Part shown: in pieces, positions 1-64,000 of the stretch
How positions within the stretch are numbered: position 1 is the first letter of the stretch
Layout of the letters: each line of letters starts with the position of its first letter
Assembly (NCBI RefSeq): GCF_900215155.1
Contig: NZ_LT907980.1
Location: 3,968,001-4,032,000, forward strand
DNA from: Marinobacter sp. LV10R510-11A
GTDB lineage: Bacteria; Pseudomonadota; Gammaproteobacteria; Pseudomonadales; Oleiphilaceae
Direction of reading: 5' to 3'
DNA: 64,000 nucleotides
Notes under the pieces: model-generated
Told to the model about the DNA's origin: nothing
Databases searched by the model: none
What the model saw: only the letters and a program-made list of their open reading frames with translations
Translations under genes and position numbers: made by a program

Positions 1-540
1 GTAGCTGTCTGCATTAAAGAAGTACTGGGTAATGGCGCTGTTGGCGCCAGCCTCCACCTTACGGGCGAAGTTTTTCAGGTCTTCTTCAGCATTGCGGGCC
101 TGGGGATGGAACTCCGGGTAGGCCGCTACTTCCAGATTAAAGTGATCGCCGCTGTGCTCGCGAATGAATTCAACCAGCTCGTTGGCGTACCGCATTTCGC
201 CGGACGCCCCCATGCCAGAAGGCGTGTCACCCCGAAGGGCGACAATTCGGTTGATGCCGTTCTCTTTATACACGTCCAACAGTTCCGATATCTCTTCCCG
301 CGTACCACCGACGCAGGAGAGATGTGGCGCTGTAGAAATGCCCTGCTTGTGCAGGTTGAGCACGGTTTCAATGGTGCGGTCCCGTGTGGAACCGCCCGCA
401 CCGAAGGTGACCGAGAAAAAATCCGGATTCACCCCGGCAAGCTGATCACGAACCACTTGGAGTTTTTCTTTGCCCTGGTCTGTCTTGGGCGGGAAAAACT
501 CAAAGCTGAAGCGGCGTTTGAACTGTTTCTGGGATTGCAT
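1..540 (-). CDS. metF: 5,10-methylenetetrahydrofolate reductase, partial (3' end outside window)
   Basis: The minus-strand reading frame starts at the ATG complementing 538-540 and stays open to the window edge, so about 180 N-terminal residues are present. The start reads MQSQKQFKRRFSFEFFPPKT, where SFEFFPPK is the MetF hallmark. SVTFGAGGSTRDRT, GTREEI and ALRGD follow in the usual order for the FAD-binding barrel. The enzyme reduces methylene-THF to methyl-THF, the methyl donor for homocysteine remethylation. It lies 12 bp after ahcY on the same strand and closes a methyl-cycle cluster metK-ahcY-metF. The C-terminal part cannot be assessed. Confidence 0.95.
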   Translation of the reverse strand, partial: MQSQKQFKRRFSFEFFPPKTDQGKEKLQVVRDQLAGVNPDFFSVTFGAGGSTRDRTIETVLNLHKQGISTAPHLSCVGGTREEISELLDVYKENGINRIVALRGDTPSGMGASGEMRYANELVEFIREHSGDHFNLEVAAYPEFHPQARNAEEDLKNFARKVEAGANSAITQYFFNADSY

Positions 541-552
541 CTTATTATCCGA

Positions 553-1926
553 TCAGTACTTGTAGCTTTCCGGCTTGTACGGGCCTTCGACCGGTACACC
601 GATGTATTGCGCCTGCTCTGGGGTCATTTTGGTGATTACGCCACCAAAACCTTCCACCATGGCGCGGGCCACTTCTTCGTCCAAGTGCTTGGGCAGAACC
701 TGCACATAAACACCCTTAGCGCGGGCGTCTTCCGGCAGATCTGCGAACTTGCGCTCGAACAGGTACATCTGTGCCAAAACCTGGTTGGCGAAGGAGCCGT
801 CCATAATCCGTGAAGGGTGACCAGTGGCGTTGCCCAGGTTCACCAGGCGACCTTCGGAGAGCAGGATTAGGTGGTCGTTAACGGCTTTGTCGCGGTAGAT
901 CACGTGAACCTGCGGCTTAACCTCGTCCCATTCCCAGTTCTTACGCATGTAGGCGGTATCGATTTCATTATCGAAGTGCCCAATGTTGCACACAACAGCG
1001 CCGTTCTTCAGGGCTTTAAGCATGTTCGCATCGCACACGTTCATGTTGCCGGTGGTGGTCACTAGAATGTCCGTGTTCTGCAGCAAGGCACGGTCTACGC
1101 CTGCTTCAGTGCCGGTGTTTACGCCGTTGAGGTAAGGCGAAACCACTTCAAAGCCGTCCATGCAGGCCTGCATGGCACAGATCGGGTCCGCTTCAGTGAT
1201 TTTCACGATCATGCCTTCCTGGCGTAGGGATGCAGCGGAGCCTTTGCCCACATCACCGTAACCGATAACCAGTGCTTTTTTGCCGGCCATCAGGTGGTCG
1301 GTACCACGCTTGATGGCGTCATTAAGGCTGTGGCGACAACCGTATTTGTTGTCGTTCTTGGATTTGGTAACGGCATCGTTCACGTTGATGGCCGGTACTT
1401 TCAGGGTACCGTCGCGCAGCATTTCCTGCAGGCGGTGTACGCCGGTGGTGGTTTCTTCCGTCACACCGTGGCAGTTAGCCAGAATTTCTGGGTACTTTTC
1501 ATGGAGCAGGGCAGTCAAATCGCCGCCGTCGTCCAGGATCATGTTGGGTTCCCAGCCTTCGATGTCTGCACCGATGGTGCGCTCGAGGCACCAGTCGTAT
1601 TCCTCGTCGGTTTCGCCTTTCCAGGCAAACACAGGGATGTTCTGCGCAGCGATAGCGGCGGCCGCCTGATCCTGAGTAGAGAAGATGTTGCAGGATGACC
1701 AGCGTACACCCGCGCCAAGTTCGATCAGTGTTTCGATCAGCACGGCTGTCTGGATGGTCATGTGAATGCAGCCCATAACGTTGGCGCCTTTCAGCGGCTG
1801 CTCTGCTTTGTACCTATTACGCAATGCCATCAAGGCCGGCATTTCGCCTTCGGCGATGTTAATTTCCTTGCGGCCCCAGTCTGCTAGGGAAATATCACGG
1901 ACTTTGAAGTCTTCGAAGTTGCTCAT
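553..1926 (-). CDS. ahcY: S-adenosylhomocysteine hydrolase
   Basis: A 457-residue protein, normal length for bacterial AhcY. It splits S-adenosylhomocysteine into adenosine and homocysteine, removing the inhibitory product of SAM-dependent methylation. The Rossmann NAD-binding loop reads GYGDVGKG. Typical family blocks are [50 protein letters not shown] and the C-terminal [10 protein letters not shown] with the conserved Lys-Tyr end. It sits between metK (61 bp upstream) and metF (12 bp downstream), all on the minus strand, so co-transcription is likely, controlled from the SahR-type operator upstream of metK. Confidence 0.97.
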
Positions 1927-1987
1927 TTAATGTTCTCCGGTTGGTTCTGTTTTGGCGCTTGGAATTATCAATACGCCTGAAAATTAG

Positions 1988-3178
1988 TTAGATACCAGCT
2001 GCGTCTTTAAGAGAGGCCGCGCGATCGATTTTCTCCCACGGGAACGTCGTGAAGGTTTTGCCGCCAACGGTTATCTCTTGTGGCTCGCGACCAAAGTGGC
2101 CGTAAGCTGCTGTGGCTCGGTACATGGGGTGCAGCAGGTCGAGCATATTGGTGATCGCATACGGGCGCAGGTCAAAGTGCTGGCGTACCAGGTCGACGAT
2201 TTTGTCGTCGCCGATTTTGCCGGTGCCGAAGGTGTTTACGGAGATAGATGTGGGTTGTGCCACACCGATGGCGTAGGAAACCTGAATCTCGCATTTTTCG
2301 GCCAGCCCAGCGGCAACGATGTTTTTCGCAACATAGCGGCCAGCGTAAGCGGCAGAGCGGTCAACCTTTGAGGGGTCTTTGCCCGAAAAAGCGCCGCCGC
2401 CGTGGCGGGCCATGCCGCCGTATGTGTCTACGATGATCTTCCGGCCGGTAAGGCCACAATCGCCAACCGGGCCGCCGATTACGAATTTGCCGGTGGGGTT
2501 TATGTGGAACTCGGTGCCTTTGTGCAGAAGCTCTGCCGGCAGCACGTTCTTTACAACCAACTCCATCAGGGCTTCTTTTAGATCTGCCTGGGTAACGTCT
2601 GAGTCGTGCTGAGTGGAAAGCACAACGGCGTCGATGCCCACAACCTTGCCGTTTTCATAGCGGCAGGTTACTTGGCTTTTTGCATCCGGGCGCAGCCACG
2701 GCAGTATCCCGTTTTTGCGCGCCTCGGCTTGGCGCTCCACCAAGCGATGGGCGAAAGTGATTGGCGCAGGCATCAGTACTTCGGTTTCGTTGCTGGCGTA
2801 ACCGAACATTAGGCCTTGGTCGCCTGCGCCCTGGTCTTCCGGCTTCTGGCGATCAACGCCCTGGGCAATATCCACGGACTGTTTGCCGATGATATTGATA
2901 ATGCCGCAGGTGTCGGCGTCGAATCCGACCTCTGAGGAGGTATAACCAACGTCTCTGATCACACCGCGAACCAGGTCTTCAAGATCCACCCAGGCGCTTG
3001 TTGTGATTTCACCACCCACAATGGCAACGCCGGTTTTCACCATGGTTTCGCAAGCCACGCGGGCGTGCGGGTCGGCCGCCAGGATGCAATCCAGAACGGC
3101 GTCGGAGATTTGGTCAGCCAGTTTATCCGGGTGGCCCTCGGAGACCGATTCGGAGGTAAAGACGCTGTAGTCAGACAT
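1988..3178 (-). CDS. metK: S-adenosylmethionine synthetase
   Basis: A 396-residue protein, full length for MetK. It makes SAM from methionine and ATP in the cytoplasm. Visible signatures are the N-terminal [16 protein letters not shown] motif, the DQGLMFGYA hexapeptide region, and the glycine-rich [16 protein letters not shown] loop that contacts phosphates. The ATG at 3176-3178 follows a GGAG-like ribosome site. It is the first gene of the metK-ahcY-metF group. A 20-bp palindrome about 115 bp upstream is identical to one in front of the neighbouring regulator, which suggests direct repression of this cluster. Confidence 0.97.
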
Positions 3179-3293
3179 AGGTTTGCTCCTCTGTGAGCGT
3201 TTTGAAATCTTGCCGGCGGCCGCGTGGTATTGCAGGCACCGGCTACATTTGTTTGTTTTGGTTCAAAGGGCCTAGGTACTACTACCTACGCGA

Positions 3294-3313
3294 ATATCAA
3301 AGTTTTTTGATAT
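3294..3313. promoter_or_regulatory. SahR-type operator upstream of metK
   Basis: ATATCAAAGTTTTTTGATAT: 8-bp inverted arms ATATCAAA/TTTGATAT around a 4-base centre. An identical 20-mer lies at 4393-4412 in front of the ArsR-family regulator. Two identical palindromes flanking the regulator gene, each upstream of a minus-strand start, are best read as binding sites for that regulator. Confidence 0.75.
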
Positions 3314-3345
3314 GGCCTTGTGGGGCTCTATCTATCAGGGTTCGA

Positions 3346-4350
3346 TTATCGCAGTGGCAGATGGGTTTTCCAGAACTCCCTTACCTGAATTTGAAACCCG
3401 TTACGCAAACCGATAAACAGCTGCTCACCGGCCTTCAGGCCTGCTGCCGCGGCCCAGGCGGTGAGCTCTTCGGGCTCGAAGCCAAGCCAGAGGTCGCCGC
3501 AATTTTCTTTGGCCCAGTTCTGGTCGTGGCTGCACAGGTCGCTAACAACCAAGCAGCCGCCGTTGTTCATCAGTGCCGCAGCATCCAAAAAAATGTCTGC
3601 CGGGCTGGGTACGTGGTGCAGCACCATATTGGCCACTACAAGATCAAACGCATCGCCGCGGGCCAGCAGTGTGTCGGTGACACCTTCAATCAAATCAATG
3701 TTGTTCAGGCGCGCATCAATGCATGTGCGCGTTGCTTTGGCGAGCATGTCTCGGCTGTTATCCAGCGCAACAACGTGCTCGCAAAGCTCAGAAAGCACGG
3801 GCAAAAAGCCACCTTCGCCGGGGCCGATTTCCAAAGCCGTTTGCCACCGTGTTTTCCGTGTTCGCTTGCGAATCATGTCCGCTACGGGCGCCGCGTAAAG
3901 ATTAAAGGCGGCTATCAATTCCTGCTGCTCCCGGAATTGTTCTGAGTGCCGGGAAAAAAACGCCTGCGACTGATCCGCTCGCTGGTTACGGATGGATTCA
4001 ATCTTTTCTTGCAGGTGCGCGGGTAAGGGCGCGCGATCCACTGCATCAAAAATCTGACGAATAGTTTGGTCTGTCGGCTTTTCGTTATCCAAGTGCAGCG
4101 GGCGGCGATAAAAAATCGCGTTGCCTTCACGCTGTGGCTCTAGCAGCCCCGCCTTGTGCATGACTTTCAGATGGTGGCTCATGCCAGACTGGCGCATATC
4201 GAATAGCTGGCTCAGTTCCAACACGCCAAACGTATCGCGACGCAGCACACGCAAAATTTCCAAGCGCAATGGGTCGCCGCTCGCCTTGAAGATAGGGGCG
4301 AGCACGTCCACGGAGGAGATTTGATTAGCGTGTGCACTTGAACTTGTCAT
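3346..4350 (-). CDS. sahR: ArsR-family regulator fused to a SAM-dependent methyltransferase domain (SahR type)
   Basis: The first ~90 residues form an ArsR winged helix: SGDPLRLEILRVLRR, then LSQLFDMRQSGMSHHLKVMHKAGLL and a wing with REGNAIFYRR. After a linker, a class I methyltransferase fold follows: ALEIGPGEGGFLPVLSE (SAM-binding motif I), VVALDNS, and DLVVANMVLHHVPSP. This architecture matches SahR, the S-adenosylhomocysteine-responsive repressor of methionine-cycle genes in Proteobacteria. The gene is next to metK-ahcY-metF and shares their operator. The ATG at 4350 is chosen; a TTG at 4383 in the same frame would put the start only 9 bp from the operator. The assignment rests on architecture, context and the shared operator. 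Confidence 0.85.
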   Translation of the reverse strand: MTSSSAHANQISSVDVLAPIFKASGDPLRLEILRVLRRDTFGVLELSQLFDMRQSGMSHHLKVMHKAGLLEPQREGNAIFYRRPLHLDNEKPTDQTIRQIFDAVDRAPLPAHLQEKIESIRNQRADQSQAFFSRHSEQFREQQELIAAFNLYAAPVADMIRKRTRKTRWQTALEIGPGEGGFLPVLSELCEHVVALDNSRDMLAKATRTCIDARLNNIDLIEGVTDTLLARGDAFDLVVANMVLHHVPSPADIFLDAAALMNNGGCLVVSDLCSHDQNWAKENCGDLWLGFEPEELTAWAAAAGLKAGEQLFIGLRNGFQIQVREFWKTHLPLR

Positions 4351-4392
4351 GGTTGCGGAGTGTAAGTGGGTTGGGGTGCTCAATCAATAGGC

Positions 4393-4412
4393 ATATCAAA
4401 GTTTTTTGATAT
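4393..4412. promoter_or_regulatory. SahR-type operator upstream of the regulator gene (autoregulation)
   Basis: An exact copy of the 20-bp palindrome at 3294-3313. It lies 42 bp before the regulator's ATG and about 190 bp before tkt, which is divergent. Self-repression is inferred; an effect on tkt is possible but nothing further supports it. Confidence 0.7.
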
Positions 4413-4605
4413 AGATTTATCATTCTTTGAAATCAATCTCTTTCGGCAATCCCCGACAGGATATTTACATAGAAGCGGCACGTCGATTTGCCCCGGCACA
4501 CCGTAATCGGCGAAAATACGCGCCTTATTTTAAAGCAGCTTTTTATTGCCCGTTAAAAACGCTGGGTTACCCCCTATTTCCCTGAAAAACACTGGAGAAA
4601 CGTCA

Positions 4606-6606
4606 ATGCCCTCTCGTACAGATCTCGCCAACGCCATTCGCGCGCTGAGCATGGATGCGGTTCAGAAAGCCAAATCCGGCCATCCGGGTGCGCCCATGGG
4701 GATGGCGGATATCGCCGAGGTGCTGTGGAACGATTACCTAAGCCACAATCCGGCTAATCCGCAGTGGGCCAACCGCGACCGGTTCATGCTATCTAATGGC
4801 CACGGCTCCATGCTGCAGTATTCACTACTGCACCTGAGCGGGTACGACGTTTCCATTGATGACATCAAGAACTTCCGGCAGCTGCACTCTAAAACCCCGG
4901 GCCACCCGGAATACGGTTACACCCCAGGTGTAGAAACCACCACCGGCCCACTGGGGCAGGGCATGGCCAACGCGGTTGGGTTCGCGCTGGCAGAGAAAAC
5001 ATTGGCGGCGCAGTTCAACCGTCCGGGCCATAACGTTGTTGATCACTACACCTACGCATTCCTGGGCGACGGCTGCCTGATGGAAGGCATATCCCACGAA
5101 GTGTCTTCGCTGGCGGGCACTCTGGGCCTGGGCAAGCTGATCATGTTCTACGACGACAACGGCATCTCCATCGATGGCAAAGTCGACGGCTGGTTTACCG
5201 ACAACACCCCCCAGCGTTTTGAATCTTACGGCTGGCAGGTGATTGCTAAAGTAGACGGCCATAACTCAGACGCCGTTCGTGCGGCGATTGAAGCAGGCCG
5301 TGCGAACACCAGTCAGCCCACACTGATCTGCTGCAAAACGATTATCGGCTTTGGTTCACCCAACAAGCAGGGCAGCGAAGCCGCGCACGGCGCAGCACTG
5401 GGCGAAGACGAAATCGTGCTGACCCGCGAAGCGCTGGGTTGGGATCACGGCTCATTCGAAATCCCGTCTGATATTTACCAAGCCTGGAACGCCAAAGACA
5501 AAGGCACCAAAGCCGAGAACGCGTGGAACGACACCTTTGCCGCGTATGAAAAAGCCGAGCCAGAACTGGCGGCCGAGCTGAAGCGCCGCATGGCCGGTGA
5601 TCTGCCTGCCGATTTCTCCGAGAAAGCCCAGGCTTATATTCAGGAATGTCAGGATAAGAGCGAGACCATTGCCAGCCGTAAGGCTTCTCTGAACGCCCTG
5701 AACGCCTACGGCCCGTTGTTGCCGGAACTGCTCGGAGGCTCTGCCGATCTGGCGGGCTCCAACCTCACCATCTGGAACGGCTCAAAAGGCGTAACCAAAG
5801 AAGACGCCAGCGGCAACTACATCTATTACGGTGTGCGTGAGTTCGGCATGGCCGCCATCATGAACGGCATCGCCTTGCACGGTGGTTTCGTACCCTACGG
5901 CGCAACCTTCCTGATCTTCATGGAATACTGCCGTAACGCGGTGCGCATGGCCGCACTGATGAAGCAGCGCACTATCTTCGTGTTCACCCACGATTCGATT
6001 GGTCTGGGCGAAGACGGCCCGACTCACCAGCCAGTCGAGCAGCTCGCCAGCCTGCGTACCACGCCGAACATGAGCACCTGGCGCCCGGCCGACGCAGTAG
6101 AATCTGCCGTGGCTTGGAAATCTGCCCTCGAGCGCACAGACGGCCCGACTGCCTTGGTTTTCTCCCGTCAGAACTTGCCCGCCCAGGCGCGTGACGCGCA
6201 ACAGTTGGCTGACGTGGCCAAAGGCGCTTACATTCTGTCTGACAGCGAAGGCTCACCCGATTTAATTATGATTGCCACCGGCTCCGAAGTTGGCCTAGCG
6301 CAGGACAGCGCAGCCAAGTTGCGAGAGCAGGGCAGCAACGTGCGTGTGGTCTCCATGCCATCTACCGATGTATTCGATGCCCAGAGCGCTGAATATAAGC
6401 AACAGGTGCTACCCATTGAGATCACCAACCGCATGGCTATCGAAGCCGCCATTGCCGATTACTGGTACAAGTACGTTGGGCTGGATGGCCGTGTTGTAGG
6501 CATGACCACCTTCGGTGAATCTGCGCCCGCCGGCGAACTGTTCAAAGAGTTCGGCTTTACCGTGGATAACGTCTTAGAAGTTGCTGCGGAGCTGCTGAGC
6601 GCCTGA
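4606..6606 (+). CDS. tkt: Transketolase
   Basis: A 666-residue protein starting at ATG 4606 with GGAG at 4594-4597; an upstream in-frame extension to 4546 adds unconserved sequence and is rejected. Thiamine diphosphate enzyme of the pentose phosphate pathway that moves two-carbon units between sugar phosphates. Conserved blocks are [20 protein letters not shown] near the start, [14 protein letters not shown], the cofactor motif beginning GDGCLMEG and ending with [18 protein letters not shown] substrate loops, and [17 protein letters not shown]. The stop overlaps the start of epd (TGATG), so the two are probably translationally coupled. Confidence 0.97.
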
Positions 6607-7637
6607 TGACAGCCTCCGCGCCCTTTCGTATTGCCATCAACGGGTATGGTCGTATTGGCCAGTGCGTGTTGCGTGCTCTGTACGAAAACGGTTTTCGCGA
6701 CCGCTTGCAGGTGGTCGCGATTAACGAGCTTTCTGATATCGACACGATTGCACACCTGACTCGGTACGATTCCACTCATGGTCGGTTCACCGGAAGCATT
6801 GCAGTGCAAGGGCAGGACCTCATCATCAACGGTGATTCTATCCGCGTGCTGCGCCATTCCGACCCGGCAGAACTGCCGTGGAAAGAGCTGGATATCGACT
6901 TGGTGCTGGAATGCTCCGGATCCTTTTCAGACCGGGCGACTGCCGAGTTGCACCTTCAGGCGGGCGCGAAACGGCTGCTGTTCTCCCAGCCCGCTGAATC
7001 GGATGTCGACCGCACAGTGGTTTATGGCATCAACCAAGCAGAACTCACAGAAGCAGACCGGATAGTGGCAGCAGGCTCTTGCACCACTAACTGCCTGGTG
7101 CCGGTGATTACTGTGCTCGATAAAGCTTTTGGCGTGGAGCAGGGCAGTACCACCACCATCCACGCCGCCATGAACGACCAGCCGGTTATAGACGCCTACC
7201 ATCAACAGGATCTGCGCCTTACCCGCAGCGCCCTGCACAACATAGTGCCCGTGGATACAGGGCTGGCGCGCGGCGTTGAACGGCTGCTTCCGCACATGGA
7301 AGGCCGGTTCAGCTCGGTCGCTTTGCGCGTACCCACCATGAACGTGTCCGCCATCGACATGGTGTTCAACGTGCGCCAAGCCACCGATGTGATAACCGTA
7401 AATCAGGTGCTTAAAGAAGCCGCAAGCGGCCCATTAAAAGGCATACTCGACTATACCGACGAACTACTGGCAAGCTCCGACTTCAACCACGACGCCCACT
7501 CCGGCGTAGTAGATGGCGGCCAAACCCGCGTAACCCGGGGTACCATGGTGAAAGTGCTGTGCTGGTTTGATAACGAATGGGGATTTGCCAGCCGCATGCT
7601 GGATGTAAGCCAAAGCTGGTTGCAGAAGGTGGGCTAA
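6606..7637 (+). CDS. epd: Erythrose-4-phosphate dehydrogenase (GapA/Epd family)
   Basis: A 343-residue member of the glyceraldehyde-3-phosphate dehydrogenase family: N-terminal INGYGRIGQCVLRAL for NAD binding, catalytic Cys159 in AGSCTTNC, and the end motif WFDNEWGFASRM. The position tkt-epd-pgk-fba, directly after transketolase, and similarity to the Epd branch favour erythrose-4-phosphate dehydrogenase, which feeds pyridoxal phosphate synthesis. A glycolytic GapA role cannot be ruled out from sequence alone. The ATG overlaps the tkt stop. Confidence 0.85.
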   Translation: MTASAPFRIAINGYGRIGQCVLRALYENGFRDRLQVVAINELSDIDTIAHLTRYDSTHGRFTGSIAVQGQDLIINGDSIRVLRHSDPAELPWKELDIDLVLECSGSFSDRATAELHLQAGAKRLLFSQPAESDVDRTVVYGINQAELTEADRIVAAGSCTTNCLVPVITVLDKAFGVEQGSTTTIHAAMNDQPVIDAYHQQDLRLTRSALHNIVPVDTGLARGVERLLPHMEGRFSSVALRVPTMNVSAIDMVFNVRQATDVITVNQVLKEAASGPLKGILDYTDELLASSDFNHDAHSGVVDGGQTRVTRGTMVKVLCWFDNEWGFASRMLDVSQSWLQKVG

Positions 7638-7643
7638 CCTAAA

Positions 7644-7737
7644 CCCCCTCTCCCCGGCCCTCTCCCGCAAGGGGAGAGGGAGTAAGCGCTTTAAAAAGCC
7701 CCTCTCCCCTTGCGGGAGAGGGGTTGGGGAGAGGGGG
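7644..7737. repeat. Large GC-rich inverted repeat between epd and pgk
   Basis: Two arms made of CCCCTCTCCC and CTTGCGGGAGAGGGG-type blocks (about 7644-7680 and 7698-7737) around a short AT-rich spacer. Transcribed, they would form one long hairpin with smaller internal hairpins. This resembles the dispersed intergenic palindromes of many gammaproteobacteria. It may act as a processing or attenuation site between epd and pgk, which is inference. Confidence 0.75.
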
Positions 7738-7790
7738 CGATCCTTCCTCCCAAACTATTTGCCAACAACCTGAACAACGGAACCCAGATC

Positions 7791-8954
7791 ATGGCCATCA
7801 AAAAAATGACCGACCTGAACCTTGCTGGCAAGCGGGTTCTCATTCGCGAAGACCTAAACGTGCCGGTCAAGAACGGCAAGATCTCCAGCGATGCCCGCAT
7901 CCGCGCTTCCTTGCCGACCATCAAGGCAGCTAAAGATGCAGGCGCCAAAATCATGTTGATGTCCCACCTGGGCCGCCCAGAAGAAGGCGTGTACGACGAA
8001 GCCGCCTCCTTAAAGCCAGTTGCTGAGCACCTCACCAAAGCGCTAGGCCAGGAAGTGCGCCTGATTAAAGATTACCTCGATGGCGTTGAAGTGGCCGACG
8101 GCGAAGTGGTGCTGTTCGAGAACGTACGCTTCAACAAAGGCGAGAAGAAAGACGACGAAACACTGGCCAAGCAATACGCAGCCCTGTGCGACATCTACGT
8201 AATGGACGCCTTCGGCACCGCACACCGCGCCCAGGCCTCCACCCACGGTGTTGCGCGCTTTGCACCAGAAGCCTGCGCCGGCCCATTGCTGGCGGCGGAA
8301 CTGGATGCCCTCGGCAAAGCCCTGGATAACCCAGCCAAGCCGGTTGTCGCCATTGTTGGTGGCGCCAAAGTTTCCACCAAGCTCGACGTGCTCAACGCCC
8401 TCGAGAAAGTGTGCGACCAGATTATCGTAGGCGGCGGCATCGCCAATACCTTCCTTGCCGCAGCCGGCCACCCGGTGGGCAAGTCTCTGTGTGAGCACGA
8501 ACTGCTGGATACCGCCAGAGACATCGCCTCTCGCGTTAACATCCCGCTGCCAGTAGACGTAGTGGTTGCCAGCGAGTTCGCCGAAAACGCAACGGCCACC
8601 ATCCGGAACATTTCCGACGTAACCGCAGACGACATGATCCTCGACGTAGGCCCAGAAACCGCTGGCCAATTCGCTGAACTGCTCAAGAACGCCAAAACCA
8701 TTCTGTGGAACGGTCCGGTAGGCGTGTTTGAATTTGACCAGTTTGCCAACGGCACCAAAACCCTGGCCGAAGCCATCGCCAATAGCGGTGCCTTCTCGCT
8801 GGCCGGCGGCGGTGACACAGTCGCTGCCGTTGACAAATACGGCATAGCTGACAAGATCTCGTATATTTCCACCGGCGGTGGAGCCTTCCTGGAGTTTGTG
8901 GAAGGTAAAGTGCTGCCAGCCGTTGCCGTACTGGAAGAGCGCGGCGCGAAGTAA
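7791..8954 (+). CDS. pgk: Phosphoglycerate kinase
   Basis: A 387-residue protein from ATG 7791, the same length as E. coli Pgk. It transfers phosphate from 1,3-bisphosphoglycerate to ADP. Clear family motifs are [62 protein letters not shown], and the C-terminal nucleotide loop [16 protein letters not shown]. Longer starts in the same frame run into the GC-rich repeat and are rejected. It lies between epd and fba, all on the plus strand. Confidence 0.97.
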
Positions 8955-9000
8955 ACTTTTTTCGATTTACGATTTACCAAGCTGTTTTGAAATCATTTTC

Positions 9001-9043
9001 GTAACTATTTTTGCAACTATCTTTGTAACTATCTTTGTAACTA
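9001..9043 (+). repeat. Short 12-bp tandem repeat upstream of fba
   Basis: About 3.5 units of GTAACTATCTTT with small variations (units at 9001, 9013, 9025, 9037). The last partial unit merges into the fba ribosome-binding site AAGGAG at 9043-9048. Confidence 0.8.
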
Positions 9044-9056
9044 AGGAGACAACCAA

Positions 9057-10121
9057 ATGGCCCTGATTTCGATGCGGCAAATGCTGGACCACGCCGCCGA
9101 GCATGGTTACGGTGTGCCAGCCTTTAACGTAAACAACCTAGAACAAATGCGCGCCATCATGGAAGCCGCCGACAAAACCGACTCCCCGGTTATTGTTCAG
9201 GCCTCCGCCGGTGCTCGCAAATACGCTGGCGCCCCCTTTCTGCGCCACCTAATTCTCGCAGCTATTGAAGAATGGCCGCACATCCCGGTGGTTATGCACC
9301 AGGACCACGGCACCAGCCCGGCCATTTGCCAGCGCTCCATTCAGCTGGGCTTCAGCTCTGTAATGATGGACGGCTCCTTGGGCGAAGACGGCAAAACGCC
9401 TATGGACTACGAATACAACGTAGACGTAACCCGCCGTACCGTAGACATGGCCCACGCCTGTGGCGTATCCGTAGAAGGCGAGCTGGGTTGCTTGGGTTCT
9501 CTAGAAACCGGCCAAGCCGGTGAAGAAGACGGCATTGGCGCCGAAGGTACTCTGGACATGAGCCAGATGCTGACCGACCCAGAAGAAGCCGCAGACTTCG
9601 TGAAGAGAACCCACGTAGACGCCCTAGCCATCGCCATCGGCACCAGCCACGGCGCCTACAAGTTCACCCGCCCGCCCACAGGCGACATTCTGGCCATCGA
9701 GCAGATCAAAGCCATTCACAAACGCATTCCAGACACCCACCTGGTTATGCACGGCTCTAGCTCCGTACCCCAGGAATGGCTGAAAATCATCAACGAATAC
9801 GGCGGTGAGATGCCCGAAACCTACGGTGTACCGGTTGAGGAAATCGTGGAAGGCATCAAGCACGGTGTGCGTAAAATAAACATCGACACCGACCTGCGCC
9901 TAGCCAGCACCGGCGCTGTGCGTCGCTTCCTGGCCGAGAACCCAGCCGAATTCGACCCGCGCAAATTCCTGCAAGCAACCATGGTAGCCATGACCGACAT
10001 CTGCGTGGCACGCTACGAAGCCTTTGGTTGTGCTGGTAATGCGAGCAAGATCAAGCCGATCAACCTTGAGCGCATGTTTGAGCGTTATGAGGCTGGTGAG
10101 TTGGATCCTAAGGTTAAGTAA
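9057..10121 (+). CDS. fba: Fructose-bisphosphate aldolase, class II
   Basis: A 354-residue protein whose ATG at 9057 follows AAGGAG. Zinc-dependent class II aldolase that reversibly condenses dihydroxyacetone phosphate and glyceraldehyde 3-phosphate. Visible signatures are [66 protein letters not shown] and KINIDTDLR. These match the long class IIB (CbbA/Fba) type. It is the last gene of the tkt-epd-pgk-fba group and is followed by a strong hairpin terminator. Confidence 0.96.
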
Positions 10122-10135
10122 GGCAGTTGTTATGC

Positions 10136-10168
10136 AGCCCCGGGTGCCTTGCCCGGGGCTGTGATTTT
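10136..10168 (+). terminator. Rho-independent terminator after fba
   Basis: 9-bp perfect stem AGCCCCGGG (10136-10144) / CCCGGGGCT (10152-10160) with a 7-base loop, followed by GTGATTTT. It ends the core metabolic operon just before the cassette region. Confidence 0.85.
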
Positions 10169-10501
10169 CCCTCCCTCAAACCCTCCTCTCGATATTCGCC
10201 GTTGGTGCATATATCCCAAAAAAACGGCTGCTAGTCGTAATTTCCGTTAAAATTAACGAAGTTTTGCAAAAGGCAAAGGTAAGTAGTCCAGACATGGTCT
10301 AGTGTGGGTAGCTATACGCTATGAACACCGATTGTTAGGGATAACGGCCGATGACCTCTTCAGTACTGATACAGCCTCTTTTTTTCAACCTCGGGTGTTT
10401 CACCTATTGGGTGGAGCTCGGCCTGTGGGTGATGCGGCGCTGTTCGAAAGAAAACTCAGAGCGACTACCCGAAACGGCAGGGCGCCGACGAGTCTTCGTT
10501 A
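10169..10501. other. Intergenic stretch before the first cassette; no supported gene
   Basis: No convincing gene, RNA gene or integrase is seen. A 99-codon frame (10302-10601) overlaps the next gene and has no recognisable motif. GTTAGGG near 10334 and GTTGGGG near 10533 resemble integron crossover cores but lack a clear paired half. An attI or degenerate attC here is only a possibility. Confidence 0.5.
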
Positions 10502-10530
10502 TTGCAATAATGACGCGTTCTGTCTAATAC
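10502..10530 (+). promoter_or_regulatory. Candidate sigma-70 promoter for the first cassette gene
   Basis: TTGCAA (10502-10507) and TAATAC (10525-10530) are separated by exactly 17 bp and lie 46 bp before the ATG of the Mrr-STAND gene. Pattern match only. Confidence 0.45.
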
Positions 10531-10575
10531 GCTGTTGGGGCCTTTTTCGTACGTTAACAAATACGGAACTATGTA

Positions 10576-13326
10576 ATGAAGATAGAAGTTGCACTAAATA
10601 AGTCTGCCTCAACTAAAGAGAGAGGCGATCTTCTGGAAGCGCTAACTGAAAAACTCTTAACAGCGCAGTCGTATGAAGTTATCAAGGAAATAAGATTTAC
10701 TGCTGTAGAGTTAGACTTGTTATGTCGTCACAAGATCAGTGGCAAAGAAATATATGTAGAGTGCAAGGCATACCGGGATAAAAACATTGATGCAAATATT
10801 CTCAAGAACCTAGCTGGTACACTTATCTTTAAGGACTATTCAGAAGCGTGGCTTATCGGTACTGGCGACTATGGAAAAGAAGCAAAAGGTTTCGTTAAGG
10901 AATGGCAAGATAAACCTAAAGAGCAAGCAACAAAGTTAAGTTTTTATGATCCTGCGAAAGTTATTGAGTCACTTATTAGTGCGGGCGTAATAAAAAATCG
11001 TCCAGAGGATAAAGCGGAAGAATATGCTGGTAGTGAAAACCTGATAGGTGAGTGGGTTTTATTGGTTACAAAATATGGAATGTTTTGGGCTGCTGCAACA
11101 TTGTCAGGTGGTATTCCTTCTGGAGTTATATGCTATTACGCAAATAACAATGAATTACTAATCGACCCCAAACTGCTGGAAAACCTTTCTGAAACAGATA
11201 CTAGCTTAAATAAGCTCGACTTTACTCTGATGAAAAGCCAGGCCACTAGAACTACTGAAATAGAAACAACTAAAGTAGTAGACGTTGTTCAAGTACAAAC
11301 TGGCGAGGCATGGACTGATTATAGACCCGCTAGACCTCGAGATTTTGTCGGTAGAACGAAAGATATAAATTACATCTTTGATTTTTTAAAAAACATTAAA
11401 GAGAAGAAAACAAGCACTCGGATTTTTGCCATAACAGGGAATTCCGGGATGGGGAAAAGTTCATTTATTGCCAAACTAAAAAGTAAGGCAGACAATTATC
11501 AGAATAAGAATAAATTTTTTGTTTTCCCCGTTGATGTTCGTGCAGCTACAGGCCCCGAGTATATTTATTCCTCATTATTGAATGCATTGAAAAGCGCACA
11601 AAACTCTGGTTTTGGAGATGGAAATATTAATCTGATTCTATCTGATGTTGGTAGTCCGCTTAACTCTGAAACTATTAGGAAATTTTTAGAGTCATTAGAA
11701 CCAAAAAACCAGATTGTAACATTGGTTTTTGATCAGTTTGAAGAGCTGTATTCTAAGCCAGAGCTATTTGAAGTGTTTGAAAAAGCCAAGTCATTGTTAC
11801 TAAATGCAGCATCTATAAAGCTTAATTTTTGCTTAGGCTTTGCTTGGAAAACCGATAGTACAACTCATAGTGAACACCCAGCATATTTCTTTTGGCATCA
11901 ACTTTCAGATTATCGTGTCACTAGAAAATTAGTGCCTTTTTCTGATGGTGAGTCCGGCGCTGCAATAAGTATATTTGAGAAAGAAATTAATCAGAAGTTA
12001 CACACTGACTTGAAGCACAACTTGATCGCAAGTAGTCAAGGTTATCCATGGCTCCTGAAAAAGCTGTGCATTCACCTTTATGGGAAAATAGAAAATGGAT
12101 TTGATCAGAACGACTTGCTAGAGAATAAGCTAGATATTGCAAGTTTGTTTGAAGAAGATATTGACGAGCTTGAGCCAGGTGAGGCAGCTTGTTTAAAGCT
12201 AATAGCGCAACGAGCACCAGTTGACTGGTTTGAAATAATCGAAACATCTGGCCCCGATACTTTAAAGTCACTTATTAACAGACGTTTGGTTATTAGGAGT
12301 GGTGATCGACTAAATGTCTACTGGGATATTTTCAAAGAGTACATTTTAACAGGAAATGTTCCAGTTATACCTTTGAGGTATCTCCCATCTACTGACTTTT
12401 CATCATTATATAAAGTGGTTAGATATCTTGACCATGAGATAAAACTTTCAGTACATGATTTAGCCGGCAAAGCAACACTGTCTGAAGGAACGATTCAAAA
12501 TATCGGTTCTGATATGGTTATGTTTGGTGTTGCTAATAGGGAGGGTGGTCTTTATTCGCTTAGTGAAGATATCATAGATAGCAATGAAGCCAATATTCTA
12601 AAAGCCATACGAGAGAAGTTCAAAAAGCATGCTTTTACCCATGCTTTTAAAGGAAAAGCTTCCCGCTCTGCTGTGACGGTTAATGCTCTAATTGAAACTC
12701 TGAAACAATTATTTCCAGACAACAAATATGCTGAAAAAACATGGCATAGCTATACAGTTAGGCTTTGTCGGTGGTTAGAGTTATGCGGATTTATCGAGGT
12801 TTCAGGCAATGGCTGGGTATACCGTGATCAGGGGGATGTCGTTACTGAAAGGCTAAAGTTAGAACGGAGACGTAGAAAGAGTAATATATTTACTGCCCCA
12901 GCATCACCAGCCTTAGTCTTAGAAACATTAAATTGGCTGAAAGAAAAGGGAGAAGTCGATAAAGAAGAAGAGAAGCCGAAAGGCTATCGGAATGCACTTG
13001 CAGTTCTAAAGCGATTTGAACTTGTTGTCATTGAAAAAAATAATTACATGTTAGCGCTAGATAGAATTAATAAGTTCTCAAACTATAGTGAGGCTATTTG
13101 GATAAGTGCAAATTCTGAAAGTATTCTTCTAGAGGTTGTAAAATTGATTGAATCAAATAAAGCTGTTTCAGGAAAAGATATTGGAAATGTCTTAGCTGAT
13201 AAGTATGACCTTTCTTGGGCTGAGGCTTCCAGAATAAGAAATGGCGGTTCGATTAGGCAGTGGGCCCTTTGGTTGTACGAAGGAAAAGTTAATTCTGAAA
13301 TACCTAAATGTCCTGGACGAACGTGA
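10576..13326 (+). CDS. Mrr-like nuclease fused to a STAND-type P-loop ATPase (candidate defence protein)
   Basis: A 916-residue protein. Residues ~14-110 form an Mrr-type PD-(D/E)XK nuclease: RGDLLEALTEKLL (Glu21), ELDLL (Asp47), YVECKAY (Glu62, Lys64). Residues ~265-500 form a STAND-like ATPase: an FVGRTKDI lead-in, Walker A GNSGMGKSS (288-296), Walker B LVFDQFEEL (Asp386), and SQGYPWLLKKLCIHLY typical of the helical part. The C-terminal ~400 residues carry helical, probably winged-helix modules and no known repeat. The nuclease-plus-STAND plan recalls Avs antiphage proteins. The AT-rich composition differs from the core genes, and an attC-like site follows directly. Function in defence is inference. 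Confidence 0.75.
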   Translation: MKIEVALNKSASTKERGDLLEALTEKLLTAQSYEVIKEIRFTAVELDLLCRHKISGKEIYVECKAYRDKNIDANILKNLAGTLIFKDYSEAWLIGTGDYGKEAKGFVKEWQDKPKEQATKLSFYDPAKVIESLISAGVIKNRPEDKAEEYAGSENLIGEWVLLVTKYGMFWAAATLSGGIPSGVICYYANNNELLIDPKLLENLSETDTSLNKLDFTLMKSQATRTTEIETTKVVDVVQVQTGEAWTDYRPARPRDFVGRTKDINYIFDFLKNIKEKKTSTRIFAITGNSGMGKSSFIAKLKSKADNYQNKNKFFVFPVDVRAATGPEYIYSSLLNALKSAQNSGFGDGNINLILSDVGSPLNSETIRKFLESLEPKNQIVTLVFDQFEELYSKPELFEVFEKAKSLLLNAASIKLNFCLGFAWKTDSTTHSEHPAYFFWHQLSDYRVTRKLVPFSDGESGAAISIFEKEINQKLHTDLKHNLIASSQGYPWLLKKLCIHLYGKIENGFDQNDLLENKLDIASLFEEDIDELEPGEAACLKLIAQRAPVDWFEIIETSGPDTLKSLINRRLVIRSGDRLNVYWDIFKEYILTGNVPVIPLRYLPSTDFSSLYKVVRYLDHEIKLSVHDLAGKATLSEGTIQNIGSDMVMFGVANREGGLYSLSEDIIDSNEANILKAIREKFKKHAFTHAFKGKASRSAVTVNALIETLKQLFPDNKYAEKTWHSYTVRLCRWLELCGFIEVSGNGWVYRDQGDVVTERLKLERRRRKSNIFTAPASPALVLETLNWLKEKGEVDKEEEKPKGYRNALAVLKRFELVVIEKNNYMLALDRINKFSNYSEAIWISANSESILLEVVKLIESNKAVSGKDIGNVLADKYDLSWAEASRIRNGGSIRQWALWLYEGKVNSEIPKCPGRT

Positions 13327-13328
13327 TA

Positions 13329-13402
13329 GCCTTAAAAAAGCGCAGCTGTCGGACAAGTTTTTCCGCTACGCTCCAAGCTTGCCGCAGAGCTCGGCATTAG
13401 GC
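13329..13402 (+). repeat. attC-like site 1 (after the Mrr-STAND gene)
   Basis: Starts GCCTTAA and ends GCATTAGGC, with imperfect arms between. The inner pair GGACAAG / CTTGCC has one unpaired A, the kind of extrahelical base expected in attC. It lies directly after the stop codon and before the next ribosome-binding site, the normal cassette layout. Confidence 0.6.
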
Positions 13403-13421
13403 ATACGATCAAGGAGACTGA

Positions 13422-14033
13422 GTGAAAGTTTTTCATTTTATGAAAAAGCAACATGCGGTGAGAAATCTTGAGACGTCGCGCCTTAAAGTTGCGACTTTAG
13501 ATAGCATGAATGACCCGTATGAGTTCTTTCTTAACTTTGACGGCGCCTCCCAGGGCAATCTTGAAAACTTTAAAGAACATTTCACTAAGAAGGCTGGTTT
13601 TTTGTGTTTCTCGAGAAATCTAAATGATCCTGTTCAGTGGGCCCATTATGCAGAAAACCATCGAGGAATTTGTTGGGAATTTGATATTCCAGAGCATATC
13701 TTACAAAAGATTGAATATCTTAAGGTACCGATTAGCTTGAAAGAAGAAGGCGAAGGTTGGCGCGATAATTTGGTGAAGGCTACGCTTTGCAAATACGAAG
13801 GATGGTCTTACGAAAAAGAATACAGAATTCTGGTGGACTTAGAATCTGAAGAAGTTACTCGCGAATCTGGACTTCACTTTGTCAAACTTGAGAAGGTGGT
13901 AGCGCCAACCCGAGTTTATACTGGCATTCGCTGTAAGCTATCTGCCGACGAGAAAGAACTTTTTAAGCGCAAAGGCCTTGAAGTGGTTCGAATGGTTCAA
14001 GACCAGAGGTCTTTTTCCATCATACAAGCCTAA
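13422..14033 (+). CDS. DUF2971 family protein in an integron cassette
   Basis: A 203-residue protein with a GTG start at 13422 behind AAGGAG (13411-13416). The block DPVQWAHYAENHRGICWEFDIP and the later YEGWSYEKEYRILVDLE are the hallmarks of DUF2971, a soluble family of unknown function. Members turn up often in mobile and defence-rich regions; no catalytic role is established here. The cassette is compact: an attC-like site 20 bp before and another overlapping its stop codon. The recognition is good at family level, the role unknown. Confidence 0.75.
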   Translation: MKVFHFMKKQHAVRNLETSRLKVATLDSMNDPYEFFLNFDGASQGNLENFKEHFTKKAGFLCFSRNLNDPVQWAHYAENHRGICWEFDIPEHILQKIEYLKVPISLKEEGEGWRDNLVKATLCKYEGWSYEKEYRILVDLESEEVTRESGLHFVKLEKVVAPTRVYTGIRCKLSADEKELFKRKGLEVVRMVQDQRSFSIIQA

Positions 14034-14113
14034 CCAGTGCATAAAGTTTGTTACGACTCTTTGGGCTTCCATCGGGCGGCCTTGTCAGGCCTCCACTTAT
14101 GCAGGCATTAGTC
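14028..14113 (+). repeat. attC-like site 2
   Basis: GCCTAAC (14028-14034) pairs with GCATTAGTC (ends 14113). Inner arms GTGCATAA / TTATGCAG are complementary over GCATAA, with a spacer between. It overlaps the DUF2971 stop codon. The right core has one mismatch to GTTRRRY. Confidence 0.65.
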
Positions 14114-14131
14114 GCCGCATATGGATATTTT

Positions 14132-14710
14132 ATGTGTTCATCAGAAATAGACGCGGCTGCAATTGCTGCTAATTCAGCGATAGTCTCTGCTGTCGTAGCT
14201 GGATGTGTTGCTTTTGTCGTAGGTATTTTCACGGTTTACTATGCAAATCGGCGAAATCGCGAAAACATCTATGCTTCATCGGTAATACAAGAGCGCGCTA
14301 AGTGGCGTGATGAGATGAGGGAGCACGTTTCAAATTTTATAAAATTATCTCATCAGCTAATTATTTTAGAAATACCTTTTGTAAGTCCTGAATTGCGAAG
14401 CACTAAGTCTCAAATAGCACTTAGGTTGAATCCTAGCTTGGATGATAAGCATAAAATAGACCAAACCCTGCTCAGGTCGCTCGGTTTTTCGCTCAAGTAT
14501 CTCGCCGATAGTGATATAAATAGACTATCAGAAATGCTTATCCTAATCGAGCAAGGCACACAGCTGCTCATAAAACAAGAATGGGAAAAATCAAAGGACG
14601 AAGCTGGTTACCACAAAAAACTGGAAGAAAACTTCAAAAGTGAGAGTGAAGTCAAGCTAGCAATCGAATCTATCACTGCCAAAGTAACGAATCTCGAAAA
14701 TGCAGCCTAA
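14132..14710 (+). CDS. Membrane-anchored hypothetical cassette protein
   Basis: A 192-residue protein from the ATG at 14132, chosen because it lies just after the attC-like site; an upstream start would run through that site. One N-terminal membrane helix (about residues 11-36, IAANSAIVSAVVAGCVAFVVGIFTV) is followed by YYANRRNRE and a charged, mainly helical cytoplasmic domain (KWRDEMREHVSNFIKLSHQL). The shape, one helix plus soluble helices, is common in cassettes and small defence-island proteins. No family was recognised. Its 3' end runs into a truncated attC and an IS91-type element. Confidence 0.6.
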   Translation: MCSSEIDAAAIAANSAIVSAVVAGCVAFVVGIFTVYYANRRNRENIYASSVIQERAKWRDEMREHVSNFIKLSHQLIILEIPFVSPELRSTKSQIALRLNPSLDDKHKIDQTLLRSLGFSLKYLADSDINRLSEMLILIEQGTQLLIKQEWEKSKDEAGYHKKLEENFKSESEVKLAIESITAKVTNLENAA

Positions 14711-14831
14711 TTACTGTTGAACTAAACCGCTTCGCGGTAGCGAGTAAGCTTGGAAGTTTCCTGCGAGATCAGGTGTCTTGACCGATACTTTTGATTAGCC
14801 CGAGTGGGCTTTCAAAAGAGGAGAGTTCGTC

Positions 14832-15683
14832 ATGACACCTTTACGTCAGACCATGATCCAAGCCATGTGCCAACATGGCTTTTCCCCCCGAACCCAGCAA
14901 AGCTACCTTTATGTGGTCACCGCGCTGGCTCGTTATTATCGGCGCTCGCCTGATCAACTGAAGGTTGAAGACTTACAGGTCTATTTCAACTATCTGGTTC
15001 AGGAGCGTTCCCTGTCACCGGCCAGTTGTCGTGTTTACCTCCATGGCATCCGGTTTCTGTATTTGAAGGTGCTGCACTGGGCGCACTTCGATGTCACTCT
15101 GGTGCTGCCGAAGCGACCTCAACGTATTCCCGAATTACTGACACGTCAGGAAGTTGCGCGCCTTTTGGCCGCTGTTCTTAACCCCAAGCATCAAGCTCTG
15201 TTATCCGTCACCTATGGATGCGGCTTGCGCGTCAGCGAAGCGGTCGCGTTGAAGGTGAAAGACATTGATGGTGAACGCCACCTGCTTCGAATTGAGCAGG
15301 GCAAGGGCGCCAAAGACCGGATGGTGCCTCTGGCTCCCGGGTTACTCCGGGTGCTTCGTCGCTATTGGCAGATTCGCCATCCGATGCTCTGGTTATTTCC
15401 CAGCGATTTACTCCCAGACAGACACCTTCACATCACCACGCCTCAGAAGGTCTACCACACAGCCAAGACAACCAGTGGCATTGAAAAATGCGGTGGCATT
15501 CATGCCTTGCGCCATGCCTACGCCACACACCAGCTGGAGCGGGGTTTGCCCATTCATGAGCTGCAACGGCTCTTGGGGCACAGCGATTTGCGCAGCACTC
15601 AACGGTATCTGCACTGGTTGCCAGGCGTTACACCTCAAAACGGGGGTCCGGCTGACCTGATCGCACATCTCGGAGGTGCATGA
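14832..15683 (+). CDS. Tyrosine recombinase (phage-integrase type) of the IS91-like element
   Basis: A 283-residue XerC/D-like recombinase. The N-terminal SAM-like arm (MTPLRQTMIQAMCQHGFSP, QQSYLYVVTALARYYRRSP) binds DNA. The C-terminal catalytic domain shows Arg in YGCGLRVSEAVALKVKDID, His-x-x-Arg in HALRHAYATHQLE, His in LLGHSDLRST, and the nucleophile Tyr in TQRYLHW. Such genes accompany the transposase in a subgroup of IS91-family elements; this is not an integron integrase (the IntI-specific patch is not seen). Its stop overlaps the transposase start. Confidence 0.9.
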   Translation: MTPLRQTMIQAMCQHGFSPRTQQSYLYVVTALARYYRRSPDQLKVEDLQVYFNYLVQERSLSPASCRVYLHGIRFLYLKVLHWAHFDVTLVLPKRPQRIPELLTRQEVARLLAAVLNPKHQALLSVTYGCGLRVSEAVALKVKDIDGERHLLRIEQGKGAKDRMVPLAPGLLRVLRRYWQIRHPMLWLFPSDLLPDRHLHITTPQKVYHTAKTTSGIEKCGGIHALRHAYATHQLERGLPIHELQRLLGHSDLRSTQRYLHWLPGVTPQNGGPADLIAHLGGA

Positions 15684-16804
15684 TGGCCGGTGCACTAACT
15701 GTCCAGACGATTCTAAACCGATTCCTTCCGGGTCAGACACTGGACAGCCACCGGCGCAAGGTCTGCGCCCGGTTAACGGGGTGCCGAACCGCCCGCATGG
15801 GCGGTATGGAAATGCGCTGTGATCATTGCGAGGCCCGCTCCATCTGTTATTACGGCTGCCGGGATCGGCATTGTCCGCAATGTCAGGGGCGAGCGAGTCA
15901 GCAATGGAGCGAACGTCAGCGATCCCTGTTGTTGCCGGTGCCTTACTTTCATCTGGTGTTTACGCTGCCCCATACCTTGAACGGCTGGGTTCAGCTCCAT
16001 CCCGACGTGGTCTATCGCTGTCTGTTCGCCGCAGTCTGGGACACGCTTAACCAGTTTGGGCGCAACACCCGGCACCTTGGCGGCGAGTTGGGCATGACGG
16101 CGGTGCTCCACACATGGGGACAGAACCTGAGCCGTCATGTTCACGTGCATTGCCTGATCCCCGGCGGAGTGTTGACCGGCAATGGTGATTGGCACAAAGC
16201 TAAAAGCCACTACCTGTTCCCGGTACGGGCTCTATCCCGGCGTTTTCGAGGGCGCATGGTGTCGTTGCTAAGAGCGTCGGTGAACGCAGGTGAGCTACAC
16301 CGGGTGACCCGCAACGGTGAGATTGATGGTGTGCTCGACGGCCTGATGCAGCAGGAATGGGTTGTCTACACTCGACACTGCCTGAACCAGGCCGAGAGCG
16401 TAGTGGATTATCTGGCTCGCTACACGCACCGAATCGCCATCAGCAATGGGCGCTTGTTGACGATGGAGGATGACCGGATCGCCTTCCGCTATAAGGATTA
16501 TCGAGATCATTCACGATTGAAGACCCAGTGGCTGGATGGCCAGGAGTTCGTACGGCGGTTCCTAATGCACATTCTGCCAAAAGGCTTCATGCGAATTCGC
16601 CATTTTGGCTACCTGAGCAATCGAACCCGGCGACGAAAATTGGCTGTTATCCGGCACTGCTTATCGCAGCCGCCCAAACCAGAAGCGACACCGGAAAGCC
16701 CAGTATCTCAGCGGTGCTGGCCCTGTCTCCTCTGTGACAACGGTCTGGTTCGCATGGTTCGCCAGATTCCACGGTTCAGAATAACGGCTGTGCCGACGGG
16801 TTAG
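15680..16804 (+). CDS. IS91-family transposase (HUH, Y2 type)
   Basis: A 374-residue protein, full length for the family. The N-terminal zinc-finger region is CDHCEARSICYYGCRDRHCPQCQG. The HUH metal motif is HVHVHCLIPGG (His-x-His near residue 155). The tyrosine helix region is YLARYTHRIAISNGRL, followed by FRYKDYRDHSR. It drives rolling-circle transposition, with single-strand nicking at the ori end. ATG overlaps the recombinase stop. It appears intact. Confidence 0.9.
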   Translation: MMAGALTVQTILNRFLPGQTLDSHRRKVCARLTGCRTARMGGMEMRCDHCEARSICYYGCRDRHCPQCQGRASQQWSERQRSLLLPVPYFHLVFTLPHTLNGWVQLHPDVVYRCLFAAVWDTLNQFGRNTRHLGGELGMTAVLHTWGQNLSRHVHVHCLIPGGVLTGNGDWHKAKSHYLFPVRALSRRFRGRMVSLLRASVNAGELHRVTRNGEIDGVLDGLMQQEWVVYTRHCLNQAESVVDYLARYTHRIAISNGRLLTMEDDRIAFRYKDYRDHSRLKTQWLDGQEFVRRFLMHILPKGFMRIRHFGYLSNRTRRRKLAVIRHCLSQPPKPEATPESPVSQRCWPCLLCDNGLVRMVRQIPRFRITAVPTG

Positions 16805-17063
16805 CTTCACGGCCTTCTTGATCCGCCGGGGGAAACCTACAGTTCTTAGTGAGCTGGATCTCTCTGCGGCCGAAGGCTGGAAAAACGGGTACCTGAGAGG
16901 TAATCTGAGGGGAATCACAACAAGGAACCGCCGCATGAAGGATCGAATGAGACCAAACCCCGCCGGCATTGCTCCGCGCCCGGCCCCAGATGTACCGTTC
17001 AGGCTTCGCCTCCAAATTACTTTATCCTTAGGCACCGTTCGATAGCTGCGGCGTTGGCGGCTT
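16805..17063 (+). other. Non-coding 3' part of the IS91-like element
   Basis: No gene supported. Expected to hold the ori terminus, which in this family lies several hundred bases past the transposase. It ends near CACCGTTC, and attC-like site 3 begins shortly after. Confidence 0.45.
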
Positions 17064-17122
17064 AGTCCAACAGACATTTAATGGTCATGCTGCGCACGAC
17101 CATTAAATGCTTAAGTGTTAGC
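17064..17122 (+). repeat. attC-like site 3
   Basis: TCCAACAG at the left core and GTTAGC at the right core bracket a strong hairpin: CATTTAATGGTC pairs with GACCATTAAATG, then CTTAAGTGTTAGC. It has the outer R and inner L arms with a short loop expected of attC. One of the clearest sites in the window. Confidence 0.75.
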
Positions 17123-17462
17123 TGGGTAGTGCGTTGTGCCTTTTGGGTGGCTGGGATGAATTGGCCTTGGCCGAAAACTGGCAGTCGAACCGGCAATTCC
17201 CGTGTTTTGCCAAGGCCGTCAGAATCCGCGTCGAGTGGGTGGCCAAAATCAGCCAGCGGTGTTGGTATAAAGGTCGATGTTCGTCGTGACCAGGTGTCCG
17301 CCGAAACCTGGTTCCTGACTTACCTGCTACTCTGAAGTTCAGGTTCGTCCACCGCTTTATTGGCGTTGGGTTCAATCACAGTGCATCGGCGGTTTCCGGT
17401 GCAAGGGCAGCGGAGTAGGCCGTCGTGTTGGTAGCCAAGGATCGGGTTTCACAGTTACCCAC
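17123..17462 (+). other. Cassette body without a clear intact gene, paralogue A
   Basis: The stretch lies between two attC-like sites. It aligns with the following cassette along its whole length, sharing blocks such as GTGCCTTTTGGGTGGCTGGG, GCCAAGGCCGTC and GTGCATCGGC. In one frame both encode GLG..., a CQGRxNP block and a common stop, but here a TGA interrupts after WLG. Either a decayed short gene or a structured non-coding cassette; I recall similar cassettes in Vibrio arrays but could not check. Confidence 0.55.
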
Positions 17463-17540
17463 AGCTAACAATGCCATCAAATTCGCTCCCTACGGTCGCC
17501 GGACGCTCGTAAACTCGCGCCGTTTATGGCGGCGTTAGCT
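17463..17540 (+). repeat. attC-like site 4
   Basis: AGCTAAC (17463-17469) pairs with GTTAGCT (17534-17540). Inner arms ATGCCATCAAA / TTTATGGCGGC pair with an offset. The central part is a GC-rich loop. Classic attC layout between two related cassettes. Confidence 0.8.
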
Positions 17541-17872
17541 GGGTTGGTATGGTTCCTTTTTGGTGGCTCGGTGCCAGTGGCCTTGGCTCAGATTTGGTAG
17601 CACAACCGCCATGTTTCGGTGATTGCCAAGGCCGTCGGAATCCGTGGTCTGTTTGGCAGCTTTATCGTTCATTGGCGCAGGCATAAAATTCGGTGCTCGT
17701 CGCGTGGGGCAGTCCACGCAAACTTGGGCCTGTGTCTGGTAATCTGGCGTTCAGGTTCGTTCACCGCATCATTTGCGGTGTTTTTGAACGTTGTGCATCG
17801 GCAGATTTTGGTGCAAGGGCAGCAGGCGGAATAGGCTATCATTTTGAGTGCCAAGGGCTGGGCTGTCAGTCT
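17541..17872 (+). other. Cassette body without a clear intact gene, paralogue B
   Basis: Related to the preceding cassette in sequence and order of blocks. The frame starting near CCTTTTTGGTGGCTC is open here for about 43 codons and ends QLYRSLAQA; the rest carries short frames in other registers that are not conserved between the two copies. Its 3' end, just before its attC, is interrupted by the IS30 element. Confidence 0.5.
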
Positions 17873-18971
17873 TGGATTCATAGAATAAGTGCAGCACTTT
17901 GGATGAACAGGTAGAGGTAGGAGGGCCGTTGCCGGTACCCTCATTCGCTTTACCTACCAAAGTGAAGAGAATCATGGGATACCGACAACTGACCCAGGCA
18001 CAACGATACCAGATTTCGGCCTTCTTGAGAGTAGGCTGGAGCCAGCGGAAAATAGCCCGGGAGATCAACTGCCACAGCTCGACCATCAGTCGGGAGCTAC
18101 GTCGTAATCGAAGCCTGACTGAATACGAGCCGATGGAAGCCAGTCGTTTGTCCATACATCGGCGCAAAGGAGCTCGCAAATCTCATAAACGAGCGCCCTC
18201 ATTGATAGATTGGGTGGCCAAGCAGATTCAGAGTGAATGGAGTCCTGATCAGATAGCCGGTTTTATGAGGCGAGTTGGCAGTATCCAAGTCAGCCATCAG
18301 TGGATTTACAATCTGATTTACCGGGACAAAATAGCAGGTGGCGACCTCTGGAGGTATTGTCGCTTGCCTTACCAGAGACGTTATCAGCGCCATCTTGCCA
18401 AGCGAGCCGGGTTAGGCAAGATCCCGAATCGCGTAGGCATTGAGTGCCGCCCTAAAGCCGTCGATGATCGCCTGCATATAGGCCACTGGGAAGGAGATAC
18501 AATCCTTCACGGGCATAAGAATTCAGGCGCGGTCACTCTGGTTGAAAGACGGTCCGGCTACCTGCTCGCAGGCTGTGTGCCGAAGCTGAAAGCCCACTTA
18601 GTTACAGATGTCATCATCCGTGAGTTAAGGCCGATCAGAGGGGCCGTACAGACGATGACACTGGACAACGGTTCTGAATTTTCGGACCACCAAACATTTA
18701 GCAAAGCGTTGTCGCTGACGTCGTATTTCTGTGACCCTTACCGGTCCAGTCAGCGTGGCTCCAACGAGAATACGAATGGCCTATTGAGGCAATACTTTCC
18801 GAAAGGCACTGACTTCGCCAAGGTGTCCAGAAAGGCAACCAGGCAAGCGGTGAACAGACTGAATAACCGACCACGAAAACGGCTGGGTTATCGCACACCG
18901 GCAGAAGTTTTCTGGGGCGAATACTCAGGAGGCTTGGATACGAGCGGTGCTGCACTTATTACTTGAATCCA
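17873..18971 (+). mobile_element. IS30-family insertion sequence
   Basis: About 1.1 kb bounded by imperfect inverted repeats: TGGATTCATAGAATAAGTGC at 17873 and the complement of a matching end finishing at 18971 (differences only around bases 9-12). One transposase gene. It sits just before the attC remnant of cassette B; no clear target duplication. Confidence 0.85.
17974..18966 (+). CDS. IS30-family transposase
   Basis: A 330-residue protein from ATG 17974. The N-terminal helix-turn-helix reads RQLTQAQRYQISAFLRVG followed by SQRKIAREINCHSSTISRELRRN. The DDE catalytic core has Asp in HWEGDTILHG, Asp in MTLDNGSEF, and Glu in the block GSNENTNGLLRQYFPKGTDF, which is typical of IS30. An upstream in-frame extension to 17899 crosses the left terminal region and is rejected. 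It appears intact. Confidence 0.93.
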   Translation: MGYRQLTQAQRYQISAFLRVGWSQRKIAREINCHSSTISRELRRNRSLTEYEPMEASRLSIHRRKGARKSHKRAPSLIDWVAKQIQSEWSPDQIAGFMRRVGSIQVSHQWIYNLIYRDKIAGGDLWRYCRLPYQRRYQRHLAKRAGLGKIPNRVGIECRPKAVDDRLHIGHWEGDTILHGHKNSGAVTLVERRSGYLLAGCVPKLKAHLVTDVIIRELRPIRGAVQTMTLDNGSEFSDHQTFSKALSLTSYFCDPYRSSQRGSNENTNGLLRQYFPKGTDFAKVSRKATRQAVNRLNNRPRKRLGYRTPAEVFWGEYSGGLDTSGAALIT

Positions 18972-18980
18972 GGAGTTACA

Positions 18981-19004
18981 CCCAGCTAATTACTGTTAAC
19001 TACT
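18981..19004 (+). repeat. Truncated attC remnant at the Pycsar cassette border
   Basis: CAGCTAATTACTGTTAACTA closely matches GCCTAATTACTGTTGAACTA at 14705-14724. Both follow a cassette and look like a left attC core followed by little else. Here the next gene starts within 20 bp, so the middle of the attC seems to be lost. Confidence 0.4.
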
Positions 19005-19015
19005 GCGGAGTCAGT

Positions 19016-19582
19016 ATGAAGTTGGTAAGCACTGAGATAAAGCAGATGAATGAGGACTATTATTCAAAGTTGGATGGCATTTTTAAAAATGTTAATGAAT
19101 GGCTGAAATTTGCTGAACAAAAAAACGCAGCATTGCTCTTACTGAATGGTGGGATGATTTGGGGGGTTACACGAGTTTTCAGTGCCGTAGATCTCGTTCC
19201 AAAGATATCGTATTGGTTTAATCTAATAGGTTATTCACTTATTTCTGTCTCTACTTTAATTTGTATCATTTCCTTTCTACCCATTCTGCAACAACGATGG
19301 TTTAAACCCGAAAAAACCTGCCCATCTGACAACTGTTTATACTTCGCACATTCGGCGAAATATGATGCTCGGGATTATCTTAAATTTCTCGCTAAGAAAT
19401 TGGGTTATGAAAAAGAAAAAACTATATTTACCGAGTTTGAAATTGACTTAAGTAAGCAAATAGTCACAAACTCAGAAATAGCATTTGATAAATATAAGCG
19501 ATTTAAGTTAGCAGCTGTCTTTACTATATTGACGGTTGTCTTATTTTTGTTGTCTATTGGAATGATAAATTTCATGGAGTAA
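19016..19582 (+). CDS. Pycsar membrane effector (PycTM-like)
   Basis: A 188-residue protein from ATG 19016 (GGAG at 19007-19010). Residues ~35-60 (WLKFAEQKNAALLLLNGGMIWGV) and ~70-95 (YWFNLIGYSLISVSTLICIISFL) are membrane helices. A cytoplasmic stretch with DARDYLKFLAKKLGYEKE follows, then a C-terminal helix (LAAVFTILTVVLFLLSIGMINF). The AE-KNAALLLLNG start and helix layout match the Pycsar transmembrane effector family (DUF5706 type). It would disrupt the inner membrane when bound by a cyclic pyrimidine nucleotide. It lies 3 bp before a nucleotide cyclase gene, the known partner. No attC between the two. Confidence 0.75.
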   Translation: MKLVSTEIKQMNEDYYSKLDGIFKNVNEWLKFAEQKNAALLLLNGGMIWGVTRVFSAVDLVPKISYWFNLIGYSLISVSTLICIISFLPILQQRWFKPEKTCPSDNCLYFAHSAKYDARDYLKFLAKKLGYEKEKTIFTEFEIDLSKQIVTNSEIAFDKYKRFKLAAVFTILTVVLFLLSIGMINFME

Positions 19583-19585
19583 AAA

Positions 19586-20380
19586 ATGATAGGTAAAGAT
19601 CAATTACCTGAAAACATAAAAAAAATAATTAACAAACAAGTAGAAAAGTTTAATATACGCGTCTTTACTGAAGAAGTTGATGAAATACCTAATGTGGATG
19701 ATATTCCTGGCGAGGGTTCTGCAAAATGGTTAAAAATAAAGGATGTAATATGTGTTTTCGTAGATATGAAAAATTCAACAAAACTCAGTGCATCGCATCA
19801 TGCGGGAACTACTGGTAGAGCCTATACCCTTTTCACAGGTACAGCTGTTCGATTATTTAAAGAGTTTGGGGCCTCTTATATAGACATCAAAGGCGATGGT
19901 GTTTTTGCTTTGTTTAACTCAAATAGAGTACATGCGGCTTTTGCATCAGCCGTTACTTTCAAGACTTTTATAAAAGAAGAATTTACGACAAAAATAGCTA
20001 ACAAAACTGATGTTGATACGGGTGTTCATATAGGTATCCATCAAGCCACATTGTTGGTAAGTAAAATAGGTCTTCGTAAAAGTGCTTCGAGAGGGGATAT
20101 GCATAATGAGGTATGGGCGGGTAAAACAGTTAATATGGCTTCTAAGTTAGCTAGCCTGTCCGATAGCAATGAAATCCATGTTTCAGATAAATACCATTCA
20201 AAATTAAGGTCAAGAAAAGCATTATACTCATGCGAATGTGACGATTCTGTGTTTTTATGGGAAGAAGTAGATATTACGAATGACGATAAATTCTCGTTTA
20301 ATAAGGCAATGGTTTTAAAGAGCGTTTGGTGTAAAAAGCATGGGGCAACTTATTTGACAGAAATTTTAGATACTGATTAA
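19586..20380 (+). CDS. pycC: Pycsar nucleotide cyclase (PycC-like, class III cyclase fold)
   Basis: A 264-residue soluble protein with one class III cyclase domain. Metal-binding aspartates are Asp60 (VFVDMKNSTKLSA) and Asp104 (IKGDGVFALF). The block NEVWAGKTVNMASKLASL is typical of PycC enzymes. In Pycsar immunity such cyclases make cCMP or cUMP on phage infection to activate the paired effector. The gene follows the membrane effector by 3 bp and is followed by an attC-like site. Base choice, pyrimidine versus purine, cannot be settled by reading alone; the partnership is the best argument. Confidence 0.78.
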   Translation: MIGKDQLPENIKKIINKQVEKFNIRVFTEEVDEIPNVDDIPGEGSAKWLKIKDVICVFVDMKNSTKLSASHHAGTTGRAYTLFTGTAVRLFKEFGASYIDIKGDGVFALFNSNRVHAAFASAVTFKTFIKEEFTTKIANKTDVDTGVHIGIHQATLLVSKIGLRKSASRGDMHNEVWAGKTVNMASKLASLSDSNEIHVSDKYHSKLRSRKALYSCECDDSVFLWEEVDITNDDKFSFNKAMVLKSVWCKKHGATYLTEILDTD

Positions 20381-20394
20381 GTTTTAAATTTAGT

Positions 20395-20451
20395 GCATAC
20401 AAGTCGCATCAGTACGCGGCCTTCGGCTGTCGCTGTGCTTCGGCGTTATGC
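20395..20451 (+). repeat. attC-like site 5 (after the Pycsar pair)
   Basis: GCATAC at the left and GTTATGC at the right are outer arms. Inner segments GCATCAGTACGC and GCTGTGCTTCGGC pair imperfectly around GGCCTTCGGC. It starts 15 bp after the cyclase stop. Confidence 0.6.
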
Positions 20452-20482
20452 TAAATGTGCAGGTACAACAGGGAGTTGGGAT

Positions 20483-20824
20483 ATGCTCAATTTGGGTTGG
20501 AAGCGGCTACTAATTGTGCTTTCGGTACTTTGGTTGATTGGTTCGATCACAGTAATTGTGTATGAAAGGCAGACGATAAATCCATTTGATCAATTTGATG
20601 AAACTCTTCCAACATACGGTTTTTGGGAATGGTCACCCGCGCACATTTCTGCCGAAAAGTTCCTAGATGCCGACCCAGGGGAGCAATTGCGACACTTAAC
20701 TATTCAAGTCGTACCTGCCGCAGTCACCGTTATTTTGCCTATTTTTTGTCTGTGGGTAGGAGTATTCGCATTCGCTTGGGTGCGCGAGGGCTTTGGTGCT
20801 GAACGCGAATCTGGATCACAATAG
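20483..20824 (+). CDS. Small two-helix membrane protein in a cassette
   Basis: A 113-residue protein from ATG 20483 (GGGAG upstream at 20471-20475). Two hydrophobic helices are visible: residues ~8-27 (LLIVLSVLWLIGSITVIVYE) and ~75-97 (VVPAAVTVILPIFCLWVGVFAFAW). A polar loop with QFDETLPTYGFWEW lies between them. No family recognised. It sits between two attC-like sites as a single-gene cassette. Its neighbourhood beside a Pycsar pair does not prove a shared role. Confidence 0.65.
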   Translation: MLNLGWKRLLIVLSVLWLIGSITVIVYERQTINPFDQFDETLPTYGFWEWSPAHISAEKFLDADPGEQLRHLTIQVVPAAVTVILPIFCLWVGVFAFAWVREGFGAERESGSQ

Positions 20825-20838
20825 TAGGCCGAGTATCA

Positions 20839-20921
20839 GGCCTAACAAGTGCAGGCACGGCGACGCCCTTTACATTGCGCCTACGGCTCCATTCCAAGGG
20901 AGCGCATGCTGCAAGCGTTGA
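20839..20921 (+). repeat. attC-like site 6, cut by IS1182 element
   Basis: GGCCTAACAAG at the left; TGCAGGCA pairs with a TGCTGCA stretch further right, before AAGCGTT. The insertion sequence begins immediately after GCGTTGA, so the right core is interrupted. ACGTTAGCG just beyond the element may be the displaced remainder. Confidence 0.65.
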
Positions 20922-22745
20922 GGCTGTAGAAAAACCTCAAATCAGACTGATTTTGGTAGAATCGAGAAAACAGACAAGGAGCTGTCGGAATGCCTCGTTT
21001 CAAGCACTACAATTACGACCAAGATGCGATGGTGGTCATCAACTACCAGGAACAGCTCCAGCCCGGCACCTTTGAGCACGCGGTTCACTACCTGATCGAA
21101 CACAAGCTGGATCTGACGGTTTTTCACCCGAAATATCGAAACGACGACACCGGACGGCTGGCTTATGATCCGGCCATTCTTCTGAAGATCATCCTGTTCG
21201 CCTACTCCAAAGGCATCACGTCCAGCCGCGAGATCCAGTGGTGCTGCGAGACCAACATCATCTTTAAAGCGCTGTCCTGCGATACCGTTTCGCACTTCAC
21301 CACTCTAGCCAAGTTCGTCAGCCAGCACGCCGATGAGATCGAAGAGCTGTTCGAGCAAATACTGCTGGTGTGCCATGAACAGGGCCTTCTGGGCAACGAA
21401 CTGTTTGCCATCGACGGCTGCAAAATGTCGTCAGACGCCGCGAAGGAATGGTCTGGCACCTTTAAAGAGCTGGGCGAAAAACGGGACAAGCTGAAACGGT
21501 TGATTCGCTACCATTTGCATGAGCATCATGAACGGGATAAGGCTGAAACCGAAGCGGAACTGGATCGAGATATTCGCCGCGCCAAAACCGTCCTTTCTCT
21601 GGATGAGTCCATGAAAAAAGTGGATCGCTTCCTAAAGACGAACAGCCCAAGGATGGGCCAGGGGAAACGACCCAAGGAAGTGAAGAGCAACATCACCGAT
21701 AACGAAAGCGGCAAGATGACCACCAGTAAGGGCACGATCCAAGGCCATAACGGCGTGGCCACGGTGGATAAGAAAGATCAGGTCATTATCGATGCTCAAG
21801 CCTTCGGTGAAGGCCAGGAATACCACACGTTAAAGCCAGTGCTGGAAACGGTTCAGCGCCGCTATAAAAAGCTGGGTATCGCCGACAACATCTATCAAAC
21901 CGGCGCGATAGTGACCGCCGACACAGGCTTCGCCAACGAAGCCAATATGCAGTACCTGCATGAGCAACAGATCAACGGTTACATCCCGGACAATCGCTTC
22001 CGCAGCCGTGATCCGAAGTTCGCCGAGCAGAAAGACAAGTACGGTAAGCGGCATCAGAACCTCCCGGACAAGGGTTGGAAAGACACCATTGCAGCGAGTG
22101 AATTCCAGTTCGATCCTGTGAAGCTGACCTGTATTTGCCCATCCGGCAAGGCACTTACTTATCGAGGGCAGCGGGAAGCTCTGAACGGCAAAATTCGAGT
22201 GCACTTCGAAGGTCGCTTGCTGCAATGTCGCCACTGTCCTAAGAAGCACGAATGTATGCAGAATCCGGCTTCGGCGAACCACCGCAACGGCTCCGGCCGA
22301 CAGGTCTCCTTCACCGTTGAAAACAAACGCGCACCAAATTACACCGACTGGATGAAGCACCGAGTAGATAGCCAGCAAGGCAAAACTATTTACGGTCATC
22401 GCATGTCAGTAGTTGAGCCCGTGTTCGGCAACATCGGCAGCAACAAGCGCCTGAATCGCTTCAGCCTGCGGAGCAAAAAGAAGGTGCAGGGTCAGTGGCA
22501 ATTGTATTGCCTGGTGCACAACATTGAGAAGCTGGCGAATTACGGGCAGTTAGCGGCATGACTACTAAACTTCGATGAAGCACGAAACAGCCTGCAGAGG
22601 GCTATATGGAGAGCGTTTAGCGCCGGATCTCGATAACGCTGCGGTGTTGCCACCAAAGGATCAAACTTGCGACAGTTGATCGCAGGATGTGAAAAAACAA
22701 TAAAGCGGCTGCGGGCTGGGCTCTGAGAAGGGTTTTTCTACAGCC
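20922..22745 (+). mobile_element. IS1182-family insertion sequence
   Basis: Bounded by 15-bp perfect inverted repeats GGCTGTAGAAAAACC (20922-20936) and its complement (22731-22745). One long transposase gene. Inserted at the crossover end of an attC-like site. A CGTT motif occurs on both sides but not directly abutting, so a target duplication is unproven. Confidence 0.88.
20990..22561 (+). CDS. IS1182-family transposase (DDE type)
   Basis: A 523-residue transposase. The start MPRFKHYNYDQDAMVVINY followed by HAVHYLIEHKLDLTVFHPKYRNDDTGRLAYDPAILLKIILFAYSKGI is characteristic of IS1182 proteins. Later LFAIDGCKMSSDAAKEWSGT carries the first catalytic Asp, VTADTGFANEANMQYL the second region, and the C-terminal block GHRMSVVEPVFGNIGSNKRL holds the catalytic Glu. 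A Cys-rich stretch (CRHCPKKHECM) lies in between. Full length and apparently intact. Confidence 0.93.
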   Translation: MPRFKHYNYDQDAMVVINYQEQLQPGTFEHAVHYLIEHKLDLTVFHPKYRNDDTGRLAYDPAILLKIILFAYSKGITSSREIQWCCETNIIFKALSCDTVSHFTTLAKFVSQHADEIEELFEQILLVCHEQGLLGNELFAIDGCKMSSDAAKEWSGTFKELGEKRDKLKRLIRYHLHEHHERDKAETEAELDRDIRRAKTVLSLDESMKKVDRFLKTNSPRMGQGKRPKEVKSNITDNESGKMTTSKGTIQGHNGVATVDKKDQVIIDAQAFGEGQEYHTLKPVLETVQRRYKKLGIADNIYQTGAIVTADTGFANEANMQYLHEQQINGYIPDNRFRSRDPKFAEQKDKYGKRHQNLPDKGWKDTIAASEFQFDPVKLTCICPSGKALTYRGQREALNGKIRVHFEGRLLQCRHCPKKHECMQNPASANHRNGSGRQVSFTVENKRAPNYTDWMKHRVDSQQGKTIYGHRMSVVEPVFGNIGSNKRLNRFSLRSKKKVQGQWQLYCLVHNIEKLANYGQLAA

Positions 22746-22771
22746 ACGTTAGCGTCGCAAAGGGATTCCAG

Positions 22772-23083
22772 ATGAGAAAACTATTCACAGAAAATGAAAT
22801 CGTCCTCTGCACCTACATAGTCAGATTTGGCCGGAGCTATTTCAATGAAAAGAGAATTACCCGCTTGGAAAATCGCTCTGAAGCGTCGGTCAAAATGAAA
22901 GTGCAAAATATCGCGGCAATGTTGAAGGAAGAAGGATTCGAACACAGCTCCGATGTGTCAGCCCTGAGTGGTGTGCCCCCGGGCGAAGAAGGCAGAAGAA
23001 CAAACTGGAATATCGTGGCTCCAATCGCCGATATCAGCAAAGAAGACCTCAAGCAAAAATGCAAAGAAATTTTCGGCTTGTGA
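22772..23083 (+). CDS. Hypothetical cassette protein
   Basis: A 103-residue protein. It starts MRKLFTENEIVLCTYIVRFG and contains LENRSEASVKMKVQNIAAMLKEEGF and a GVPPGEEGRRTNWN block. The predicted shape is a small helical, possibly DNA-binding fold; I recall similar unassigned proteins in marine integron arrays but no function. It lies between the right end of the IS1182 element and attC-like site 7, which overlaps its 3' flank. Confidence 0.65.
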   Translation: MRKLFTENEIVLCTYIVRFGRSYFNEKRITRLENRSEASVKMKVQNIAAMLKEEGFEHSSDVSALSGVPPGEEGRRTNWNIVAPIADISKEDLKQKCKEIFGL

Positions 23084-23090
23084 GGAGTAC

Positions 23091-23203
23091 GCTAACAAGG
23101 CGTTCCAGCGGACCCCGAACACTCCGCGGCTGTTTGCGCATACTACGGCATTGTTGCGCAAACACCCACTCCGCATTCGGGCCCGCTGAACTGGGCGTTA
23201 TGC
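23091..23203 (+). repeat. attC-like site 7
   Basis: GCTAACAAGGCGTTCCAGCG at the left matches the common integron attC left half. The right end CCCGCTGAACTGGGCGTTATG is its partner; CAGCGG / CCGCTG and GGACCCCG / CGGGCCC arms pair. The 113-bp length with an inner palindrome (TTTGCGCA...TTGCGCAAA) is typical of long attC sites. Confidence 0.85.
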
Positions 23204-23247
23204 AAGAAGCCACTAGTCTTCACCATGACCAATATGGATATTAAATT

Positions 23248-24141
23248 TTGAAACCAGACGTTAGAACTCTTAAAAGCTGGAAATGGAAACCGTCCAAAAA
23301 TGCTGTAAAAGCTTCCGAAGACGACACGTTGCGATCCGTTTTTGTAAGCGAACTTCTACAGAGTGTAGACACTTCCGGCTTTAGCACCCTAAAAATAACA
23401 AACCAGATTCCGACGATTATTGTTCAGTTCTGGGATGAGTATGATATACCAAAAGACGTTCAAGGATGTATTGATTCATGGCGAGTCCTTGAATATAAAG
23501 GTTTTGAGCATCGCCTATTTAATAATAGTACTGCTAGACAGTTTATTAAAGATAACCTGCACAAAGAAAACGTTAAGGCATTCGATCGCTGCTACCATCC
23601 TGCAATGAAAAGCGACTACTTCCGTCTCTGTTTTATCTACTGCAACGGAGGGTTTTATGTTGATGTAGATGACGTCTATTCCGGATCGGATATTAGCGGT
23701 CTCTTCTTTGATCAAAGGATGAAGCTACAGCCCCTTTGCTTTGACGTTGATGCAAATTCTATGATTTCTCCTGACAAACTCAATATTAGTAGCGAATTTA
23801 CAAATAACCGGATTTTCTATTTTAATAATAATCCTATTATAGCGCCTCCTCGCAACCCCATAATTGAATACGCGCTTGCGAGATCAACTTACCTTCTTCT
23901 CGAACGCGATGAAAATATTTTTCCTGAAATTCAGTCAACTACGGGCCCTGGAAACATGTCCGCTAGTGTTGTGGCGTACTTAGCTGATTATCCAAATAAT
24001 GAGCGAGAAAAACACCTAAACATTCTCACTGAATGGGAGGATTGCGCCCAAACTATTTGGAAACTTAGTTATCGTGATGATGATAGAAATTGGCGTTTAT
24101 CAAATAGAAAAAAATATACTAGAACAAAATCAGAAACTTAA
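23248..24141 (+). CDS. GT32-type glycosyltransferase (DXD sugar-binding family)
   Basis: A 297-residue protein with a TTG start at 23248; no in-frame ATG exists upstream before a stop. IPTIIVQFWDEYDIPKDVQGCIDSW resembles the opening of GT32 and capsular transferases. MKSDYFRLCFIYCNGGFYVDVDDV carries the conserved R-x-x-x-L...GG-x-Y-x-D-x-D signature that binds nucleotide-sugar and metal. PRNPIIEYAL and TGPGNMSASV are also family-like. It probably adds a sugar to a surface glycan. It forms a two-gene cassette with the next gene (15-bp gap), and AT content is higher than in flanking core genes. Confidence 0.75.
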   Translation: MKPDVRTLKSWKWKPSKNAVKASEDDTLRSVFVSELLQSVDTSGFSTLKITNQIPTIIVQFWDEYDIPKDVQGCIDSWRVLEYKGFEHRLFNNSTARQFIKDNLHKENVKAFDRCYHPAMKSDYFRLCFIYCNGGFYVDVDDVYSGSDISGLFFDQRMKLQPLCFDVDANSMISPDKLNISSEFTNNRIFYFNNNPIIAPPRNPIIEYALARSTYLLLERDENIFPEIQSTTGPGNMSASVVAYLADYPNNEREKHLNILTEWEDCAQTIWKLSYRDDDRNWRLSNRKKYTRTKSET

Positions 24142-24156
24142 ATGGCCTGAATATAT

Positions 24157-26376
24157 ATGAACAAAATAAATATCCCAGGGCCTGTCTTAAGGTTTATGTA
24201 TCGTTTCGCTTTGCGAACTAAAAAGCTTCTGCCCAAGAAGAGGTGCATCGCGTTTAATAAGATCGATAACGAATCAATACACGGCTGTATTGAATATATC
24301 TATGTTATAAATCTTGATCGGCAGCCCCAACGATGGAGGCAAGTCTTAAGCGAATTTTCAAATTCCCTAGACGCTAAAGGAAGAGCACTGTCAGAGTATG
24401 TCAGGCGAGTTTCTGCTGTAGATGCTTTAGAGTTTGAAAGTGTGGTGGAGTCAGAGGCTGTTGACAAAACCTATACATTAGGTGAGCAACTTCATGTCGA
24501 TCCACGAAGGGTGTTACCCAGTAAGCTGAACCTGGGTGAAGAAATCCAAATGAGCAGGCAAGAAATAGCTGTAGCTCTTTCACATATAGAAATATGGAAG
24601 AAAATAGCCACTGGAAAAGAGCAATATGTTTTAGTTATAGAAGATGATATTTGTCTTAGTCATAGATTTTCAAATTATGTTGGGAAAGTTTGGAATGAGC
24701 TACTCAAAATCCGAGGTGAGTCGGTGTTATTTGACATCCTTTATCTTTCATATAACGAGGTTGATCAGGGAGCAGAAAAGACTCCTGTTACTGAGAATAC
24801 ATTTAAAGTTTTCAGAGGCGTATGGTTTTTATCCGGATACGTTCTTTCGAAGAGAGGAGCAGAGAGACTGTTAAGCCAACTTCCAGTGCGTGGTCCTGTA
24901 GATCTCTGGGTAAATCACAAGTTTAGTACTATTGATGCTTTGCTTGCCTCTAGCTCCGTGATTAAACAACGTATAGATGAAAAATCTCAAAATTCATATT
25001 CAATCTTGCCAGTACTTTCAAAAATAGGCGTTATTAATTCGGAAACACCCGGAACTTATGAATCTATCCCACTTGTTAGGCCAATATTTGTTGTAGGTGA
25101 GGATAATGAAAGTCTTACTTCGTTAGCTATGGCTCTCTCAATGCTTGGATATCGTTGCTGCAGCGATCTTGATAAGTTACCGGACGGAGAGAGGGGATTG
25201 CTTGCCGAAGAAGACGGAGGATCTAATTTTGATGCCTTTGTCAATGTTGGTTGTATTTATATGAGTGTTGACCAGTTAGCTCCAATACATCCGAATGGTC
25301 GTTTGATTGTTGTAGGCCAGAGCTTATCAAAGGATGAGATTGCCTCCTTAACAGAAGGTTGGTCCGATCGCAGTTTAGTTTTAACTTCAAATACTGTTTA
25401 TGAATGGATAACGCTATGTGAGTTTCTAGGGCTTGTTCCTCCCGCTAGCCCTTATCCAAAGCTACGAGGACTCGGACAGCGTAAACTAGATCAGAAAAAT
25501 AATGCCTTGAAAAATAAAAATCAATTAAGTCATGTATGGCTAAAAACTGATACATCTCCATGGATCCTCCCTGTTAAAAATAACTTACATGGATTTTCTT
25601 TAATATCGAATAATTTAAATAATTCAGAATGGACGTGCGTTGCGTCGGATAGCTTCAATTCCTTTAATGATGTTTTTTGGTTAAAGAGAGATGATACATT
25701 CACAGGAAATATGGCTTTGTTCAGTCCATTAAATTTATCTATAAGCAATGGCTCTCTTGCTGAAATTACTGTATTGCATGAAGACTTAGGAGTAAGGCAG
25801 TTCGGTGCAGGTGCTTTAACTTCTAGACGGGATTTTTTGTTTGGCCGTTTTGAAGCTGTTATTAAACCACCAAAAATAAGTGGTATTATAACAGGTATGT
25901 TTCTACACCGGGATTCACCGCGCCAGGAAATTGATATTGAATTTTTAGGTAAAGATCCCAGGAAATTGCTTATTAATGTTTATTACAATCCCGGTTGTGA
26001 AGGTGCTCGTTTTGACTATGGATATAGAGGTACGCCCGTAGTAATAGATCTTGGGTTTGATGCGACGACTGACTTTCATTCATATGCTATCGAATGGGAT
26101 GAAAATGAACTCAGATGGTACGTGGACGGAATAATCGTTCATAAAAGATCCAGTTGGCAACCCACTCCAATACCTCACTTGCCAATGAAGTTCCACCTAA
26201 ATTGCTGGCCATCAGCGTCACGCGAACTAGCAGGAAAAATAGATGTAAAATTACTGCCAGCGAAATCTTTAATCAAATCGGTTCTCATTTCTACCTCTGA
26301 GCATGACCATTTAAAAGTTATGAACAATATGCGCGAGTCCGAAGGTGAAGAGTTGTTGGAATTCGAAAAGACATAA
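24157..26376 (+). CDS. GT25 glycosyltransferase fused to a GH16-type glycoside hydrolase domain
   Basis: A 739-residue multidomain protein. Residues ~45-285 are GT25-like: IEYIYVINLDRQPQRW, SRQEIAVALSHIEIWKKI, YVLVIEDDICLS (DXD-like) and FLSGYVLSKRGAERLL. Residues ~305-440 (RPIFVVGEDNESLTSLAMALSMLGYRC) recall a degenerate sulfotransferase-type fold with no clear PAPS loop. Residues ~550-710 are GH16-like: FLFGRFEAVIKPP, catalytic-type EIDIEFLG (E-x-D-x-E), then FHSYAIEWDENELRWYVDG. No signal peptide is visible. A transferase and a beta-glucanase-type fold in one chain is unusual; the hydrolase part could be a transglycosylase or binding module. Role in glycan making or trimming is inferred. 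Confidence 0.7.
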   Translation: MNKINIPGPVLRFMYRFALRTKKLLPKKRCIAFNKIDNESIHGCIEYIYVINLDRQPQRWRQVLSEFSNSLDAKGRALSEYVRRVSAVDALEFESVVESEAVDKTYTLGEQLHVDPRRVLPSKLNLGEEIQMSRQEIAVALSHIEIWKKIATGKEQYVLVIEDDICLSHRFSNYVGKVWNELLKIRGESVLFDILYLSYNEVDQGAEKTPVTENTFKVFRGVWFLSGYVLSKRGAERLLSQLPVRGPVDLWVNHKFSTIDALLASSSVIKQRIDEKSQNSYSILPVLSKIGVINSETPGTYESIPLVRPIFVVGEDNESLTSLAMALSMLGYRCCSDLDKLPDGERGLLAEEDGGSNFDAFVNVGCIYMSVDQLAPIHPNGRLIVVGQSLSKDEIASLTEGWSDRSLVLTSNTVYEWITLCEFLGLVPPASPYPKLRGLGQRKLDQKNNALKNKNQLSHVWLKTDTSPWILPVKNNLHGFSLISNNLNNSEWTCVASDSFNSFNDVFWLKRDDTFTGNMALFSPLNLSISNGSLAEITVLHEDLGVRQFGAGALTSRRDFLFGRFEAVIKPPKISGIITGMFLHRDSPRQEIDIEFLGKDPRKLLINVYYNPGCEGARFDYGYRGTPVVIDLGFDATTDFHSYAIEWDENELRWYVDGIIVHKRSSWQPTPIPHLPMKFHLNCWPSASRELAGKIDVKLLPAKSLIKSVLISTSEHDHLKVMNNMRESEGEELLEFEKT

Positions 26377-26412
26377 TCCTTTGCAATCGGGCTTTGTTTA
26401 TACCCATAGATT

Positions 26413-26465
26413 GCATAACAAGAAAGTGCGGCCGACACAGTAAACTCTGCGGCTGACGTTGGCGC
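26413..26465 (+). repeat. Possible attC-like site 8 (after the glycan cassette)
   Basis: GCATAACAAG (26413) and ACGTTGGCG (ends 26464) look like left and right cores, but the inner arms GTGCGGCCGAC and CTGCGGCTGAC are closer to a direct than an inverted repeat. Weak. Confidence 0.4.
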
Positions 26466-26612
26466 TATAGAGTGGTGAAAAATCATCAGCTGAGAAGGAG
26501 CTGCGGCTGTGAAGAGAGTTGTCTTGAGGCGACGTCAGGCCTGATTGCGAGCTTAGGCGCGGATGCTAAAATGCCCGCCAGCATTGATGACCATCACTGG
26601 AGAAAAAGCGAT

Positions 26613-27569
26613 ATGAACACGGCTCCCACATTCTATCCAATCGGTAAACCCGGCACTCCCTGGGGCGACGAGGAACGCGCCGAGTGGTTGTCACGACAGC
26701 CCCGCCAACGCAGCTACGAGTCCGAGGTGTTGAGTGTGATCGAGCGCCTGCGCCCGCACTTCGACGCGGAACAGTATGGCCGTCTGGACTATGGCCCCGA
26801 TAGCTATCCGCTGATGGCGATCCGGAGCCGCGACTGGCGTGACGATCTGCCGGTCGTGTTGATAACGGGCGGGGTACACGGCTATGAAACCAGCGGTGTA
26901 CACGGCGCGCTGCAGTTCGTCGATCAGCATGCGGCGGATTACACAGGCCGCGTTAACTTGCTGGTTGCGCCCTGTGTCAGCCCTTGGGCTTATGAGCGCA
27001 TCCATCGCTGGAACCCGAACGCGGTCGACCCCAACCGCTCGTTCCGCCATGGCAGTCCGGCTGAGGAGTCGGCGGCACTCATGCAACTGGTGGCGCCCGT
27101 TCGCGATCGAGCACTGATGCATATCGACCTGCATGAAACCACCGATACCGACGAAACCGAATTTCGCCCTGCGCTGGCAGCCCGTGACGGCAAGCCGTTC
27201 GAGCCGGGTGGGATTCCCGACGGCTTCTATCTGGTCGCTGACAGCGAGAACCCGCAGCCTGAATTTCAACAGGCGGTGATCGAGGCGGTGGAGCAGGTCA
27301 CTCATATCGCCCCGGCCGATGACAACGGCGAGCTCATCGGCTCACCGGTGGTCACTCGGGGTGTTATCCAGTACCCGCTCAAGCAGCTGGGCCTGTGCGC
27401 CAGTATCACCAGCGCCCCCTACAAGACCACCACCGAGGTCTATCCCGACAGCCCCCGTTCGACTCCCGAGCAATGCAATGCCGCGCAGGCTGCAGCAGTG
27501 TGTGCGGCGATCGACTACGCGCTGCTGGCTTCGTCCATGTCAAAGATCAAGCAAGTAAAGGCGCTCTAA
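26613..27569 (+). CDS. M14 family metallocarboxypeptidase / deacylase
   Basis: A 318-residue protein from ATG 26613 (GGAGAAA upstream). The zinc site is in ITGGVHGYETSG (His-x-x-Glu) with the third ligand in HIDLHETTD. VDPNRSFRHG supplies the substrate-binding Asn-Arg pair of M14 enzymes. The catalytic Glu probably lies in TTTEVYPD near the end. No signal peptide, so cytoplasmic. The family includes carboxypeptidases and AspA/succinylglutamate desuccinylase-like deacylases; substrate unknown. A fragment of a second copy lies at 30281-30494. Confidence 0.8.
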   Translation: MNTAPTFYPIGKPGTPWGDEERAEWLSRQPRQRSYESEVLSVIERLRPHFDAEQYGRLDYGPDSYPLMAIRSRDWRDDLPVVLITGGVHGYETSGVHGALQFVDQHAADYTGRVNLLVAPCVSPWAYERIHRWNPNAVDPNRSFRHGSPAEESAALMQLVAPVRDRALMHIDLHETTDTDETEFRPALAARDGKPFEPGGIPDGFYLVADSENPQPEFQQAVIEAVEQVTHIAPADDNGELIGSPVVTRGVIQYPLKQLGLCASITSAPYKTTTEVYPDSPRSTPEQCNAAQAAAVCAAIDYALLASSMSKIKQVKAL

Positions 27570-27633
27570 CCGAAACAGATCGCGATTGCCTTCACGCCCT
27601 TCGTCGAACGCTTTGCGTTCGTGGCGGTTGGTC
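27565..27633 (+). repeat. Possible attC-like site 9 after the M14 gene
   Basis: TCTAACC overlapping the M14 stop and GGCGGTTGGTC at the right could be outer cores. A perfect central hairpin GAACGC-TTT-GCGTTC lies inside. Intermediate arms are weak; it could also be a terminator-like hairpin. The stretch to 27764 shows nothing else except AAGGAG before the next gene. Confidence 0.35.
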
Positions 27634-27764
27634 AGATGCTCAGCTAAACTTTTGTTTTATGGATCTTATAGCCTAGAGCTTTCTGCGAGACTGAGCGGCG
27701 AGCCACAATATAACAACTATAGCAGCCGGTCCCGGACCGCGGACTGTGAAACAAGGAGAAAGCG

Positions 27765-29447
27765 ATGCAATCGGCAGACGCATTCAAGGCGGCTCGTCAG
27801 CAACTGTTGGACCTGCGCGAAGACTACGACAGCGCTTACGAGACCTTCAAATGGCCCGAGCTGAACGAGTTCAATTGGGCGCTCGACTGGTTTGATGATT
27901 ACGCCAAAGACAATGGGAAGATCGCGCTCTGGCTGGTAGATGCCGACGGCAGCGAATACCGTTACAGCTTCGAGCAAATGCGACAGAGCTCCAACCAGGT
28001 CGCGAATTTTCTGCGCGACCAAGGGCTCAGGCGGGGCGATACCCTGCTGATCATGCTCGATAATGTCAGTGAACTCTGGGAAACTATGCTGGCTGCGATC
28101 AAGCTGGGTGCCCTCGTAATTCCAGCCAGCACGCTGCTATCGAAGAACGATCTCGGCGACCGGCTTGGGCGTGGTGGTGTCACTCATGTGCTCACCACCA
28201 ATGAACATGTTCCCAAATTTGAAGGCGTGGCAGAGGGGCTGGATCGCATCGTCGTAGGTGAACCCTGCGAGCCGTGGATTAATTACGAAGATGCCTACGA
28301 CTACTCGAAGACTTTCGAGCCGGAGGGCGTAACCCTCACCACCGACCCGATGCTGCTGTATTTCACGTCGGGCACCACCTCCCTGCCGAAGCTTGTACTG
28401 CATACGCATCAAAGCTATCCGGTCGGTTCTCTGTCGACCATGTACTGGCTCGGTCTGCAGCCCGATGATATCCATTTCAATATCAGTTCGCCGGGCTGGG
28501 CCAAGCACGCCTGGTCCAACCTGTTCGCCCCCTGGGATGCCGGTTGCACGGTGTTCATCTACCGCCAGCCGCGCTTCGACGCGCTTGCCACGCTAAAAGT
28601 GATCGCCGACAAGGGCGTAACCTCCCTGTGCGCGCCGCCCACTGTATGGCGCATGCTTATCCAAGAGGACCTGGCGGCTTATGATGTGAAGCTCAAGAGC
28701 CTGGTCGGCGCGGGCGAACCGCTTAATCCGGAAGTGATCTCACGCGTAGAAAAAATCTGGGGCCTCACAATTCGCGACGGCTACGGCCAGACTGAAACCA
28801 CGGCCCAGATCGGCAATCCGCCCGCACAGAAAATGAAGTCTGGCTCGATGGGTCGGCCGTTGCCCGGCTACAAGATCACACTGCTCGACCCGCTCGATAA
28901 GGAAGTCACTGAAGGCGAGATCGCCATCGATGTGCGTAACCAGCGTCCGCTCGGTCTAATGCAGGAATATCGTGACGATCCCGAACGCATGGCGAAGGCG
29001 CTGCACGACGGCTTTTATCGCACCGGCGACGTGGCCAGCCGTGATGACGATGGCTATTACTGGTACGTCGGCCGCGCAGACGACGTGTTCAAGAGCTCGG
29101 ACTATCGCGTTAGCCCATTTGAGCTGGAATCTATTCTCATCGAGCACGAATCCGTGGCCGAGGCCGCAGTTGTGCCGGCACCTGACGAGATGCGGCTGAG
29201 CGTACCCAAGGCCTATATCGTGCTACGCCGTGAATACGAGCCTGGCCCGGAGGCGGCAAAGGCCCTGTTTGCTTTCATTCGCGAGCGCATGGCGCCGTAC
29301 ATGCGGATTCGCCAGATAGAATTTGCCGAGTTGCCCAAAACCATCTCCGGCAAGATTCGTCGTGTTGAACTACGTACCCATGCTGCCAGCAGCGAACAGG
29401 GCGAGTATGCCTATACCGAAACGGATTTTCCCGAGTTGAAGGGCTGA
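27765..29447 (+). CDS. AMP-forming acyl-CoA synthetase (ACSM/benzoate-CoA ligase type)
   Basis: A 560-residue protein starting at ATG 27765 after AAGGAG. The ATP loop is YFTSGTTSLPKLVLHTH (about residues 197-213); later motifs are GYGQTETT (adenine site), GFYRTGDVASRDDDGYYWYVGR (hinge Asp) and the C-terminal catalytic lysine region PKTISGKIRRVELR. In the first step it adenylates a carboxylic acid, in the second it makes the CoA thioester. Similarity pattern suggests a medium-chain or aromatic acid substrate. It stands alone, with a terminator right after. Confidence 0.88.
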   Translation: MQSADAFKAARQQLLDLREDYDSAYETFKWPELNEFNWALDWFDDYAKDNGKIALWLVDADGSEYRYSFEQMRQSSNQVANFLRDQGLRRGDTLLIMLDNVSELWETMLAAIKLGALVIPASTLLSKNDLGDRLGRGGVTHVLTTNEHVPKFEGVAEGLDRIVVGEPCEPWINYEDAYDYSKTFEPEGVTLTTDPMLLYFTSGTTSLPKLVLHTHQSYPVGSLSTMYWLGLQPDDIHFNISSPGWAKHAWSNLFAPWDAGCTVFIYRQPRFDALATLKVIADKGVTSLCAPPTVWRMLIQEDLAAYDVKLKSLVGAGEPLNPEVISRVEKIWGLTIRDGYGQTETTAQIGNPPAQKMKSGSMGRPLPGYKITLLDPLDKEVTEGEIAIDVRNQRPLGLMQEYRDDPERMAKALHDGFYRTGDVASRDDDGYYWYVGRADDVFKSSDYRVSPFELESILIEHESVAEAAVVPAPDEMRLSVPKAYIVLRREYEPGPEAAKALFAFIRERMAPYMRIRQIEFAELPKTISGKIRRVELRTHAASSEQGEYAYTETDFPELKG

Positions 29448-29459
29448 TAAAAAAGAACG

Positions 29460-29500
29460 GAAAAAAAGGGGAGCGCCACTTGGCCACTCCCCTTTTTGGT
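29460..29500 (+). terminator. Terminator after acyl-CoA synthetase
   Basis: AAAAAAGGGGAG ... CTCCCCTTTTT forms a long stem with A and T runs, so it could work in both directions. Confidence 0.85.
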
Positions 29501-29612
29501 CTGCACCGGTTTCAGAGGAGGCCTGAAAGGATCAGCCAAGGCCCTGCCGGCTATTATACTTGGGCAAAATTTCGGGACTGTCCGCTTATGAATAACTTGC
29601 AAGGAGCGCAAC

Positions 29613-30236
29613 ATGAAAAATGAAATGATTCATGCCCTGACAGAGAGCTTTGAGGGGCATGCCCAACAGACAGAGAACGGCGTAGAATTCTGGCTGGCCA
29701 GGGATCTCCGGCAACTGCTGGGTTATAGCGAATGGCGTAATTTTTTGTCCGCCATTACTAAGGCAAAAACAGCCTGCGAAATATCAGGGCATGATATCGG
29801 CAACCATTTTGTTGATGTCAACAAAATGGTTGAACTGGGCTCCGGCAGCCAGCGTGAGATAAGTGACATCATGTTGACCCGCTACGCGTGTTATCGAATC
29901 GCCCAGAACGGCGATTCGAGAAAGCAGGAAATCGCCTTTGCCCAAACCTACTTCGCCATGCAAACCCGCAAGGCCGAGCAGATTGAGCAACGCCCACTGG
30001 CAGATTTTGCGCCCACCATTATCCTAAAGGCCAAGGACTTCGCCACCGAGATCACCATTCATAACGCCCGCGAAAAGGCCATGAGTCGCGAACAGCAGAT
30101 TTCTCAAGAGCACGTTACCAACAATGAGGCTGTGCGCCAGACCCTGCTGAACCGAGGCATTCGTCCGAAAAGAAAGCAATTAAAAACCCCGATGGGTTGG
30201 AGGAGCAATGAGCCGACTTTTGAGTGTCAGTTGTAG
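29613..30236 (+). pseudogene. DinD/BRO-N-like protein with internal deletion
   Basis: A 207-codon frame (AAGGAG upstream at 29599-29605). Residues 1-125 match DinD (DNA-damage-inducible D): FWLARDLRQLLGYSEWRNF, KAKTACEISGHDIGNHF, DIMLTRYACYRIAQNGDSRKQEIAFAQTYFAMQTRKAE. It then jumps to KDFATEITIHNAREKAMSREQQISQEHVTNNEAVRQTLLNRGIRP, normally 60-70 residues further on, so the middle is missing but the frame is kept. After GIRP the C-terminus is replaced by unrelated residues. Probably non-functional, though a short product could be made. Confidence 0.7.
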
Positions 30237-30280
30237 GTCACATGCCCTCCCGCATTAGCCATCACTGGAGAAAAAGCGAT

Positions 30281-30494
30281 ATGAACACGGCTCCCGCATT
30301 CTAACCAATCGGTACGCCAGGCACTCCCTGGGGCGACGTGGAACGAGCCGGGTGAGATTCCCGATGGTTTTTATCTGATTGATGACAGCGAGAACCCTCA
30401 TTCTGAATTTCAGCAGGCGGTGATTGAGGCGGTGGAGCAGGCCACTCATATCGCTCCGGCTGACGACAATGGGGAAATCCTTGGCGCACCGGTA
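30281..30494 (+). pseudogene. Remnant of a second M14 carboxypeptidase gene
   Basis: The 5' end repeats the M14 gene at 26613 including its upstream CATCACTGGAGAAAAAGCG. It reads MNTAPAF then a stop (TAA), and jumps within 80 bp from the GDVER region to the GEIPDGFYLIDDSENPHSEF region, a deletion of about 0.5 kb. It ends near the GELIGSPV position. A clear broken duplicate. Confidence 0.85.
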
Positions 30495-30584
30495 GGGAGA
30501 ATCAGTTGTTGTCTAGGTAGAATCAAACAGAGTGTAAGCATTTAAAAACAGCGCTTTGTAGGGGTTTTCCAAGGAGATAAGATT

Positions 30585-31346
30585 GTGCGCTTGCGAATAC
30601 TGTCGGATTTGCACGTTGAGTGTTTTCAGGAAGGTCGCGATGTGCCTGATGTGGCCGCGGATGTGGTTATCCTTGCCGGGGACATTCATCGTAAAACGGA
30701 TGGCCTTGTCTGGGCGGCGGAACGGTTTTCCGGGCAGGAGATCATCTACGTTGCGGGCAATCATGAGTTCTACGGAACAAGCATGCCCGACACGCGTGAA
30801 GCATTGCGTGCCGATGCCAAGCGCCTGGGAATTCACCTGCTTGATAACGACACGGTGAACATTGGCGGCGTGCGCTTTCATGGCACCACATTATGGACAG
30901 ATTTTGATCTGTATACCGGCCAGCCTGGCTATGATCCGTTGCAAACTGAACGACGCGCGCTGGCGTTTATGCCTGATTTCCGCATTATCGAGCAGCCGGC
31001 GGGCGGGGTGTTCTCAATTGTAGAAAGTCAGAGGTTGCATGCAGAAGCCATTGCCTGGCTTGAGTCGGTGCTAAGCGAACCCTGTTCGGGGCCGCGAGTG
31101 GTAATCAGCCACCATGCGCCGTTACCAGAGTGTATTCCGCCAAAATATCAGGGGGACTCGGTGTCGCCGGCCTTTGCTTCGGACTTGCGGGCACTGATGG
31201 GCAAGATGGATTTGTGGGTTCACGGCCACGTTCACGAACCTGTTGATCTGCAGGTGGCTGGCACCCGGATATTCGCCAACCCGGGAGCCTATCCGAAAGA
31301 ATATGACCCACCACTGTTTGTCGCAGACAGAACTATCGAGGTCTGA
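30585..31346 (+). CDS. Metallophosphoesterase, full-length copy
   Basis: A 253-residue calcineurin-like phosphoesterase with a GTG start at 30585 behind AAGGAG (30571). Dimetal-site motifs are all present: ILSDLHVEC (D-x-H), VVILAGDIHRK (GD), YVAGNHEFYG (GNHE), VVISHHAPLP (second His group) and WVHGHVHEPVD (GH-x-H). No signal peptide. Substrate unknown; such proteins act on phosphodiesters or phosphoproteins. It shares sequence and ribosome site with a shortened copy at 34739 and with remnants at 33484 and 38996. This copy is the only complete one. Confidence 0.85.
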   Translation: MRLRILSDLHVECFQEGRDVPDVAADVVILAGDIHRKTDGLVWAAERFSGQEIIYVAGNHEFYGTSMPDTREALRADAKRLGIHLLDNDTVNIGGVRFHGTTLWTDFDLYTGQPGYDPLQTERRALAFMPDFRIIEQPAGGVFSIVESQRLHAEAIAWLESVLSEPCSGPRVVISHHAPLPECIPPKYQGDSVSPAFASDLRALMGKMDLWVHGHVHEPVDLQVAGTRIFANPGAYPKEYDPPLFVADRTIEV

Positions 31347-31358
31347 GCAGCGCAACCG

Positions 31359-31463
31359 CTACCCTTTGGGACCGAATAGATACCAGATGATTAAACCGAC
31401 CAAGGGGAAAATAATCAGCACAATAATCCAGAACACTTTGGCCAGAGTGCTTACCCCGCTTGC
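31359..31463 (-). pseudogene. Truncated PLDc_N gene fragment
   Basis: Matches the 3' half of the intact gene at 39717-39917 almost base for base (C-terminus LVGLIIWYLFGPKG) but lacks its 5' half and start. It lies just after a metallophosphoesterase gene, as the intact copy lies after a metallophosphoesterase remnant. Confidence 0.85.
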
Positions 31464-31914
31464 CTGATCGTCCTCGCGGACAAATCAGCTACCGATGTGT
31501 ACCCATTCGTCACGAAATGCGGGGGGCGACTAATTGTGCCTTTGGCATCAACATAGGGCGAGAACTGGCCACCGGTCGGCTGGCACCTACGAGATCTGCC
31601 AACTCCTGCCGGATTCGGGTATAGCTGTTATAAGCCGGTGGTAACTCTGCCCGGTGTTCCATGACCTGCAAGAAGATCCAAGCCTTGGAGACCCCAAGGG
31701 GCAGGCACAGCATAGCCTACGTTTTTTTTGGCGGCTGTTTTTCATTTATGAATCAACCGAGAAGGAAGGTACAACCAGTGAAAACAGGGAGCCCAACACA
31801 ATCGGTCCAAACTGTTGAATCGTGTCGCTGTCAATAACGCATCATTCAGGCTGAAAGCCCCCACCTTTAAGATACTGGCTTCTTTCGATAGTGCCCGTGC
31901 CATATACTGTGTTC
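31464..31914. other. Intergenic region, no supported gene
   Basis: A 67-codon minus-strand frame (31510-31713) shows no recognisable domain and no good start; it could be a remnant of another duplicated gene. Nothing else is seen. Confidence 0.4.
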
Positions 31915-32460
31915 ATGTTCGAGGAGATGAGTTACGCCGCCCTGGCGGGCCAGATTGTCAGCCTGATTGCGCTGGGCTTTTGCATTGTCGGCTTTGCCAG
32001 CAGGCGCGATGACCGGCTGATGGTGTTGTTGATTGCGGCGAACGTGGCCTTTGCGCTGCAGTTTGCCCTGTTCGGCAGTTGGACGGCGGCGGTTCTGAGC
32101 TTGCTGGTGATCGGCCGCATCATGCTGGCGCGGCGCTATGCGGGCAACTGGCAGGTGATGCTCGCGGTACTGGCAGTAAATCTGGTGGCCGCGCTACTGA
32201 CTTGGCGCAGCCCGGTAGATTTTTTCGCCATTGCGGCGGCTATTTTCGGCACCCTGGGCATGTTCATGCTCAGGGGCATTCCGATGCGCCTGATGCTGGC
32301 CGCCGCGGCTGTCGCCTGGATGCTGAACAATATCGCCATTGGCTCGGTGGGCGGCACGTTGGCGGAGGCCATGGTGTTGGTCACCAGCTTCATCACCATA
32401 TACCGGCTGACGAAAATGAAACGGCGTTATCCCGAGGCTTTTGAGAAAGCAAAAGAGTGA
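31915..32460 (+). CDS. YgjV family inner membrane protein
   Basis: A 181-residue protein with about six hydrophobic helices: AALAGQIVSLIALGFCIVGF, MVLLIAANVAFALQFALFG, AAVLSLLVIGRIML, VMLAVLAVNLVAALLTW, FFAIAAAIFGTLGMFML and MLNNIAIGSVGGTLAEAMVL. The layout and the R-x-MLAAA...WMLNNI-G block fit the YgjV (Imp-YgjV) family of unknown function. The start may be ATG 31915 or 31927. It ends in a short basic tail (LTKMKRRYPEAFEKAKE). It is not obviously in an operon. Confidence 0.7.
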   Translation: MFEEMSYAALAGQIVSLIALGFCIVGFASRRDDRLMVLLIAANVAFALQFALFGSWTAAVLSLLVIGRIMLARRYAGNWQVMLAVLAVNLVAALLTWRSPVDFFAIAAAIFGTLGMFMLRGIPMRLMLAAAAVAWMLNNIAIGSVGGTLAEAMVLVTSFITIYRLTKMKRRYPEAFEKAKE

Positions 32461-32653
32461 TTTAATGGGCGATATTTTCCCGGTGGTGCAGGGTGCCGTC
32501 TTTGATCCACCCGCCTATTTTCGGCTTTCCTGATACCGCTTGTGCAGTTCACGAATGGCTTCTGCAGTCAGCGTCTTGTTGCCGTCAAGCTAGAAGGTGG
32601 CTTGCACGCTCGAAGTCCGCAGGGTCGTACCTATCCTCGCTACTAAGGAAGTT
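32461..32653. other. Intergenic region with a possible gene-end remnant
   Basis: On the minus strand LDGNKTLTAEAIRELHKRYQ followed by a stop around 32509-32590 looks like the C-terminus of a lost gene. Too short to assign. Confidence 0.35.
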
Positions 32654-33478
32654 ATGTCAGATCTTTCCCTGATTCAGTATGGCCTGATCGCGCTGATTTT
32701 CATCTGGAGTGGTTTTGTGCGCTCCGGGCTGGGCTTTGGCGGGGCAGTGCTGTCGCTGCCCTTTTTGCTGCTGGTGAAAGACGACCCGCTGGTATTTCTG
32801 CCCATCATTGCGGTGCACCTGCTGGTGTTTTCATCGCTGACCATCTGGATGAACAATCGCCGCAGTCACAACAGCAAAGGTAGCAAAAGCGGCCAGAAAT
32901 TAACCGGATTCGGGCCGGATGCTGCCACAAATGCGCCGGAAAGCACGGTTGACTGGCCCTATCTGAGGCGAATGCTGGGCATTATGTTGGTGCCCAAGCT
33001 GATTGGCGTATTTGGTTTGTTTACGCTGCCAGCAAATGTGCTGAGTACGATTATTTTTGTGATTGTCGCGATTTACTCGGTGTCGTACATCATTAACCGG
33101 CCGTTTCACAGCAATAGTAAAACCGTGGATGTGGCCCTGTTGATGGCCGGTGGTTACATTAGCGGTACCTCGCTGATAGGAGCACCGCTGATTATTGCGG
33201 TTGCGGCGCAGCACGTGGCACGGGAGAAACTGCGCGATACGCTGTTTGGCCTTTGGTTCATTCTGGTGTTGATCAAGCTGGCAGCGTTCATCTGGGTCGG
33301 ACTTGACCTGCAGCTGATTCACCACCTGTGGTTGCTGCCCTGCGCCGCCATAGGACATGTGATCGGGCTACGCTTTCACGAGCGCATTCTGAAAGCGGAA
33401 ACACCGGTGTTTTTCCGCCTGCTGGGAATGGTGCTGTTGGTGGTCAGCTGTGCGGGCATGGTCAGCGTGTTGCTTTAA
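32654..33478 (+). CDS. TauE/SafE family anion exporter
   Basis: A 274-residue membrane protein from ATG 32654 with AAGGAAG just upstream. SGFVRSGLGFGGAVLSLPFLLL is the TauE/SafE signature; a second repeat with GGYISGTSLIGAPLIIA is seen near residue 180. Seven to eight helices. Family members export sulfite, sulfoacetate and similar anions. A polar insert (NRRSHNSKGSKSGQ) lies after the second helix. The substrate here is unknown. The tail of a duplicated metallophosphoesterase gene starts 6 bp after its stop. Confidence 0.82.
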   Translation: MSDLSLIQYGLIALIFIWSGFVRSGLGFGGAVLSLPFLLLVKDDPLVFLPIIAVHLLVFSSLTIWMNNRRSHNSKGSKSGQKLTGFGPDAATNAPESTVDWPYLRRMLGIMLVPKLIGVFGLFTLPANVLSTIIFVIVAIYSVSYIINRPFHSNSKTVDVALLMAGGYISGTSLIGAPLIIAVAAQHVAREKLRDTLFGLWFILVLIKLAAFIWVGLDLQLIHHLWLLPCAAIGHVIGLRFHERILKAETPVFFRLLGMVLLVVSCAGMVSVLL

Positions 33479-33483
33479 CGGTA

Positions 33484-33516
33484 CTGTTTGTCGCAGGCAG
33501 AATTATTGAGGTCTGA
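33484..33516 (+). pseudogene. 3' tail remnant of the metallophosphoesterase gene
   Basis: The sequence encodes LFVAGRIIEV and a stop, matching the C-terminus of the copies at 31346 and 35371. The downstream flank also matches copy two, including a hairpin (CGCTGCGTA / TACGCAGCG at about 33536-33564). Confidence 0.8.
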
Positions 33517-33535
33517 GCTATTGGGATTTGAGACC

Positions 33536-33564
33536 TCGCTGCGTATACGGACTATGTACGCAGC
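33536..33564. repeat. Palindrome shared by two metallophosphoesterase 3' flanks
   Basis: CGCTGCGTA ... TACGCAGCG with an 11-base loop; a diverged version lies at about 35392-35418 after copy two (TCGCTGCATA ... TATGCAGAGA). Confidence 0.65.
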
Positions 33565-33577
33565 GACGGTAGCGGCT

Positions 33578-34287
33578 TCATGATATCAGTGGGTTGTAGG
33601 CAGTTCGGTTGTAGGCCCGAACACTTCGTAGTGCAACTGATCGTCGGTGAATCCGATGCTGTTCGACTTTCTTCAACGTGAAGTGTTTGAAGACGAAGTC
33701 AGCTTCATCCGCACTGCGGTCGCGAACGACTAATACCGATACCCAGTGAGTATCACTTTTGTTGTCGCCGCCACGCTTGCGAGTAGGCCGTGCCGTGATC
33801 TTACGTTGGCCTTTAAATGATTCACGGAACATCGTCTGATCAGCCTCCACAATGCCAGTGAACTCGTGGGCATTGAGCTGATCCGCCAACTTTAAAAAAC
33901 GGTGGCGCCAACGGAACGCGGTGCTTAGATGGATACCACAGCGGGCGGCCGCTTTACGTAGGTCTCGGAATCCAGCATAGACTGGGCGTACTCCATCCAC
34001 CGATCGCGATTACGCAGCCACGTTAGCGGAGTACCGGTCAGGGCGGTGAAAGTTTTACGACAGCCACAACAGCGGTATCGCTGCATGCCTTTGAATGTCC
34101 CCCAGCGATGGATTGCTTTGTGGGAACATTTTGGGCATTGGAGGTGGGATTGCAGATTTTGTTCAAGGTGTTCGAGGATATCGGGTATAGCTTCCGGGTG
34201 CTGCAGCCTATCGAGCAGCTGATGTCGTTGACTGGGACTGAGAGAATCGATAACGGTACTGAGCTGGGTAAATTGCTCCTGGTTCAT
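33578..34287 (-). pseudogene. IS1595-family transposase, frameshifted and truncated
   Basis: The N-terminal part (from ATG 34287) has a zinc ribbon, CPKCSHKAIHRWGTFKGMQRYRCCGCRKTFT, followed by LTGTPLTWLRNRDRW, typical of IS1595 transposases. Around 33960-34000 the frame shifts; the other register continues GFRDLRKAAARCGIHLSTAFRWRHRF and EFTGIVEADQTMFRESFKG with the first catalytic Asp. The C-terminus with the remaining DDE residues is missing and the frame ends in unrelated sequence. A small palindrome (AACCTCCGGAGGTT) lies just upstream. Confidence 0.8.
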
Positions 34288-34375
34288 CGGAAACCTCCGG
34301 AGGTTTGGCTACGGTTCTGTAATCCTAGTACACGTTCAACATTTTACGAGAACATAGCCGATAGAGGAGGCATGT

Positions 34376-34702
34376 ATGAAGTACATCTTCGAAGTGCATA
34401 TCAGGGAGGGCTATACCGCCGAGGATTATGCGGATGCCTGGGTGCGTGCAAGTGAGTTGATTCAGCGTGCGCCGGGCGCGCAGGGAACGGAGTTGCACCG
34501 CAAGATCGGTGATCCGGATACACTTATCGCCATTGCGCACTGGGACAGCAAGGCCAGCCGAGATGCGATGGAATCGCAACACAATTCCGACGTGGCTGAG
34601 ATTATCCGCAGTGCGGCGCCTTTTTGTGAAATTCGGCCACTTGGTGAGTTTGAAGATCCCGAATGGGTTGTTAATCCGCCAACCGGGGTTGGCAGTCAGT
34701 GA
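34376..34702 (+). CDS. Antibiotic-biosynthesis-monooxygenase-like (ABM) domain protein
   Basis: A 108-residue protein (GAGGAG at 34364-34369, ATG 34376). MKYIFEVHIREGYTAEDYADAW followed by RAPGAQGTELHRKIGDPDTLIAIAHWDSKASRDAMESQ gives the beta-alpha-beta ferredoxin-like pattern of single-domain ABM/dimeric alpha-beta barrel proteins. Small members act as quinol oxidases or heme-degrading enzymes, but many have no known function and the key residues cannot be assigned here. Its stop lies 37 bp before the second metallophosphoesterase copy. Confidence 0.65.
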   Translation: MKYIFEVHIREGYTAEDYADAWVRASELIQRAPGAQGTELHRKIGDPDTLIAIAHWDSKASRDAMESQHNSDVAEIIRSAAPFCEIRPLGEFEDPEWVVNPPTGVGSQ

Positions 34703-34738
34703 AAGGTGTTAGTGTCGGTTTTCCAAGGAGATAAGATT

Positions 34739-35371
34739 GTGCGCTTGCGAATACTGTCGGATTTGCACGTTGAGTGTTTTCAGGAAGGTCACGATGTGCC
34801 TGATGTGGCCGCGGATGTGGTTATTCTCGCCGGGGACATTCATCGTAAAACGGAAGGCCTCTCCTGGGCGGCGGAACGATTTGCCGGGCAGGAGATCATC
34901 TACGTTCCAGGCAATCATGAGTTCTACGGAACAAGCATGCCCGACACGCGTAAAGCACTGCGTGCCGATGCCAAGCGCCTGGGAATTCACCTGCTTGATA
35001 ACGACACGGTGAACATTGGCGGCGTGCGCTTTCATGGCACAACACTATGGACAGATTTTGGTCTGTATACCGGCCAACCGGACTATGATCCGTTGCAAAC
35101 CGAACCCTGTTCGGGGCCGCGAGTGGTAATCAGCCACCATGCGCCGTTGCCAGAGTGTATTCCGCCAAAATATCAGGGGGACTCTTTGTCGCCGGCCTTT
35201 GCTTCGGACTTGCGGGCACTGATGGGAAAAATGAATCTGTGGGTTCACGGCCACGTTCACGAGCCCGTTGATCTGCAGGTTGCTGGCACCCGAATACTCG
35301 CCAACCCGGGTGCCTATCCGAAAGAATATGACCCACCATTGTTTGTTGCAGACAGAATTGTTGAGGTCTGA
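34739..35371 (+). CDS. Metallophosphoesterase, copy with 43-residue deletion
   Basis: A 210-residue near-copy of the gene at 30585, with the same AAGGAG and GTG start. All five metal-site motifs remain (SDLHVEC, GDIHRK, GNHEFYG, SHHAPLP, HGHVHEP), but the block between YDPLQTE and EPCSGPRV is missing, removing 43 residues in frame. The deletion joins at GAAC, present on both sides in the full copy. The missing part forms a helical cap in the full protein; whether this form folds is unknown. Confidence 0.75.
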   Translation: MRLRILSDLHVECFQEGHDVPDVAADVVILAGDIHRKTEGLSWAAERFAGQEIIYVPGNHEFYGTSMPDTRKALRADAKRLGIHLLDNDTVNIGGVRFHGTTLWTDFGLYTGQPDYDPLQTEPCSGPRVVISHHAPLPECIPPKYQGDSLSPAFASDLRALMGKMNLWVHGHVHEPVDLQVAGTRILANPGAYPKEYDPPLFVADRIVEV

Positions 35372-35735
35372 GTTATAGCGATCTGGAGCTTCGCTGCATA
35401 TACGGCCTATGTATGCAGAGACGGCAGCGGCTTTCTGAAATCCTGACATCGGTACCCAGAGGCATGAAAAACCCCGGAGTTCTGAAAAGCCCCCTTCAAG
35501 TTGGTCAATGTCCAACTTTCGGGAGTCAGTTCACCTTGCCTAGGGCTGTGATTTTATTTATGGAAGGTCTGAAAATAGATCTAACCCGATTTTCCATCAC
35601 AGATTCTGAAAAAAATAAAATATTTGCTCGGAATAAAAGTTGAAAATCATCAATGTGCTCTTGGCCAATTTTTTATATTTTTGGAATGAAGCTCCATGGC
35701 AAAACACCAATTAAATCCATATATTTGGATATATG
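35372..35735. other. Intergenic region, repeat-like sequences only
   Basis: Starts with a flank shared with 33519-33580. A perfect inverted repeat AAGTTGG-TCAATGT-CCAACTT follows at about 35496-35516. It becomes AT-rich towards the next gene. No gene supported. Confidence 0.45.
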
Positions 35736-36421
35736 TCATTCATCGACAGCTCTCTTTGAAAAATAATGAATAGAAATTAATTCAGATTCATAACTATCAA
35801 TATGCTTGAAACCTACATTGGTGCAGCTTTCAATAATAAATCTTTTAGTATAAGATTTGGATTCAAAATCTAGGCCTCTAAACACATCGCCTTCGTCAGT
35901 TTTATTTAAAAAAATATTTGAGATTTCACATTTTTTGTAATAATCAAGTCTGATTTCTTTTGCCTTATCTGTCGTGTTGAATTGGGAAATAACAACATCG
36001 AAACCATGGGTGTAGTAATTGTGTATCTGAGACTTGCATTCATTTAAATTCCCAATTAGATTAAATGGAAATACACACAAAATAGGAGCTGATTCAATAT
36101 TTATTAGCTTATAAAAATCAGATAAGCAGGAGTTAATGAATTTACCTTCGACATGACTATTTTTTGAAAGATATTCATCGATGCATGGCTTAAGGCTGCG
36201 AATATCTACGCCAATATAGTTAACCCTGTTCATGGCGCTGCAACCATAAAGTCTAACCTCGTCACAGCCAAGCTCAATTAAAGTTCCATATATTTTTTAG
36301 ATAAAATTTTTGATATGTATGCTTGCTCATAATTTAAATATCTAACAATTTCTTTACTGAAATTATTAGTATTCATTATCTGGCTTCCGTCTTTTCCGGC
36401 GTAATAAGTATTATTTTTCAT
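35736..36421 (-). pseudogene. SAM-dependent methyltransferase-like gene with frameshift
   Basis: The downstream part encodes 165+ residues from NRVNYIGVDIRSLKPCIDEYL onward. Reading the same frame upstream gives GTLIELGCDEVRLYGCSAM, a motif I-like SAM site, but no start codon before a stop. In the next register an ATG at 36421 opens MKNNTYYAGKDGSQIMN and runs to KKYMEL before stopping. The two halves meet near 36290-36300 beside a run of six A. One indel thus separates start and body. AT-rich, so probably acquired. Sequencing error or programmed shifting cannot be excluded. Confidence 0.65.
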
Positions 36422-36751
36422 AGTCTAACTCCATGTATTAAAAGCACACAAGCCGAGCTAAACAGAATGTATTGCTTAGCTGTTTTTATACGATTATTTT
36501 CGAAGCAAATGCACAAAAATAGCGTAACTTTGTGTGTGCGACTGAGGCCTTCCCTCTTGGCACTTCCACTCTATGGTAATTGTAGAAATCTCAGTATCTA
36601 GCTTGAGCCAAAAAAATTGGGTAACAAGTAAGTGTCAGCCATCACACCGTACTAATGATGGTCGGATCTCAAAGAGAGAAGCATATACGGCCAATCTATT
36701 TGCGAACGCTAGCCAGCAATGGTGTTGTCCCATGTTTCAGACTGACAATAA
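36422..36751. other. Intergenic region, no supported gene
   Basis: AT-rich to about 36550, then nearer the regional average. Plus-strand frames here overlap csaA on the other strand and are not credible. No RNA gene or repeat seen. Confidence 0.4.
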
Positions 36752-37084
36752 TCAGAAGAGCCTCTTGCCATTTGCGACCGGGAAATCCGGAGTTACCAAT
36801 GCTACTGCACCCACATCTGTTTGCACTCCGGTAACAAGACATTCAGACACGAACGGACCGATCTGTTTGGGAGGAAAGTTGGTGACGGCGAGCACCTGCT
36901 TGCCGTTAAGCGTTTCCTTGTCATATAGCTCAGTGAGCTGTGCGCTGGATTTAAGAACACCGACCTCAGGACCGAAATCCACCTTCAACTTGTAGGCATG
37001 TTTTCGTGCTTCAGGAAAATCCTCTACCTCGATGACAGTACCAACCCTTAGTTCTACCTTTTCAAAGTCATCCCAACTAATCAT
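36752..37084 (-). CDS. csaA: CsaA-type tRNA-binding domain protein
   Basis: A 110-residue single-domain protein, the usual CsaA length. ISWDDFEKVELRVGTVIEVEDFPEARKHAYKLKVDFG is the classic OB-fold EMAP/tRNA-binding start. VLAVTNFPPKQIGPFVSECLVTGV and VALVTPDFPVANGKRLF complete it. CsaA has been described as an export-related chaperone in Bacillus and binds tRNA; in proteobacteria the role is less clear. It lies 30 bp downstream of the DMT exporter on the same strand, so it may be co-transcribed. Confidence 0.9.
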   Translation of the reverse strand: MISWDDFEKVELRVGTVIEVEDFPEARKHAYKLKVDFGPEVGVLKSSAQLTELYDKETLNGKQVLAVTNFPPKQIGPFVSECLVTGVQTDVGAVALVTPDFPVANGKRLF

Positions 37085-37114
37085 ATTCAGCTCCTCCAGA
37101 ACAAAGATTGATCA

Positions 37115-38008
37115 CTAAACGGTTTCAGATTCGGGCAGCGGATGACGCTTTGCACTACCGGCGATCAGGGAACCCAGCACAATCAGAACACTGGCGGCGA
37201 TGACAGCACTGGTGGCTTCTCCATAACCCGCGACGATCAACAACACCACCGAAATGAGCGGAGCGCTGTAAGCCAGAGTACCAAGCAACTGGATGTTGCC
37301 GTGCTTAACTCCATAATCCCAAGTAAAAAAGGCGATACCGACCGGTCCCAGACCAAGACCCAACACGCCAGCCCATTGCACCCATCCCGTTGGCCATACC
37401 GTTGTTTCCCAAACCAGATGACACAGCAGGGCCAGAACAGCGGTCACACCACAAAACCAGCCTACTGCATCTGTCGGTACGCTTTTTACCAATCGGGACA
37501 GAACAGAGTATGACGACCAGATCAACGCACAACTAAAGGCAACCAGATAACCGTCGAAATTCGCCATAGCAAAACCACCGCTATTGCTTCCGATCAACAA
37601 CCAGCATCCCAGGAGGGCGAACATGGCACCCATGATGTGCTGTTTTCGCAAGGACTCGCCGGGTAAGAATGAGGACATTAGAACGATAAACAACGGCCAG
37701 AGATAGGCAAGCAGGCTCACTTCTACCGCCGGCGCCAGCGTCATGGCCTTGAAATAAGCAAAGTGGTAACCGAACAGGCCACCAACTCCGATACACCAGG
37801 CCAAAAGTGGCTGACGCAAATACCGGGTTCCACCATGGCCAGCGCGGAACCAGCGAACACACATCAACAGAAATGCGATGCCAAAGGTCATCGCCATCAG
37901 CTGAAATTCCGGAATGTCCCCACCGGAAAGCTTGGTCAACAGCGCAAGCGTTCCCCACAAAAATACAGAGATCGAGCCTATCCACGTCGCCGCGATAATG
38001 GTTGCCAT
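37115..38008 (-). CDS. DMT-superfamily (EamA) exporter, YddG-like
   Basis: A 297-residue protein with ten hydrophobic helices in two EamA repeats. GSISVFLWGTLALLTKLSGGDIPEFQLMAM opens the first; LVAFSCALIWSSYSVLSRLVKSVP opens the second; GYHFAYFKAMTLAPAVEVSLLAYLWPLFIVLMS matches the YddG-type aromatic amino acid exporter. Inner-membrane efflux of amino acids or related compounds is likely. A divergent-looking cluster with the AraC-type gene 90 bp upstream on the same strand suggests control by it; not proven. Confidence 0.82.
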   Translation of the reverse strand: MATIIAATWIGSISVFLWGTLALLTKLSGGDIPEFQLMAMTFGIAFLLMCVRWFRAGHGGTRYLRQPLLAWCIGVGGLFGYHFAYFKAMTLAPAVEVSLLAYLWPLFIVLMSSFLPGESLRKQHIMGAMFALLGCWLLIGSNSGGFAMANFDGYLVAFSCALIWSSYSVLSRLVKSVPTDAVGWFCGVTAVLALLCHLVWETTVWPTGWVQWAGVLGLGLGPVGIAFFTWDYGVKHGNIQLLGTLAYSAPLISVVLLIVAGYGEATSAVIAASVLIVLGSLIAGSAKRHPLPESETV

Positions 38009-38097
38009 GACTTCCCCTTAAAACAATCAGTTCATAACCTACAGGGGACGAAGTTTATGATCAGTGGTGGGTCGTCTGCTTTTCGATTACGGCAGCG

Positions 38098-38829
38098 TTA
38101 TTTCGATTTGCGGCGAAATTGACTTGGTGATTTTCCGAAGTGGCGGGAAAAGCGATCACTGAAAGACGACAGTGAGCCGTACCCTACAGAGTCAGCAATT
38201 CGCTGAATATTGAGATCCGACTGTTCCAGTAATCGCCAGGACTCCTGCATGCGTAGCTCGGTCAGGTAATGGTGAGGTGTCATGCCAATCTGTTTACGAA
38301 ACAACTCGTTAAGCTGCCGGATGCTCAGGTGAGAAACAGTCGCCAGCTCGGCGGCGGCAATTTTTTTGTGAAAGTTATCGTCGATGAATTGCTTCGCCGC
38401 AGAGACTCTCCGATCCAGGTTTAGTACGTCGCCATGGCGCTCCTGCATAAGCTGAATCAACAACAGCAACATCTGATGCTGTGTGTGAGATGACCCTGTT
38501 CCGTTTACCAATTGAGAGCGCAGAAACTGGATGTAGTGAAGCAATGCGGAATCCAGCTCAACAAAGAAGGGGAGCCGCTCCAATGCAGGGGCATGAACCT
38601 CTGGTACATCAGCTACCAAAAATCGATTTTCTTCAGAAGCGGAATACCCGTGGTCACTTCCGGACGGAATAATAGCGGCTCGGTTCCGTTCTACGTCACC
38701 CTCGGTTTTGTCTACAGACAGCGAAAGTTTACCCAGCAGGGGTAATACCAGTTGGTGGTGTCCATGGGAATGTTGTTTACCTTCATTGCCATAGCTTCGT
38801 AGGTGGAGACTAACGTCGGATGTAGCCAT
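38098..38829 (-). CDS. AraC-family transcriptional regulator with cupin sensor
   Basis: A 243-residue protein from the ATG at 38829; an extension to 38886 exists but is unlike the family. Residues 1-90 form a cupin-type sensor (HSHGHHQLVLPLLGKLSLSVD, IIPSGSDHGYSASEENRFLVAD). The last 100 residues hold two helix-turn-helix motifs: AAAELATVSHLSIRQLNELFRKQIGMTPHHYL and NIQRIADSVGYGSLSSFSDRFSRHFGKSPSQFRR. Probably controls the adjacent DMT exporter. Ligand unknown. Confidence 0.85.
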   Translation of the reverse strand: MATSDVSLHLRSYGNEGKQHSHGHHQLVLPLLGKLSLSVDKTEGDVERNRAAIIPSGSDHGYSASEENRFLVADVPEVHAPALERLPFFVELDSALLHYIQFLRSQLVNGTGSSHTQHQMLLLLIQLMQERHGDVLNLDRRVSAAKQFIDDNFHKKIAAAELATVSHLSIRQLNELFRKQIGMTPHHYLTELRMQESWRLLEQSDLNIQRIADSVGYGSLSSFSDRFSRHFGKSPSQFRRKSK

Positions 38830-38995
38830 ATAAGGAGTATATTCGAATGACGTCGCATAGAGGAGCACCTGGGCGCCGACGATCAATTACATGTGCGCAA
38901 CGTGAGCCTGCCTCTTGTCGGGTCAAACTAACATCACAGAAAAACGCTGAGAAGGTCATCGCCGCAGCCGCACGCTGGCAACTTCTGAGTGAGCC

Positions 38996-39219
38996 CGCGA
39001 TCTGCCTGACGTGCGTGCAGATGCTAAGCGCCTGGGAATTTACCTGCTTGACAATGACATGGTGGACATTGGCGGCGTGCGATTTTATGGCACCACGTTC
39101 ACGAACCTGTTGATCTGCAGGTTGGGTTGCTGGCACCCGAATATTCGCTAACCCGGGTGCCTATCCGAAAGAATATGACCTACCATTGTTTGTTGCAGAC
39201 AGAATTGTTGAGGTCTAAC
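38996..39219 (+). pseudogene. Remnant of a third metallophosphoesterase copy
   Basis: Matches the middle (from near RADAKRLGIHLLDNDTVNIGGVRF) of the full gene, then jumps from GTT at the HGTT position to the VHEPVDLQV region and continues to the stop GRIVEV. The join deletes about 350 bp. A GGTTGGGTTGC duplication adds a shift. Confidence 0.85.
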
Positions 39220-39288
39220 GAAGAGAGCGGCAACAGCCGGTGATGGCGTTGTATAGTAAACAATGAAAGCACACCGGATGGAGTCGCA

Positions 39289-39636
39289 GTGATCGCCGAC
39301 CAAAAACAACTTCTCATGATCCTTGCCGTTGGCTGGATTTCGATCGCCTATGATCGTTACATTCCCAAAATGCTGGCCATTGGCCTTGGCGCAAATACCA
39401 TGAGCTTCACAGCGTTTCACAACGCTTTTTACACCTTGGAAAGCGGCGGCGTGGATTTTTCCAAGCGCATGGAGCAGACCTACGAGCTGCTCAAACAGGA
39501 TCGAAAAACTCTGGGATTGAAAACCCGCTACCACGATGAGCTGCCAGAAAACCTGTCTCTGTGTGAAGCCATCGATCGCGACATCATCGTGTGCGACAAC
39601 GTCGGGACCAACTGGGTCTTTGTTCGGGTTAATTAA
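39289..39636 (+). CDS. Hypothetical protein
   Basis: A 115-residue frame with GTG start (GGATGGAG about 10 bp upstream). An N-terminal hydrophobic stretch (LLMILAVGWISIAYDRY) is followed by a soluble part with FHNAFYTLESGGVDFSKRMEQTYELLKQDRKTLGL. No family recognised. It sits between a metallophosphoesterase remnant and the PLDc_N gene, so it may belong to the duplicated module. Confidence 0.55.
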   Translation: MIADQKQLLMILAVGWISIAYDRYIPKMLAIGLGANTMSFTAFHNAFYTLESGGVDFSKRMEQTYELLKQDRKTLGLKTRYHDELPENLSLCEAIDRDIIVCDNVGTNWVFVRVN

Positions 39637-39716
39637 TAATCCCAGCACAGCCTTGAAAAAATAGTTCAGGCTGTGTCGACCGGCCGGTCATATATCCCAG
39701 AAAACGTCTGGCCGCG

Positions 39717-39917
39717 CTACCCTTTGGGACCGAATAGATACCAGATGATTAAGCCGACCAAGGGGAAAATAATCAGCACAATAATCCAGATCACTTTGAC
39801 GAGAGTGCTTGCCCCGCTCTTCGCTACTTTAACGATGGCCAAGATAACGATGATCAGCCAGATTAAACTCAGCAGGCCACCGAAGACATTACCCATGCTA
39901 CCGAACAAACTATCCAT
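39717..39917 (-). CDS. PLDc_N (phospholipase D nuclease N-terminal-like) membrane protein
   Basis: A 66-residue protein with two helices: GGLLSLIWLIIVILAIVKVAKSG and LVKVIWIIVLIIFPLVGLIIWYLFGPKG. FPLVGLIIWYLFGPKG is the PLDc_N signature, also found in small stand-alone membrane proteins of unknown role. AGGAG lies 8 bases upstream of the ATG (39917). A truncated copy of its 3' half is at 31359-31463, and the two are close to identical there. Confidence 0.85.
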   Translation of the reverse strand: MDSLFGSMGNVFGGLLSLIWLIIVILAIVKVAKSGASTLVKVIWIIVLIIFPLVGLIIWYLFGPKG

Positions 39918-40040
39918 GTATTTCTCCTAATGAAAATCGGGACTTCCACAGGCTGACCGAGGCCGGCCCTCGGTAAACCGAAAGGTGGTTTACACCTCGG
40001 CCGCCGTAGGCCTGAGGCGCAGATTAACTTGGCTAAGCGA

Positions 40041-40733
40041 TCATCGCGTGGCCATCAAGGCTTCGAGTTCATCGGCGCCACCAATCAGTTGGCCGTCGAT
40101 AAATATTTGCGGGGTTGTGCCACGGCCCGTTACTGCCTGCAACGTACTGTATGACAGGCCAGCGGCGCCCAGCATTATCTCTTCATACTTGTAGCCCTTG
40201 CTCTGTAGTAGCGTTTTGGCGCGAGTACAGTGCGGGCATCCTGGCTTTGAGAAAAGGCTTACCCGTGCCGGTAATGTCACATCTGGCTTAATATAATGAA
40301 GCATTGTGTCCGCATCGGACACTCCAAATGGGTCGCCTGGCTTGTCCGGCTCGATAAACATTTTCTCGATTGTGCCGTTTTTGACCAGCATCGAATATCG
40401 CCAGCTGCGGTCGCCAAACCCGTGGTAGCGAATGTGGTCATCAAAAAGCATGGCTCGGGACTGGGTAAATCGCCCCTCATCGCCGGGTTCACCAAAAGGT
40501 GTTTGCATTGCAGAGTTGTGATGCGTTAACACGGCAACAACACCCGTACTGTTCTCGGCAGCACGGGTGTCGAGGTGTTTGATGCGACCGGCGGGAATCG
40601 TCGCTTCAACAATCCAGCCCACAAGTGGCGGCTGATCGAAGGCGTGTTCAGCCGCGTAGGTTGCACGGCCCGATACTTTTAAAGGGCCATCGACCCGATC
40701 CAGTGGCTGTCCGATAGATGCCGGATTGGTCAT
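40041..40733 (-). pseudogene. Chimeric ORF: PaoC N-terminus fused to a peroxiredoxin-glutaredoxin C-terminus
   Basis: A 230-residue open frame joining two unrelated genes. Residues 1-~105 are the start of a molybdopterin-binding aldehyde/xanthine dehydrogenase subunit (IGQPLDRVDGPLKVSGRATYAAEH, GVVAVLTHHNSAM); normally this protein is ~730 residues. From residue ~106, GFGDRSWRYSMLVKNGTIEKMFIEPDKPGDPF is the end of a Prx5-type peroxiredoxin, followed by glutaredoxin with the CPHC active site (LFSKPGCPHCTRAKTLL, TTPQIFIDG). A deletion probably made the joint. The oxidoreductase complex must be dead; the glutaredoxin part could still fold. Confidence 0.8.
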
Positions 40734-41701
40734 GCCGAGACCTCCTCTTCCGAATGGGCTGCATCCCTGAGCGTGGCTACCAGCGTGCGTCGGGCCAGGG
40801 GTATCTTGAAATCATTGTTGTCGTAGCCCTTGGCATCGGCCAGTTCGGCCTCCGCCGCGAGCCGGAAGTTGGCCTCGGTCGCGGCCTTGTGAGCGCGCCA
40901 GGGCTTATGGGCTACACCGCCAAACGCGATCCGGATACTGTCCACCTTGCCCTCTACCACGTGGAGAATGACACCCACGGAGACCAGGGCAAAGGCGTAA
41001 GAACTGCGGTCCCGAACCTTGCGGTACATTTGCCGGCCCGGTGGCGGCGCTGGCAGAGTTACGCCGAGAATCAACTCCTCCGGCTCCAGAACCGTATCCT
41101 GCTCTGGATGGTCTCCCGGCAGGCGGTGCAGTGCCTCGACAGGAAGTTCGCGTTCACTCCCATCGGCGGCCCGCAGCGTTAGCCTCGCATCCAGTGCCAC
41201 CATCGCTACGGCCATATCCGAGGGATGGGTGGCGATGCACTGGTCGCTGGCGCCCAGGATAGCGTGAATGCGATTCTGTTCTTCGCGTGCACTGCAACCC
41301 TCGCCAGGGTTGCGCTTGTTGCAGGGGCGCGCGGTGTCATAGAAATAGAAACAGCGGGTGCGCTGTAGCAGGTTGCCACCGGTGGTTGCACGGTTACGCA
41401 GCTGGGCGGTTGCGCCTGACAGCAAGGCGGCCGACAACAGCGGCCAGGTTTTTCGCACCCGGGGGTCACTGGCCAGTGCCGTATTGGTCACCAGTGTGCC
41501 GACTCGCAAGCCACCGTTTTCACCGTCTTCGATGGAGGCAAGCTTGAGGCGGGAGATATCCAGCAGGCGATCTGGCACCTCAATCTCGTGCTTCATCAGA
41601 TCAATCAGGTTGGTGCCACCGGCCAAAAAACGCGCCTGGCCGGGCTCATCACGCCCGATTTCTTCCACTGACTGGATACGTCGATAGTCAAAGGGTTTCA
41701 T
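40730..41701 (-). CDS. Aldehyde/xanthine dehydrogenase FAD-binding subunit (PaoB-like)
   Basis: A 323-residue protein. FLAGGTNLIDLMKHEIEVPDRLLDISRL and GATAQLRNRATTGGNLLQRTRC are FAD-contact motifs of the CoxM/XdhB family. CFYFYDTARPCNKRNPGEGCSA supplies extra cysteines like the additional [4Fe-4S] cluster of E. coli PaoB. It overlaps the iron-sulfur subunit by 4 bp and the chimeric third subunit by 4 bp. With the catalytic subunit gone it has no working partner here, unless one lies elsewhere in the genome. Confidence 0.88.
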   Translation of the reverse strand: MKPFDYRRIQSVEEIGRDEPGQARFLAGGTNLIDLMKHEIEVPDRLLDISRLKLASIEDGENGGLRVGTLVTNTALASDPRVRKTWPLLSAALLSGATAQLRNRATTGGNLLQRTRCFYFYDTARPCNKRNPGEGCSAREEQNRIHAILGASDQCIATHPSDMAVAMVALDARLTLRAADGSERELPVEALHRLPGDHPEQDTVLEPEELILGVTLPAPPPGRQMYRKVRDRSSYAFALVSVGVILHVVEGKVDSIRIAFGGVAHKPWRAHKAATEANFRLAAEAELADAKGYDNNDFKIPLARRTLVATLRDAAHSEEEVSA

Positions 41702-42219
41702 GTTGCGGGTCCCCCGTTCTTCAGGGCGTGTGAGTCGGCCGTGTCGAGGATCGCCTCGACGATGTTGACGTAGGCACCACAGCGGCAGAGATTGCCGCTC
41801 ATGCGCTCCTGGATTTCCGCGCGGCTCAGGGTAACGTCTCCCCGCCCGGTGACATCGCTGGGCTCGCCATTTCCCACTTCCTCAAGCATACCGACCGCGG
41901 AACAGATCTGGCCGGGCGTGCAATAGCCGCACTGAAAGCCGTCGTGTTTCACGAACGCCCGCTGCATCGGATGCAACTGCTCTCTCTGGCCCAGACCCTC
42001 GATCGTGGTCACTTCACTACCTTCACACTGGATCGCGAGAATCAGGCAGGAATTAACTCGTCGACCATCGAGTAGCAATGTGCAAGCGCCGCATTGGCCG
42101 TGATCGCACCCTTTCTTGGTGCCGGTCAGATTTGGGCGTTCCCTCAGGGTGTCAAGAAGAGTGGTACGGGGATCGTCGTTGAGCGTGACCTGTTTTCCGT
42201 TAACATTGAGCACCGCCAT
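41698..42219 (-). CDS. Aldehyde/xanthine dehydrogenase 2Fe-2S subunit (PaoA-like)
   Basis: A 173-residue protein with the plant-type ferredoxin cluster KKGCDHGQCGACTLLLDGRRVNSC and the second cluster GFQCGYCTPGQICSA ... MSGNLCRCGAY. Both are intact. No Tat signal peptide is visible, unlike E. coli PaoA, so it would be cytoplasmic unless started elsewhere. First gene of a three-gene minus-strand operon whose last subunit is truncated. Ribosome site GGAGGG precedes the ATG. Confidence 0.9.
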   Translation of the reverse strand: MAVLNVNGKQVTLNDDPRTTLLDTLRERPNLTGTKKGCDHGQCGACTLLLDGRRVNSCLILAIQCEGSEVTTIEGLGQREQLHPMQRAFVKHDGFQCGYCTPGQICSAVGMLEEVGNGEPSDVTGRGDVTLSRAEIQERMSGNLCRCGAYVNIVEAILDTADSHALKNGGPAT

Positions 42220-42499
42220 GCCGGGCCCTCCTAAGCAGTTGCGCGTCTAATGAGCTTAGTCAACATGCCGATGGTAAGAGATTACCAAGTGTCCACACAC
42301 TGGTCGCGACAACCACAAGCACCTATACGACGGGCCCACTCCACGGCAGTACGCAGCGACAGTATCTGCCGATCTCTATAGTGAGTGCTTATGATGCTGT
42401 GAGTTTTGTGTTGTTCGTGATGTACTGGATTGATCAACGAGCTGCGCAGCGGAACCCGTTGGTCAGCACCAGGCTTCTGAGACTTTTTCAGGATATTTT
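42220..42499. other. Intergenic region, no supported gene
   Basis: A palindrome-like TACGCAGCGACAGTATCTGC near 42350 resembles the hairpins downstream of the metallophosphoesterase copies. Nothing else is seen. Confidence 0.35.
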
Positions 42500-42597
42500 A
42501 TGGCAAAACCCACCGAAGCCCGGCAGCGGGCGATACTTGCGCGCCTGGATAAGTTCAGTTGCTTTACCGACAGCAGCATCGGTATTCCCTTCACCCG

Positions 42598-42605
42598 GTT
42601 CCAAA
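42598..42605. repeat. IS66 target duplication, left
   Basis: GTTCCAAA directly before the element, repeated at 45085-45092. Eight bases is the family's normal duplication. Confidence 0.95.
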
Positions 42606-42688
42606 GTAAGCGCCAATAAATCAGCACCTACATTTCGGCTCGCCGATTGCACACACTGACTTCCTCACCCATTCCATGAGGAATCAGC

Positions 42689-43009
42689 ATGACCCCAACC
42701 GAACGAGCACACGTCTGGCAGCAGCATATTACTGACTGGGAAGTCTCCGGCGTGTCCGGCAGCGCTTACTGCAAGCAGCAGTCATTGGTTTATCATCAAT
42801 TCGTTTACTGGCGCCGGAAGCTGGTCTTGACTGAAGACTCCCTGGAGCAAGAGCAAGCGGCCACCGGGTTCGCTCGGGTCGTTTCTGTTCCTGGCGCTAC
42901 CATCGGCGGAGCCGACGGCTTGACGGTGTCACTTCCCGGTGGTGTTTCCATCACCGGTTTACACGCCGGCAACATCGAGTTGCTAGGCGCTGTTTTGAGA
43001 CAGCTGTGA
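42689..43009 (+). CDS. tnpA: IS66 accessory protein TnpA
   Basis: A 106-residue protein. MTPTERAHVWQQHITDWEVSGVSGSAYCKQQSLVYHQFVYWRRKL has the helix-turn-helix pattern of IS66 OrfA proteins. The acidic-neutral C-terminal tail (TVSLPGGVSITGLHAGNIELLGAVLRQL) is also typical. Required with TnpB for transposition. Overlaps tnpB by 4 bp. Confidence 0.9.
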   Translation: MTPTERAHVWQQHITDWEVSGVSGSAYCKQQSLVYHQFVYWRRKLVLTEDSLEQEQAATGFARVVSVPGATIGGADGLTVSLPGGVSITGLHAGNIELLGAVLRQL

Positions 43010-43377
43010 TGCGCCACCGATATTTACGCCCGTCCTTGTCGTTGCCAGAGATTTATTTGTACCGGGCACCCGTGGATTTCCGCAAGCAGGCCCAGGGTCT
43101 GGCAGTATTGGTTGAACAGGAGCTGGGCCACAATCCGTTTACCGGTGCGCTCTACGCCTTCACCAACAAGCATCGGAACAAGATCAAATGCCTGATGTGG
43201 GAAGACAACGGTTTTGTGCTCTATTACAAGGCGCTGGCCGAGGAGAAATTCAAATGGCCTAAGGCCTCGGATGAGCTGATGTCACTGACGGGCGAGCAAA
43301 TCAACTGGTTGCTGGACGGCTACGATATTGCCTTGTTAAAAGGGCACAAAACACTGCATTATGAGGCTGTTAATTAG
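43006..43377 (+). CDS. tnpB: IS66 accessory protein TnpB
   Basis: A 123-residue IS66 Orf2 protein. LPEIYLYRAPVDFRKQAQGLAVLVEQELGHNPFTGALYAFTNKHRNKIKCLMWEDNGFVLYYKALAEEKFKWP is the family's near-invariant core. Normal length, intact. Unrelated to the RNA-guided TnpB nucleases despite the name. Confidence 0.95.
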   Translation: MMRHRYLRPSLSLPEIYLYRAPVDFRKQAQGLAVLVEQELGHNPFTGALYAFTNKHRNKIKCLMWEDNGFVLYYKALAEEKFKWPKASDELMSLTGEQINWLLDGYDIALLKGHKTLHYEAVN

Positions 43378-43422
43378 CTCTTTTTTCGTGCTTTAGGGCG
43401 TTGTTTTTGCTATACTTTGTTC

Positions 43423-45054
43423 ATGAGATTAAAGCCTGAAGCACCTTCAAAAACACCCGATGTCAGCGGCCTTTCAGCTGCTGAATTACTGTCGGCTGTC
43501 GAAGGTCTTCAGCAGGAACTGGCCGCCAAGAGCGCTGAAATCCAACAGCGCAATCAAGAGGTCAAACAACGCGATCACTATATCCAGATTCTTGAAGAAC
43601 TGCTGCGCTGGAAACGGATTCAGCAGTTCGGCGCCAGCAGTGAGAAGTCCGCACACCAGATTCATCTGTTTGACGAAGCCGAGCTGGAAGTTGAGATTGA
43701 TGCCCTGCGCGATCAGTTACCAGACGATGTCAAAGAAGAAGAGGCACCACCGGCTTCCCGTAAACGTCGGCAGCGTGGATTCTCGGAGACACTGCTGCGC
43801 GAGCGCATCGAGCTGACCCTCAGCGACGAAGAAAAAGTCGGCGCCAGTAAGACCTTCTTCACCAAGGTCAAAGAAGAGCTTCAGTTCATCCCCGCTCAGC
43901 TGAAGGTTTTGGAATACTGGCAGGAAAAAGCCGTGTTCGAACAGGATGGCGAAGAGCGCATCCTTGCAGCCATCCGCCCCGTCCACCCTTTAGGTAAGTG
44001 CACAGCCACTACCTCGCTGCTGGCGTACATCATCACCTCGAAATACGCCGATGGCCTGCCTCTGTATCGTTTGGAGCACATGCTCAAGCGCCTGGGGCAT
44101 GAGATCAGCCGCACCAGCATGGCACACTGGGTTATCCGCCTGGATGACGTGTTCAAACCGCTCATCAATCTGATGCGCGAAGTGCAGAACAGCAGTGATT
44201 ACTTGCAAGCCGACGAATCTCGAATGAACGTTCTGAAAGAGGACGGTAAAACGGCGCAGTCTGATAAGTGGATGTGGCTGACCCGCGGTGGCCCGCCAGG
44301 GCAACCGTCGGTTCTGTTTGAATACGATCCCTCACGGGCGGGCAGGGTACCGGTACGTCTGCTTGACGACTTTAAGGGCATTCTGCAAGCCGATGGCTAT
44401 TCGGGTTACGGCAAGGTATGTCGGAATAACGGCATCACCCGGATCGGCTGTTGGGATCACGCCCGACGTAAGTTCGTGGAGGCCACCAAAGCGGCCAAGC
44501 CTCAAGGTAAAGGCAAACCCACGAACGTGTCCAAAGCCGATGTGGCCCTGAGTCACATCAACAAACTTTACGCCATCGAACGCAAGATCAAAGCGTTGAG
44601 TGTGGCCGAGCGTTACGGCATTCGTCAGGAACTGAGTGTACCCAGACTGAAAACACTGAAGACCTGGCTGGAGGCCAACGCTGGCAAAGTCGCAAAGGGC
44701 ACCCTGACACGAACCGCGATGGATTATACGTTGAACCAGTGGCCCACCTTGGTGGGTTACTGCGAACGGGGCGACCTACAGATCAGCAACGTGCTGGCCG
44801 AAAACGCCATCCGTCCATTTGCAGTTGGCCGAAAAGCATGGCTTTTTGCAGATACCTCCCAGGGCGCCCGTGCCAGTGCCACGTGTTATTCCCTAGTCGA
44901 AACCGCTAAAGCGAACAAACTGGAACCGTCGGTTTATATCCAGCATGTTCTGGAGCGCATTGCCGACGCTGACACGTTGGAGAAGCTGGAAGCACTGCTG
45001 CCATGGAACGTCAAACTAGAGCGGGTCTCAAAAAAAGTGCCGCAGTTCGACTGA
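43423..45054 (+). CDS. tnpC: IS66 transposase TnpC
   Basis: A 543-residue DDE transposase. The coiled-coil start (GLSAAELLSAVEGLQQELAAKSAEIQQRNQEVKQRD) is followed by a KRRQRG linker, and the core carries YLQADESRMNVL (first Asp), GILQADGYSGYGKV (second Asp) and LAENAIRPFAVGRKAWLFADT (Glu). Ends with an IS66_C-type block (ETAKANKLEPSVYIQHVLERI). The start is ATG 43423; an upstream TTG at 43417 is less likely. Intact. Confidence 0.95.
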   Translation: MRLKPEAPSKTPDVSGLSAAELLSAVEGLQQELAAKSAEIQQRNQEVKQRDHYIQILEELLRWKRIQQFGASSEKSAHQIHLFDEAELEVEIDALRDQLPDDVKEEEAPPASRKRRQRGFSETLLRERIELTLSDEEKVGASKTFFTKVKEELQFIPAQLKVLEYWQEKAVFEQDGEERILAAIRPVHPLGKCTATTSLLAYIITSKYADGLPLYRLEHMLKRLGHEISRTSMAHWVIRLDDVFKPLINLMREVQNSSDYLQADESRMNVLKEDGKTAQSDKWMWLTRGGPPGQPSVLFEYDPSRAGRVPVRLLDDFKGILQADGYSGYGKVCRNNGITRIGCWDHARRKFVEATKAAKPQGKGKPTNVSKADVALSHINKLYAIERKIKALSVAERYGIRQELSVPRLKTLKTWLEANAGKVAKGTLTRTAMDYTLNQWPTLVGYCERGDLQISNVLAENAIRPFAVGRKAWLFADTSQGARASATCYSLVETAKANKLEPSVYIQHVLERIADADTLEKLEALLPWNVKLERVSKKVPQFD

Positions 45055-45084
45055 GGGCAAGTGGGTCGGTTTAAGGGCGCTTAC

Positions 45085-45092
45085 GTTCCAAA
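45085..45092. repeat. IS66 target duplication, right
   Basis: GTTCCAAA, second copy of the target duplication. Confidence 0.95.
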
Positions 45093-45516
45093 TAGGGGCT
45101 GAGGCCATTATCGGCCTGGTGCCGGTGCTGGGCGACGCCGCCGGCCTGGTGTTGTCGAGCTATGTGTTGATCGAGGCTCAGCGAGCGGGAGCCAACAAAG
45201 CTGTGAAGCTGCTTATCCTGCGCAACATGGGTATCGATTTTGTCGGTGGCTTGGTGCCAGTGGTGGGAGATGCCTTTGATGCCATCTACAAGGCTAATAC
45301 CCGTAATACTCGATTGCTGAGAAACTATCTGGAAGAGCAGCTATCTGTGGAGCCGTCTGCGCCGCCCTTTCCTTGGAAGATATTGATCGGGCTGTCCATC
45401 CTGTTTGGGGCTGTTACCGCTGGACTGATGCTCATTTTTTGACAAGCGGATGTCCGGACAAACCCGAGGGGCCGCTCCCGGATTTATTCCTCAATTTATA
45501 GTGGTGTATTAAAAGT

Positions 45517-45735
45517 ATGAGTAATGAACAACCGAATTATCCATTGCACGGGATTACGCTTGAGAGCGTTGTGACAAGGCTACAAGAACACTACGGCTGG
45601 GATGGGTTGGCTCAAAGAGTCAACATAAACTGTTTTAAAAGCGATCCATCAATCAAGTCATCACTGAAGTTTTTACGTAAAACCCAGTGGGCCAGGGATA
45701 AGGTTGAGAGGTTGTATATATCAACATTTACATAA
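45517..45735 (+). CDS. VF530 family protein
   Basis: A 72-residue protein. [61 protein letters not shown] is the complete VF530 (DUF2132) domain, found in many gammaproteobacteria and proposed to bind DNA. Function not established. It ends 19 bp before the M23 peptidase gene on the same strand. Confidence 0.9.
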
Positions 45736-45754
45736 AAAAGCCTGGCCGGCCCCG

Positions 45755-46753
45755 ATGAAATCCAAGAAACGTCTCGTTCGACCTTGGCTACTTTTTGCCA
45801 TGTTAATTCTGCTGGTCGTTCTTCTTGCTGTTCGCGATGACCTGCGACAGAGCGCGGCTGAAAGTAGCGAAAATGCATTACGTTACGTCGCGTTCGATAT
45901 GTTGGGCTGGTCACCGAGGGATGTCTTTATCTGGCGTTTGCGATTGGCAGGGCTGGTCGACAGCCCTCTGGGGCAGCAATGGGCCGGCGCGGTTGCGCGG
46001 GCGAGTGAGCAGCCTTTACAAGTTGGCGATCAGTACCGCACCGCTGAAGCCTTTGCAGGTGATCAGGTTGAGGCGCATGTCTATCAGGTGGCGCTTGAGC
46101 GGGGAGAAAAGCTGATGTGGCAACTCTCTCGTTTGGATAGCTCCGGCAGTCAGTTATACGCCAGCCTAGAAGGGCGCAAAAGTGACAGCCAAGGGTGGTT
46201 AACTGTCGCGGAACTGGACGCAGATGGCTCAAACAATAGCCGGGTTGTGTCTCAATCTGGCGACTACCGCATTGTGCTCCAACCGGAGTTGTTTGCCAGC
46301 GTGAAGTATTCGTTGGCTACCGCCGTTGGCGGCTCACTGCCGTTTCCCGTAGTAGACGCGTCGCAGCGCGATATAGGTAGCAGGTCCGGCGCATCGCGCG
46401 ACGGCGGCGCCCGAGAGCATCACGGCGTGGATATCTTTGCTAAAAGGGGAGCGCCGGTCAGGGCAGTAATCGATGGCAATGTCCGAATCGGCACAAGTGG
46501 CATTGGCGGCAACCACGTGTGGCTATCGGGCGGTATGCTGGGACTCGACGGTGCCCGATATTACTACGCCCACCTGGATTCATTCGCGATCGAAACCGGC
46601 GCCACGGTTAAAAGAGGCGAGATACTCGGATACGTGGGCAACACCGGTAACGCCAGAACCACGCCACCCCATCTCCACTTTGGGATTTACTCAGGCGGCC
46701 CGGTCGATCCGGCACCGTTTCTGAAACCGGAGCCGGTGTTGCTTGATCGCTGA
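45755..46753 (+). CDS. M23 family metallopeptidase, membrane-anchored
   Basis: A 332-residue protein. An N-terminal signal anchor (PWLLFAMLILLVVLLAV) places it in the periplasm. The LytM/M23 domain occupies the last ~115 residues: HHGVDIFAKRGAPVRAVIDG (zinc His and Asp), YYYAHLDSFAIETGATVKRGEILGYVGNTGN and PHLHFGIY (H-x-H). The middle (residues ~60-210) is unlike known domains. Probable peptidoglycan endopeptidase or activator. No regulator is seen nearby. Confidence 0.87.
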   Translation: MKSKKRLVRPWLLFAMLILLVVLLAVRDDLRQSAAESSENALRYVAFDMLGWSPRDVFIWRLRLAGLVDSPLGQQWAGAVARASEQPLQVGDQYRTAEAFAGDQVEAHVYQVALERGEKLMWQLSRLDSSGSQLYASLEGRKSDSQGWLTVAELDADGSNNSRVVSQSGDYRIVLQPELFASVKYSLATAVGGSLPFPVVDASQRDIGSRSGASRDGGAREHHGVDIFAKRGAPVRAVIDGNVRIGTSGIGGNHVWLSGGMLGLDGARYYYAHLDSFAIETGATVKRGEILGYVGNTGNARTTPPHLHFGIYSGGPVDPAPFLKPEPVLLDR

Positions 46754-46868
46754 TCAAGCTCATGTGTCAAACCCTAACCGTTAGGCGTTTGTTGTAAAGT
46801 TGGCTATCTTAGGCCGGTGAACCGATAGAGTTGACGAATTCATCCCGGGTAAGGAAAGGAAGTATGCC

Positions 46869-49542
46869 ATGTCAGGTATAAACTACCCTCACAAAGTTGC
46901 AGCCCTGGACTTGCACGGAATGTGCAGACGTATCGCCAGCCATATCGGCTGGGTGATCATCGCCATCGGCGCCGTTGTGTTGGTGTCATGGGTCTTCGAT
47001 ATCGAGGCTGGCAAACGCATACTGCCCACTTTCCAGTCAATGAAGTTCAACACGGCACTTTGCTTCATCGCTTGCGGCTTCATTCTGAAGCGTAAGGCGC
47101 CTGCTGCGGCTTCGGCCAGTGATCCGGTTGCGGCGCTTCTGGCTTTGTTCATACTCGTGGTGTCGGGTCTCACGCTTTTCGAATATGGGTCAGGTTGGCA
47201 GCTGGGCATCGATAATTTGGTGATTTTGGACACGGCGACGGCTCCAGAGGACTGGCCCGGGCGGATGTCGGGGGCTGCGGCGTTGTGTTTCACCATGATC
47301 GGTGCCGCGTGGCTGGCCATCGCGACGCCGTTACACCGCTCAACAATGATACTGCAAATCCTCGCCCTGGCAGTGATCATGATTAGCGGCGCGGCGCTGA
47401 TCGGTTATGTGTTCGGCGTGCAGCAGTTTAGGCTGTCGGTTTTTTCCACCATGGCTCTGCACACGGCGGTGCTGTTCGTGCTCTGTGGTGCAGGCATGCT
47501 TTTCGTTCGGCCTGGCGACGGCTTGATGTACTCCGCCGCGAGTTCTTACATTGGTGGTCGCTCCCTGCGGCGCCTGTTGCCGTTCATTATTGTGACGCCG
47601 GTACTGGCGGGCTGGCTCAGCCCGGCAGGTCAGTTGGTAGGCAGGTCGGTAGAACATCTGATGCCTGATCGGTTTCGCAAGGGGCACACCGGCTTTCGCA
47701 GCGAGTACCAGCGCAGCCCAGAGCAGCGGATGATAGGGTAAGGTCGAGATTTGTTCGCCTTGCGTGAGGACGGCACGGAGTTCCGCGCCGAGATCGCTCT
47801 GAATCCCGTGCAGACAGCCGATGGTCGCTATGTCATGGCGGCGATCGTGGACATCACGGAGCGCGCGGAAGCCGAGTTGAAAATTCTGCGTCTCAACCGC
47901 ATTCACAAAGTACTAAGCGGTATCAACACGCTGATCGTGCGTGCACAGACCCGTGACGCGCTTTGCGAGGAGGCGACGCGAATTACGGTGGAGGAAGGTG
48001 ATCTGCCCGCCGCACTGGTCGTGGAGCGCGACAGGAAGTCAGGTCAGTGCAAGATCCTGCACGCGCACGCTGCCGACAAACGGCTTGAAGCTCGGCGATT
48101 GTCCGACTACGAGACGGATACCATCCGCGATTGCCTGAACAGCCATCACGTTGTCGTGCGCAACGATCTGGCGGAGCACCATGGCAACGTTGATTTGAGG
48201 GGCCTAGTCGATCTTGGGATACGGGCGCTGGTGGCTTTCCCATTGACGTCGCAGGACGAATCCCTGGAAGTGGCGTTGGTACTCTATCGGCGCGAGCCGT
48301 TTTCTTTTGATCAGGCCGAAATGAAGCTTCTGCATGAGGTTGCCGGCGATATCTCGTTTGCAATCGCTAATCTGGATAAGAGCCAGCGGCTGAAGTTCCT
48401 GACGCATTTCGACAGTGTCACGGATCTGCCAAATCGCCTGCTGCTGACGGATCGGCTGCAGCAGGCGATGTTCCTGGCCGACAGCTATCAGGGCATCGTC
48501 AGCATTGTGTATATGGACATCGACCGCTTCAAACAGGTTAACAACAGCCTTGGGCACAGCGGCGGTGATGACGTGCTCCGACAGGTGGCGAAGCGGATCA
48601 GCTCATGTGTGGGCAAGGCCGATACGGTATCCCGCTGGGGGGGCGACGAATTCATTGTGCTGCGTCCTGGCCAGAGTGCAGCGAACGCTGCCGAAATCGC
48701 TAACTGTATAGCCGGCGAACTGCACTCGTTGATTGTGTTGGACGACGGCCAGGAGCTGTTCGTCTCGTGCAGCATGGGCATCGCAGAGTACCCGCGCAAC
48801 GGCAGGGACATGGATGTAATGATCAACAGCGCCAGAAGCGCTATGGCCGCCATTAAGGAACATGGGGGCAATGATTACCGGCATTTCGTTTCGCGAATCG
48901 ACGGGGATGCTGATGATGGACTGGCTCTGGAAACATCATTGAGACATGCGCTGGGGCAGGGGCAGCTCCAGTTGTATTATCAGCACCAGGTCGACATCGC
49001 GACTCGTCAGGTTGTAGGGCTGGAGGCCCTCCTGCGCTGGCATCATCCCACGCAGGACATGATTGCTCCGGATCGTTTCATTCCCTTGGCCGAAAAGACC
49101 GGATTAATTATACCTATCGGCGAATGGGTGCTGCGCGAGGCCGGCCGACCTGGAACTGGAGATCACTGAAAGCGCCCTGATTTACGACGTTGAATCGGCC
49201 ATTGTCACGATGGTGGAGCTGAACGATTTGGGCGTGAATATTTCACTGGACGACTTTGGCACCGGCTATTCCAGCTTGAGCTACCTGAAGCGCTTCCCGA
49301 TAGACACGCTCAAAATCGACAAATCCTTCATCGCAGAAGTGACCACAGACCCGGGCAGTAAGGCGATCGTTAACACCATCATCGCCATGGCTCATAGCCT
49401 GGGGCTTAAGGTTATCGCTGAAGGCGTGGAAACCGAAGAGCAACTAACCATGCTGCACGAGCGCGGCTGCGACCAGGCCCAAGGCTTTCTGCTTGCCCGG
49501 CCGTTGCCTTATCAAGAGGCTATGGATGCGGCGCGGCTTTGA
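46869..49542 (+). pseudogene. Decayed GGDEF/EAL cyclic-di-GMP gene (three lesions)
   Basis: The first frame (46869-47741) is a membrane sensor with seven to eight helices and the end of a PAS-like region (LVGRSVEHLMPDRFRKGHTGF ... RMIG). It stops at a TAA at 47739-47741. The same register continues [26 protein letters not shown], a GAF-like domain and GGDEF ([13 protein letters not shown]) up to 49169. An EAL domain starts ([26 protein letters not shown]) but loses about 75 residues and shifts frame after EWVLREAG; the rest ([16 protein letters not shown] ... DDFGTGYSSLSYLKRF) is in another frame to 49542. The sensor-PAS joint also seems deleted. Confidence 0.85.
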
Positions 49543-49726
49543 TCGCCTCGCATCCTCTCTCCTTCCCTCCAGCCAGACTGCACCATAACTGAGAGCCCCG
49601 CTTTCGGCTGCCCGCACACCGACATCGCTTCTTCATGACTGAATACGGTAAGCCAAGTGGCGGCTGCCCACCGGACACGCTAGTCGGGCGCCAATAAGTG
49701 GTGCATTGATTCGGTGCAAGTAAATG
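49543..49726. other. Intergenic region with a duplicated urt-upstream segment
   Basis: 49566-49615 is about 85% alike to 50190-50239 (GCACCATAACTGAG and CCGCTTTCGG shared). A TGGTGCA half-site lies near 49699. No gene supported. Confidence 0.5.
49566..49615 (+). repeat. Direct repeat flanking the parD module, copy 1
   Basis: Pairs with 50190-50239: CCTCCAGCCAnAnTGCACC... shared blocks over about 50 bp, in the same direction, 624 bp apart. Confidence 0.7.
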
Positions 49727-49743
49727 GTATGATATTGTCATAC
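49727..49743. promoter_or_regulatory. Candidate ParD operator
   Basis: GTATGA-TATTG-TCATAC is a perfect inverted repeat with a 5-base centre, 26 bp before the parD start. Antitoxins of this type bind such repeats to control their own genes. Confidence 0.6.
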
Positions 49744-49768
49744 TTTATCTGTGTTAGGAGCACCAGCT

Positions 49769-49999
49769 ATGAGCATGCACCGGAAAACTATTACGCTGAC
49801 TGAGCAACAGGACGGTTGGGTGAAAGGTCAGATTGAAAGCGGTCAGTTCGGCAATGATAGTGAGTATATCCGCCATCTCATCCGGCGAGACCAGCAAGCC
49901 CAAGTACGTCTTGCCACGCTTAGGCAAGCCCTTTCTGAGGGTGAATCAAGCGGAACACCTAAGCCGTTTGATATATCGGCTATCAAGACTTCCATCTAG
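49769..49999 (+). CDS. ParD-family antitoxin without a toxin gene
   Basis: A 76-residue protein from ATG 49769 (AGGAG at 49756-49760). KTITLTEQQDGWVKGQIESGQFGNDSEYIRHLIRRDQQAQ is the ribbon-helix-helix ParD/CC2985 signature, followed by the toxin-wrapping tail (LRQALSEGESSGTPKPFD). No ParE follows: the sequence after the stop has no matching frame. An orphan antitoxin, perhaps left from a broken pair, or a stand-alone regulator. It lies inside a duplicated segment of the urt upstream region. Confidence 0.82.
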   Translation: MSMHRKTITLTEQQDGWVKGQIESGQFGNDSEYIRHLIRRDQQAQVRLATLRQALSEGESSGTPKPFDISAIKTSI

Positions 50000-50189
50000 G
50001 CCCCGTTCCGTTGTCGCCCAATAAATAGCTCCAGTTCGTTCCGGGCCTGGTGGGCCCTCCACCGGGCAGCCTTCTCGCCGCTTCGCTCTGCCAAGGCTGC
50101 CGCTGAACAAAAGGTTAAAGGCCTTACTCCGGTGTTCATTGGTTTGGTGTTTAGCCGGGGCTTCAGTGTGTGGCCGCAGCCTGAAAACA

Positions 50190-50239
50190 CCTTCCAGCCA
50201 TATTGCACCATAACTGAGCGCACCGCTTTCGGTTGCACG
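50190..50239 (+). repeat. Direct repeat flanking the parD module, copy 2
   Basis: Matches 49566-49615; about 90-140 bp before the sigma-54-like promoter of urtA. Confidence 0.7.
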
Positions 50240-50328
50240 TTTTTGGCCCCGATGCTGTGCGGCATAAGTCGCGCAGTGCTTCCCTTTTCGAAAGTAACTG
50301 CCTGAAATATAAAGGAGTTTTTTGAGTC

Positions 50329-50344
50329 TGGAACGGCTCATGCA
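50329..50344 (+). promoter_or_regulatory. Sigma-54-like promoter of the urea operon
   Basis: TGGAACGGCTCATGCA has GG and GC spaced by exactly 10 bp and keeps 14 of 16 positions of the TGGCACG-N4-TTGCA consensus. It lies 58 bp before urtA. Nitrogen control by NtrC is the usual arrangement for this transporter and fits TGCACC-type half-sites upstream. Confidence 0.65.
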
Positions 50345-50402
50345 GTAGAGGTTTGCGTTACTGACGAACTGCGCAATCCACTAGAATGCAAAGGATGACG
50401 AA

Positions 50403-51701
50403 ATGAGCATCAAAAAACACCTTAAGCTGAGCCTCTCCGCCCTGGCACTTTCCATCTCTTTTAACGCCGTTGCCGCTGAAGATCCTATCAAGGTCGGTAT
50501 CCTGCACTCCCTCTCCGGCACCATGGCGATCAGTGAATCCACCCTGAAAGACACCATGCTGATGCTGATCGAAAAGCAGAACAAAGCCGGCGGTGTGCTG
50601 GGTCGTCAGCTTGAACCGGTGGTTGTGGACCCCGCCTCCAACTGGCCGCTGTTCGCCGAAAAAGCCCGTGAGCTGCTGGCTAAAGAAAAAGTGGACGTGA
50701 TCTTCGGTAACTGGACCTCGGTTTCCCGTAAATCCGTACTGCCGGTGATAGAAGAGCTGAATGGCCTTTTGTTTTACCCGGTTCAGTACGAGGGTGAGGA
50801 ATCCTCCGAGAACGTGTTCTACACCGGTGCAGCGCCCAACCAGCAGGCCATTCCGGCGGTTGACTACCTGATGAACGACATCGGCGTTGAGCGCTGGGTT
50901 CTGGCAGGTACCGACTACGTTTACCCGCGCACCACCAACAAGATCCTCGAGACCTATCTCAAGGATAAGGGCGTGGCCGCTGAAGACATCATGATCAACT
51001 ACACGCCGTTTGGTCATTCCAACTGGCAGGCCATCGTTTCCGATATCAAGGCATTTGGAAGCGCCGGTAAAAAGACCGCCGTGGTTTCAACCATCAACGG
51101 CGATGCCAACGTTCCGTTTTACCGCGAACTGGGCAACCAAGGTGTCGACGCCGCCGACATTCCGGTGGTCGCCTTCTCCGTGGGCGAGCAGGAATTGTCT
51201 GGCATAGACACGGGCCCTCTGGTGGGACATCTGGCGGCCTGGAACTACTTCATGAGCGTGGAAAGTGACGCCAACTACGATTTCATCGATGCCTGGGCTG
51301 CCTATTCCGGTAACGAAGACGCCGTCACCAACGACCCCATGGAAGCACACTACATCGGCTTCAATATGTACATTGAAGCGGTTAAGAAAGCTGGAACGGC
51401 TGACGTAGACGCCGTGAAAGACGCCATCATCGGCGTATCCGTTCCCAACCTCACCGGTGGTTACGCCACCATGATGCCGAACCACCACATCACAAAGCCC
51501 GTGCTGATTGGCGAGATTCAGGACAACGGTCAGTTTTCCGTAGTCTGGGAAACGCCGTCTACCGTGGCGGGTGACGCCTGGTCTGACTTCCTGCCGGGTT
51601 CCAAAGACCTGATCAGTGACTGGCGCAAGCCGCTGTTCTGCGGAAACTTCAACGTGGTTTCCGGCACCTGCGGTGGTAAGGCGAAAGTCGCTGCTGAGTA
51701 A
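50403..51701 (+). CDS. urtA: Urea ABC transporter substrate-binding protein
   Basis: A 432-residue periplasmic protein with a signal peptide (KKHLKLSLSALALSISFNAVAA, cut near residue 25). PIKVGILHSLSGTMAISESTLKDTMLMLIEKQNKAGGVLG and GNWTSVSRKSVLPVIEELNGLLFYPVQYEGEESS are highly typical of UrtA of the branched-chain amino acid binding family. It delivers urea to UrtBC. It is separated from urtB by a hairpin-rich gap, which fits the higher amount of binding protein usually needed. Confidence 0.95.
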   Translation: MSIKKHLKLSLSALALSISFNAVAAEDPIKVGILHSLSGTMAISESTLKDTMLMLIEKQNKAGGVLGRQLEPVVVDPASNWPLFAEKARELLAKEKVDVIFGNWTSVSRKSVLPVIEELNGLLFYPVQYEGEESSENVFYTGAAPNQQAIPAVDYLMNDIGVERWVLAGTDYVYPRTTNKILETYLKDKGVAAEDIMINYTPFGHSNWQAIVSDIKAFGSAGKKTAVVSTINGDANVPFYRELGNQGVDAADIPVVAFSVGEQELSGIDTGPLVGHLAAWNYFMSVESDANYDFIDAWAAYSGNEDAVTNDPMEAHYIGFNMYIEAVKKAGTADVDAVKDAIIGVSVPNLTGGYATMMPNHHITKPVLIGEIQDNGQFSVVWETPSTVAGDAWSDFLPGSKDLISDWRKPLFCGNFNVVSGTCGGKAKVAAE

Positions 51702-51707
51702 CGTTTC

Positions 51708-51759
51708 AAACGGTTAGCACCGTTTTGCGGGCGGGGGCTTTTTCCTCGTCCGCTTTTTT
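51708..51759 (+). terminator. Attenuating hairpins between urtA and urtB
   Basis: A perfect stem AAACGGT-TAGC-ACCGTTT (51708-51725) is followed by a GC-rich imperfect hairpin ending in TCCGC and a T run at 51753-51758. Likely a partial terminator. Confidence 0.65.
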
Positions 51760-51809
51760 AACACAGCATTTCTCGTTTAACCGCTTATTCACCAGGACAG
51801 GACGCAACC

Positions 51810-53414
51810 ATGGGCATCTCTCGACTGCTCAGCCATCTGCTGTTCGCCTTCATTATACTTTGTCCCGGCCTTTCGCAGGCACAGGTAGAAGATTCGGAAG
51901 CGCAGCAACTGCTTACCGCACTGGCGGAATCCTCATTCGCGGAAACGAAAGAGGTGGTCAACCAGATCGCCGGCAGCGGCGATGAGCGCGCCCGAGGCTG
52001 GCTCGAATCCTACGCCAGCAACAAGCTGGGCCGCATTGAATCCAGCGGCCAATTCATCATAGTGCTGGAAAACCGGGGCCGGGACTGGACCGTTGAAAGC
52101 GCACTTACCGGCGAAAACCTCGGTGAAATGTCCCGCCGCGATATCGATACCCTTCGCGTCAACAACGCTCTGCGTAATGAGCTGGAAAGCATCCTATCGG
52201 TGATTGATCTGAAGAGTCCTGATGAGGACAACCGTTTATCCGCCGCCCGTGCCCTCAAAGGCAGCGTGGACGGCACTCTGGCTGAGCGCATCCCTGAGCT
52301 GATTGAAACCGAAGAGAGTACGTCGGTTCAGGCGGCACTCACCGAAGCCCTGGCCATCTATAAAGTGGAAGAGCAGGGCAATGTCGCTGCCGTGGCAACC
52401 CTCTCCGGCAGCCTCAACTCACAAGCCCGCGCTGCCCTGCAACAAGCTATGCGCAGCGACGATGCTGCGCTGGTAGCTGCAGCCACCGAGGCCATGGCCA
52501 GTATCGAACAGAAACTGACACTGAACCGTGCCGCCGAGACCCTGTATTTTGGATTGTCTCTTGGGTCGGTACTGGTGCTGGCCGCCATTGGCCTTGCCAT
52601 CACCTTCGGCGTGATGGGCGTCATCAACATGGCCCACGGCGAACTTATGATGCTGGGTGCCTACACCACCTGGGGCATGCAGCAATTGCTCCCGGGCCAG
52701 CCCGGCCTGGCGCTGATCCTGTCCATCCCTGCCGGTTTTCTGGTGGCGGCACTGGCGGGTATCGCGATAGAGCGCACTGTGATCCAGCACCTGAAGGGCC
52801 GCCCGCTGGAAACCCTGCTGGCGACCTTTGGTGTCAGCCTGATCCTGCAGCAATTTGTGCGCACGGTTATTTCACCGCTCAATCGCACCGTGATAACGCC
52901 GGACTGGATGAGCGGCTCGGTGATGATCAACGAAGCGCTGTCGTTAACACTTAACCGCCTGTACGTGATCGGCTTTGCGCTGGTGGTGTTCGCGGGCCTG
53001 ATGCTGATCATGCGCAAGACTCGTCTAGGCCTGGAAGTACGCGCAGTCACCCAGAACCGGGCCATGGCCCGCTCCATGGGTATCAAGGCTACGAGAGTGG
53101 ACATCCTCACCTTCGCTCTTGGTTCCGGCGTGGCCGGCCTGGCCGGTGTTGCACTCTCCCAGATCACCAACGTTGGCCCCAATCTGGGCCAGAGCTACAT
53201 CATCGACTCCTTCATGGTGGTGGTGTTCGGCGGCGTGGGTAACCTCTGGGGCACCCTGCTGGCGGGTATGACGCTGGGCACTATCAACCAGCTTCTGGAA
53301 CCCTGGGTCGGCGCAGTACTCGCCAAAATCATGGTGCTGGTTTTCATCATCCTGTTCATTCAGAAACGCCCCCGGGGACTCTTTCCCCAGAAGGGCCGTG
53401 CGGCGGAGGGTTAA
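51810..53414 (+). CDS. urtB: Urea ABC transporter permease UrtB
   Basis: A 534-residue inner-membrane permease. A signal sequence (LLSHLLFAFIILCPGLSQAQ) and a ~200-residue periplasmic N-terminal domain, usual for UrtB, come before eight helices starting at about residue 240 (LYFGLSLGSVLVLAAIGLAITFGVMGVINMAHGE). INMAHGELMMLGAY and the EAA-like loop (LEVRAVTQNRAMARSMGI) contact the ATPases. Forms the channel with UrtC. Plus-strand operon, urtC starts 3 bp after its stop. Confidence 0.94.
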   Translation: MGISRLLSHLLFAFIILCPGLSQAQVEDSEAQQLLTALAESSFAETKEVVNQIAGSGDERARGWLESYASNKLGRIESSGQFIIVLENRGRDWTVESALTGENLGEMSRRDIDTLRVNNALRNELESILSVIDLKSPDEDNRLSAARALKGSVDGTLAERIPELIETEESTSVQAALTEALAIYKVEEQGNVAAVATLSGSLNSQARAALQQAMRSDDAALVAAATEAMASIEQKLTLNRAAETLYFGLSLGSVLVLAAIGLAITFGVMGVINMAHGELMMLGAYTTWGMQQLLPGQPGLALILSIPAGFLVAALAGIAIERTVIQHLKGRPLETLLATFGVSLILQQFVRTVISPLNRTVITPDWMSGSVMINEALSLTLNRLYVIGFALVVFAGLMLIMRKTRLGLEVRAVTQNRAMARSMGIKATRVDILTFALGSGVAGLAGVALSQITNVGPNLGQSYIIDSFMVVVFGGVGNLWGTLLAGMTLGTINQLLEPWVGAVLAKIMVLVFIILFIQKRPRGLFPQKGRAAEG

Positions 53415-53417
53415 GGT

Positions 53418-54542
53418 ATGTGGTTAACAAGACCCTTGCAGGAACGTTCCACTCGAATTTTCCTGGGTGTGCTCTTCGCCTCCCTGGTGATTGTCAGTGT
53501 GCTACATGTGTTCATGCCGCAGGACAGCGCCCTGTATGTAAGCTCCTACACCATCACGCTGCTGGGCAAGTACCTGTGTTACGCGCTGCTGGCGGTGGCG
53601 GTGGATCTGGTGTGGGGCTACCTCGGTATCCTCAGCCTGGGCCACGGCGCCTTCTTCGCTTTGGGTGGCTACGCCATGGGCATGTACCTGATGCGCCAGA
53701 TTGGTGATCGCGGCATTTACGGCGACCCGATGCTGCCGGACTTCATGGTGTTCCTGAACTGGCAGGAGCTGCCCTGGTACTGGCTCGGCTTCGACATGGC
53801 CTGGTTTGCCTTCATCATGGTGCTGCTGGCGCCAGGCATCCTGGCTCTGGTGTTTGGCTTCCTGGCCTTTCGCTCACGGGTGACCGGGGTCTACCTCTCC
53901 ATCATCACTCAGGCGCTGACCTTCGCACTGATGCTGGCCTTCTTCCGCAACGAGATGGGTTTTGGCGGCAATAACGGACTGACCGACTTCAAGGACATCC
54001 TCGGCTTTGATCTGCGCACCGATGCCACCCGGCTTGGCCTGTTCATCGCCACCGGCATTGCCTTGGCCATTGGCTACCTGATCTGCCGCGGCATTGTTAC
54101 CAGCAAGCTCGGCCGTGTGAGTATTGCCTGCCGGGATGCCGAGGCGCGCACACGGTTCCTCGGTTACCGGGTAGAGCGGGTGCAGCTCTTTGTGTTTGTG
54201 GTCTCCGCCATGCTGGCCGGTGTGGCGGGTGCGCTCTATGTGCCTCAAGTAGGCATCATCAACCCCAGCGAATTCTCGCCGCTGTTCTCCATCGAGGTGG
54301 TGGTTTGGGTGGCACTCGGTGGCCGCGCTACGCTATACGGCGCCGTCATTGGTGCAATATTGGTGAATTATGGCAAAACAGTGTTCACCGGCATCATGCC
54401 GGACGCCTGGTTGTTTGCGCTCGGCGGGTTGTTTGTTCTGGTGACCGTGTTTCTGCCCAAAGGCATCGCCGGCCTGCTGTTCAAGCCGAAGAAAGCCAAG
54501 GACGCCGGTAACACCCTTCCAGAACAGGAGGCTACCGCATGA
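53418..54542 (+). CDS. urtC: Urea ABC transporter permease UrtC
   Basis: A 374-residue LivM-type permease with ten helices. WGYLGILSLGHGAFFALGGYAMGMYLMRQIGD is the UrtC signature; YRVERVQLFVFVVSAMLAGVAGALYVPQVG and the EAA-like region RVSIACRDAEARTRFLGY follow. It pairs with UrtB. The stop overlaps the start of urtD by 4 bp, so translation is probably coupled. Confidence 0.94.
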   Translation: MWLTRPLQERSTRIFLGVLFASLVIVSVLHVFMPQDSALYVSSYTITLLGKYLCYALLAVAVDLVWGYLGILSLGHGAFFALGGYAMGMYLMRQIGDRGIYGDPMLPDFMVFLNWQELPWYWLGFDMAWFAFIMVLLAPGILALVFGFLAFRSRVTGVYLSIITQALTFALMLAFFRNEMGFGGNNGLTDFKDILGFDLRTDATRLGLFIATGIALAIGYLICRGIVTSKLGRVSIACRDAEARTRFLGYRVERVQLFVFVVSAMLAGVAGALYVPQVGIINPSEFSPLFSIEVVVWVALGGRATLYGAVIGAILVNYGKTVFTGIMPDAWLFALGGLFVLVTVFLPKGIAGLLFKPKKAKDAGNTLPEQEATA

Positions 54543-55363
54543 GCCTTCTTCAGGAACTGACCAATCGGGATAAGGTATTTGAATTTCTCGCGCCGGCACA
54601 GTCCCCCGTGGATGTGCGGCACGGCCCCATTCTTTACCTGGAAGACGTGAACGTCAGTTTTGACGGCTTCAGGGCCATCAACAATCTCAACCTCACCATC
54701 GACGACGGCGAACTGCGCTGCATCATCGGCCCTAACGGTGCAGGCAAAACCACCATGATGGACATAATCACCGGAAAAACCCGACCGGATACCGGCTCGG
54801 TGTGGTTTGGCAGCCGTCACAACCTGCTCACCCTGAGCGAGCCAGACATCGCTTCTCTCGGTATTGGTCGCAAGTTCCAGAAGCCCACGGTATTTGAAGC
54901 GCTGACGGTATTTGAAAATCTCGAGCTGGCCATGGCCACAGACAAGCGGGTGTTTCCCACGCTCACCGCCCAGATGAAACCCGAATACCGGGATCGCATC
55001 GATGAAGTGCTGGAAATGATCGGCCTCAAGCAGCTGCGCCAAGCCCTGGCCGGCATCCTCTCCCACGGCCAGAAGCAGTGGCTGGAGATCGGCATGCTGT
55101 TGATGCAGAAGCCGCGCCTGCTGCTGGTGGATGAGCCGGTCGCCGGCATGACCGAACAGGAAATGGAACGCACCGCCGAACTGCTCACCAGCCTGGCCGG
55201 CAAACAATCGGTGGTGGTGGTGGAGCACGACATGGGTTTTGTGCGCTCCATCGCCCGCAAAGTCACCGTTCTGCACCAGGGCAGTGTGCTGGCGGAAGGC
55301 TCCATGGACCAGGTCTCCAACGACCCGGAAGTGATCAAGGTGTATCTCGGGGAGGAAGCCTGA
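54539..55363 (+). CDS. urtD: Urea ABC transporter ATPase UrtD
   Basis: A 274-residue LivG-type ATPase. Walker A is GPNGAGKTT (about residues 64-72), the Q loop contains KFQKPTVFEALTVFENL, the signature LSHGQKQWLEIGMLL replaces the common LSGGQ (normal for UrtD), and Walker B reads LLLVDEPVAGMTEQE. Drives urea import with UrtE. Stop and urtE start overlap by one base. Confidence 0.95.
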   Translation: MSLLQELTNRDKVFEFLAPAQSPVDVRHGPILYLEDVNVSFDGFRAINNLNLTIDDGELRCIIGPNGAGKTTMMDIITGKTRPDTGSVWFGSRHNLLTLSEPDIASLGIGRKFQKPTVFEALTVFENLELAMATDKRVFPTLTAQMKPEYRDRIDEVLEMIGLKQLRQALAGILSHGQKQWLEIGMLLMQKPRLLLVDEPVAGMTEQEMERTAELLTSLAGKQSVVVVEHDMGFVRSIARKVTVLHQGSVLAEGSMDQVSNDPEVIKVYLGEEA

Positions 55364-56079
55364 TGCCAATGGAAAGCCTGATGCTCAAGATCAACAAGCT
55401 CAACCAGTATTACGGCGAAAGCCACACCCTCTGGGATCTGGAGCTGGACGTACCCCAGGGCCAGTGCACCTGCGTGATGGGGCGAAACGGCGTGGGCAAG
55501 ACCACTCTGATGAAATGCATTATGGGCGAGGAAAGCGTGAAAAGCGGCTCCCTCGCGTTCGCCAAGGGCGTGGAGCTCACCAAAAAGAAAATAGAAGACC
55601 GCGCACGCCTCGGCATAGGTTACGTGCCCCAGGGTCGGCAGATCTTCCCGCTGCTGACCGTGGAAGAAAACCTCCGCACCGGCCTGGCCGTGCGCAAAGA
55701 CGGCAGCAAGGTAATCCCCGCACGGGTGTACGAATTGTTCCCGGTGCTGAAAGAAATGCGCCACCGCCGGGGCGGCGACCTTTCCGGCGGCCAGCAACAG
55801 CAGCTCACCATTGGCCGGGCGCTGGTGATTGAACCCCGCCTGCTGATTCTGGATGAGCCGGGTGAGGGCATTCAGCCCAACATCGTCGCCCAGATTGGTG
55901 AGGTTATCCGCAAGCTGATTGAGGAAGACGGCCTTACCGTGTTGCTGGTCGAGCAAAAGCTGCCGTTTGCCCGAAAATACGCCGACCGCTTCGCCATTCT
56001 GGATCGGGGCCGTCGCGTGGCCGAAGGCGAAATCGCCGGCCTGACCGATGAACTGATCAAGAAGCACCTGACGGTATGA
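55363..56079 (+). CDS. urtE: Urea ABC transporter ATPase UrtE
   Basis: A 238-residue LivF-type ATPase. LNQYYGESHTLWDLELDVPQGQ opens the domain, Walker A is GRNGVGKTT, the signature is LSGGQQQQLTIGRAL, and Walker B LLILDEPGEGIQPNIV. The first ATG (55363) follows GGGAGGAAG and is preferred; starts at 55369 and 55381 remain possible. The stop overlaps ureD by 4 bp, tying transport and urease gene sets together. Confidence 0.94.
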   Translation: MPMESLMLKINKLNQYYGESHTLWDLELDVPQGQCTCVMGRNGVGKTTLMKCIMGEESVKSGSLAFAKGVELTKKKIEDRARLGIGYVPQGRQIFPLLTVEENLRTGLAVRKDGSKVIPARVYELFPVLKEMRHRRGGDLSGGQQQQLTIGRALVIEPRLLILDEPGEGIQPNIVAQIGEVIRKLIEEDGLTVLLVEQKLPFARKYADRFAILDRGRRVAEGEIAGLTDELIKKHLTV

Positions 56080-56981
56080 CGGTTTTCCATCAGCCAAGCC
56101 AGGATTCTGGCCACCGCTTCGATTCGGAGCGGCGCTGGGCGGCCAGCTTGTCTCTGCGCTTTGAAGCAAGAGATGAAGCAAGACTCGAAGGCAAGGAGAA
56201 GCCTGTTTCCCGCCTGGTGCGCCGAAAACACCATGGCCCGTTAAGGGTTCAGCGGCCGTTCTACCCGGAAGGGCGACATGGCTGCTGCCACGTTTACCTG
56301 TTGCATCCGCCCGGTGGGCTGGTCAGCGGTGACGAGCTTCGCATCGAGGCCAGCGTCGGTGAGGGTGCCCACGTGCTGCTAACCACGCCGGCGGCTGCCA
56401 AGCTCTATAAAGCCGACAGCCACGGCGTTGCCTGGGGGCAGCACACCCGTTTGCAGGTGGCAAAAAACGGCATCCTTGAATACCTGCCCCAGGAAACCCT
56501 CGCGTTTGACGGCTCCCGAGGCGAGCAGACCACCACCATCGAACTGGAAACCGGTGCCAAATGCATCGGCTGGGAAATCCTCGCCCTCGGCCGCCCGGCC
56601 AGCAAGCTGCCGTTCGTCTCCGGCCACCTGGAACAGCGCTTTCGATTGCTGATGGATGGTCGCCCGTTATGGCTCGAACGCCAGCTGATGGACCCCACAC
56701 ATCCCCGATTCAAAGGCCACTGGGGGCAGGGCGGCGCCACCGTGCAGGCCACCCTGTGGGTTGTTGGGCTGGAAGACGAAGCCGCCGCCATCGAAGAGCT
56801 CAGGGAAACCCTGCCCGCCAACCACCGCTGGGCCGTTACCCGTCGCCGTGGCGTGGTGCTGCTGCGTTATTTGGGGCAGGAAAGAAACGAAGCCTGGGCG
56901 TTATGCCAGCAAGCCTGGGAACTGCTCAGGCCAAGACTCACCGGCCAGCAGGCCAGCGTTCCCCGAATCTGGCTGACCTGA
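56076..56981 (+). CDS. ureD: Urease accessory protein UreD
   Basis: A 301-residue protein. LVRRKHHGPLRVQRPFYPEGRHGCCHVYLLHPPGGLVSGDEL and AHVLLTTPAAAKLYKAD are the conserved UreD blocks; EYLPQETLAFDGSR and GWEILALGRPAS follow. UreD forms a scaffold with UreF and UreG on the apo-urease for nickel transfer through a tunnel. It overlaps urtE by 4 bp and precedes ureA by 69 bp. Confidence 0.94.
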   Translation: MTVFHQPSQDSGHRFDSERRWAASLSLRFEARDEARLEGKEKPVSRLVRRKHHGPLRVQRPFYPEGRHGCCHVYLLHPPGGLVSGDELRIEASVGEGAHVLLTTPAAAKLYKADSHGVAWGQHTRLQVAKNGILEYLPQETLAFDGSRGEQTTTIELETGAKCIGWEILALGRPASKLPFVSGHLEQRFRLLMDGRPLWLERQLMDPTHPRFKGHWGQGGATVQATLWVVGLEDEAAAIEELRETLPANHRWAVTRRRGVVLLRYLGQERNEAWALCQQAWELLRPRLTGQQASVPRIWLT

Positions 56982-57050
56982 GCACGCTTACCCGAACACC
57001 CTTACCCGCAAACTGCGCGAATAGCAGATTGATAAACGGAGTGACAGACC

Positions 57051-57353
57051 ATGGAATTGACGCCCAGAGACAAAGACAAACTGATGCTGTTCACCGCCGG
57101 TCTGCTGGCCGAACGCCGCAAAGCCCGTGGTCTGAAACTGAACTACCCCGAAGCCATCGCCCTGATCAGCGCTGAAATCATGGAAGGCGCCAGAGCCGGC
57201 CAATCCGTCGCGGAGCTGATGAGCAGCGGAGCAGAGATTCTGACCCGGGCCGACGTGATGGACGGCATCGCCAACATGATCCCGGAAGTGCAGGTAGAAG
57301 CCACCTTCCCGGACGGCACCAAACTCGTCACCGTTCACAACCCGATTGTATGA
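57051..57353 (+). CDS. ureA: Urease gamma subunit
   Basis: A 100-residue protein, the usual gamma-subunit length. [40 protein letters not shown] and [17 protein letters not shown] are near-invariant. GGAG at 57039-57042 fits the start. Together with UreB and UreC it forms the (abc)3 enzyme. Confidence 0.97.
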
Positions 57354-57363
57354 GGACCTCGCC

Positions 57364-57699
57364 ATGATTCCCGGAGAGTACAAGCTCAAAGACGGCGACA
57401 TCGAACTCTGCGAAGGCCGCGAACGCATCACCATCGACGTCGCTAACACTGGCGATCGCCCGGTTCAGATCGGCTCCCACTATCACTTCGCCGAGGCGAA
57501 TCCCGTTCTGATTTTCGATCGGGTTAAAGTAAAAGGCTACCGGCTGGACGTAGCCGCTGGCACGGCCATTCGTTTCGAGCCGGGCCAGTCGCGGCAGGTC
57601 ACCCTGATTCCCTTTGCCGGCCACCGCGAGATCTACGGTTTCCGGGGCGACGTTATGGGCAAACTCGACGTGGTGGGCAAACGGGAGGGCCAGAAATGA
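57364..57699 (+). CDS. ureB: Urease beta subunit
   Basis: A 111-residue protein from ATG 57364; an upstream TTG in frame overlaps ureA and is rejected. [46 protein letters not shown] and the region with [21 protein letters not shown] are the full beta-subunit fold. The stop overlaps the ureC start by 4 bp. Confidence 0.97.
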
Positions 57700-59399
57700 A
57701 AATCACAAGGCAGGCTTACGCCGACATGTACGGCCCCACCGTGGGTGATCGCGTGCGGCTGGGCGATACCGAACTCTGGATTGAGGTCGAAAAAGACCAC
57801 ACCCACTACGGCGACGAAGTAAAATTCGGCGGCGGCAAAGTCATCCGCGATGGCATGGGCCAAAGCCAGCGCGCCGACGACACCGTGATGGACACCGTTA
57901 TCACCAACGCCCTGATTCTCGATTGGTGGGGCATCGTAAAAGCCGACGTTGGCCTCCAGAACGGCCGCATCGCCGCCATCGGCAAAGCTGGCAACCCCGA
58001 CACCCAGCCAGATGTAACCATCGTTATCGGCCCCGGCACCGAAATCATCGCCGGCGAAGGCAAAATCCTTACCGCCGGTGGCATCGACTCCCACATCCAC
58101 TTCATCTGCCCGCAGCAGATTGAAGAAGCCCTCATGAGCGGCATTACCACCATGCTCGGCGGCGGCACCGGCCCGGCCACCGGCACCAACGCCACCACCT
58201 GCACACCCGGTGCCTGGCACATGGGCAAAATGCTCCAGGCCGTCGACAGCCAGCCCATGAACATCGGCTTTCTGGGCAAAGGCAACGCCAGCCTGCCCGA
58301 AGCCCTGGAACTGCAAATAAAAGCCGGCGCCATCGGCCTGAAACTGCACGAAGACTGGGGCACCACCCCGGCCAGCATCGACAACTGCCTGACGGTGGCG
58401 GACAAATACGACGTACAGGTGGCCATCCACACCGACACCCTGAACGAATCCGGGTTTGTGGAAGATACCCTGGCCGCGTTCAAAGAACGCTGCATCCACA
58501 CCTACCACACCGAAGGTGCCGGAGGCGGCCACGCGCCGGACATCATCACCGCCTGCTCCAAACCCTACGTGCTGCCGTCGTCTACCAACCCCACGCGGCC
58601 CTACACCGTGAACACCATCGACGAACACCTCGACATGCTGATGGTGTGCCACCACCTGGACCCGAATATCCCCGAAGACGTCGCCTTCGCCGATTCACGC
58701 ATTCGTCGCGAGACCATCGCCGCGGAAGACATCCTGCACGACATGGGCGTTATCTCGATGATCGTCTCTGATTCCCAGGCCATGGGCCGGGTGGGCGAAG
58801 TGGTGTGCCGCACCTGGCAAACCGCCCACAAGATGAAAGTTCAGCGCGGCCTGCTGCCGGAAGACGAAAGCCTGGGCGCCGACAACTTCCGCGCCAAACG
58901 CTACATCGCCAAGTACACCATCAACCCCGCCATCACCCACGGCATTGGCCACGAAGTGGGCTCGGTAGAAGTGGGCAAGCTGGCGGACCTGGTGCTTTGG
59001 AACCCAGCGTTTTTCGGCGTAAAGCCGGCCCTTATCGTGAAAGGCGGCATGATTGCAGCCGCGCCCATGGGTGACCCTAACGCTTCTATCCCCACGCCCC
59101 AGCCCGTGCACTACCGCCTGATGTTTGGCGCTTTCGGCAAAGCGGCCAGCGCCACGCGCCTGACGTTCGTCAGCCAGGCTGCGTTAGATGCCGGCGTTGG
59201 CAAAGCACTGGGCCTGGACAGCCCGCTGGCGGCCTGCAAAAACGTGCGGCAGGTGCGTAAAGCCGACATGAAACTGAACGACGCCTGCCCGCACATCACC
59301 GTAGACCCGCAAACCTACGAAGTGTACGCAGACGGCGAACTGCTCACCTGCGAGCCGGCCTCTGAATTGCCGCTGGCTCAGCGCTACCACCTGTTCTGA
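57696..59399 (+). CDS. ureC: Urease alpha (catalytic) subunit
   Basis: A 567-residue protein. Nickel-site ligands are His133 and His135 ([11 protein letters not shown]), the carbamylated Lys216 (GLKLHEDWG), the later His pair in [10 protein letters not shown] and [15 protein letters not shown], and Asp in [12 protein letters not shown]. The flap motif around [20 protein letters not shown] is intact. It hydrolyses urea to ammonia and carbamate in the cytoplasm. All active-site residues are in place, so an active enzyme is expected. Confidence 0.98.
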
Positions 59400-59419
59400 G
59401 CCGAAACCCGGAGAATTTT

Positions 59420-59914
59420 ATGTTGGAACTAACTAAACGCATCGCCAACGCGGAAGCCGCCGAAATCTACGATAACCTCACCCTGCCTTACGAGCTGCGC
59501 ATGCGAGGCCGGTTGCGAACCACCACAGAAACCAGCCAGGACGTTGGGCTGTTTCTGGATCGTGGCCCGGTACTGCGTGATGGCGACCTGCTGCAAGCTC
59601 GATCCGGCGAAGTTATTCGCATTCGCGCCGCCGAGGAGCCGGTGGTTACCGCACGCCTTGCCGCTGGCCTGCCGCTGGCTCGCCTGTGCTACCACCTGGG
59701 CAATCGCCACGTGTCCCTCGCCATTGGCGAGGACGATCAGGGCGGCTGGATTCGCTTTCCACCAGACCATGTACTGGAAGAGCTGGCAGAACGCCTGGGT
59801 GCCACTCTTGTGCACCACAGCGCCAAGTTCGACCCCGAGCCAGGCGCTTACTCCAAGGCCGGGCAGCCCGATAACCACCATGGGCACAACCATGATCATG
59901 CTCACAGCCACTGA
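59420..59914 (+). CDS. ureE: Urease accessory nickel chaperone UreE
   Basis: A 164-residue protein. LPYELRMRGRLRTTTETSQDVGLFLDRGPVLRDGDLL is the peptide-binding N domain; LCYHLGNRHVSLAI holds the central nickel-binding His of the dimer interface. A histidine-rich tail (NHHGHNHDHAHSH) adds nickel storage. It overlaps ureF slightly. Confidence 0.95.
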   Translation: MLELTKRIANAEAAEIYDNLTLPYELRMRGRLRTTTETSQDVGLFLDRGPVLRDGDLLQARSGEVIRIRAAEEPVVTARLAAGLPLARLCYHLGNRHVSLAIGEDDQGGWIRFPPDHVLEELAERLGATLVHHSAKFDPEPGAYSKAGQPDNHHGHNHDHAHSH

Positions 59915-60599
59915 CAGCCAACTAAGCGCAGCCAACGACCTGGCATTGCTGGGCCTGATGCAATTGGTGAGCCCGGCGCTGCCCATCGGCGCCTTTGCCT
60001 GGTCCCAAGGGCTGGAAAGCGCCTTTGAGCTCGGTTGGGTAGATAGCGAAACGGACTTGCAGCAATGGCTGGAGGGCGTTCTGGAAGATGGCCTGAGCCG
60101 TTGCGAACTGCCCCTGCTGATGCGCTTGCAAACGGCCTGGGCCGCCGATGATGCGGAGGCGATTGCACAGTGGAACAACTGGCTGCACGCCACCCGGGAA
60201 ACCGCCGAACTGAGCGACGAAGACACCCGCCTTGGCGCTGCTCTGGTAACCCTGCTGCGCAACCTGGGCCTGCTGCCGGATGCCAGCCTGATCCCGCACG
60301 AACCCGGTTACATCACCATGTTCGCCTGGGTGGCGCACCACCGGAAGGTGCCCGAGCGCCAGACCTTACTCGGCTTCGCCTGGGCCTGGCTGGAAAACCA
60401 GCTGGCGGCTGCCTGCAAGGCGCTGCCTCTTGGCCATACCGCCGCCCAACGCATCACCGAACACATGCGCCCGTTATTGGTAACCGCTGTAGAGACAGCT
60501 CTTCAGCGGGACGACGAGGAACTTGGCCCGATCCTGCCCGGCCTGGCCCTCGGCAGCGCCTTACACGAAACCCAGTATTCACGGCTTTTCAGAAGCTGA
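59898..60599 (+). CDS. ureF: Urease accessory protein UreF
   Basis: A 233-residue all-helical protein starting inside the end of ureE (ATG 59898; 59892 and 59880 are alternatives). LALLGLMQLVSPALPIGAFAWSQGLESAFELGWV is the UreF signature; EPGYITMFAWVAHHRKVPERQTLLGFAWAWLENQLAAACKALPLGHTAAQRI follows. UreF links UreD and UreG and controls GTP-dependent nickel insertion. Confidence 0.95.
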   Translation: MLTATDSQLSAANDLALLGLMQLVSPALPIGAFAWSQGLESAFELGWVDSETDLQQWLEGVLEDGLSRCELPLLMRLQTAWAADDAEAIAQWNNWLHATRETAELSDEDTRLGAALVTLLRNLGLLPDASLIPHEPGYITMFAWVAHHRKVPERQTLLGFAWAWLENQLAAACKALPLGHTAAQRITEHMRPLLVTAVETALQRDDEELGPILPGLALGSALHETQYSRLFRS

Positions 60600-60638
60600 A
60601 GAACAAACGCTGATTACAAGAGAAACGGAGAACACGCC

Positions 60639-61277
60639 ATGAAACATTGTTTGAGAGTTGGAGTGGGTGGCCCGGTTGGCTCCGGCAAAACCGCCCTGTT
60701 GCGCCAGCTGTGCAGTGCCCTGAAAGACCACTACGACATCGCCGTGGTCACCAACGACATCTACACAAGAGAGGACGCCGACTTCCTGCTGAAGCACGAC
60801 GCCCTGCCGGCCGACCGCATCCTCGGCGTGGAAACCGGCGGCTGCCCGCACACCGCCATCCGGGAAGATGCCTCCATGAACCTGGCAGCCATCGACGACC
60901 TGCAAAGCCGACACCCCAACCTGGAACTGGTGATGGTGGAATCCGGCGGCGACAACCTATCGGCCACCTTCAGCCCGGAACTGTCTGACCTCACCCTGTA
61001 CGTGATCGACGTATCCGCAGGCGACAAAATTCCCCGCAAAGGCGGCCCCGGCATCACCAAATCCGACCTGCTGATCATCAACAAGATCGACATCGCCGAA
61101 TACGTCCACGCCTCGCTGGGCGTGATGGAGCGGGACTCCAAAATGATGCGGGGCGAACGGCCGTTTGTGTTTGCCAACCTTTACGACGGGGTAGGGCTGG
61201 AGACCATTATCAGCTTTATTTTGGAAAGGGGCATGTTGCCCGAAAGACGCCCGAACAAAGTCGCCGAAATCGCTTGA
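60639..61277 (+). CDS. ureG: Urease accessory GTPase UreG
   Basis: A 212-residue SIMIBI GTPase. P-loop GGPVGSGKT (residues 10-18), [15 protein letters not shown], the CPH nickel motif in [31 protein letters not shown], and NKIDIAEYV (guanine specificity NKxD). Powers nickel delivery. 39 bp after ureF, with a GGAG-type site. Confidence 0.97.
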
Positions 61278-61305
61278 GACAAACTTAAGACAAAGGAGAA
61301 CGACC

Positions 61306-61893
61306 ATGACAAAACTCACACGACTACTGATGGCCACCGGCCTGATGGTTACCGCCACAGCCGCCTCCGCCCACGCAGGCCACGACGCAGGCCACGACGC
61401 AGGCACCGGCTTCACCAGCGGCCTGTTACACCCCATGCTGGGCCTAGACCATTTACTGGCCATGGTTGCCATCGGCTTCTGGAGCGTGCGCCAGAGCGCC
61501 ACCCTGAAAAACAGCACACCGCTGTTCGTCATCGGCGGCATGATCCTCGGTGCCGGTATCGCCTGGGGTGGCCTGAGCCTGCCCGGCGTGGAAACCGGTA
61601 TTGCACTCTCGGTGCTGCTGGCGGGTATTCTGATTGCCACCATGGCCAAGCTGCCGACCGCAGTGGGTGGCTCACTGGTTGCGGCGTTTATGGTGTTTCA
61701 TGGTTTTGCCCATGGGGCTGAGATGCCGGCAGGAGCGACGTTGGTGGCTTACTTTGCTGGGTTCTCCGTTGCGACGCTGGCGCTTACCTTTGCTGGATGT
61801 GGGTTTGGGGCATTGTTGCTGAAATCCGACAGCCGGATCACCCGCGCCATTGGCGCTGTGTTGGTAGGCGCGGGCGTAATGTTCGCTGGGTAA
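61306..61893 (+). CDS. ureJ: HupE/UreJ family nickel-related membrane protein
   Basis: A 195-residue protein with a signal-like start (LLMATGLMVTATAASAHAGH) and six helices. HPMLGLDHLLAMVAIGFWS is the HupE/UreJ nickel-binding motif (H-P...G-x-D-H-L); FHGFAHGAEMP supplies the second His pair. A short His-rich stretch (HAGHDAGHDAG) follows the signal. Probably imports or handles nickel. Last gene of the ureDABCEFG-J run. Confidence 0.9.
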   Translation: MTKLTRLLMATGLMVTATAASAHAGHDAGHDAGTGFTSGLLHPMLGLDHLLAMVAIGFWSVRQSATLKNSTPLFVIGGMILGAGIAWGGLSLPGVETGIALSVLLAGILIATMAKLPTAVGGSLVAAFMVFHGFAHGAEMPAGATLVAYFAGFSVATLALTFAGCGFGALLLKSDSRITRAIGAVLVGAGVMFAG

Positions 61894-61977
61894 ACCGGGC
61901 GGTTTGTGACCGTGAGATGGTTACAATCGTTGCTTTTAACTTCTTCCCTGGATGGGGGCTTGGTTGTTGTGTTCATA

Positions 61978-63474
61978 TCAAGCCTTCTCTCCCAGCCCTG
62001 CCAAAACCTCCCGAAAACTATTCAGCCCGGCCTCCAGATTCTCAATGATTTCTTCAGCCAGTTCGTCCGGCTCTGGCAGGTTGTCCAGGTCGGTCAGGCT
62101 TTTGTCTTTTAGCCAGAACACATCCAGGCTGGTTTTGTCGCGGGCAACCAGTTCCTCGTAACTGTACTTGCGCCAACGGCCATCAGGGTTGGTGTCTGGA
62201 TGCCAGGTTTCAGCGCGTTTCTGCCGGTTCGCCGGATTGTAACAGGCGATAAAGTCGACCATATCCTCGTAGCGCAGGGGCTTTTTCTTCAGCGTGTGAT
62301 GCACATTGGTGCGGTAATCGTAAAACCAGACCTCTTTCGTCCAAGGGCTTGGGCTGGCCGTCTGGTTATCAAAAAACAGAATGTTTGCCTTCACGCCTTG
62401 GGCGTAAAAGATTCCGGTGGGCAGGCGTAAAATGGTGTGCAGGTCAGTATTCTCCAGCAGCTTCCTGCGGATGGTTTCACCGGCACCGCCTTCAAACAGC
62501 ACGTTATCCGGTACTACCACTGCGGCCTTGCCGGTGGTTTTCAGCATGCTCCGGATATGCTGTACAAAGTTGAGCTGCTTGTTCGAAGTAGTGGCCCAGA
62601 AATCCTGGCGGTTGTAGGTCAGGTCATCGGTTTCCTGTTCGCCTTCCTCATTGGTAAAGCTCATGGAGCTTTTCTTGCCGAAGGGCGGGTTGGCCAGCAC
62701 ATAGTCGAAACTTCGAGGGCTAGCGGCCACCAGGGCGTCGTTAGGCGACACCAGGCTATCACCGTCAATCTCTCCAATGTTGTGCAGGAACATGTTCATC
62801 AGGCACATGCGGCGAGTGTTGGCGACAATCTCGTTGCCGAAGAAGGTGTCATGCTTGATAAAGCTCTTCTGCGCCTTGTCCAGCTGGTAATTCTGTGGGT
62901 CGGTCAGAAAATCGTATGCTGCAAGAAAAAATCCACCCGTGCCACAGGCCGGGTCGGCGATAGTCTTGCTTGGCTCTGGGCGTAAACAGTCCACCATCGC
63001 CCGGATCAAAGCGCGCGGGGTGAAGTATTGGCCAGCACCCGACTTGGTATCTTCGGCATTTTTTTCCAGCAGACCCTCGTAGATATCGCCCTTGACGTCC
63101 GCACCCATGACCACCCACTGGGTGCTGTCGACCATATCAATCAGGCGATAGAGTTTGGCTGGGTCCTGGATCTTGTTCTGCGCCTTGGTAAAAATTTGGC
63201 CGAGCATTCCCTTTTGGGTACCCAGTGCCCGTAGCAGCTCCACGTAGAGCACTTCAAGCTCCGCACCCTTTTTGGTTTTCAGCGTATGCCAGCGGTACTG
63301 TTCCGGAATGCCGACATCACGGTTGTAAGGTGGCTTGGCGTACTCATCTGCCATCTTCAGGAAGATCAGGTAAGTCAGCTGTTCCAGATAATCTCCATAG
63401 CCAACGCCGTCGTCACGCAGAGTGGTGCAGAAACTCCATACTTTGGAAATAATCGGGGCACTTGCCGGGCTCAT
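61978..63474 (-). CDS. hsdM: Type I restriction-modification DNA methylase subunit
   Basis: A 498-residue N6-adenine methylase. The N-terminal helical domain starts IISKVWSFCTTLRDDGVGYGDYLEQLTYLIFLKM. GQYFTPRALIRAMVD leads into motif I DPACGTGGFFLAAYDF, and the catalytic motif IV is NPPFG (VLANPPFGKKSS). The ATG overlaps the stop of the preceding RhuM-like gene (ATGA). The convergent ureJ end lies 84 bp away. No hsdS or hsdR gene is present in the window; they would have to lie upstream past the edge or be missing. Confidence 0.93.
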   Translation of the reverse strand: MSPASAPIISKVWSFCTTLRDDGVGYGDYLEQLTYLIFLKMADEYAKPPYNRDVGIPEQYRWHTLKTKKGAELEVLYVELLRALGTQKGMLGQIFTKAQNKIQDPAKLYRLIDMVDSTQWVVMGADVKGDIYEGLLEKNAEDTKSGAGQYFTPRALIRAMVDCLRPEPSKTIADPACGTGGFFLAAYDFLTDPQNYQLDKAQKSFIKHDTFFGNEIVANTRRMCLMNMFLHNIGEIDGDSLVSPNDALVAASPRSFDYVLANPPFGKKSSMSFTNEEGEQETDDLTYNRQDFWATTSNKQLNFVQHIRSMLKTTGKAAVVVPDNVLFEGGAGETIRRKLLENTDLHTILRLPTGIFYAQGVKANILFFDNQTASPSPWTKEVWFYDYRTNVHHTLKKKPLRYEDMVDFIACYNPANRQKRAETWHPDTNPDGRWRKYSYEELVARDKTSLDVFWLKDKSLTDLDNLPEPDELAEEIIENLEAGLNSFREVLAGLGEKA

Positions 63475-64000
63475 TCAGCTGAATCCTTATCGGTTAAGTC
63501 GTTATCTGCCGTGTTATCGCTGTTTTTGATCAGCTTATCGAAGTCGCTCTCGAACAAGCGGTCCTGGATGATACGGTACTTTTCGAATTCACTTTCGGCG
63601 TATTGGCGGGCCAACGCGGCGCTGATGCTGCCGTTGTCCTGCAGAATATCGCGTTCATCAAACTGTAAAAAGGCATCCATGCGTTTCGCCCAATCTTCCA
63701 TCGTCATCGGAATTTTACGCTTGGCGCGGTCTTCCGCCAGCTCAAGGTAGGCGTTCACGATTCTGCCCAGGGAATCTAGCTCATCCTTGCTCAGATAATT
63801 TTTCGCCGTACTCACATCGGTCTTGAGAATCTTGCCCTCAGGCGCCTTGGTCCAACTGGTCAGCCCCATATTCGGCTTGCTGCTGTCGGCACGCAGCTTT
63901 ACCAGTTCGGCCGCGGTATGGCCATGGATGGCGTAATGCAGTTTGTTCTGCACCTTGGCAAAGAAGGTCTTAGTGGTTGGCGCCTCACCGTTGTAATCCA
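63471..64000 (-). CDS. rhuM: RhuM family protein, partial (5' end outside window)
   Basis: About 176 C-terminal residues. DYNGEAPTTKTFFAKVQNKLHYAIHGHTAAELV, MGLTSWTKAPEGKILKTDVSTAKNYLSKDEL and LAEDRAKRKIPMTMEDWAKRMDAFLQFDE are the classic RhuM C-terminal blocks. RhuM proteins are frequent companions of type I restriction genes and are named from a Salmonella pathogenicity island; the function is unclear. It overlaps hsdM by 4 bp. Confidence 0.9.
   Translation of the reverse strand, partial: DYNGEAPTTKTFFAKVQNKLHYAIHGHTAAELVKLRADSSKPNMGLTSWTKAPEGKILKTDVSTAKNYLSKDELDSLGRIVNAYLELAEDRAKRKIPMTMEDWAKRMDAFLQFDERDILQDNGSISAALARQYAESEFEKYRIIQDRLFESDFDKLIKNSDNTADNDLTDKDSAE

Follow-up and report, generated by a model that had tools for sequence, protein, structure and literature searches.

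A full-length Mrr nuclease-STAND NTPase gene in a probable integron cassette of Marinobacter, a candidate anti-phage sensor

A window of 64,000 nucleotides from the genome of Marinobacter sp. LV10R510-11A hosts, at positions 10576..13326 of the + strand, an intact ORF with an ATG start and no internal stop, encoding a protein of 916 amino acids (P0001). A preliminary description of the locus saw in it a nuclease fused to an ATPase, similar to the Avs phage sensors and carried by an integron. What kind of protein this is, how it reached the locus and whether it may act in defence are the questions considered here.

The N-terminus features a Mrr_cat domain (residues 20-109, 10633..10902, + strand), which scores 35.4 bits in Pfam against a curated cut-off of 21. 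The D...ExK motif is intact, Asp47 being encoded at 10714-10716 and Glu62 to Lys64 at 10759-10767, and on both grounds the domain is a predicted PD-(D/E)XK nuclease of the Mrr_cat family. It is followed on the same strand by a NTPase domain matched in Pfam by nSTAND1 (residues 249-432, 11320..11871; 32.1 bits, curated cut-off 27.1) and by AAA_22 (residues 280-408; 35.9 bits, cut-off 27). Walker A (GNSGMGKSS, residues 288-296, 11437-11463), Walker B (LVFDQFEEL, residues 383-391, 11722-11748) and the GxP motif Gly489-Tyr-Pro491 (12040..12048, + strand), a hallmark of STAND proteins, are all present, and the domain is predicted to be a STAND NTPase of the nSTAND1 type. Both the nuclease with its three residues and the P-loop ATPase with its two motifs had been described earlier, and were found where expected.

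At least 1,341 homologues, distributed in five phyla, have been scored, and protein length and domain order are fixed across the family. The alignment of 129 sequences combines 13 fetched loci with the 116 proteins, out of 120 listed, that are at least 850 amino acids long; the query is of full length, the median being 914 residues. Asp47 is Asp in all the 126 rows having a letter there, Glu62 is kept in 129/129 rows and Lys64 in 128/129; Gly293, Lys294 and Ser295, Asp386, Glu389 and Glu390, as well as Gly489 and Pro491, are found in every row. Conservation of the predicted nuclease and switch residues is far beyond chance. PF22722 (NACHT-associated inactive REase 1) is listed for many relatives and weakly matches the nuclease domain of the query (E 0.068), but the label 'inactive' is unfit for this family, because the catalytic residues are conserved. 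Effector swapping on the same core was considered, as the L045 and L026 proteins seemed to lack the nuclease, and discarded: L026 has a weak Mrr_cat match (E 7.1e-4), and L045 nearly duplicates L026, with a shortened 5' end. Mean identity to the query of the 128 aligned relatives is 0.70 in the nuclease, 0.68 in the NTPase and 0.45 in residues 770-916, which are less conserved than the NTPase in 124/126 rows. That the C-terminal region diverges fastest is as expected of a putative sensor under change.

This region, about 325 amino acids long, had been presented as lacking recognisable repeats. No TPR family was matched by the protein in Pfam at E <= 0.1, or by ten C-terminal fragments at E <= 1, thresholds at which weak repeats would escape. 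The region is however not wholly unrecognisable, because it begins with a predicted winged helix at about residues 610-683 (12403..12624, + strand). Compared to solved structures, the C-terminal profile A2 matches the winged-helix regulator PDB 2d1h (E 5.6e-5), the next hits being chains of Csa3, LrpC and MarR at E 0.03-0.1, and the whole-protein profile A3 finds the same place (2d1h, E 6.1e-4). With profile A1 the one hit was to AfsR, in its P-loop (E 0.0091), and the protein sequence alone gave no significant match among solved structures. An arrangement of four tandem winged helices in residues 600-916 was rejected: in profile self-comparison a single non-overlapping pair of segments emerged (590-700 vs 765-850), with a probability not exceeding 43%, the other pairs being near zero except for two higher values due to residues shared at segment overlaps. 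The profiles support the first winged helix only. STAND proteins that do not sense phage commonly have a winged helix close to the NTPase as well, and the one seen here may be simply structural.

Query and Avs proteins share the lay-out, both having an N-terminal effector, a central STAND NTPase and a C-terminal region taken as sensor, and nuclease effectors are found in Avs1-4, according to the accessible text of PMC12931631. They differ in that the query is 916 amino acids long and its C-terminal region, which matched no TPR family, has a winged helix. The profile comparison envisaged in the preliminary description returned no Avs-named model: at E <= 1, neither the query nor any of eight relatives matched one in NCBIfam, where models for Avs2 (1317 positions), Avs4 (1579) and Avs5 (763) were confirmed, and those for Avs1 and Avs3 were not. 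PADLOC includes Avs models, and no Avs match was obtained there either, for the query at E <= 0.1 or for the eight relatives at E <= 0.01; the query gave only short P-loop matches, to PDC-S20 (E 7.7e-07), PDC-M01A and PDC-M62A. Judged by curated models and by a C-terminal region not of the TPR type, the protein appears to lie outside Avs1-Avs5. The idea of a new sensor family agrees with the lack of Avs-named matches, but the family has many members whose sequences are already available, and Mrr_cat-STAND cargo is mentioned in the accessible part of PMC9122126; it is new solely in the sense of being uncharacterised.

An E. coli relative (WP_000113630.1), 29% identical to the query and present in 54/5426 E. 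coli genomes, is cargo between psu and the integrase gene of a P4-like satellite. The same psu-int slot of a second P4-like satellite (L017) hosts a relative 27% identical to the E. coli one, and in a P2-like prophage a 72%-identical relative (L013) adjoins the genes for portal and terminase. In its accessible text, Rousset et al. 2022 (PMC9122126) names both psu-int and gpA-gpQ as defence hotspots, and relatives hold published anti-phage cargo slots, psu-int in P4-like satellites and the site beside the portal gene in a P2-like prophage. STAND proteins with a Mrr_cat N-terminus are mentioned in that text among P4-satellite cargo, with no assay of them reported there. The E. coli relative shares domain order and slot with them; they differ in being described with C-terminal repeats. 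In other contexts the neighbours are a type IIG R-M-like gene (L003), a type I/IV restriction-like helicase-nuclease (L004), type III R-M-like genes and an AbiEii-like AAA (L018), or an AAA ATPase with restriction endonuclease, Fic and SIR2 proteins (L029); DUF2971/PDC-S31 and Pycsar genes are among the neighbours in the window itself. The 17 contexts, counted with no control set, include five with neighbours of known defence type, three anti-phage slots, all drawn from a viral collection that favours them, two unclear cases and seven with neither neighbour nor slot (L002, L014, L027, L028, L043, L044 and L045; two neighbours were scanned in each of L002, L014 and L028). Because seven contexts are empty and a control set is lacking, a statistical bias to defence neighbours is not demonstrated. 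No partner gene recurred across unrelated loci among the 151 neighbour ORFs compared, and the protein therefore probably acts alone.

The explanation we favour, with modest confidence, is that a single gene encodes an anti-phage sensor of the STAND (NLR-like) class, which acts alone and was acquired in the distant past as a cassette of an integron; it would resemble Avs in its working and lie outside Avs1-5 by sequence. The likeness to Avs-type sensors, already proposed from the first inspection, is sustained by the common nuclease-STAND-sensor lay-out, and relatives reside in published phage-defence slots. We infer a defence activity of the STAND nuclease. At rest, the C-terminal region would keep the NTPase closed. 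A phage product, either protein or nucleoprotein, would bind the fast-evolving C-terminal part; upon ATP binding several subunits would assemble via the STAND domain, and the nuclease domains, brought together, would cut both phage and host DNA. The infected cell would halt before phage release.

An alternative of some weight, although on balance unlikely, is a NTP-dependent restriction enzyme akin to Type IV systems. In such an enzyme, DNA that is foreign or modified would be recognised directly by the winged helix, perhaps together with other modules of the C-terminal region; the STAND NTPase would serve to gate or move the complex, and cleavage of the invader by the Mrr nuclease would save the cell instead of killing it. 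The Mrr-type nuclease, a winged helix of the kind found in DNA-binding regulators, the restriction genes adjoining some relatives and the name 'restriction endonuclease', assigned to most homologues for which the source gives one, all fit such an enzyme. Type IV Mrr and other Mrr_cat nucleases belong to the same catalytic family (PF04471), whose D, E and K are intact in the query; the query differs from Type IV Mrr in the fused STAND NTPase, and no Mrr N-terminal domain was found. Moreover, the NTPase is of the STAND type with GxP and not McrB-like, no translocase motif was found, and Pfam shows no modification-sensing domain in the protein or in its C-terminal fragments. Such winged helices also serve within STAND proteins without contacting DNA, which counts against direct DNA reading.

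The favoured reading of a stand-alone sensor includes capture by an integron. A degenerate attC (13329..13402, + strand) starts 2 bp after the stop codon of the STAND gene, and the interval 13327-13401 matches sites in three plasmids with 82-84% identity (E 8e-10 to 4e-7). The ends of the plasmid relatives read CTAAC...GTTA, and both ends differ in the window. The hairpin at this site (13326-13416 tested) is no better than shuffles (z 0.04); the plasmid relatives gave z -2.04, -0.82 and -0.83, one of them being clearly better. The site is accepted as attC because of its plasmid relatives, and not of its hairpin, and supports the assignment of the STAND gene to a probable integron cassette. The next cassette encodes a DUF2971 protein of 203 amino acids (13422..14033, + strand; Pfam 30.6 bits, cut-off 22), a candidate PDC-S31 in PADLOC (E 1.3e-23), and has a probable attC recognised by eye (14029..14113, + strand; hairpin z -1.86) with no plasmid match at E 0.01. 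A Pycsar pair is located farther along the window, beyond this cassette. A two-gene system made of STAND and DUF2971 was rejected as default because an attC separates the genes and the pair is shared by no locus in the set of 151 neighbour ORFs.

Downstream in the array are found, all on the + strand, an attC-like hairpin (17066..17126, z -5.90), an attC with 7/7 core pairs between two related 0.4-kb cassettes (17463..17540, z -2.45; direct repeats D9/D10 spaced 412-416) and a long attC-like hairpin (23091..23203, z -4.06 for 23088-23206). The candidates picked by eye that fold better than shuffles are 14026-14112, 17066-17126, 17460-17543 and 23088-23206; those at 20390-20457, 20838-20930 and 26410-26470 fold no better, and were discarded. 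A strict attC pattern scan found none in the window (0, 3 and 0 in shuffles), and a looser scan found six against 0-6 in ten shuffles, proving nothing because shuffles reach the same count. Between fba and the STAND gene there is a terminator-like hairpin (10133..10163, + strand) with a 14-pair stem and a T-rich tail; neither attI nor attC was recognised by eye in 10122-10575, and no plasmid match was found there at E 0.01. The sole integrase exceeding the TIGR02249 cut-off (G000:C1:3254127-3255056) is about 0.72 Mb off, and the tyrosine recombinase at 14832-15683 reaches 111.5 bits, well short of the cut-off of 265, leaving no adjacent integron integrase. Of the claim that this is the first cassette, the cassette is backed by the attC, but 'first' is a merely positional term, with the integrase so distant and no upstream attI or attC recognised.

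The gene had been judged unusually large for a cassette, in agreement with a 2025 review whose accessible text describes size-reduced defence systems in integron cassettes (PMC12409362). Integrons store anti-phage genes, and the anti-phage cassettes of Vibrio (Darracq 2025, Getz 2025) and of mobile integrons (Kieffer 2025) are likewise defence-type genes in attC-bounded arrays, as far as the accessible texts of PMC12409362 and PMC12444791 report; these are reportedly streamlined, whereas the query gene is full length.

A foreign origin of the gene is indicated by its GC content (0.377 vs 0.572 in the adjoining fba), by proteins 94-95% identical to the query in Vibrio cyclitrophicus and V. diabolicus, and by its absence from 3/3 same-genus genomes at E 1e-30. 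No match to suggest phage-borne spread was found among 50,697 phage records, and neither the window gene nor the L018 gene has a DNA match in E. coli. The captured gene could be a passive passenger of an old, integrase-less array, unexpressed and with no effect in the host, which we regard as improbable. The distant integrase, the degenerate attC and the hairpin following fba are in line with it, as is the lack of promoter-like sites on the + strand from 10100 to 10576, the whole 10100-14850 interval having eight against 8.9 expected. The ORF is nevertheless intact with all catalytic residues present, an argument weakened because the GC content shows a recent foreign origin, leaving little time for decay. 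The passenger hypothesis bears on expression in this host, and leaves the function of the family untouched. That the protein is a STAND ATPase with a housekeeping or regulatory role, using its nuclease-like domain in DNA repair or in the control of replication, is very improbable. The NTPase does weakly resemble Orc1/Cdc6-type ATPases (TIGR02928, 25.9 bits vs a cut-off of 181.3), but this is opposed by the mobile contexts of relatives and by a very sparse spread, in 1/369 genomes of the class and 1/398 of the phylum, the window's own both times.

Coming back to the sensor hypothesis, a bolder version, rather doubtful at present, is that the family is a deep, uncharacterised branch of NLR-like immunity in bacteria, in which winged-helix modules, and not TPR-type repeats, would read phage nucleic acid or nucleoprotein, coupled to a Mrr nuclease and mobile as full-size integron cassette and as satellite or prophage cargo. 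If the family is defensive, a common and unstudied group of STAND nucleases would join Avs, with a sensor other than a TPR array, and integrons would carry full-size single-gene STAND systems of ~2.8 kb, contrary to the size-reduced trend. The two members that are 27% identical and occupy one satellite slot are tractable material in E. coli. Should the family defend, nucleic acid could be what triggers it, with implications for the evolution of recognition in NLR-like proteins.

Anatomy and conservation of the STAND protein are evident. Its gene (10576-13326, + strand), carried by a 4.44 Mb single-contig genome, is one intact ORF that starts with ATG and spans 916 codons, and the family consensus opens with MKIEVA, as does the ORF. 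A Pfam search placed a Mrr_cat domain at residues 20-109 and a nSTAND1 domain at residues 249-432, each above the Pfam cut-off. The residues singled out in the preliminary description (Asp47, Glu62, Lys64 and the P-loop ATPase motifs) are correct, and are conserved in an alignment of 129 sequences, made of 13 loci and 116 of the 120 listed proteins. Four shorter proteins were excluded, as were loci L016, L020 and L022-L026, which are near-duplicates, truncated or very distant. Asp47 is an Asp in all the 126 rows having a letter there, Lys64 is kept in 128/129 rows, and Glu62, Gly489 and Pro491 of the GxP motif and the Walker residues are kept in all 129.

The GC content is 0.377 in the STAND gene vs 0.572 in the upstream fba gene. 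Similarity to three same-genus genomes, in which no family match was found at E 1e-30, ends where fba ends. A terminator-like hairpin follows fba, and no promoter-like sites were found on the + strand at 10100-10576. Elsewhere in the window, a match to the Rfam 5_ureB_sRNA (RF02514) is found at 57842-58128 (- strand; 134.4 bits, gathering score 40, full model covered).

The segment 13327-13401, beginning at the STAND stop codon, is 82-84% identical to plasmid sites of Vibrio pectenicida, Shewanella putrefaciens and pKAZ2. Once aligned, the three plasmid sites fit the attC form CTAACAAGGCGC...GGCGTTA; the window copy departs from it at either end, and is best regarded as a degenerate attC. The gene directly following (13422-14033, GTG start) encodes a DUF2971 protein matching the PADLOC candidate PDC-S31 (E 1.3e-23), and is likely a cassette of its own, ended by a probable attC at 14029-14113. 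Good attC-type hairpins, oriented as the other array sites, are located at 17066-17126, 17460-17543 and 23088-23206; a scan for the attC pattern gave sites not separable from chance. Among the hairpins PADLOC identified a Pycsar pair (18947-20380), made of a PycTM-type 2TM effector of 211 aa and a PycC cyclase of 264 aa (E 2e-131). The only integrase above the TIGR02249 cut-off is 0.72 Mb from the array, and the local tyrosine recombinase (14832-15683, 283 aa) is under it; this is therefore an attC array without its integrase. An IS91-type Y2 transposase directly follows the recombinase, and the pair (14832-16804) is inserted into the array. A recombinase of close score is found at G000:C1:1460000, in the same genome. 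At 17118-17830 lie two related cassettes in tandem, each about 0.41 kb long; they share two blocks of 71-76% identity, and neither has an ORF of its own of at least 110 aa. Several duplicated blocks are present at 26591-39818, including a metallophosphatase-like gene region in two to three copies about 4 kb apart. The STAND gene had been taken as the first cassette; it is the leftmost gene of the array, but "first" has a positional meaning only. Its size is indeed unusual for an integron cassette. Integron defence systems are size-reduced, according to a 2025 review (PMC12409362) reporting Darracq et al., whereas the STAND gene is as long as its relatives.

At least 1,341 relatives, found among 8,000 scored candidates, were detected at E <= 0.001 in a search of 5.8 billion proteins. 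Among the matches listed, the window's own entry aside, the nearest are metagenomic (96%) or come from two Vibrio species, V. cyclitrophicus (95%) and V. diabolicus (94%). Lengths are nearly constant in the family alignment (median 914, 5th-95th percentile 894-933). Pfam analysis of the records found the order Mrr_cat, nSTAND1 and C-terminal region in Chryseobacterium (Bacteroidota), Nostoc (Cyanobacteriota) and Streptomyces (Actinomycetota), and relatives from Herpetosiphon (Chloroflexota) and Pseudomonadota are alignable over almost the whole query. The family is common and already sequenced, usually under the label "restriction endonuclease". It is also sparse, being found in 1/369 genomes of the class and 1/398 of the phylum, both times the window's own genome. 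No match was found in 50,697 phage records; 14 family loci reside in viral contigs, and 16 plasmid records match, 7 of them over 80% or more of the query; some are chromosome-size replicons.

Neighbours were inspected in 17 contexts, L015, L016 and L026 being outside the count; L046 holds only a 256-aa piece. Defence-type neighbours of known kind are found in five: the window (PADLOC), L003 (type IIG R-M-like gene), L004 (type I/IV restriction-like gene), L018 (type III restriction-like, DNA methylase and AbiEii-like AAA genes) and L029 (AAA ATPase plus restriction endonuclease, Fic and SIR2). Three more are published cargo slots. The E. coli relative, found in 54/5,426 E. coli genomes and represented whole or in pieces by L020-L025, lies in a P4-like satellite at ssrA, between psu and the integrase. 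L017 occupies the same slot in another P4-like satellite, the two proteins being just 27% identical. L013 is flanked in a P2-like prophage by a Toprim protein and by portal and terminase genes. Rousset et al. (PMC9122126) present the psu-int and gpA-gpQ loci as hotspots of anti-phage genes, and include STAND proteins with a Mrr_cat N-terminus in the P4 cargo. In E. coli strain 4/4 (L030, 11750-16731) an IS1 element splits the integrase of the relative-carrying satellite. Two contexts were assigned to neither group: in L019 the neighbours are a Prim-Pol and a KAP NTPase, in L042 a HNH endonuclease and a DUF4172 protein. No defence neighbour or slot was seen in the remaining seven (L002, L014, L027, L028, L043, L044, L045), the scan covering two neighbours each in L002, L014 and L028. 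The family is thus repeatedly present in defence slots; this is not a measured bias, because there is no control set and the viral collection is weighted towards mobile contexts. Outside the P4-like group only five pairs of neighbour genes are alike, one being the 38%-identical L013 and L021/L023 genes, and there is therefore no recurring partner gene.

Mean identity to the query is 0.70 in the nuclease and 0.68 in the NTPase, and drops to 0.53 (residues 600-690), 0.49 (690-770) and 0.45 (770-916); residues 770-916 are less identical than the NTPase in 124/126 rows. The linker (136-245) is likewise divergent (0.51). Neither the protein (E <= 0.1) nor ten C-terminal fragments (E <= 1) matched TPR families, in agreement with the initial impression that this half is not a clear TPR array. 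A profile of 14 C-terminal regions matched the winged-helix regulator structure 2d1h (E 5.6e-5), followed by Csa3, LrpC and MarR-type winged helices (E 0.03-0.1). All these matches fall at profile positions 21 to 91, about residues 610-683, where the whole-protein profile agrees on a winged helix and single relatives give recurrent weak HTH matches. No domain was assigned past residue 690; a winged-helix array, suggested by eye, found no support in profile self-comparison. The winged helix keeps in play the main rival explanation, a restriction enzyme reading DNA directly.

The comparison with Avs models, proposed at the outset, gave no Avs-named match in NCBIfam (Avs2, Avs4 and Avs5 models confirmed there; E <= 1, query and eight relatives) or PADLOC (E <= 0.1 for the query, E <= 0.01 for the relatives). 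PADLOC did give short matches of P-loop or nuclease type (PDC-S20, PDC-M01A, PDC-M62A, PDC-S02, DndF and others). Searches of genomes with the Avs4 and Avs5 models found no match even in controls, and are uninformative on absence from genomes. Judged by sequence, the STAND protein is placed outside Avs: the lay-out is alike, but the branch is unlisted and the C-terminal region different. The suggestion of a new sensor family could apply to these two features, not to the lay-out, which is known, nor to the proteins, which are common and already sequenced. No report testing this family was found in a literature coverage leaving out most subscription papers and preprints.

The best supported reading, drawn by analogy, is that of a STAND-switch nuclease triggered by a phage product via the C-terminal region. 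Avs nuclease effectors are reported to cleave phage and host genomes upon sensing phage packaging proteins (PMC12931631 and PMC12724215), and trigger, assembly, cutting and protection are modelled on Avs proteins. At rest the STAND switch would hold the nuclease inactive; a phage product encountered by the C-terminal region would be the trigger, assembly would then turn on DNA cutting, and the cell would stop.
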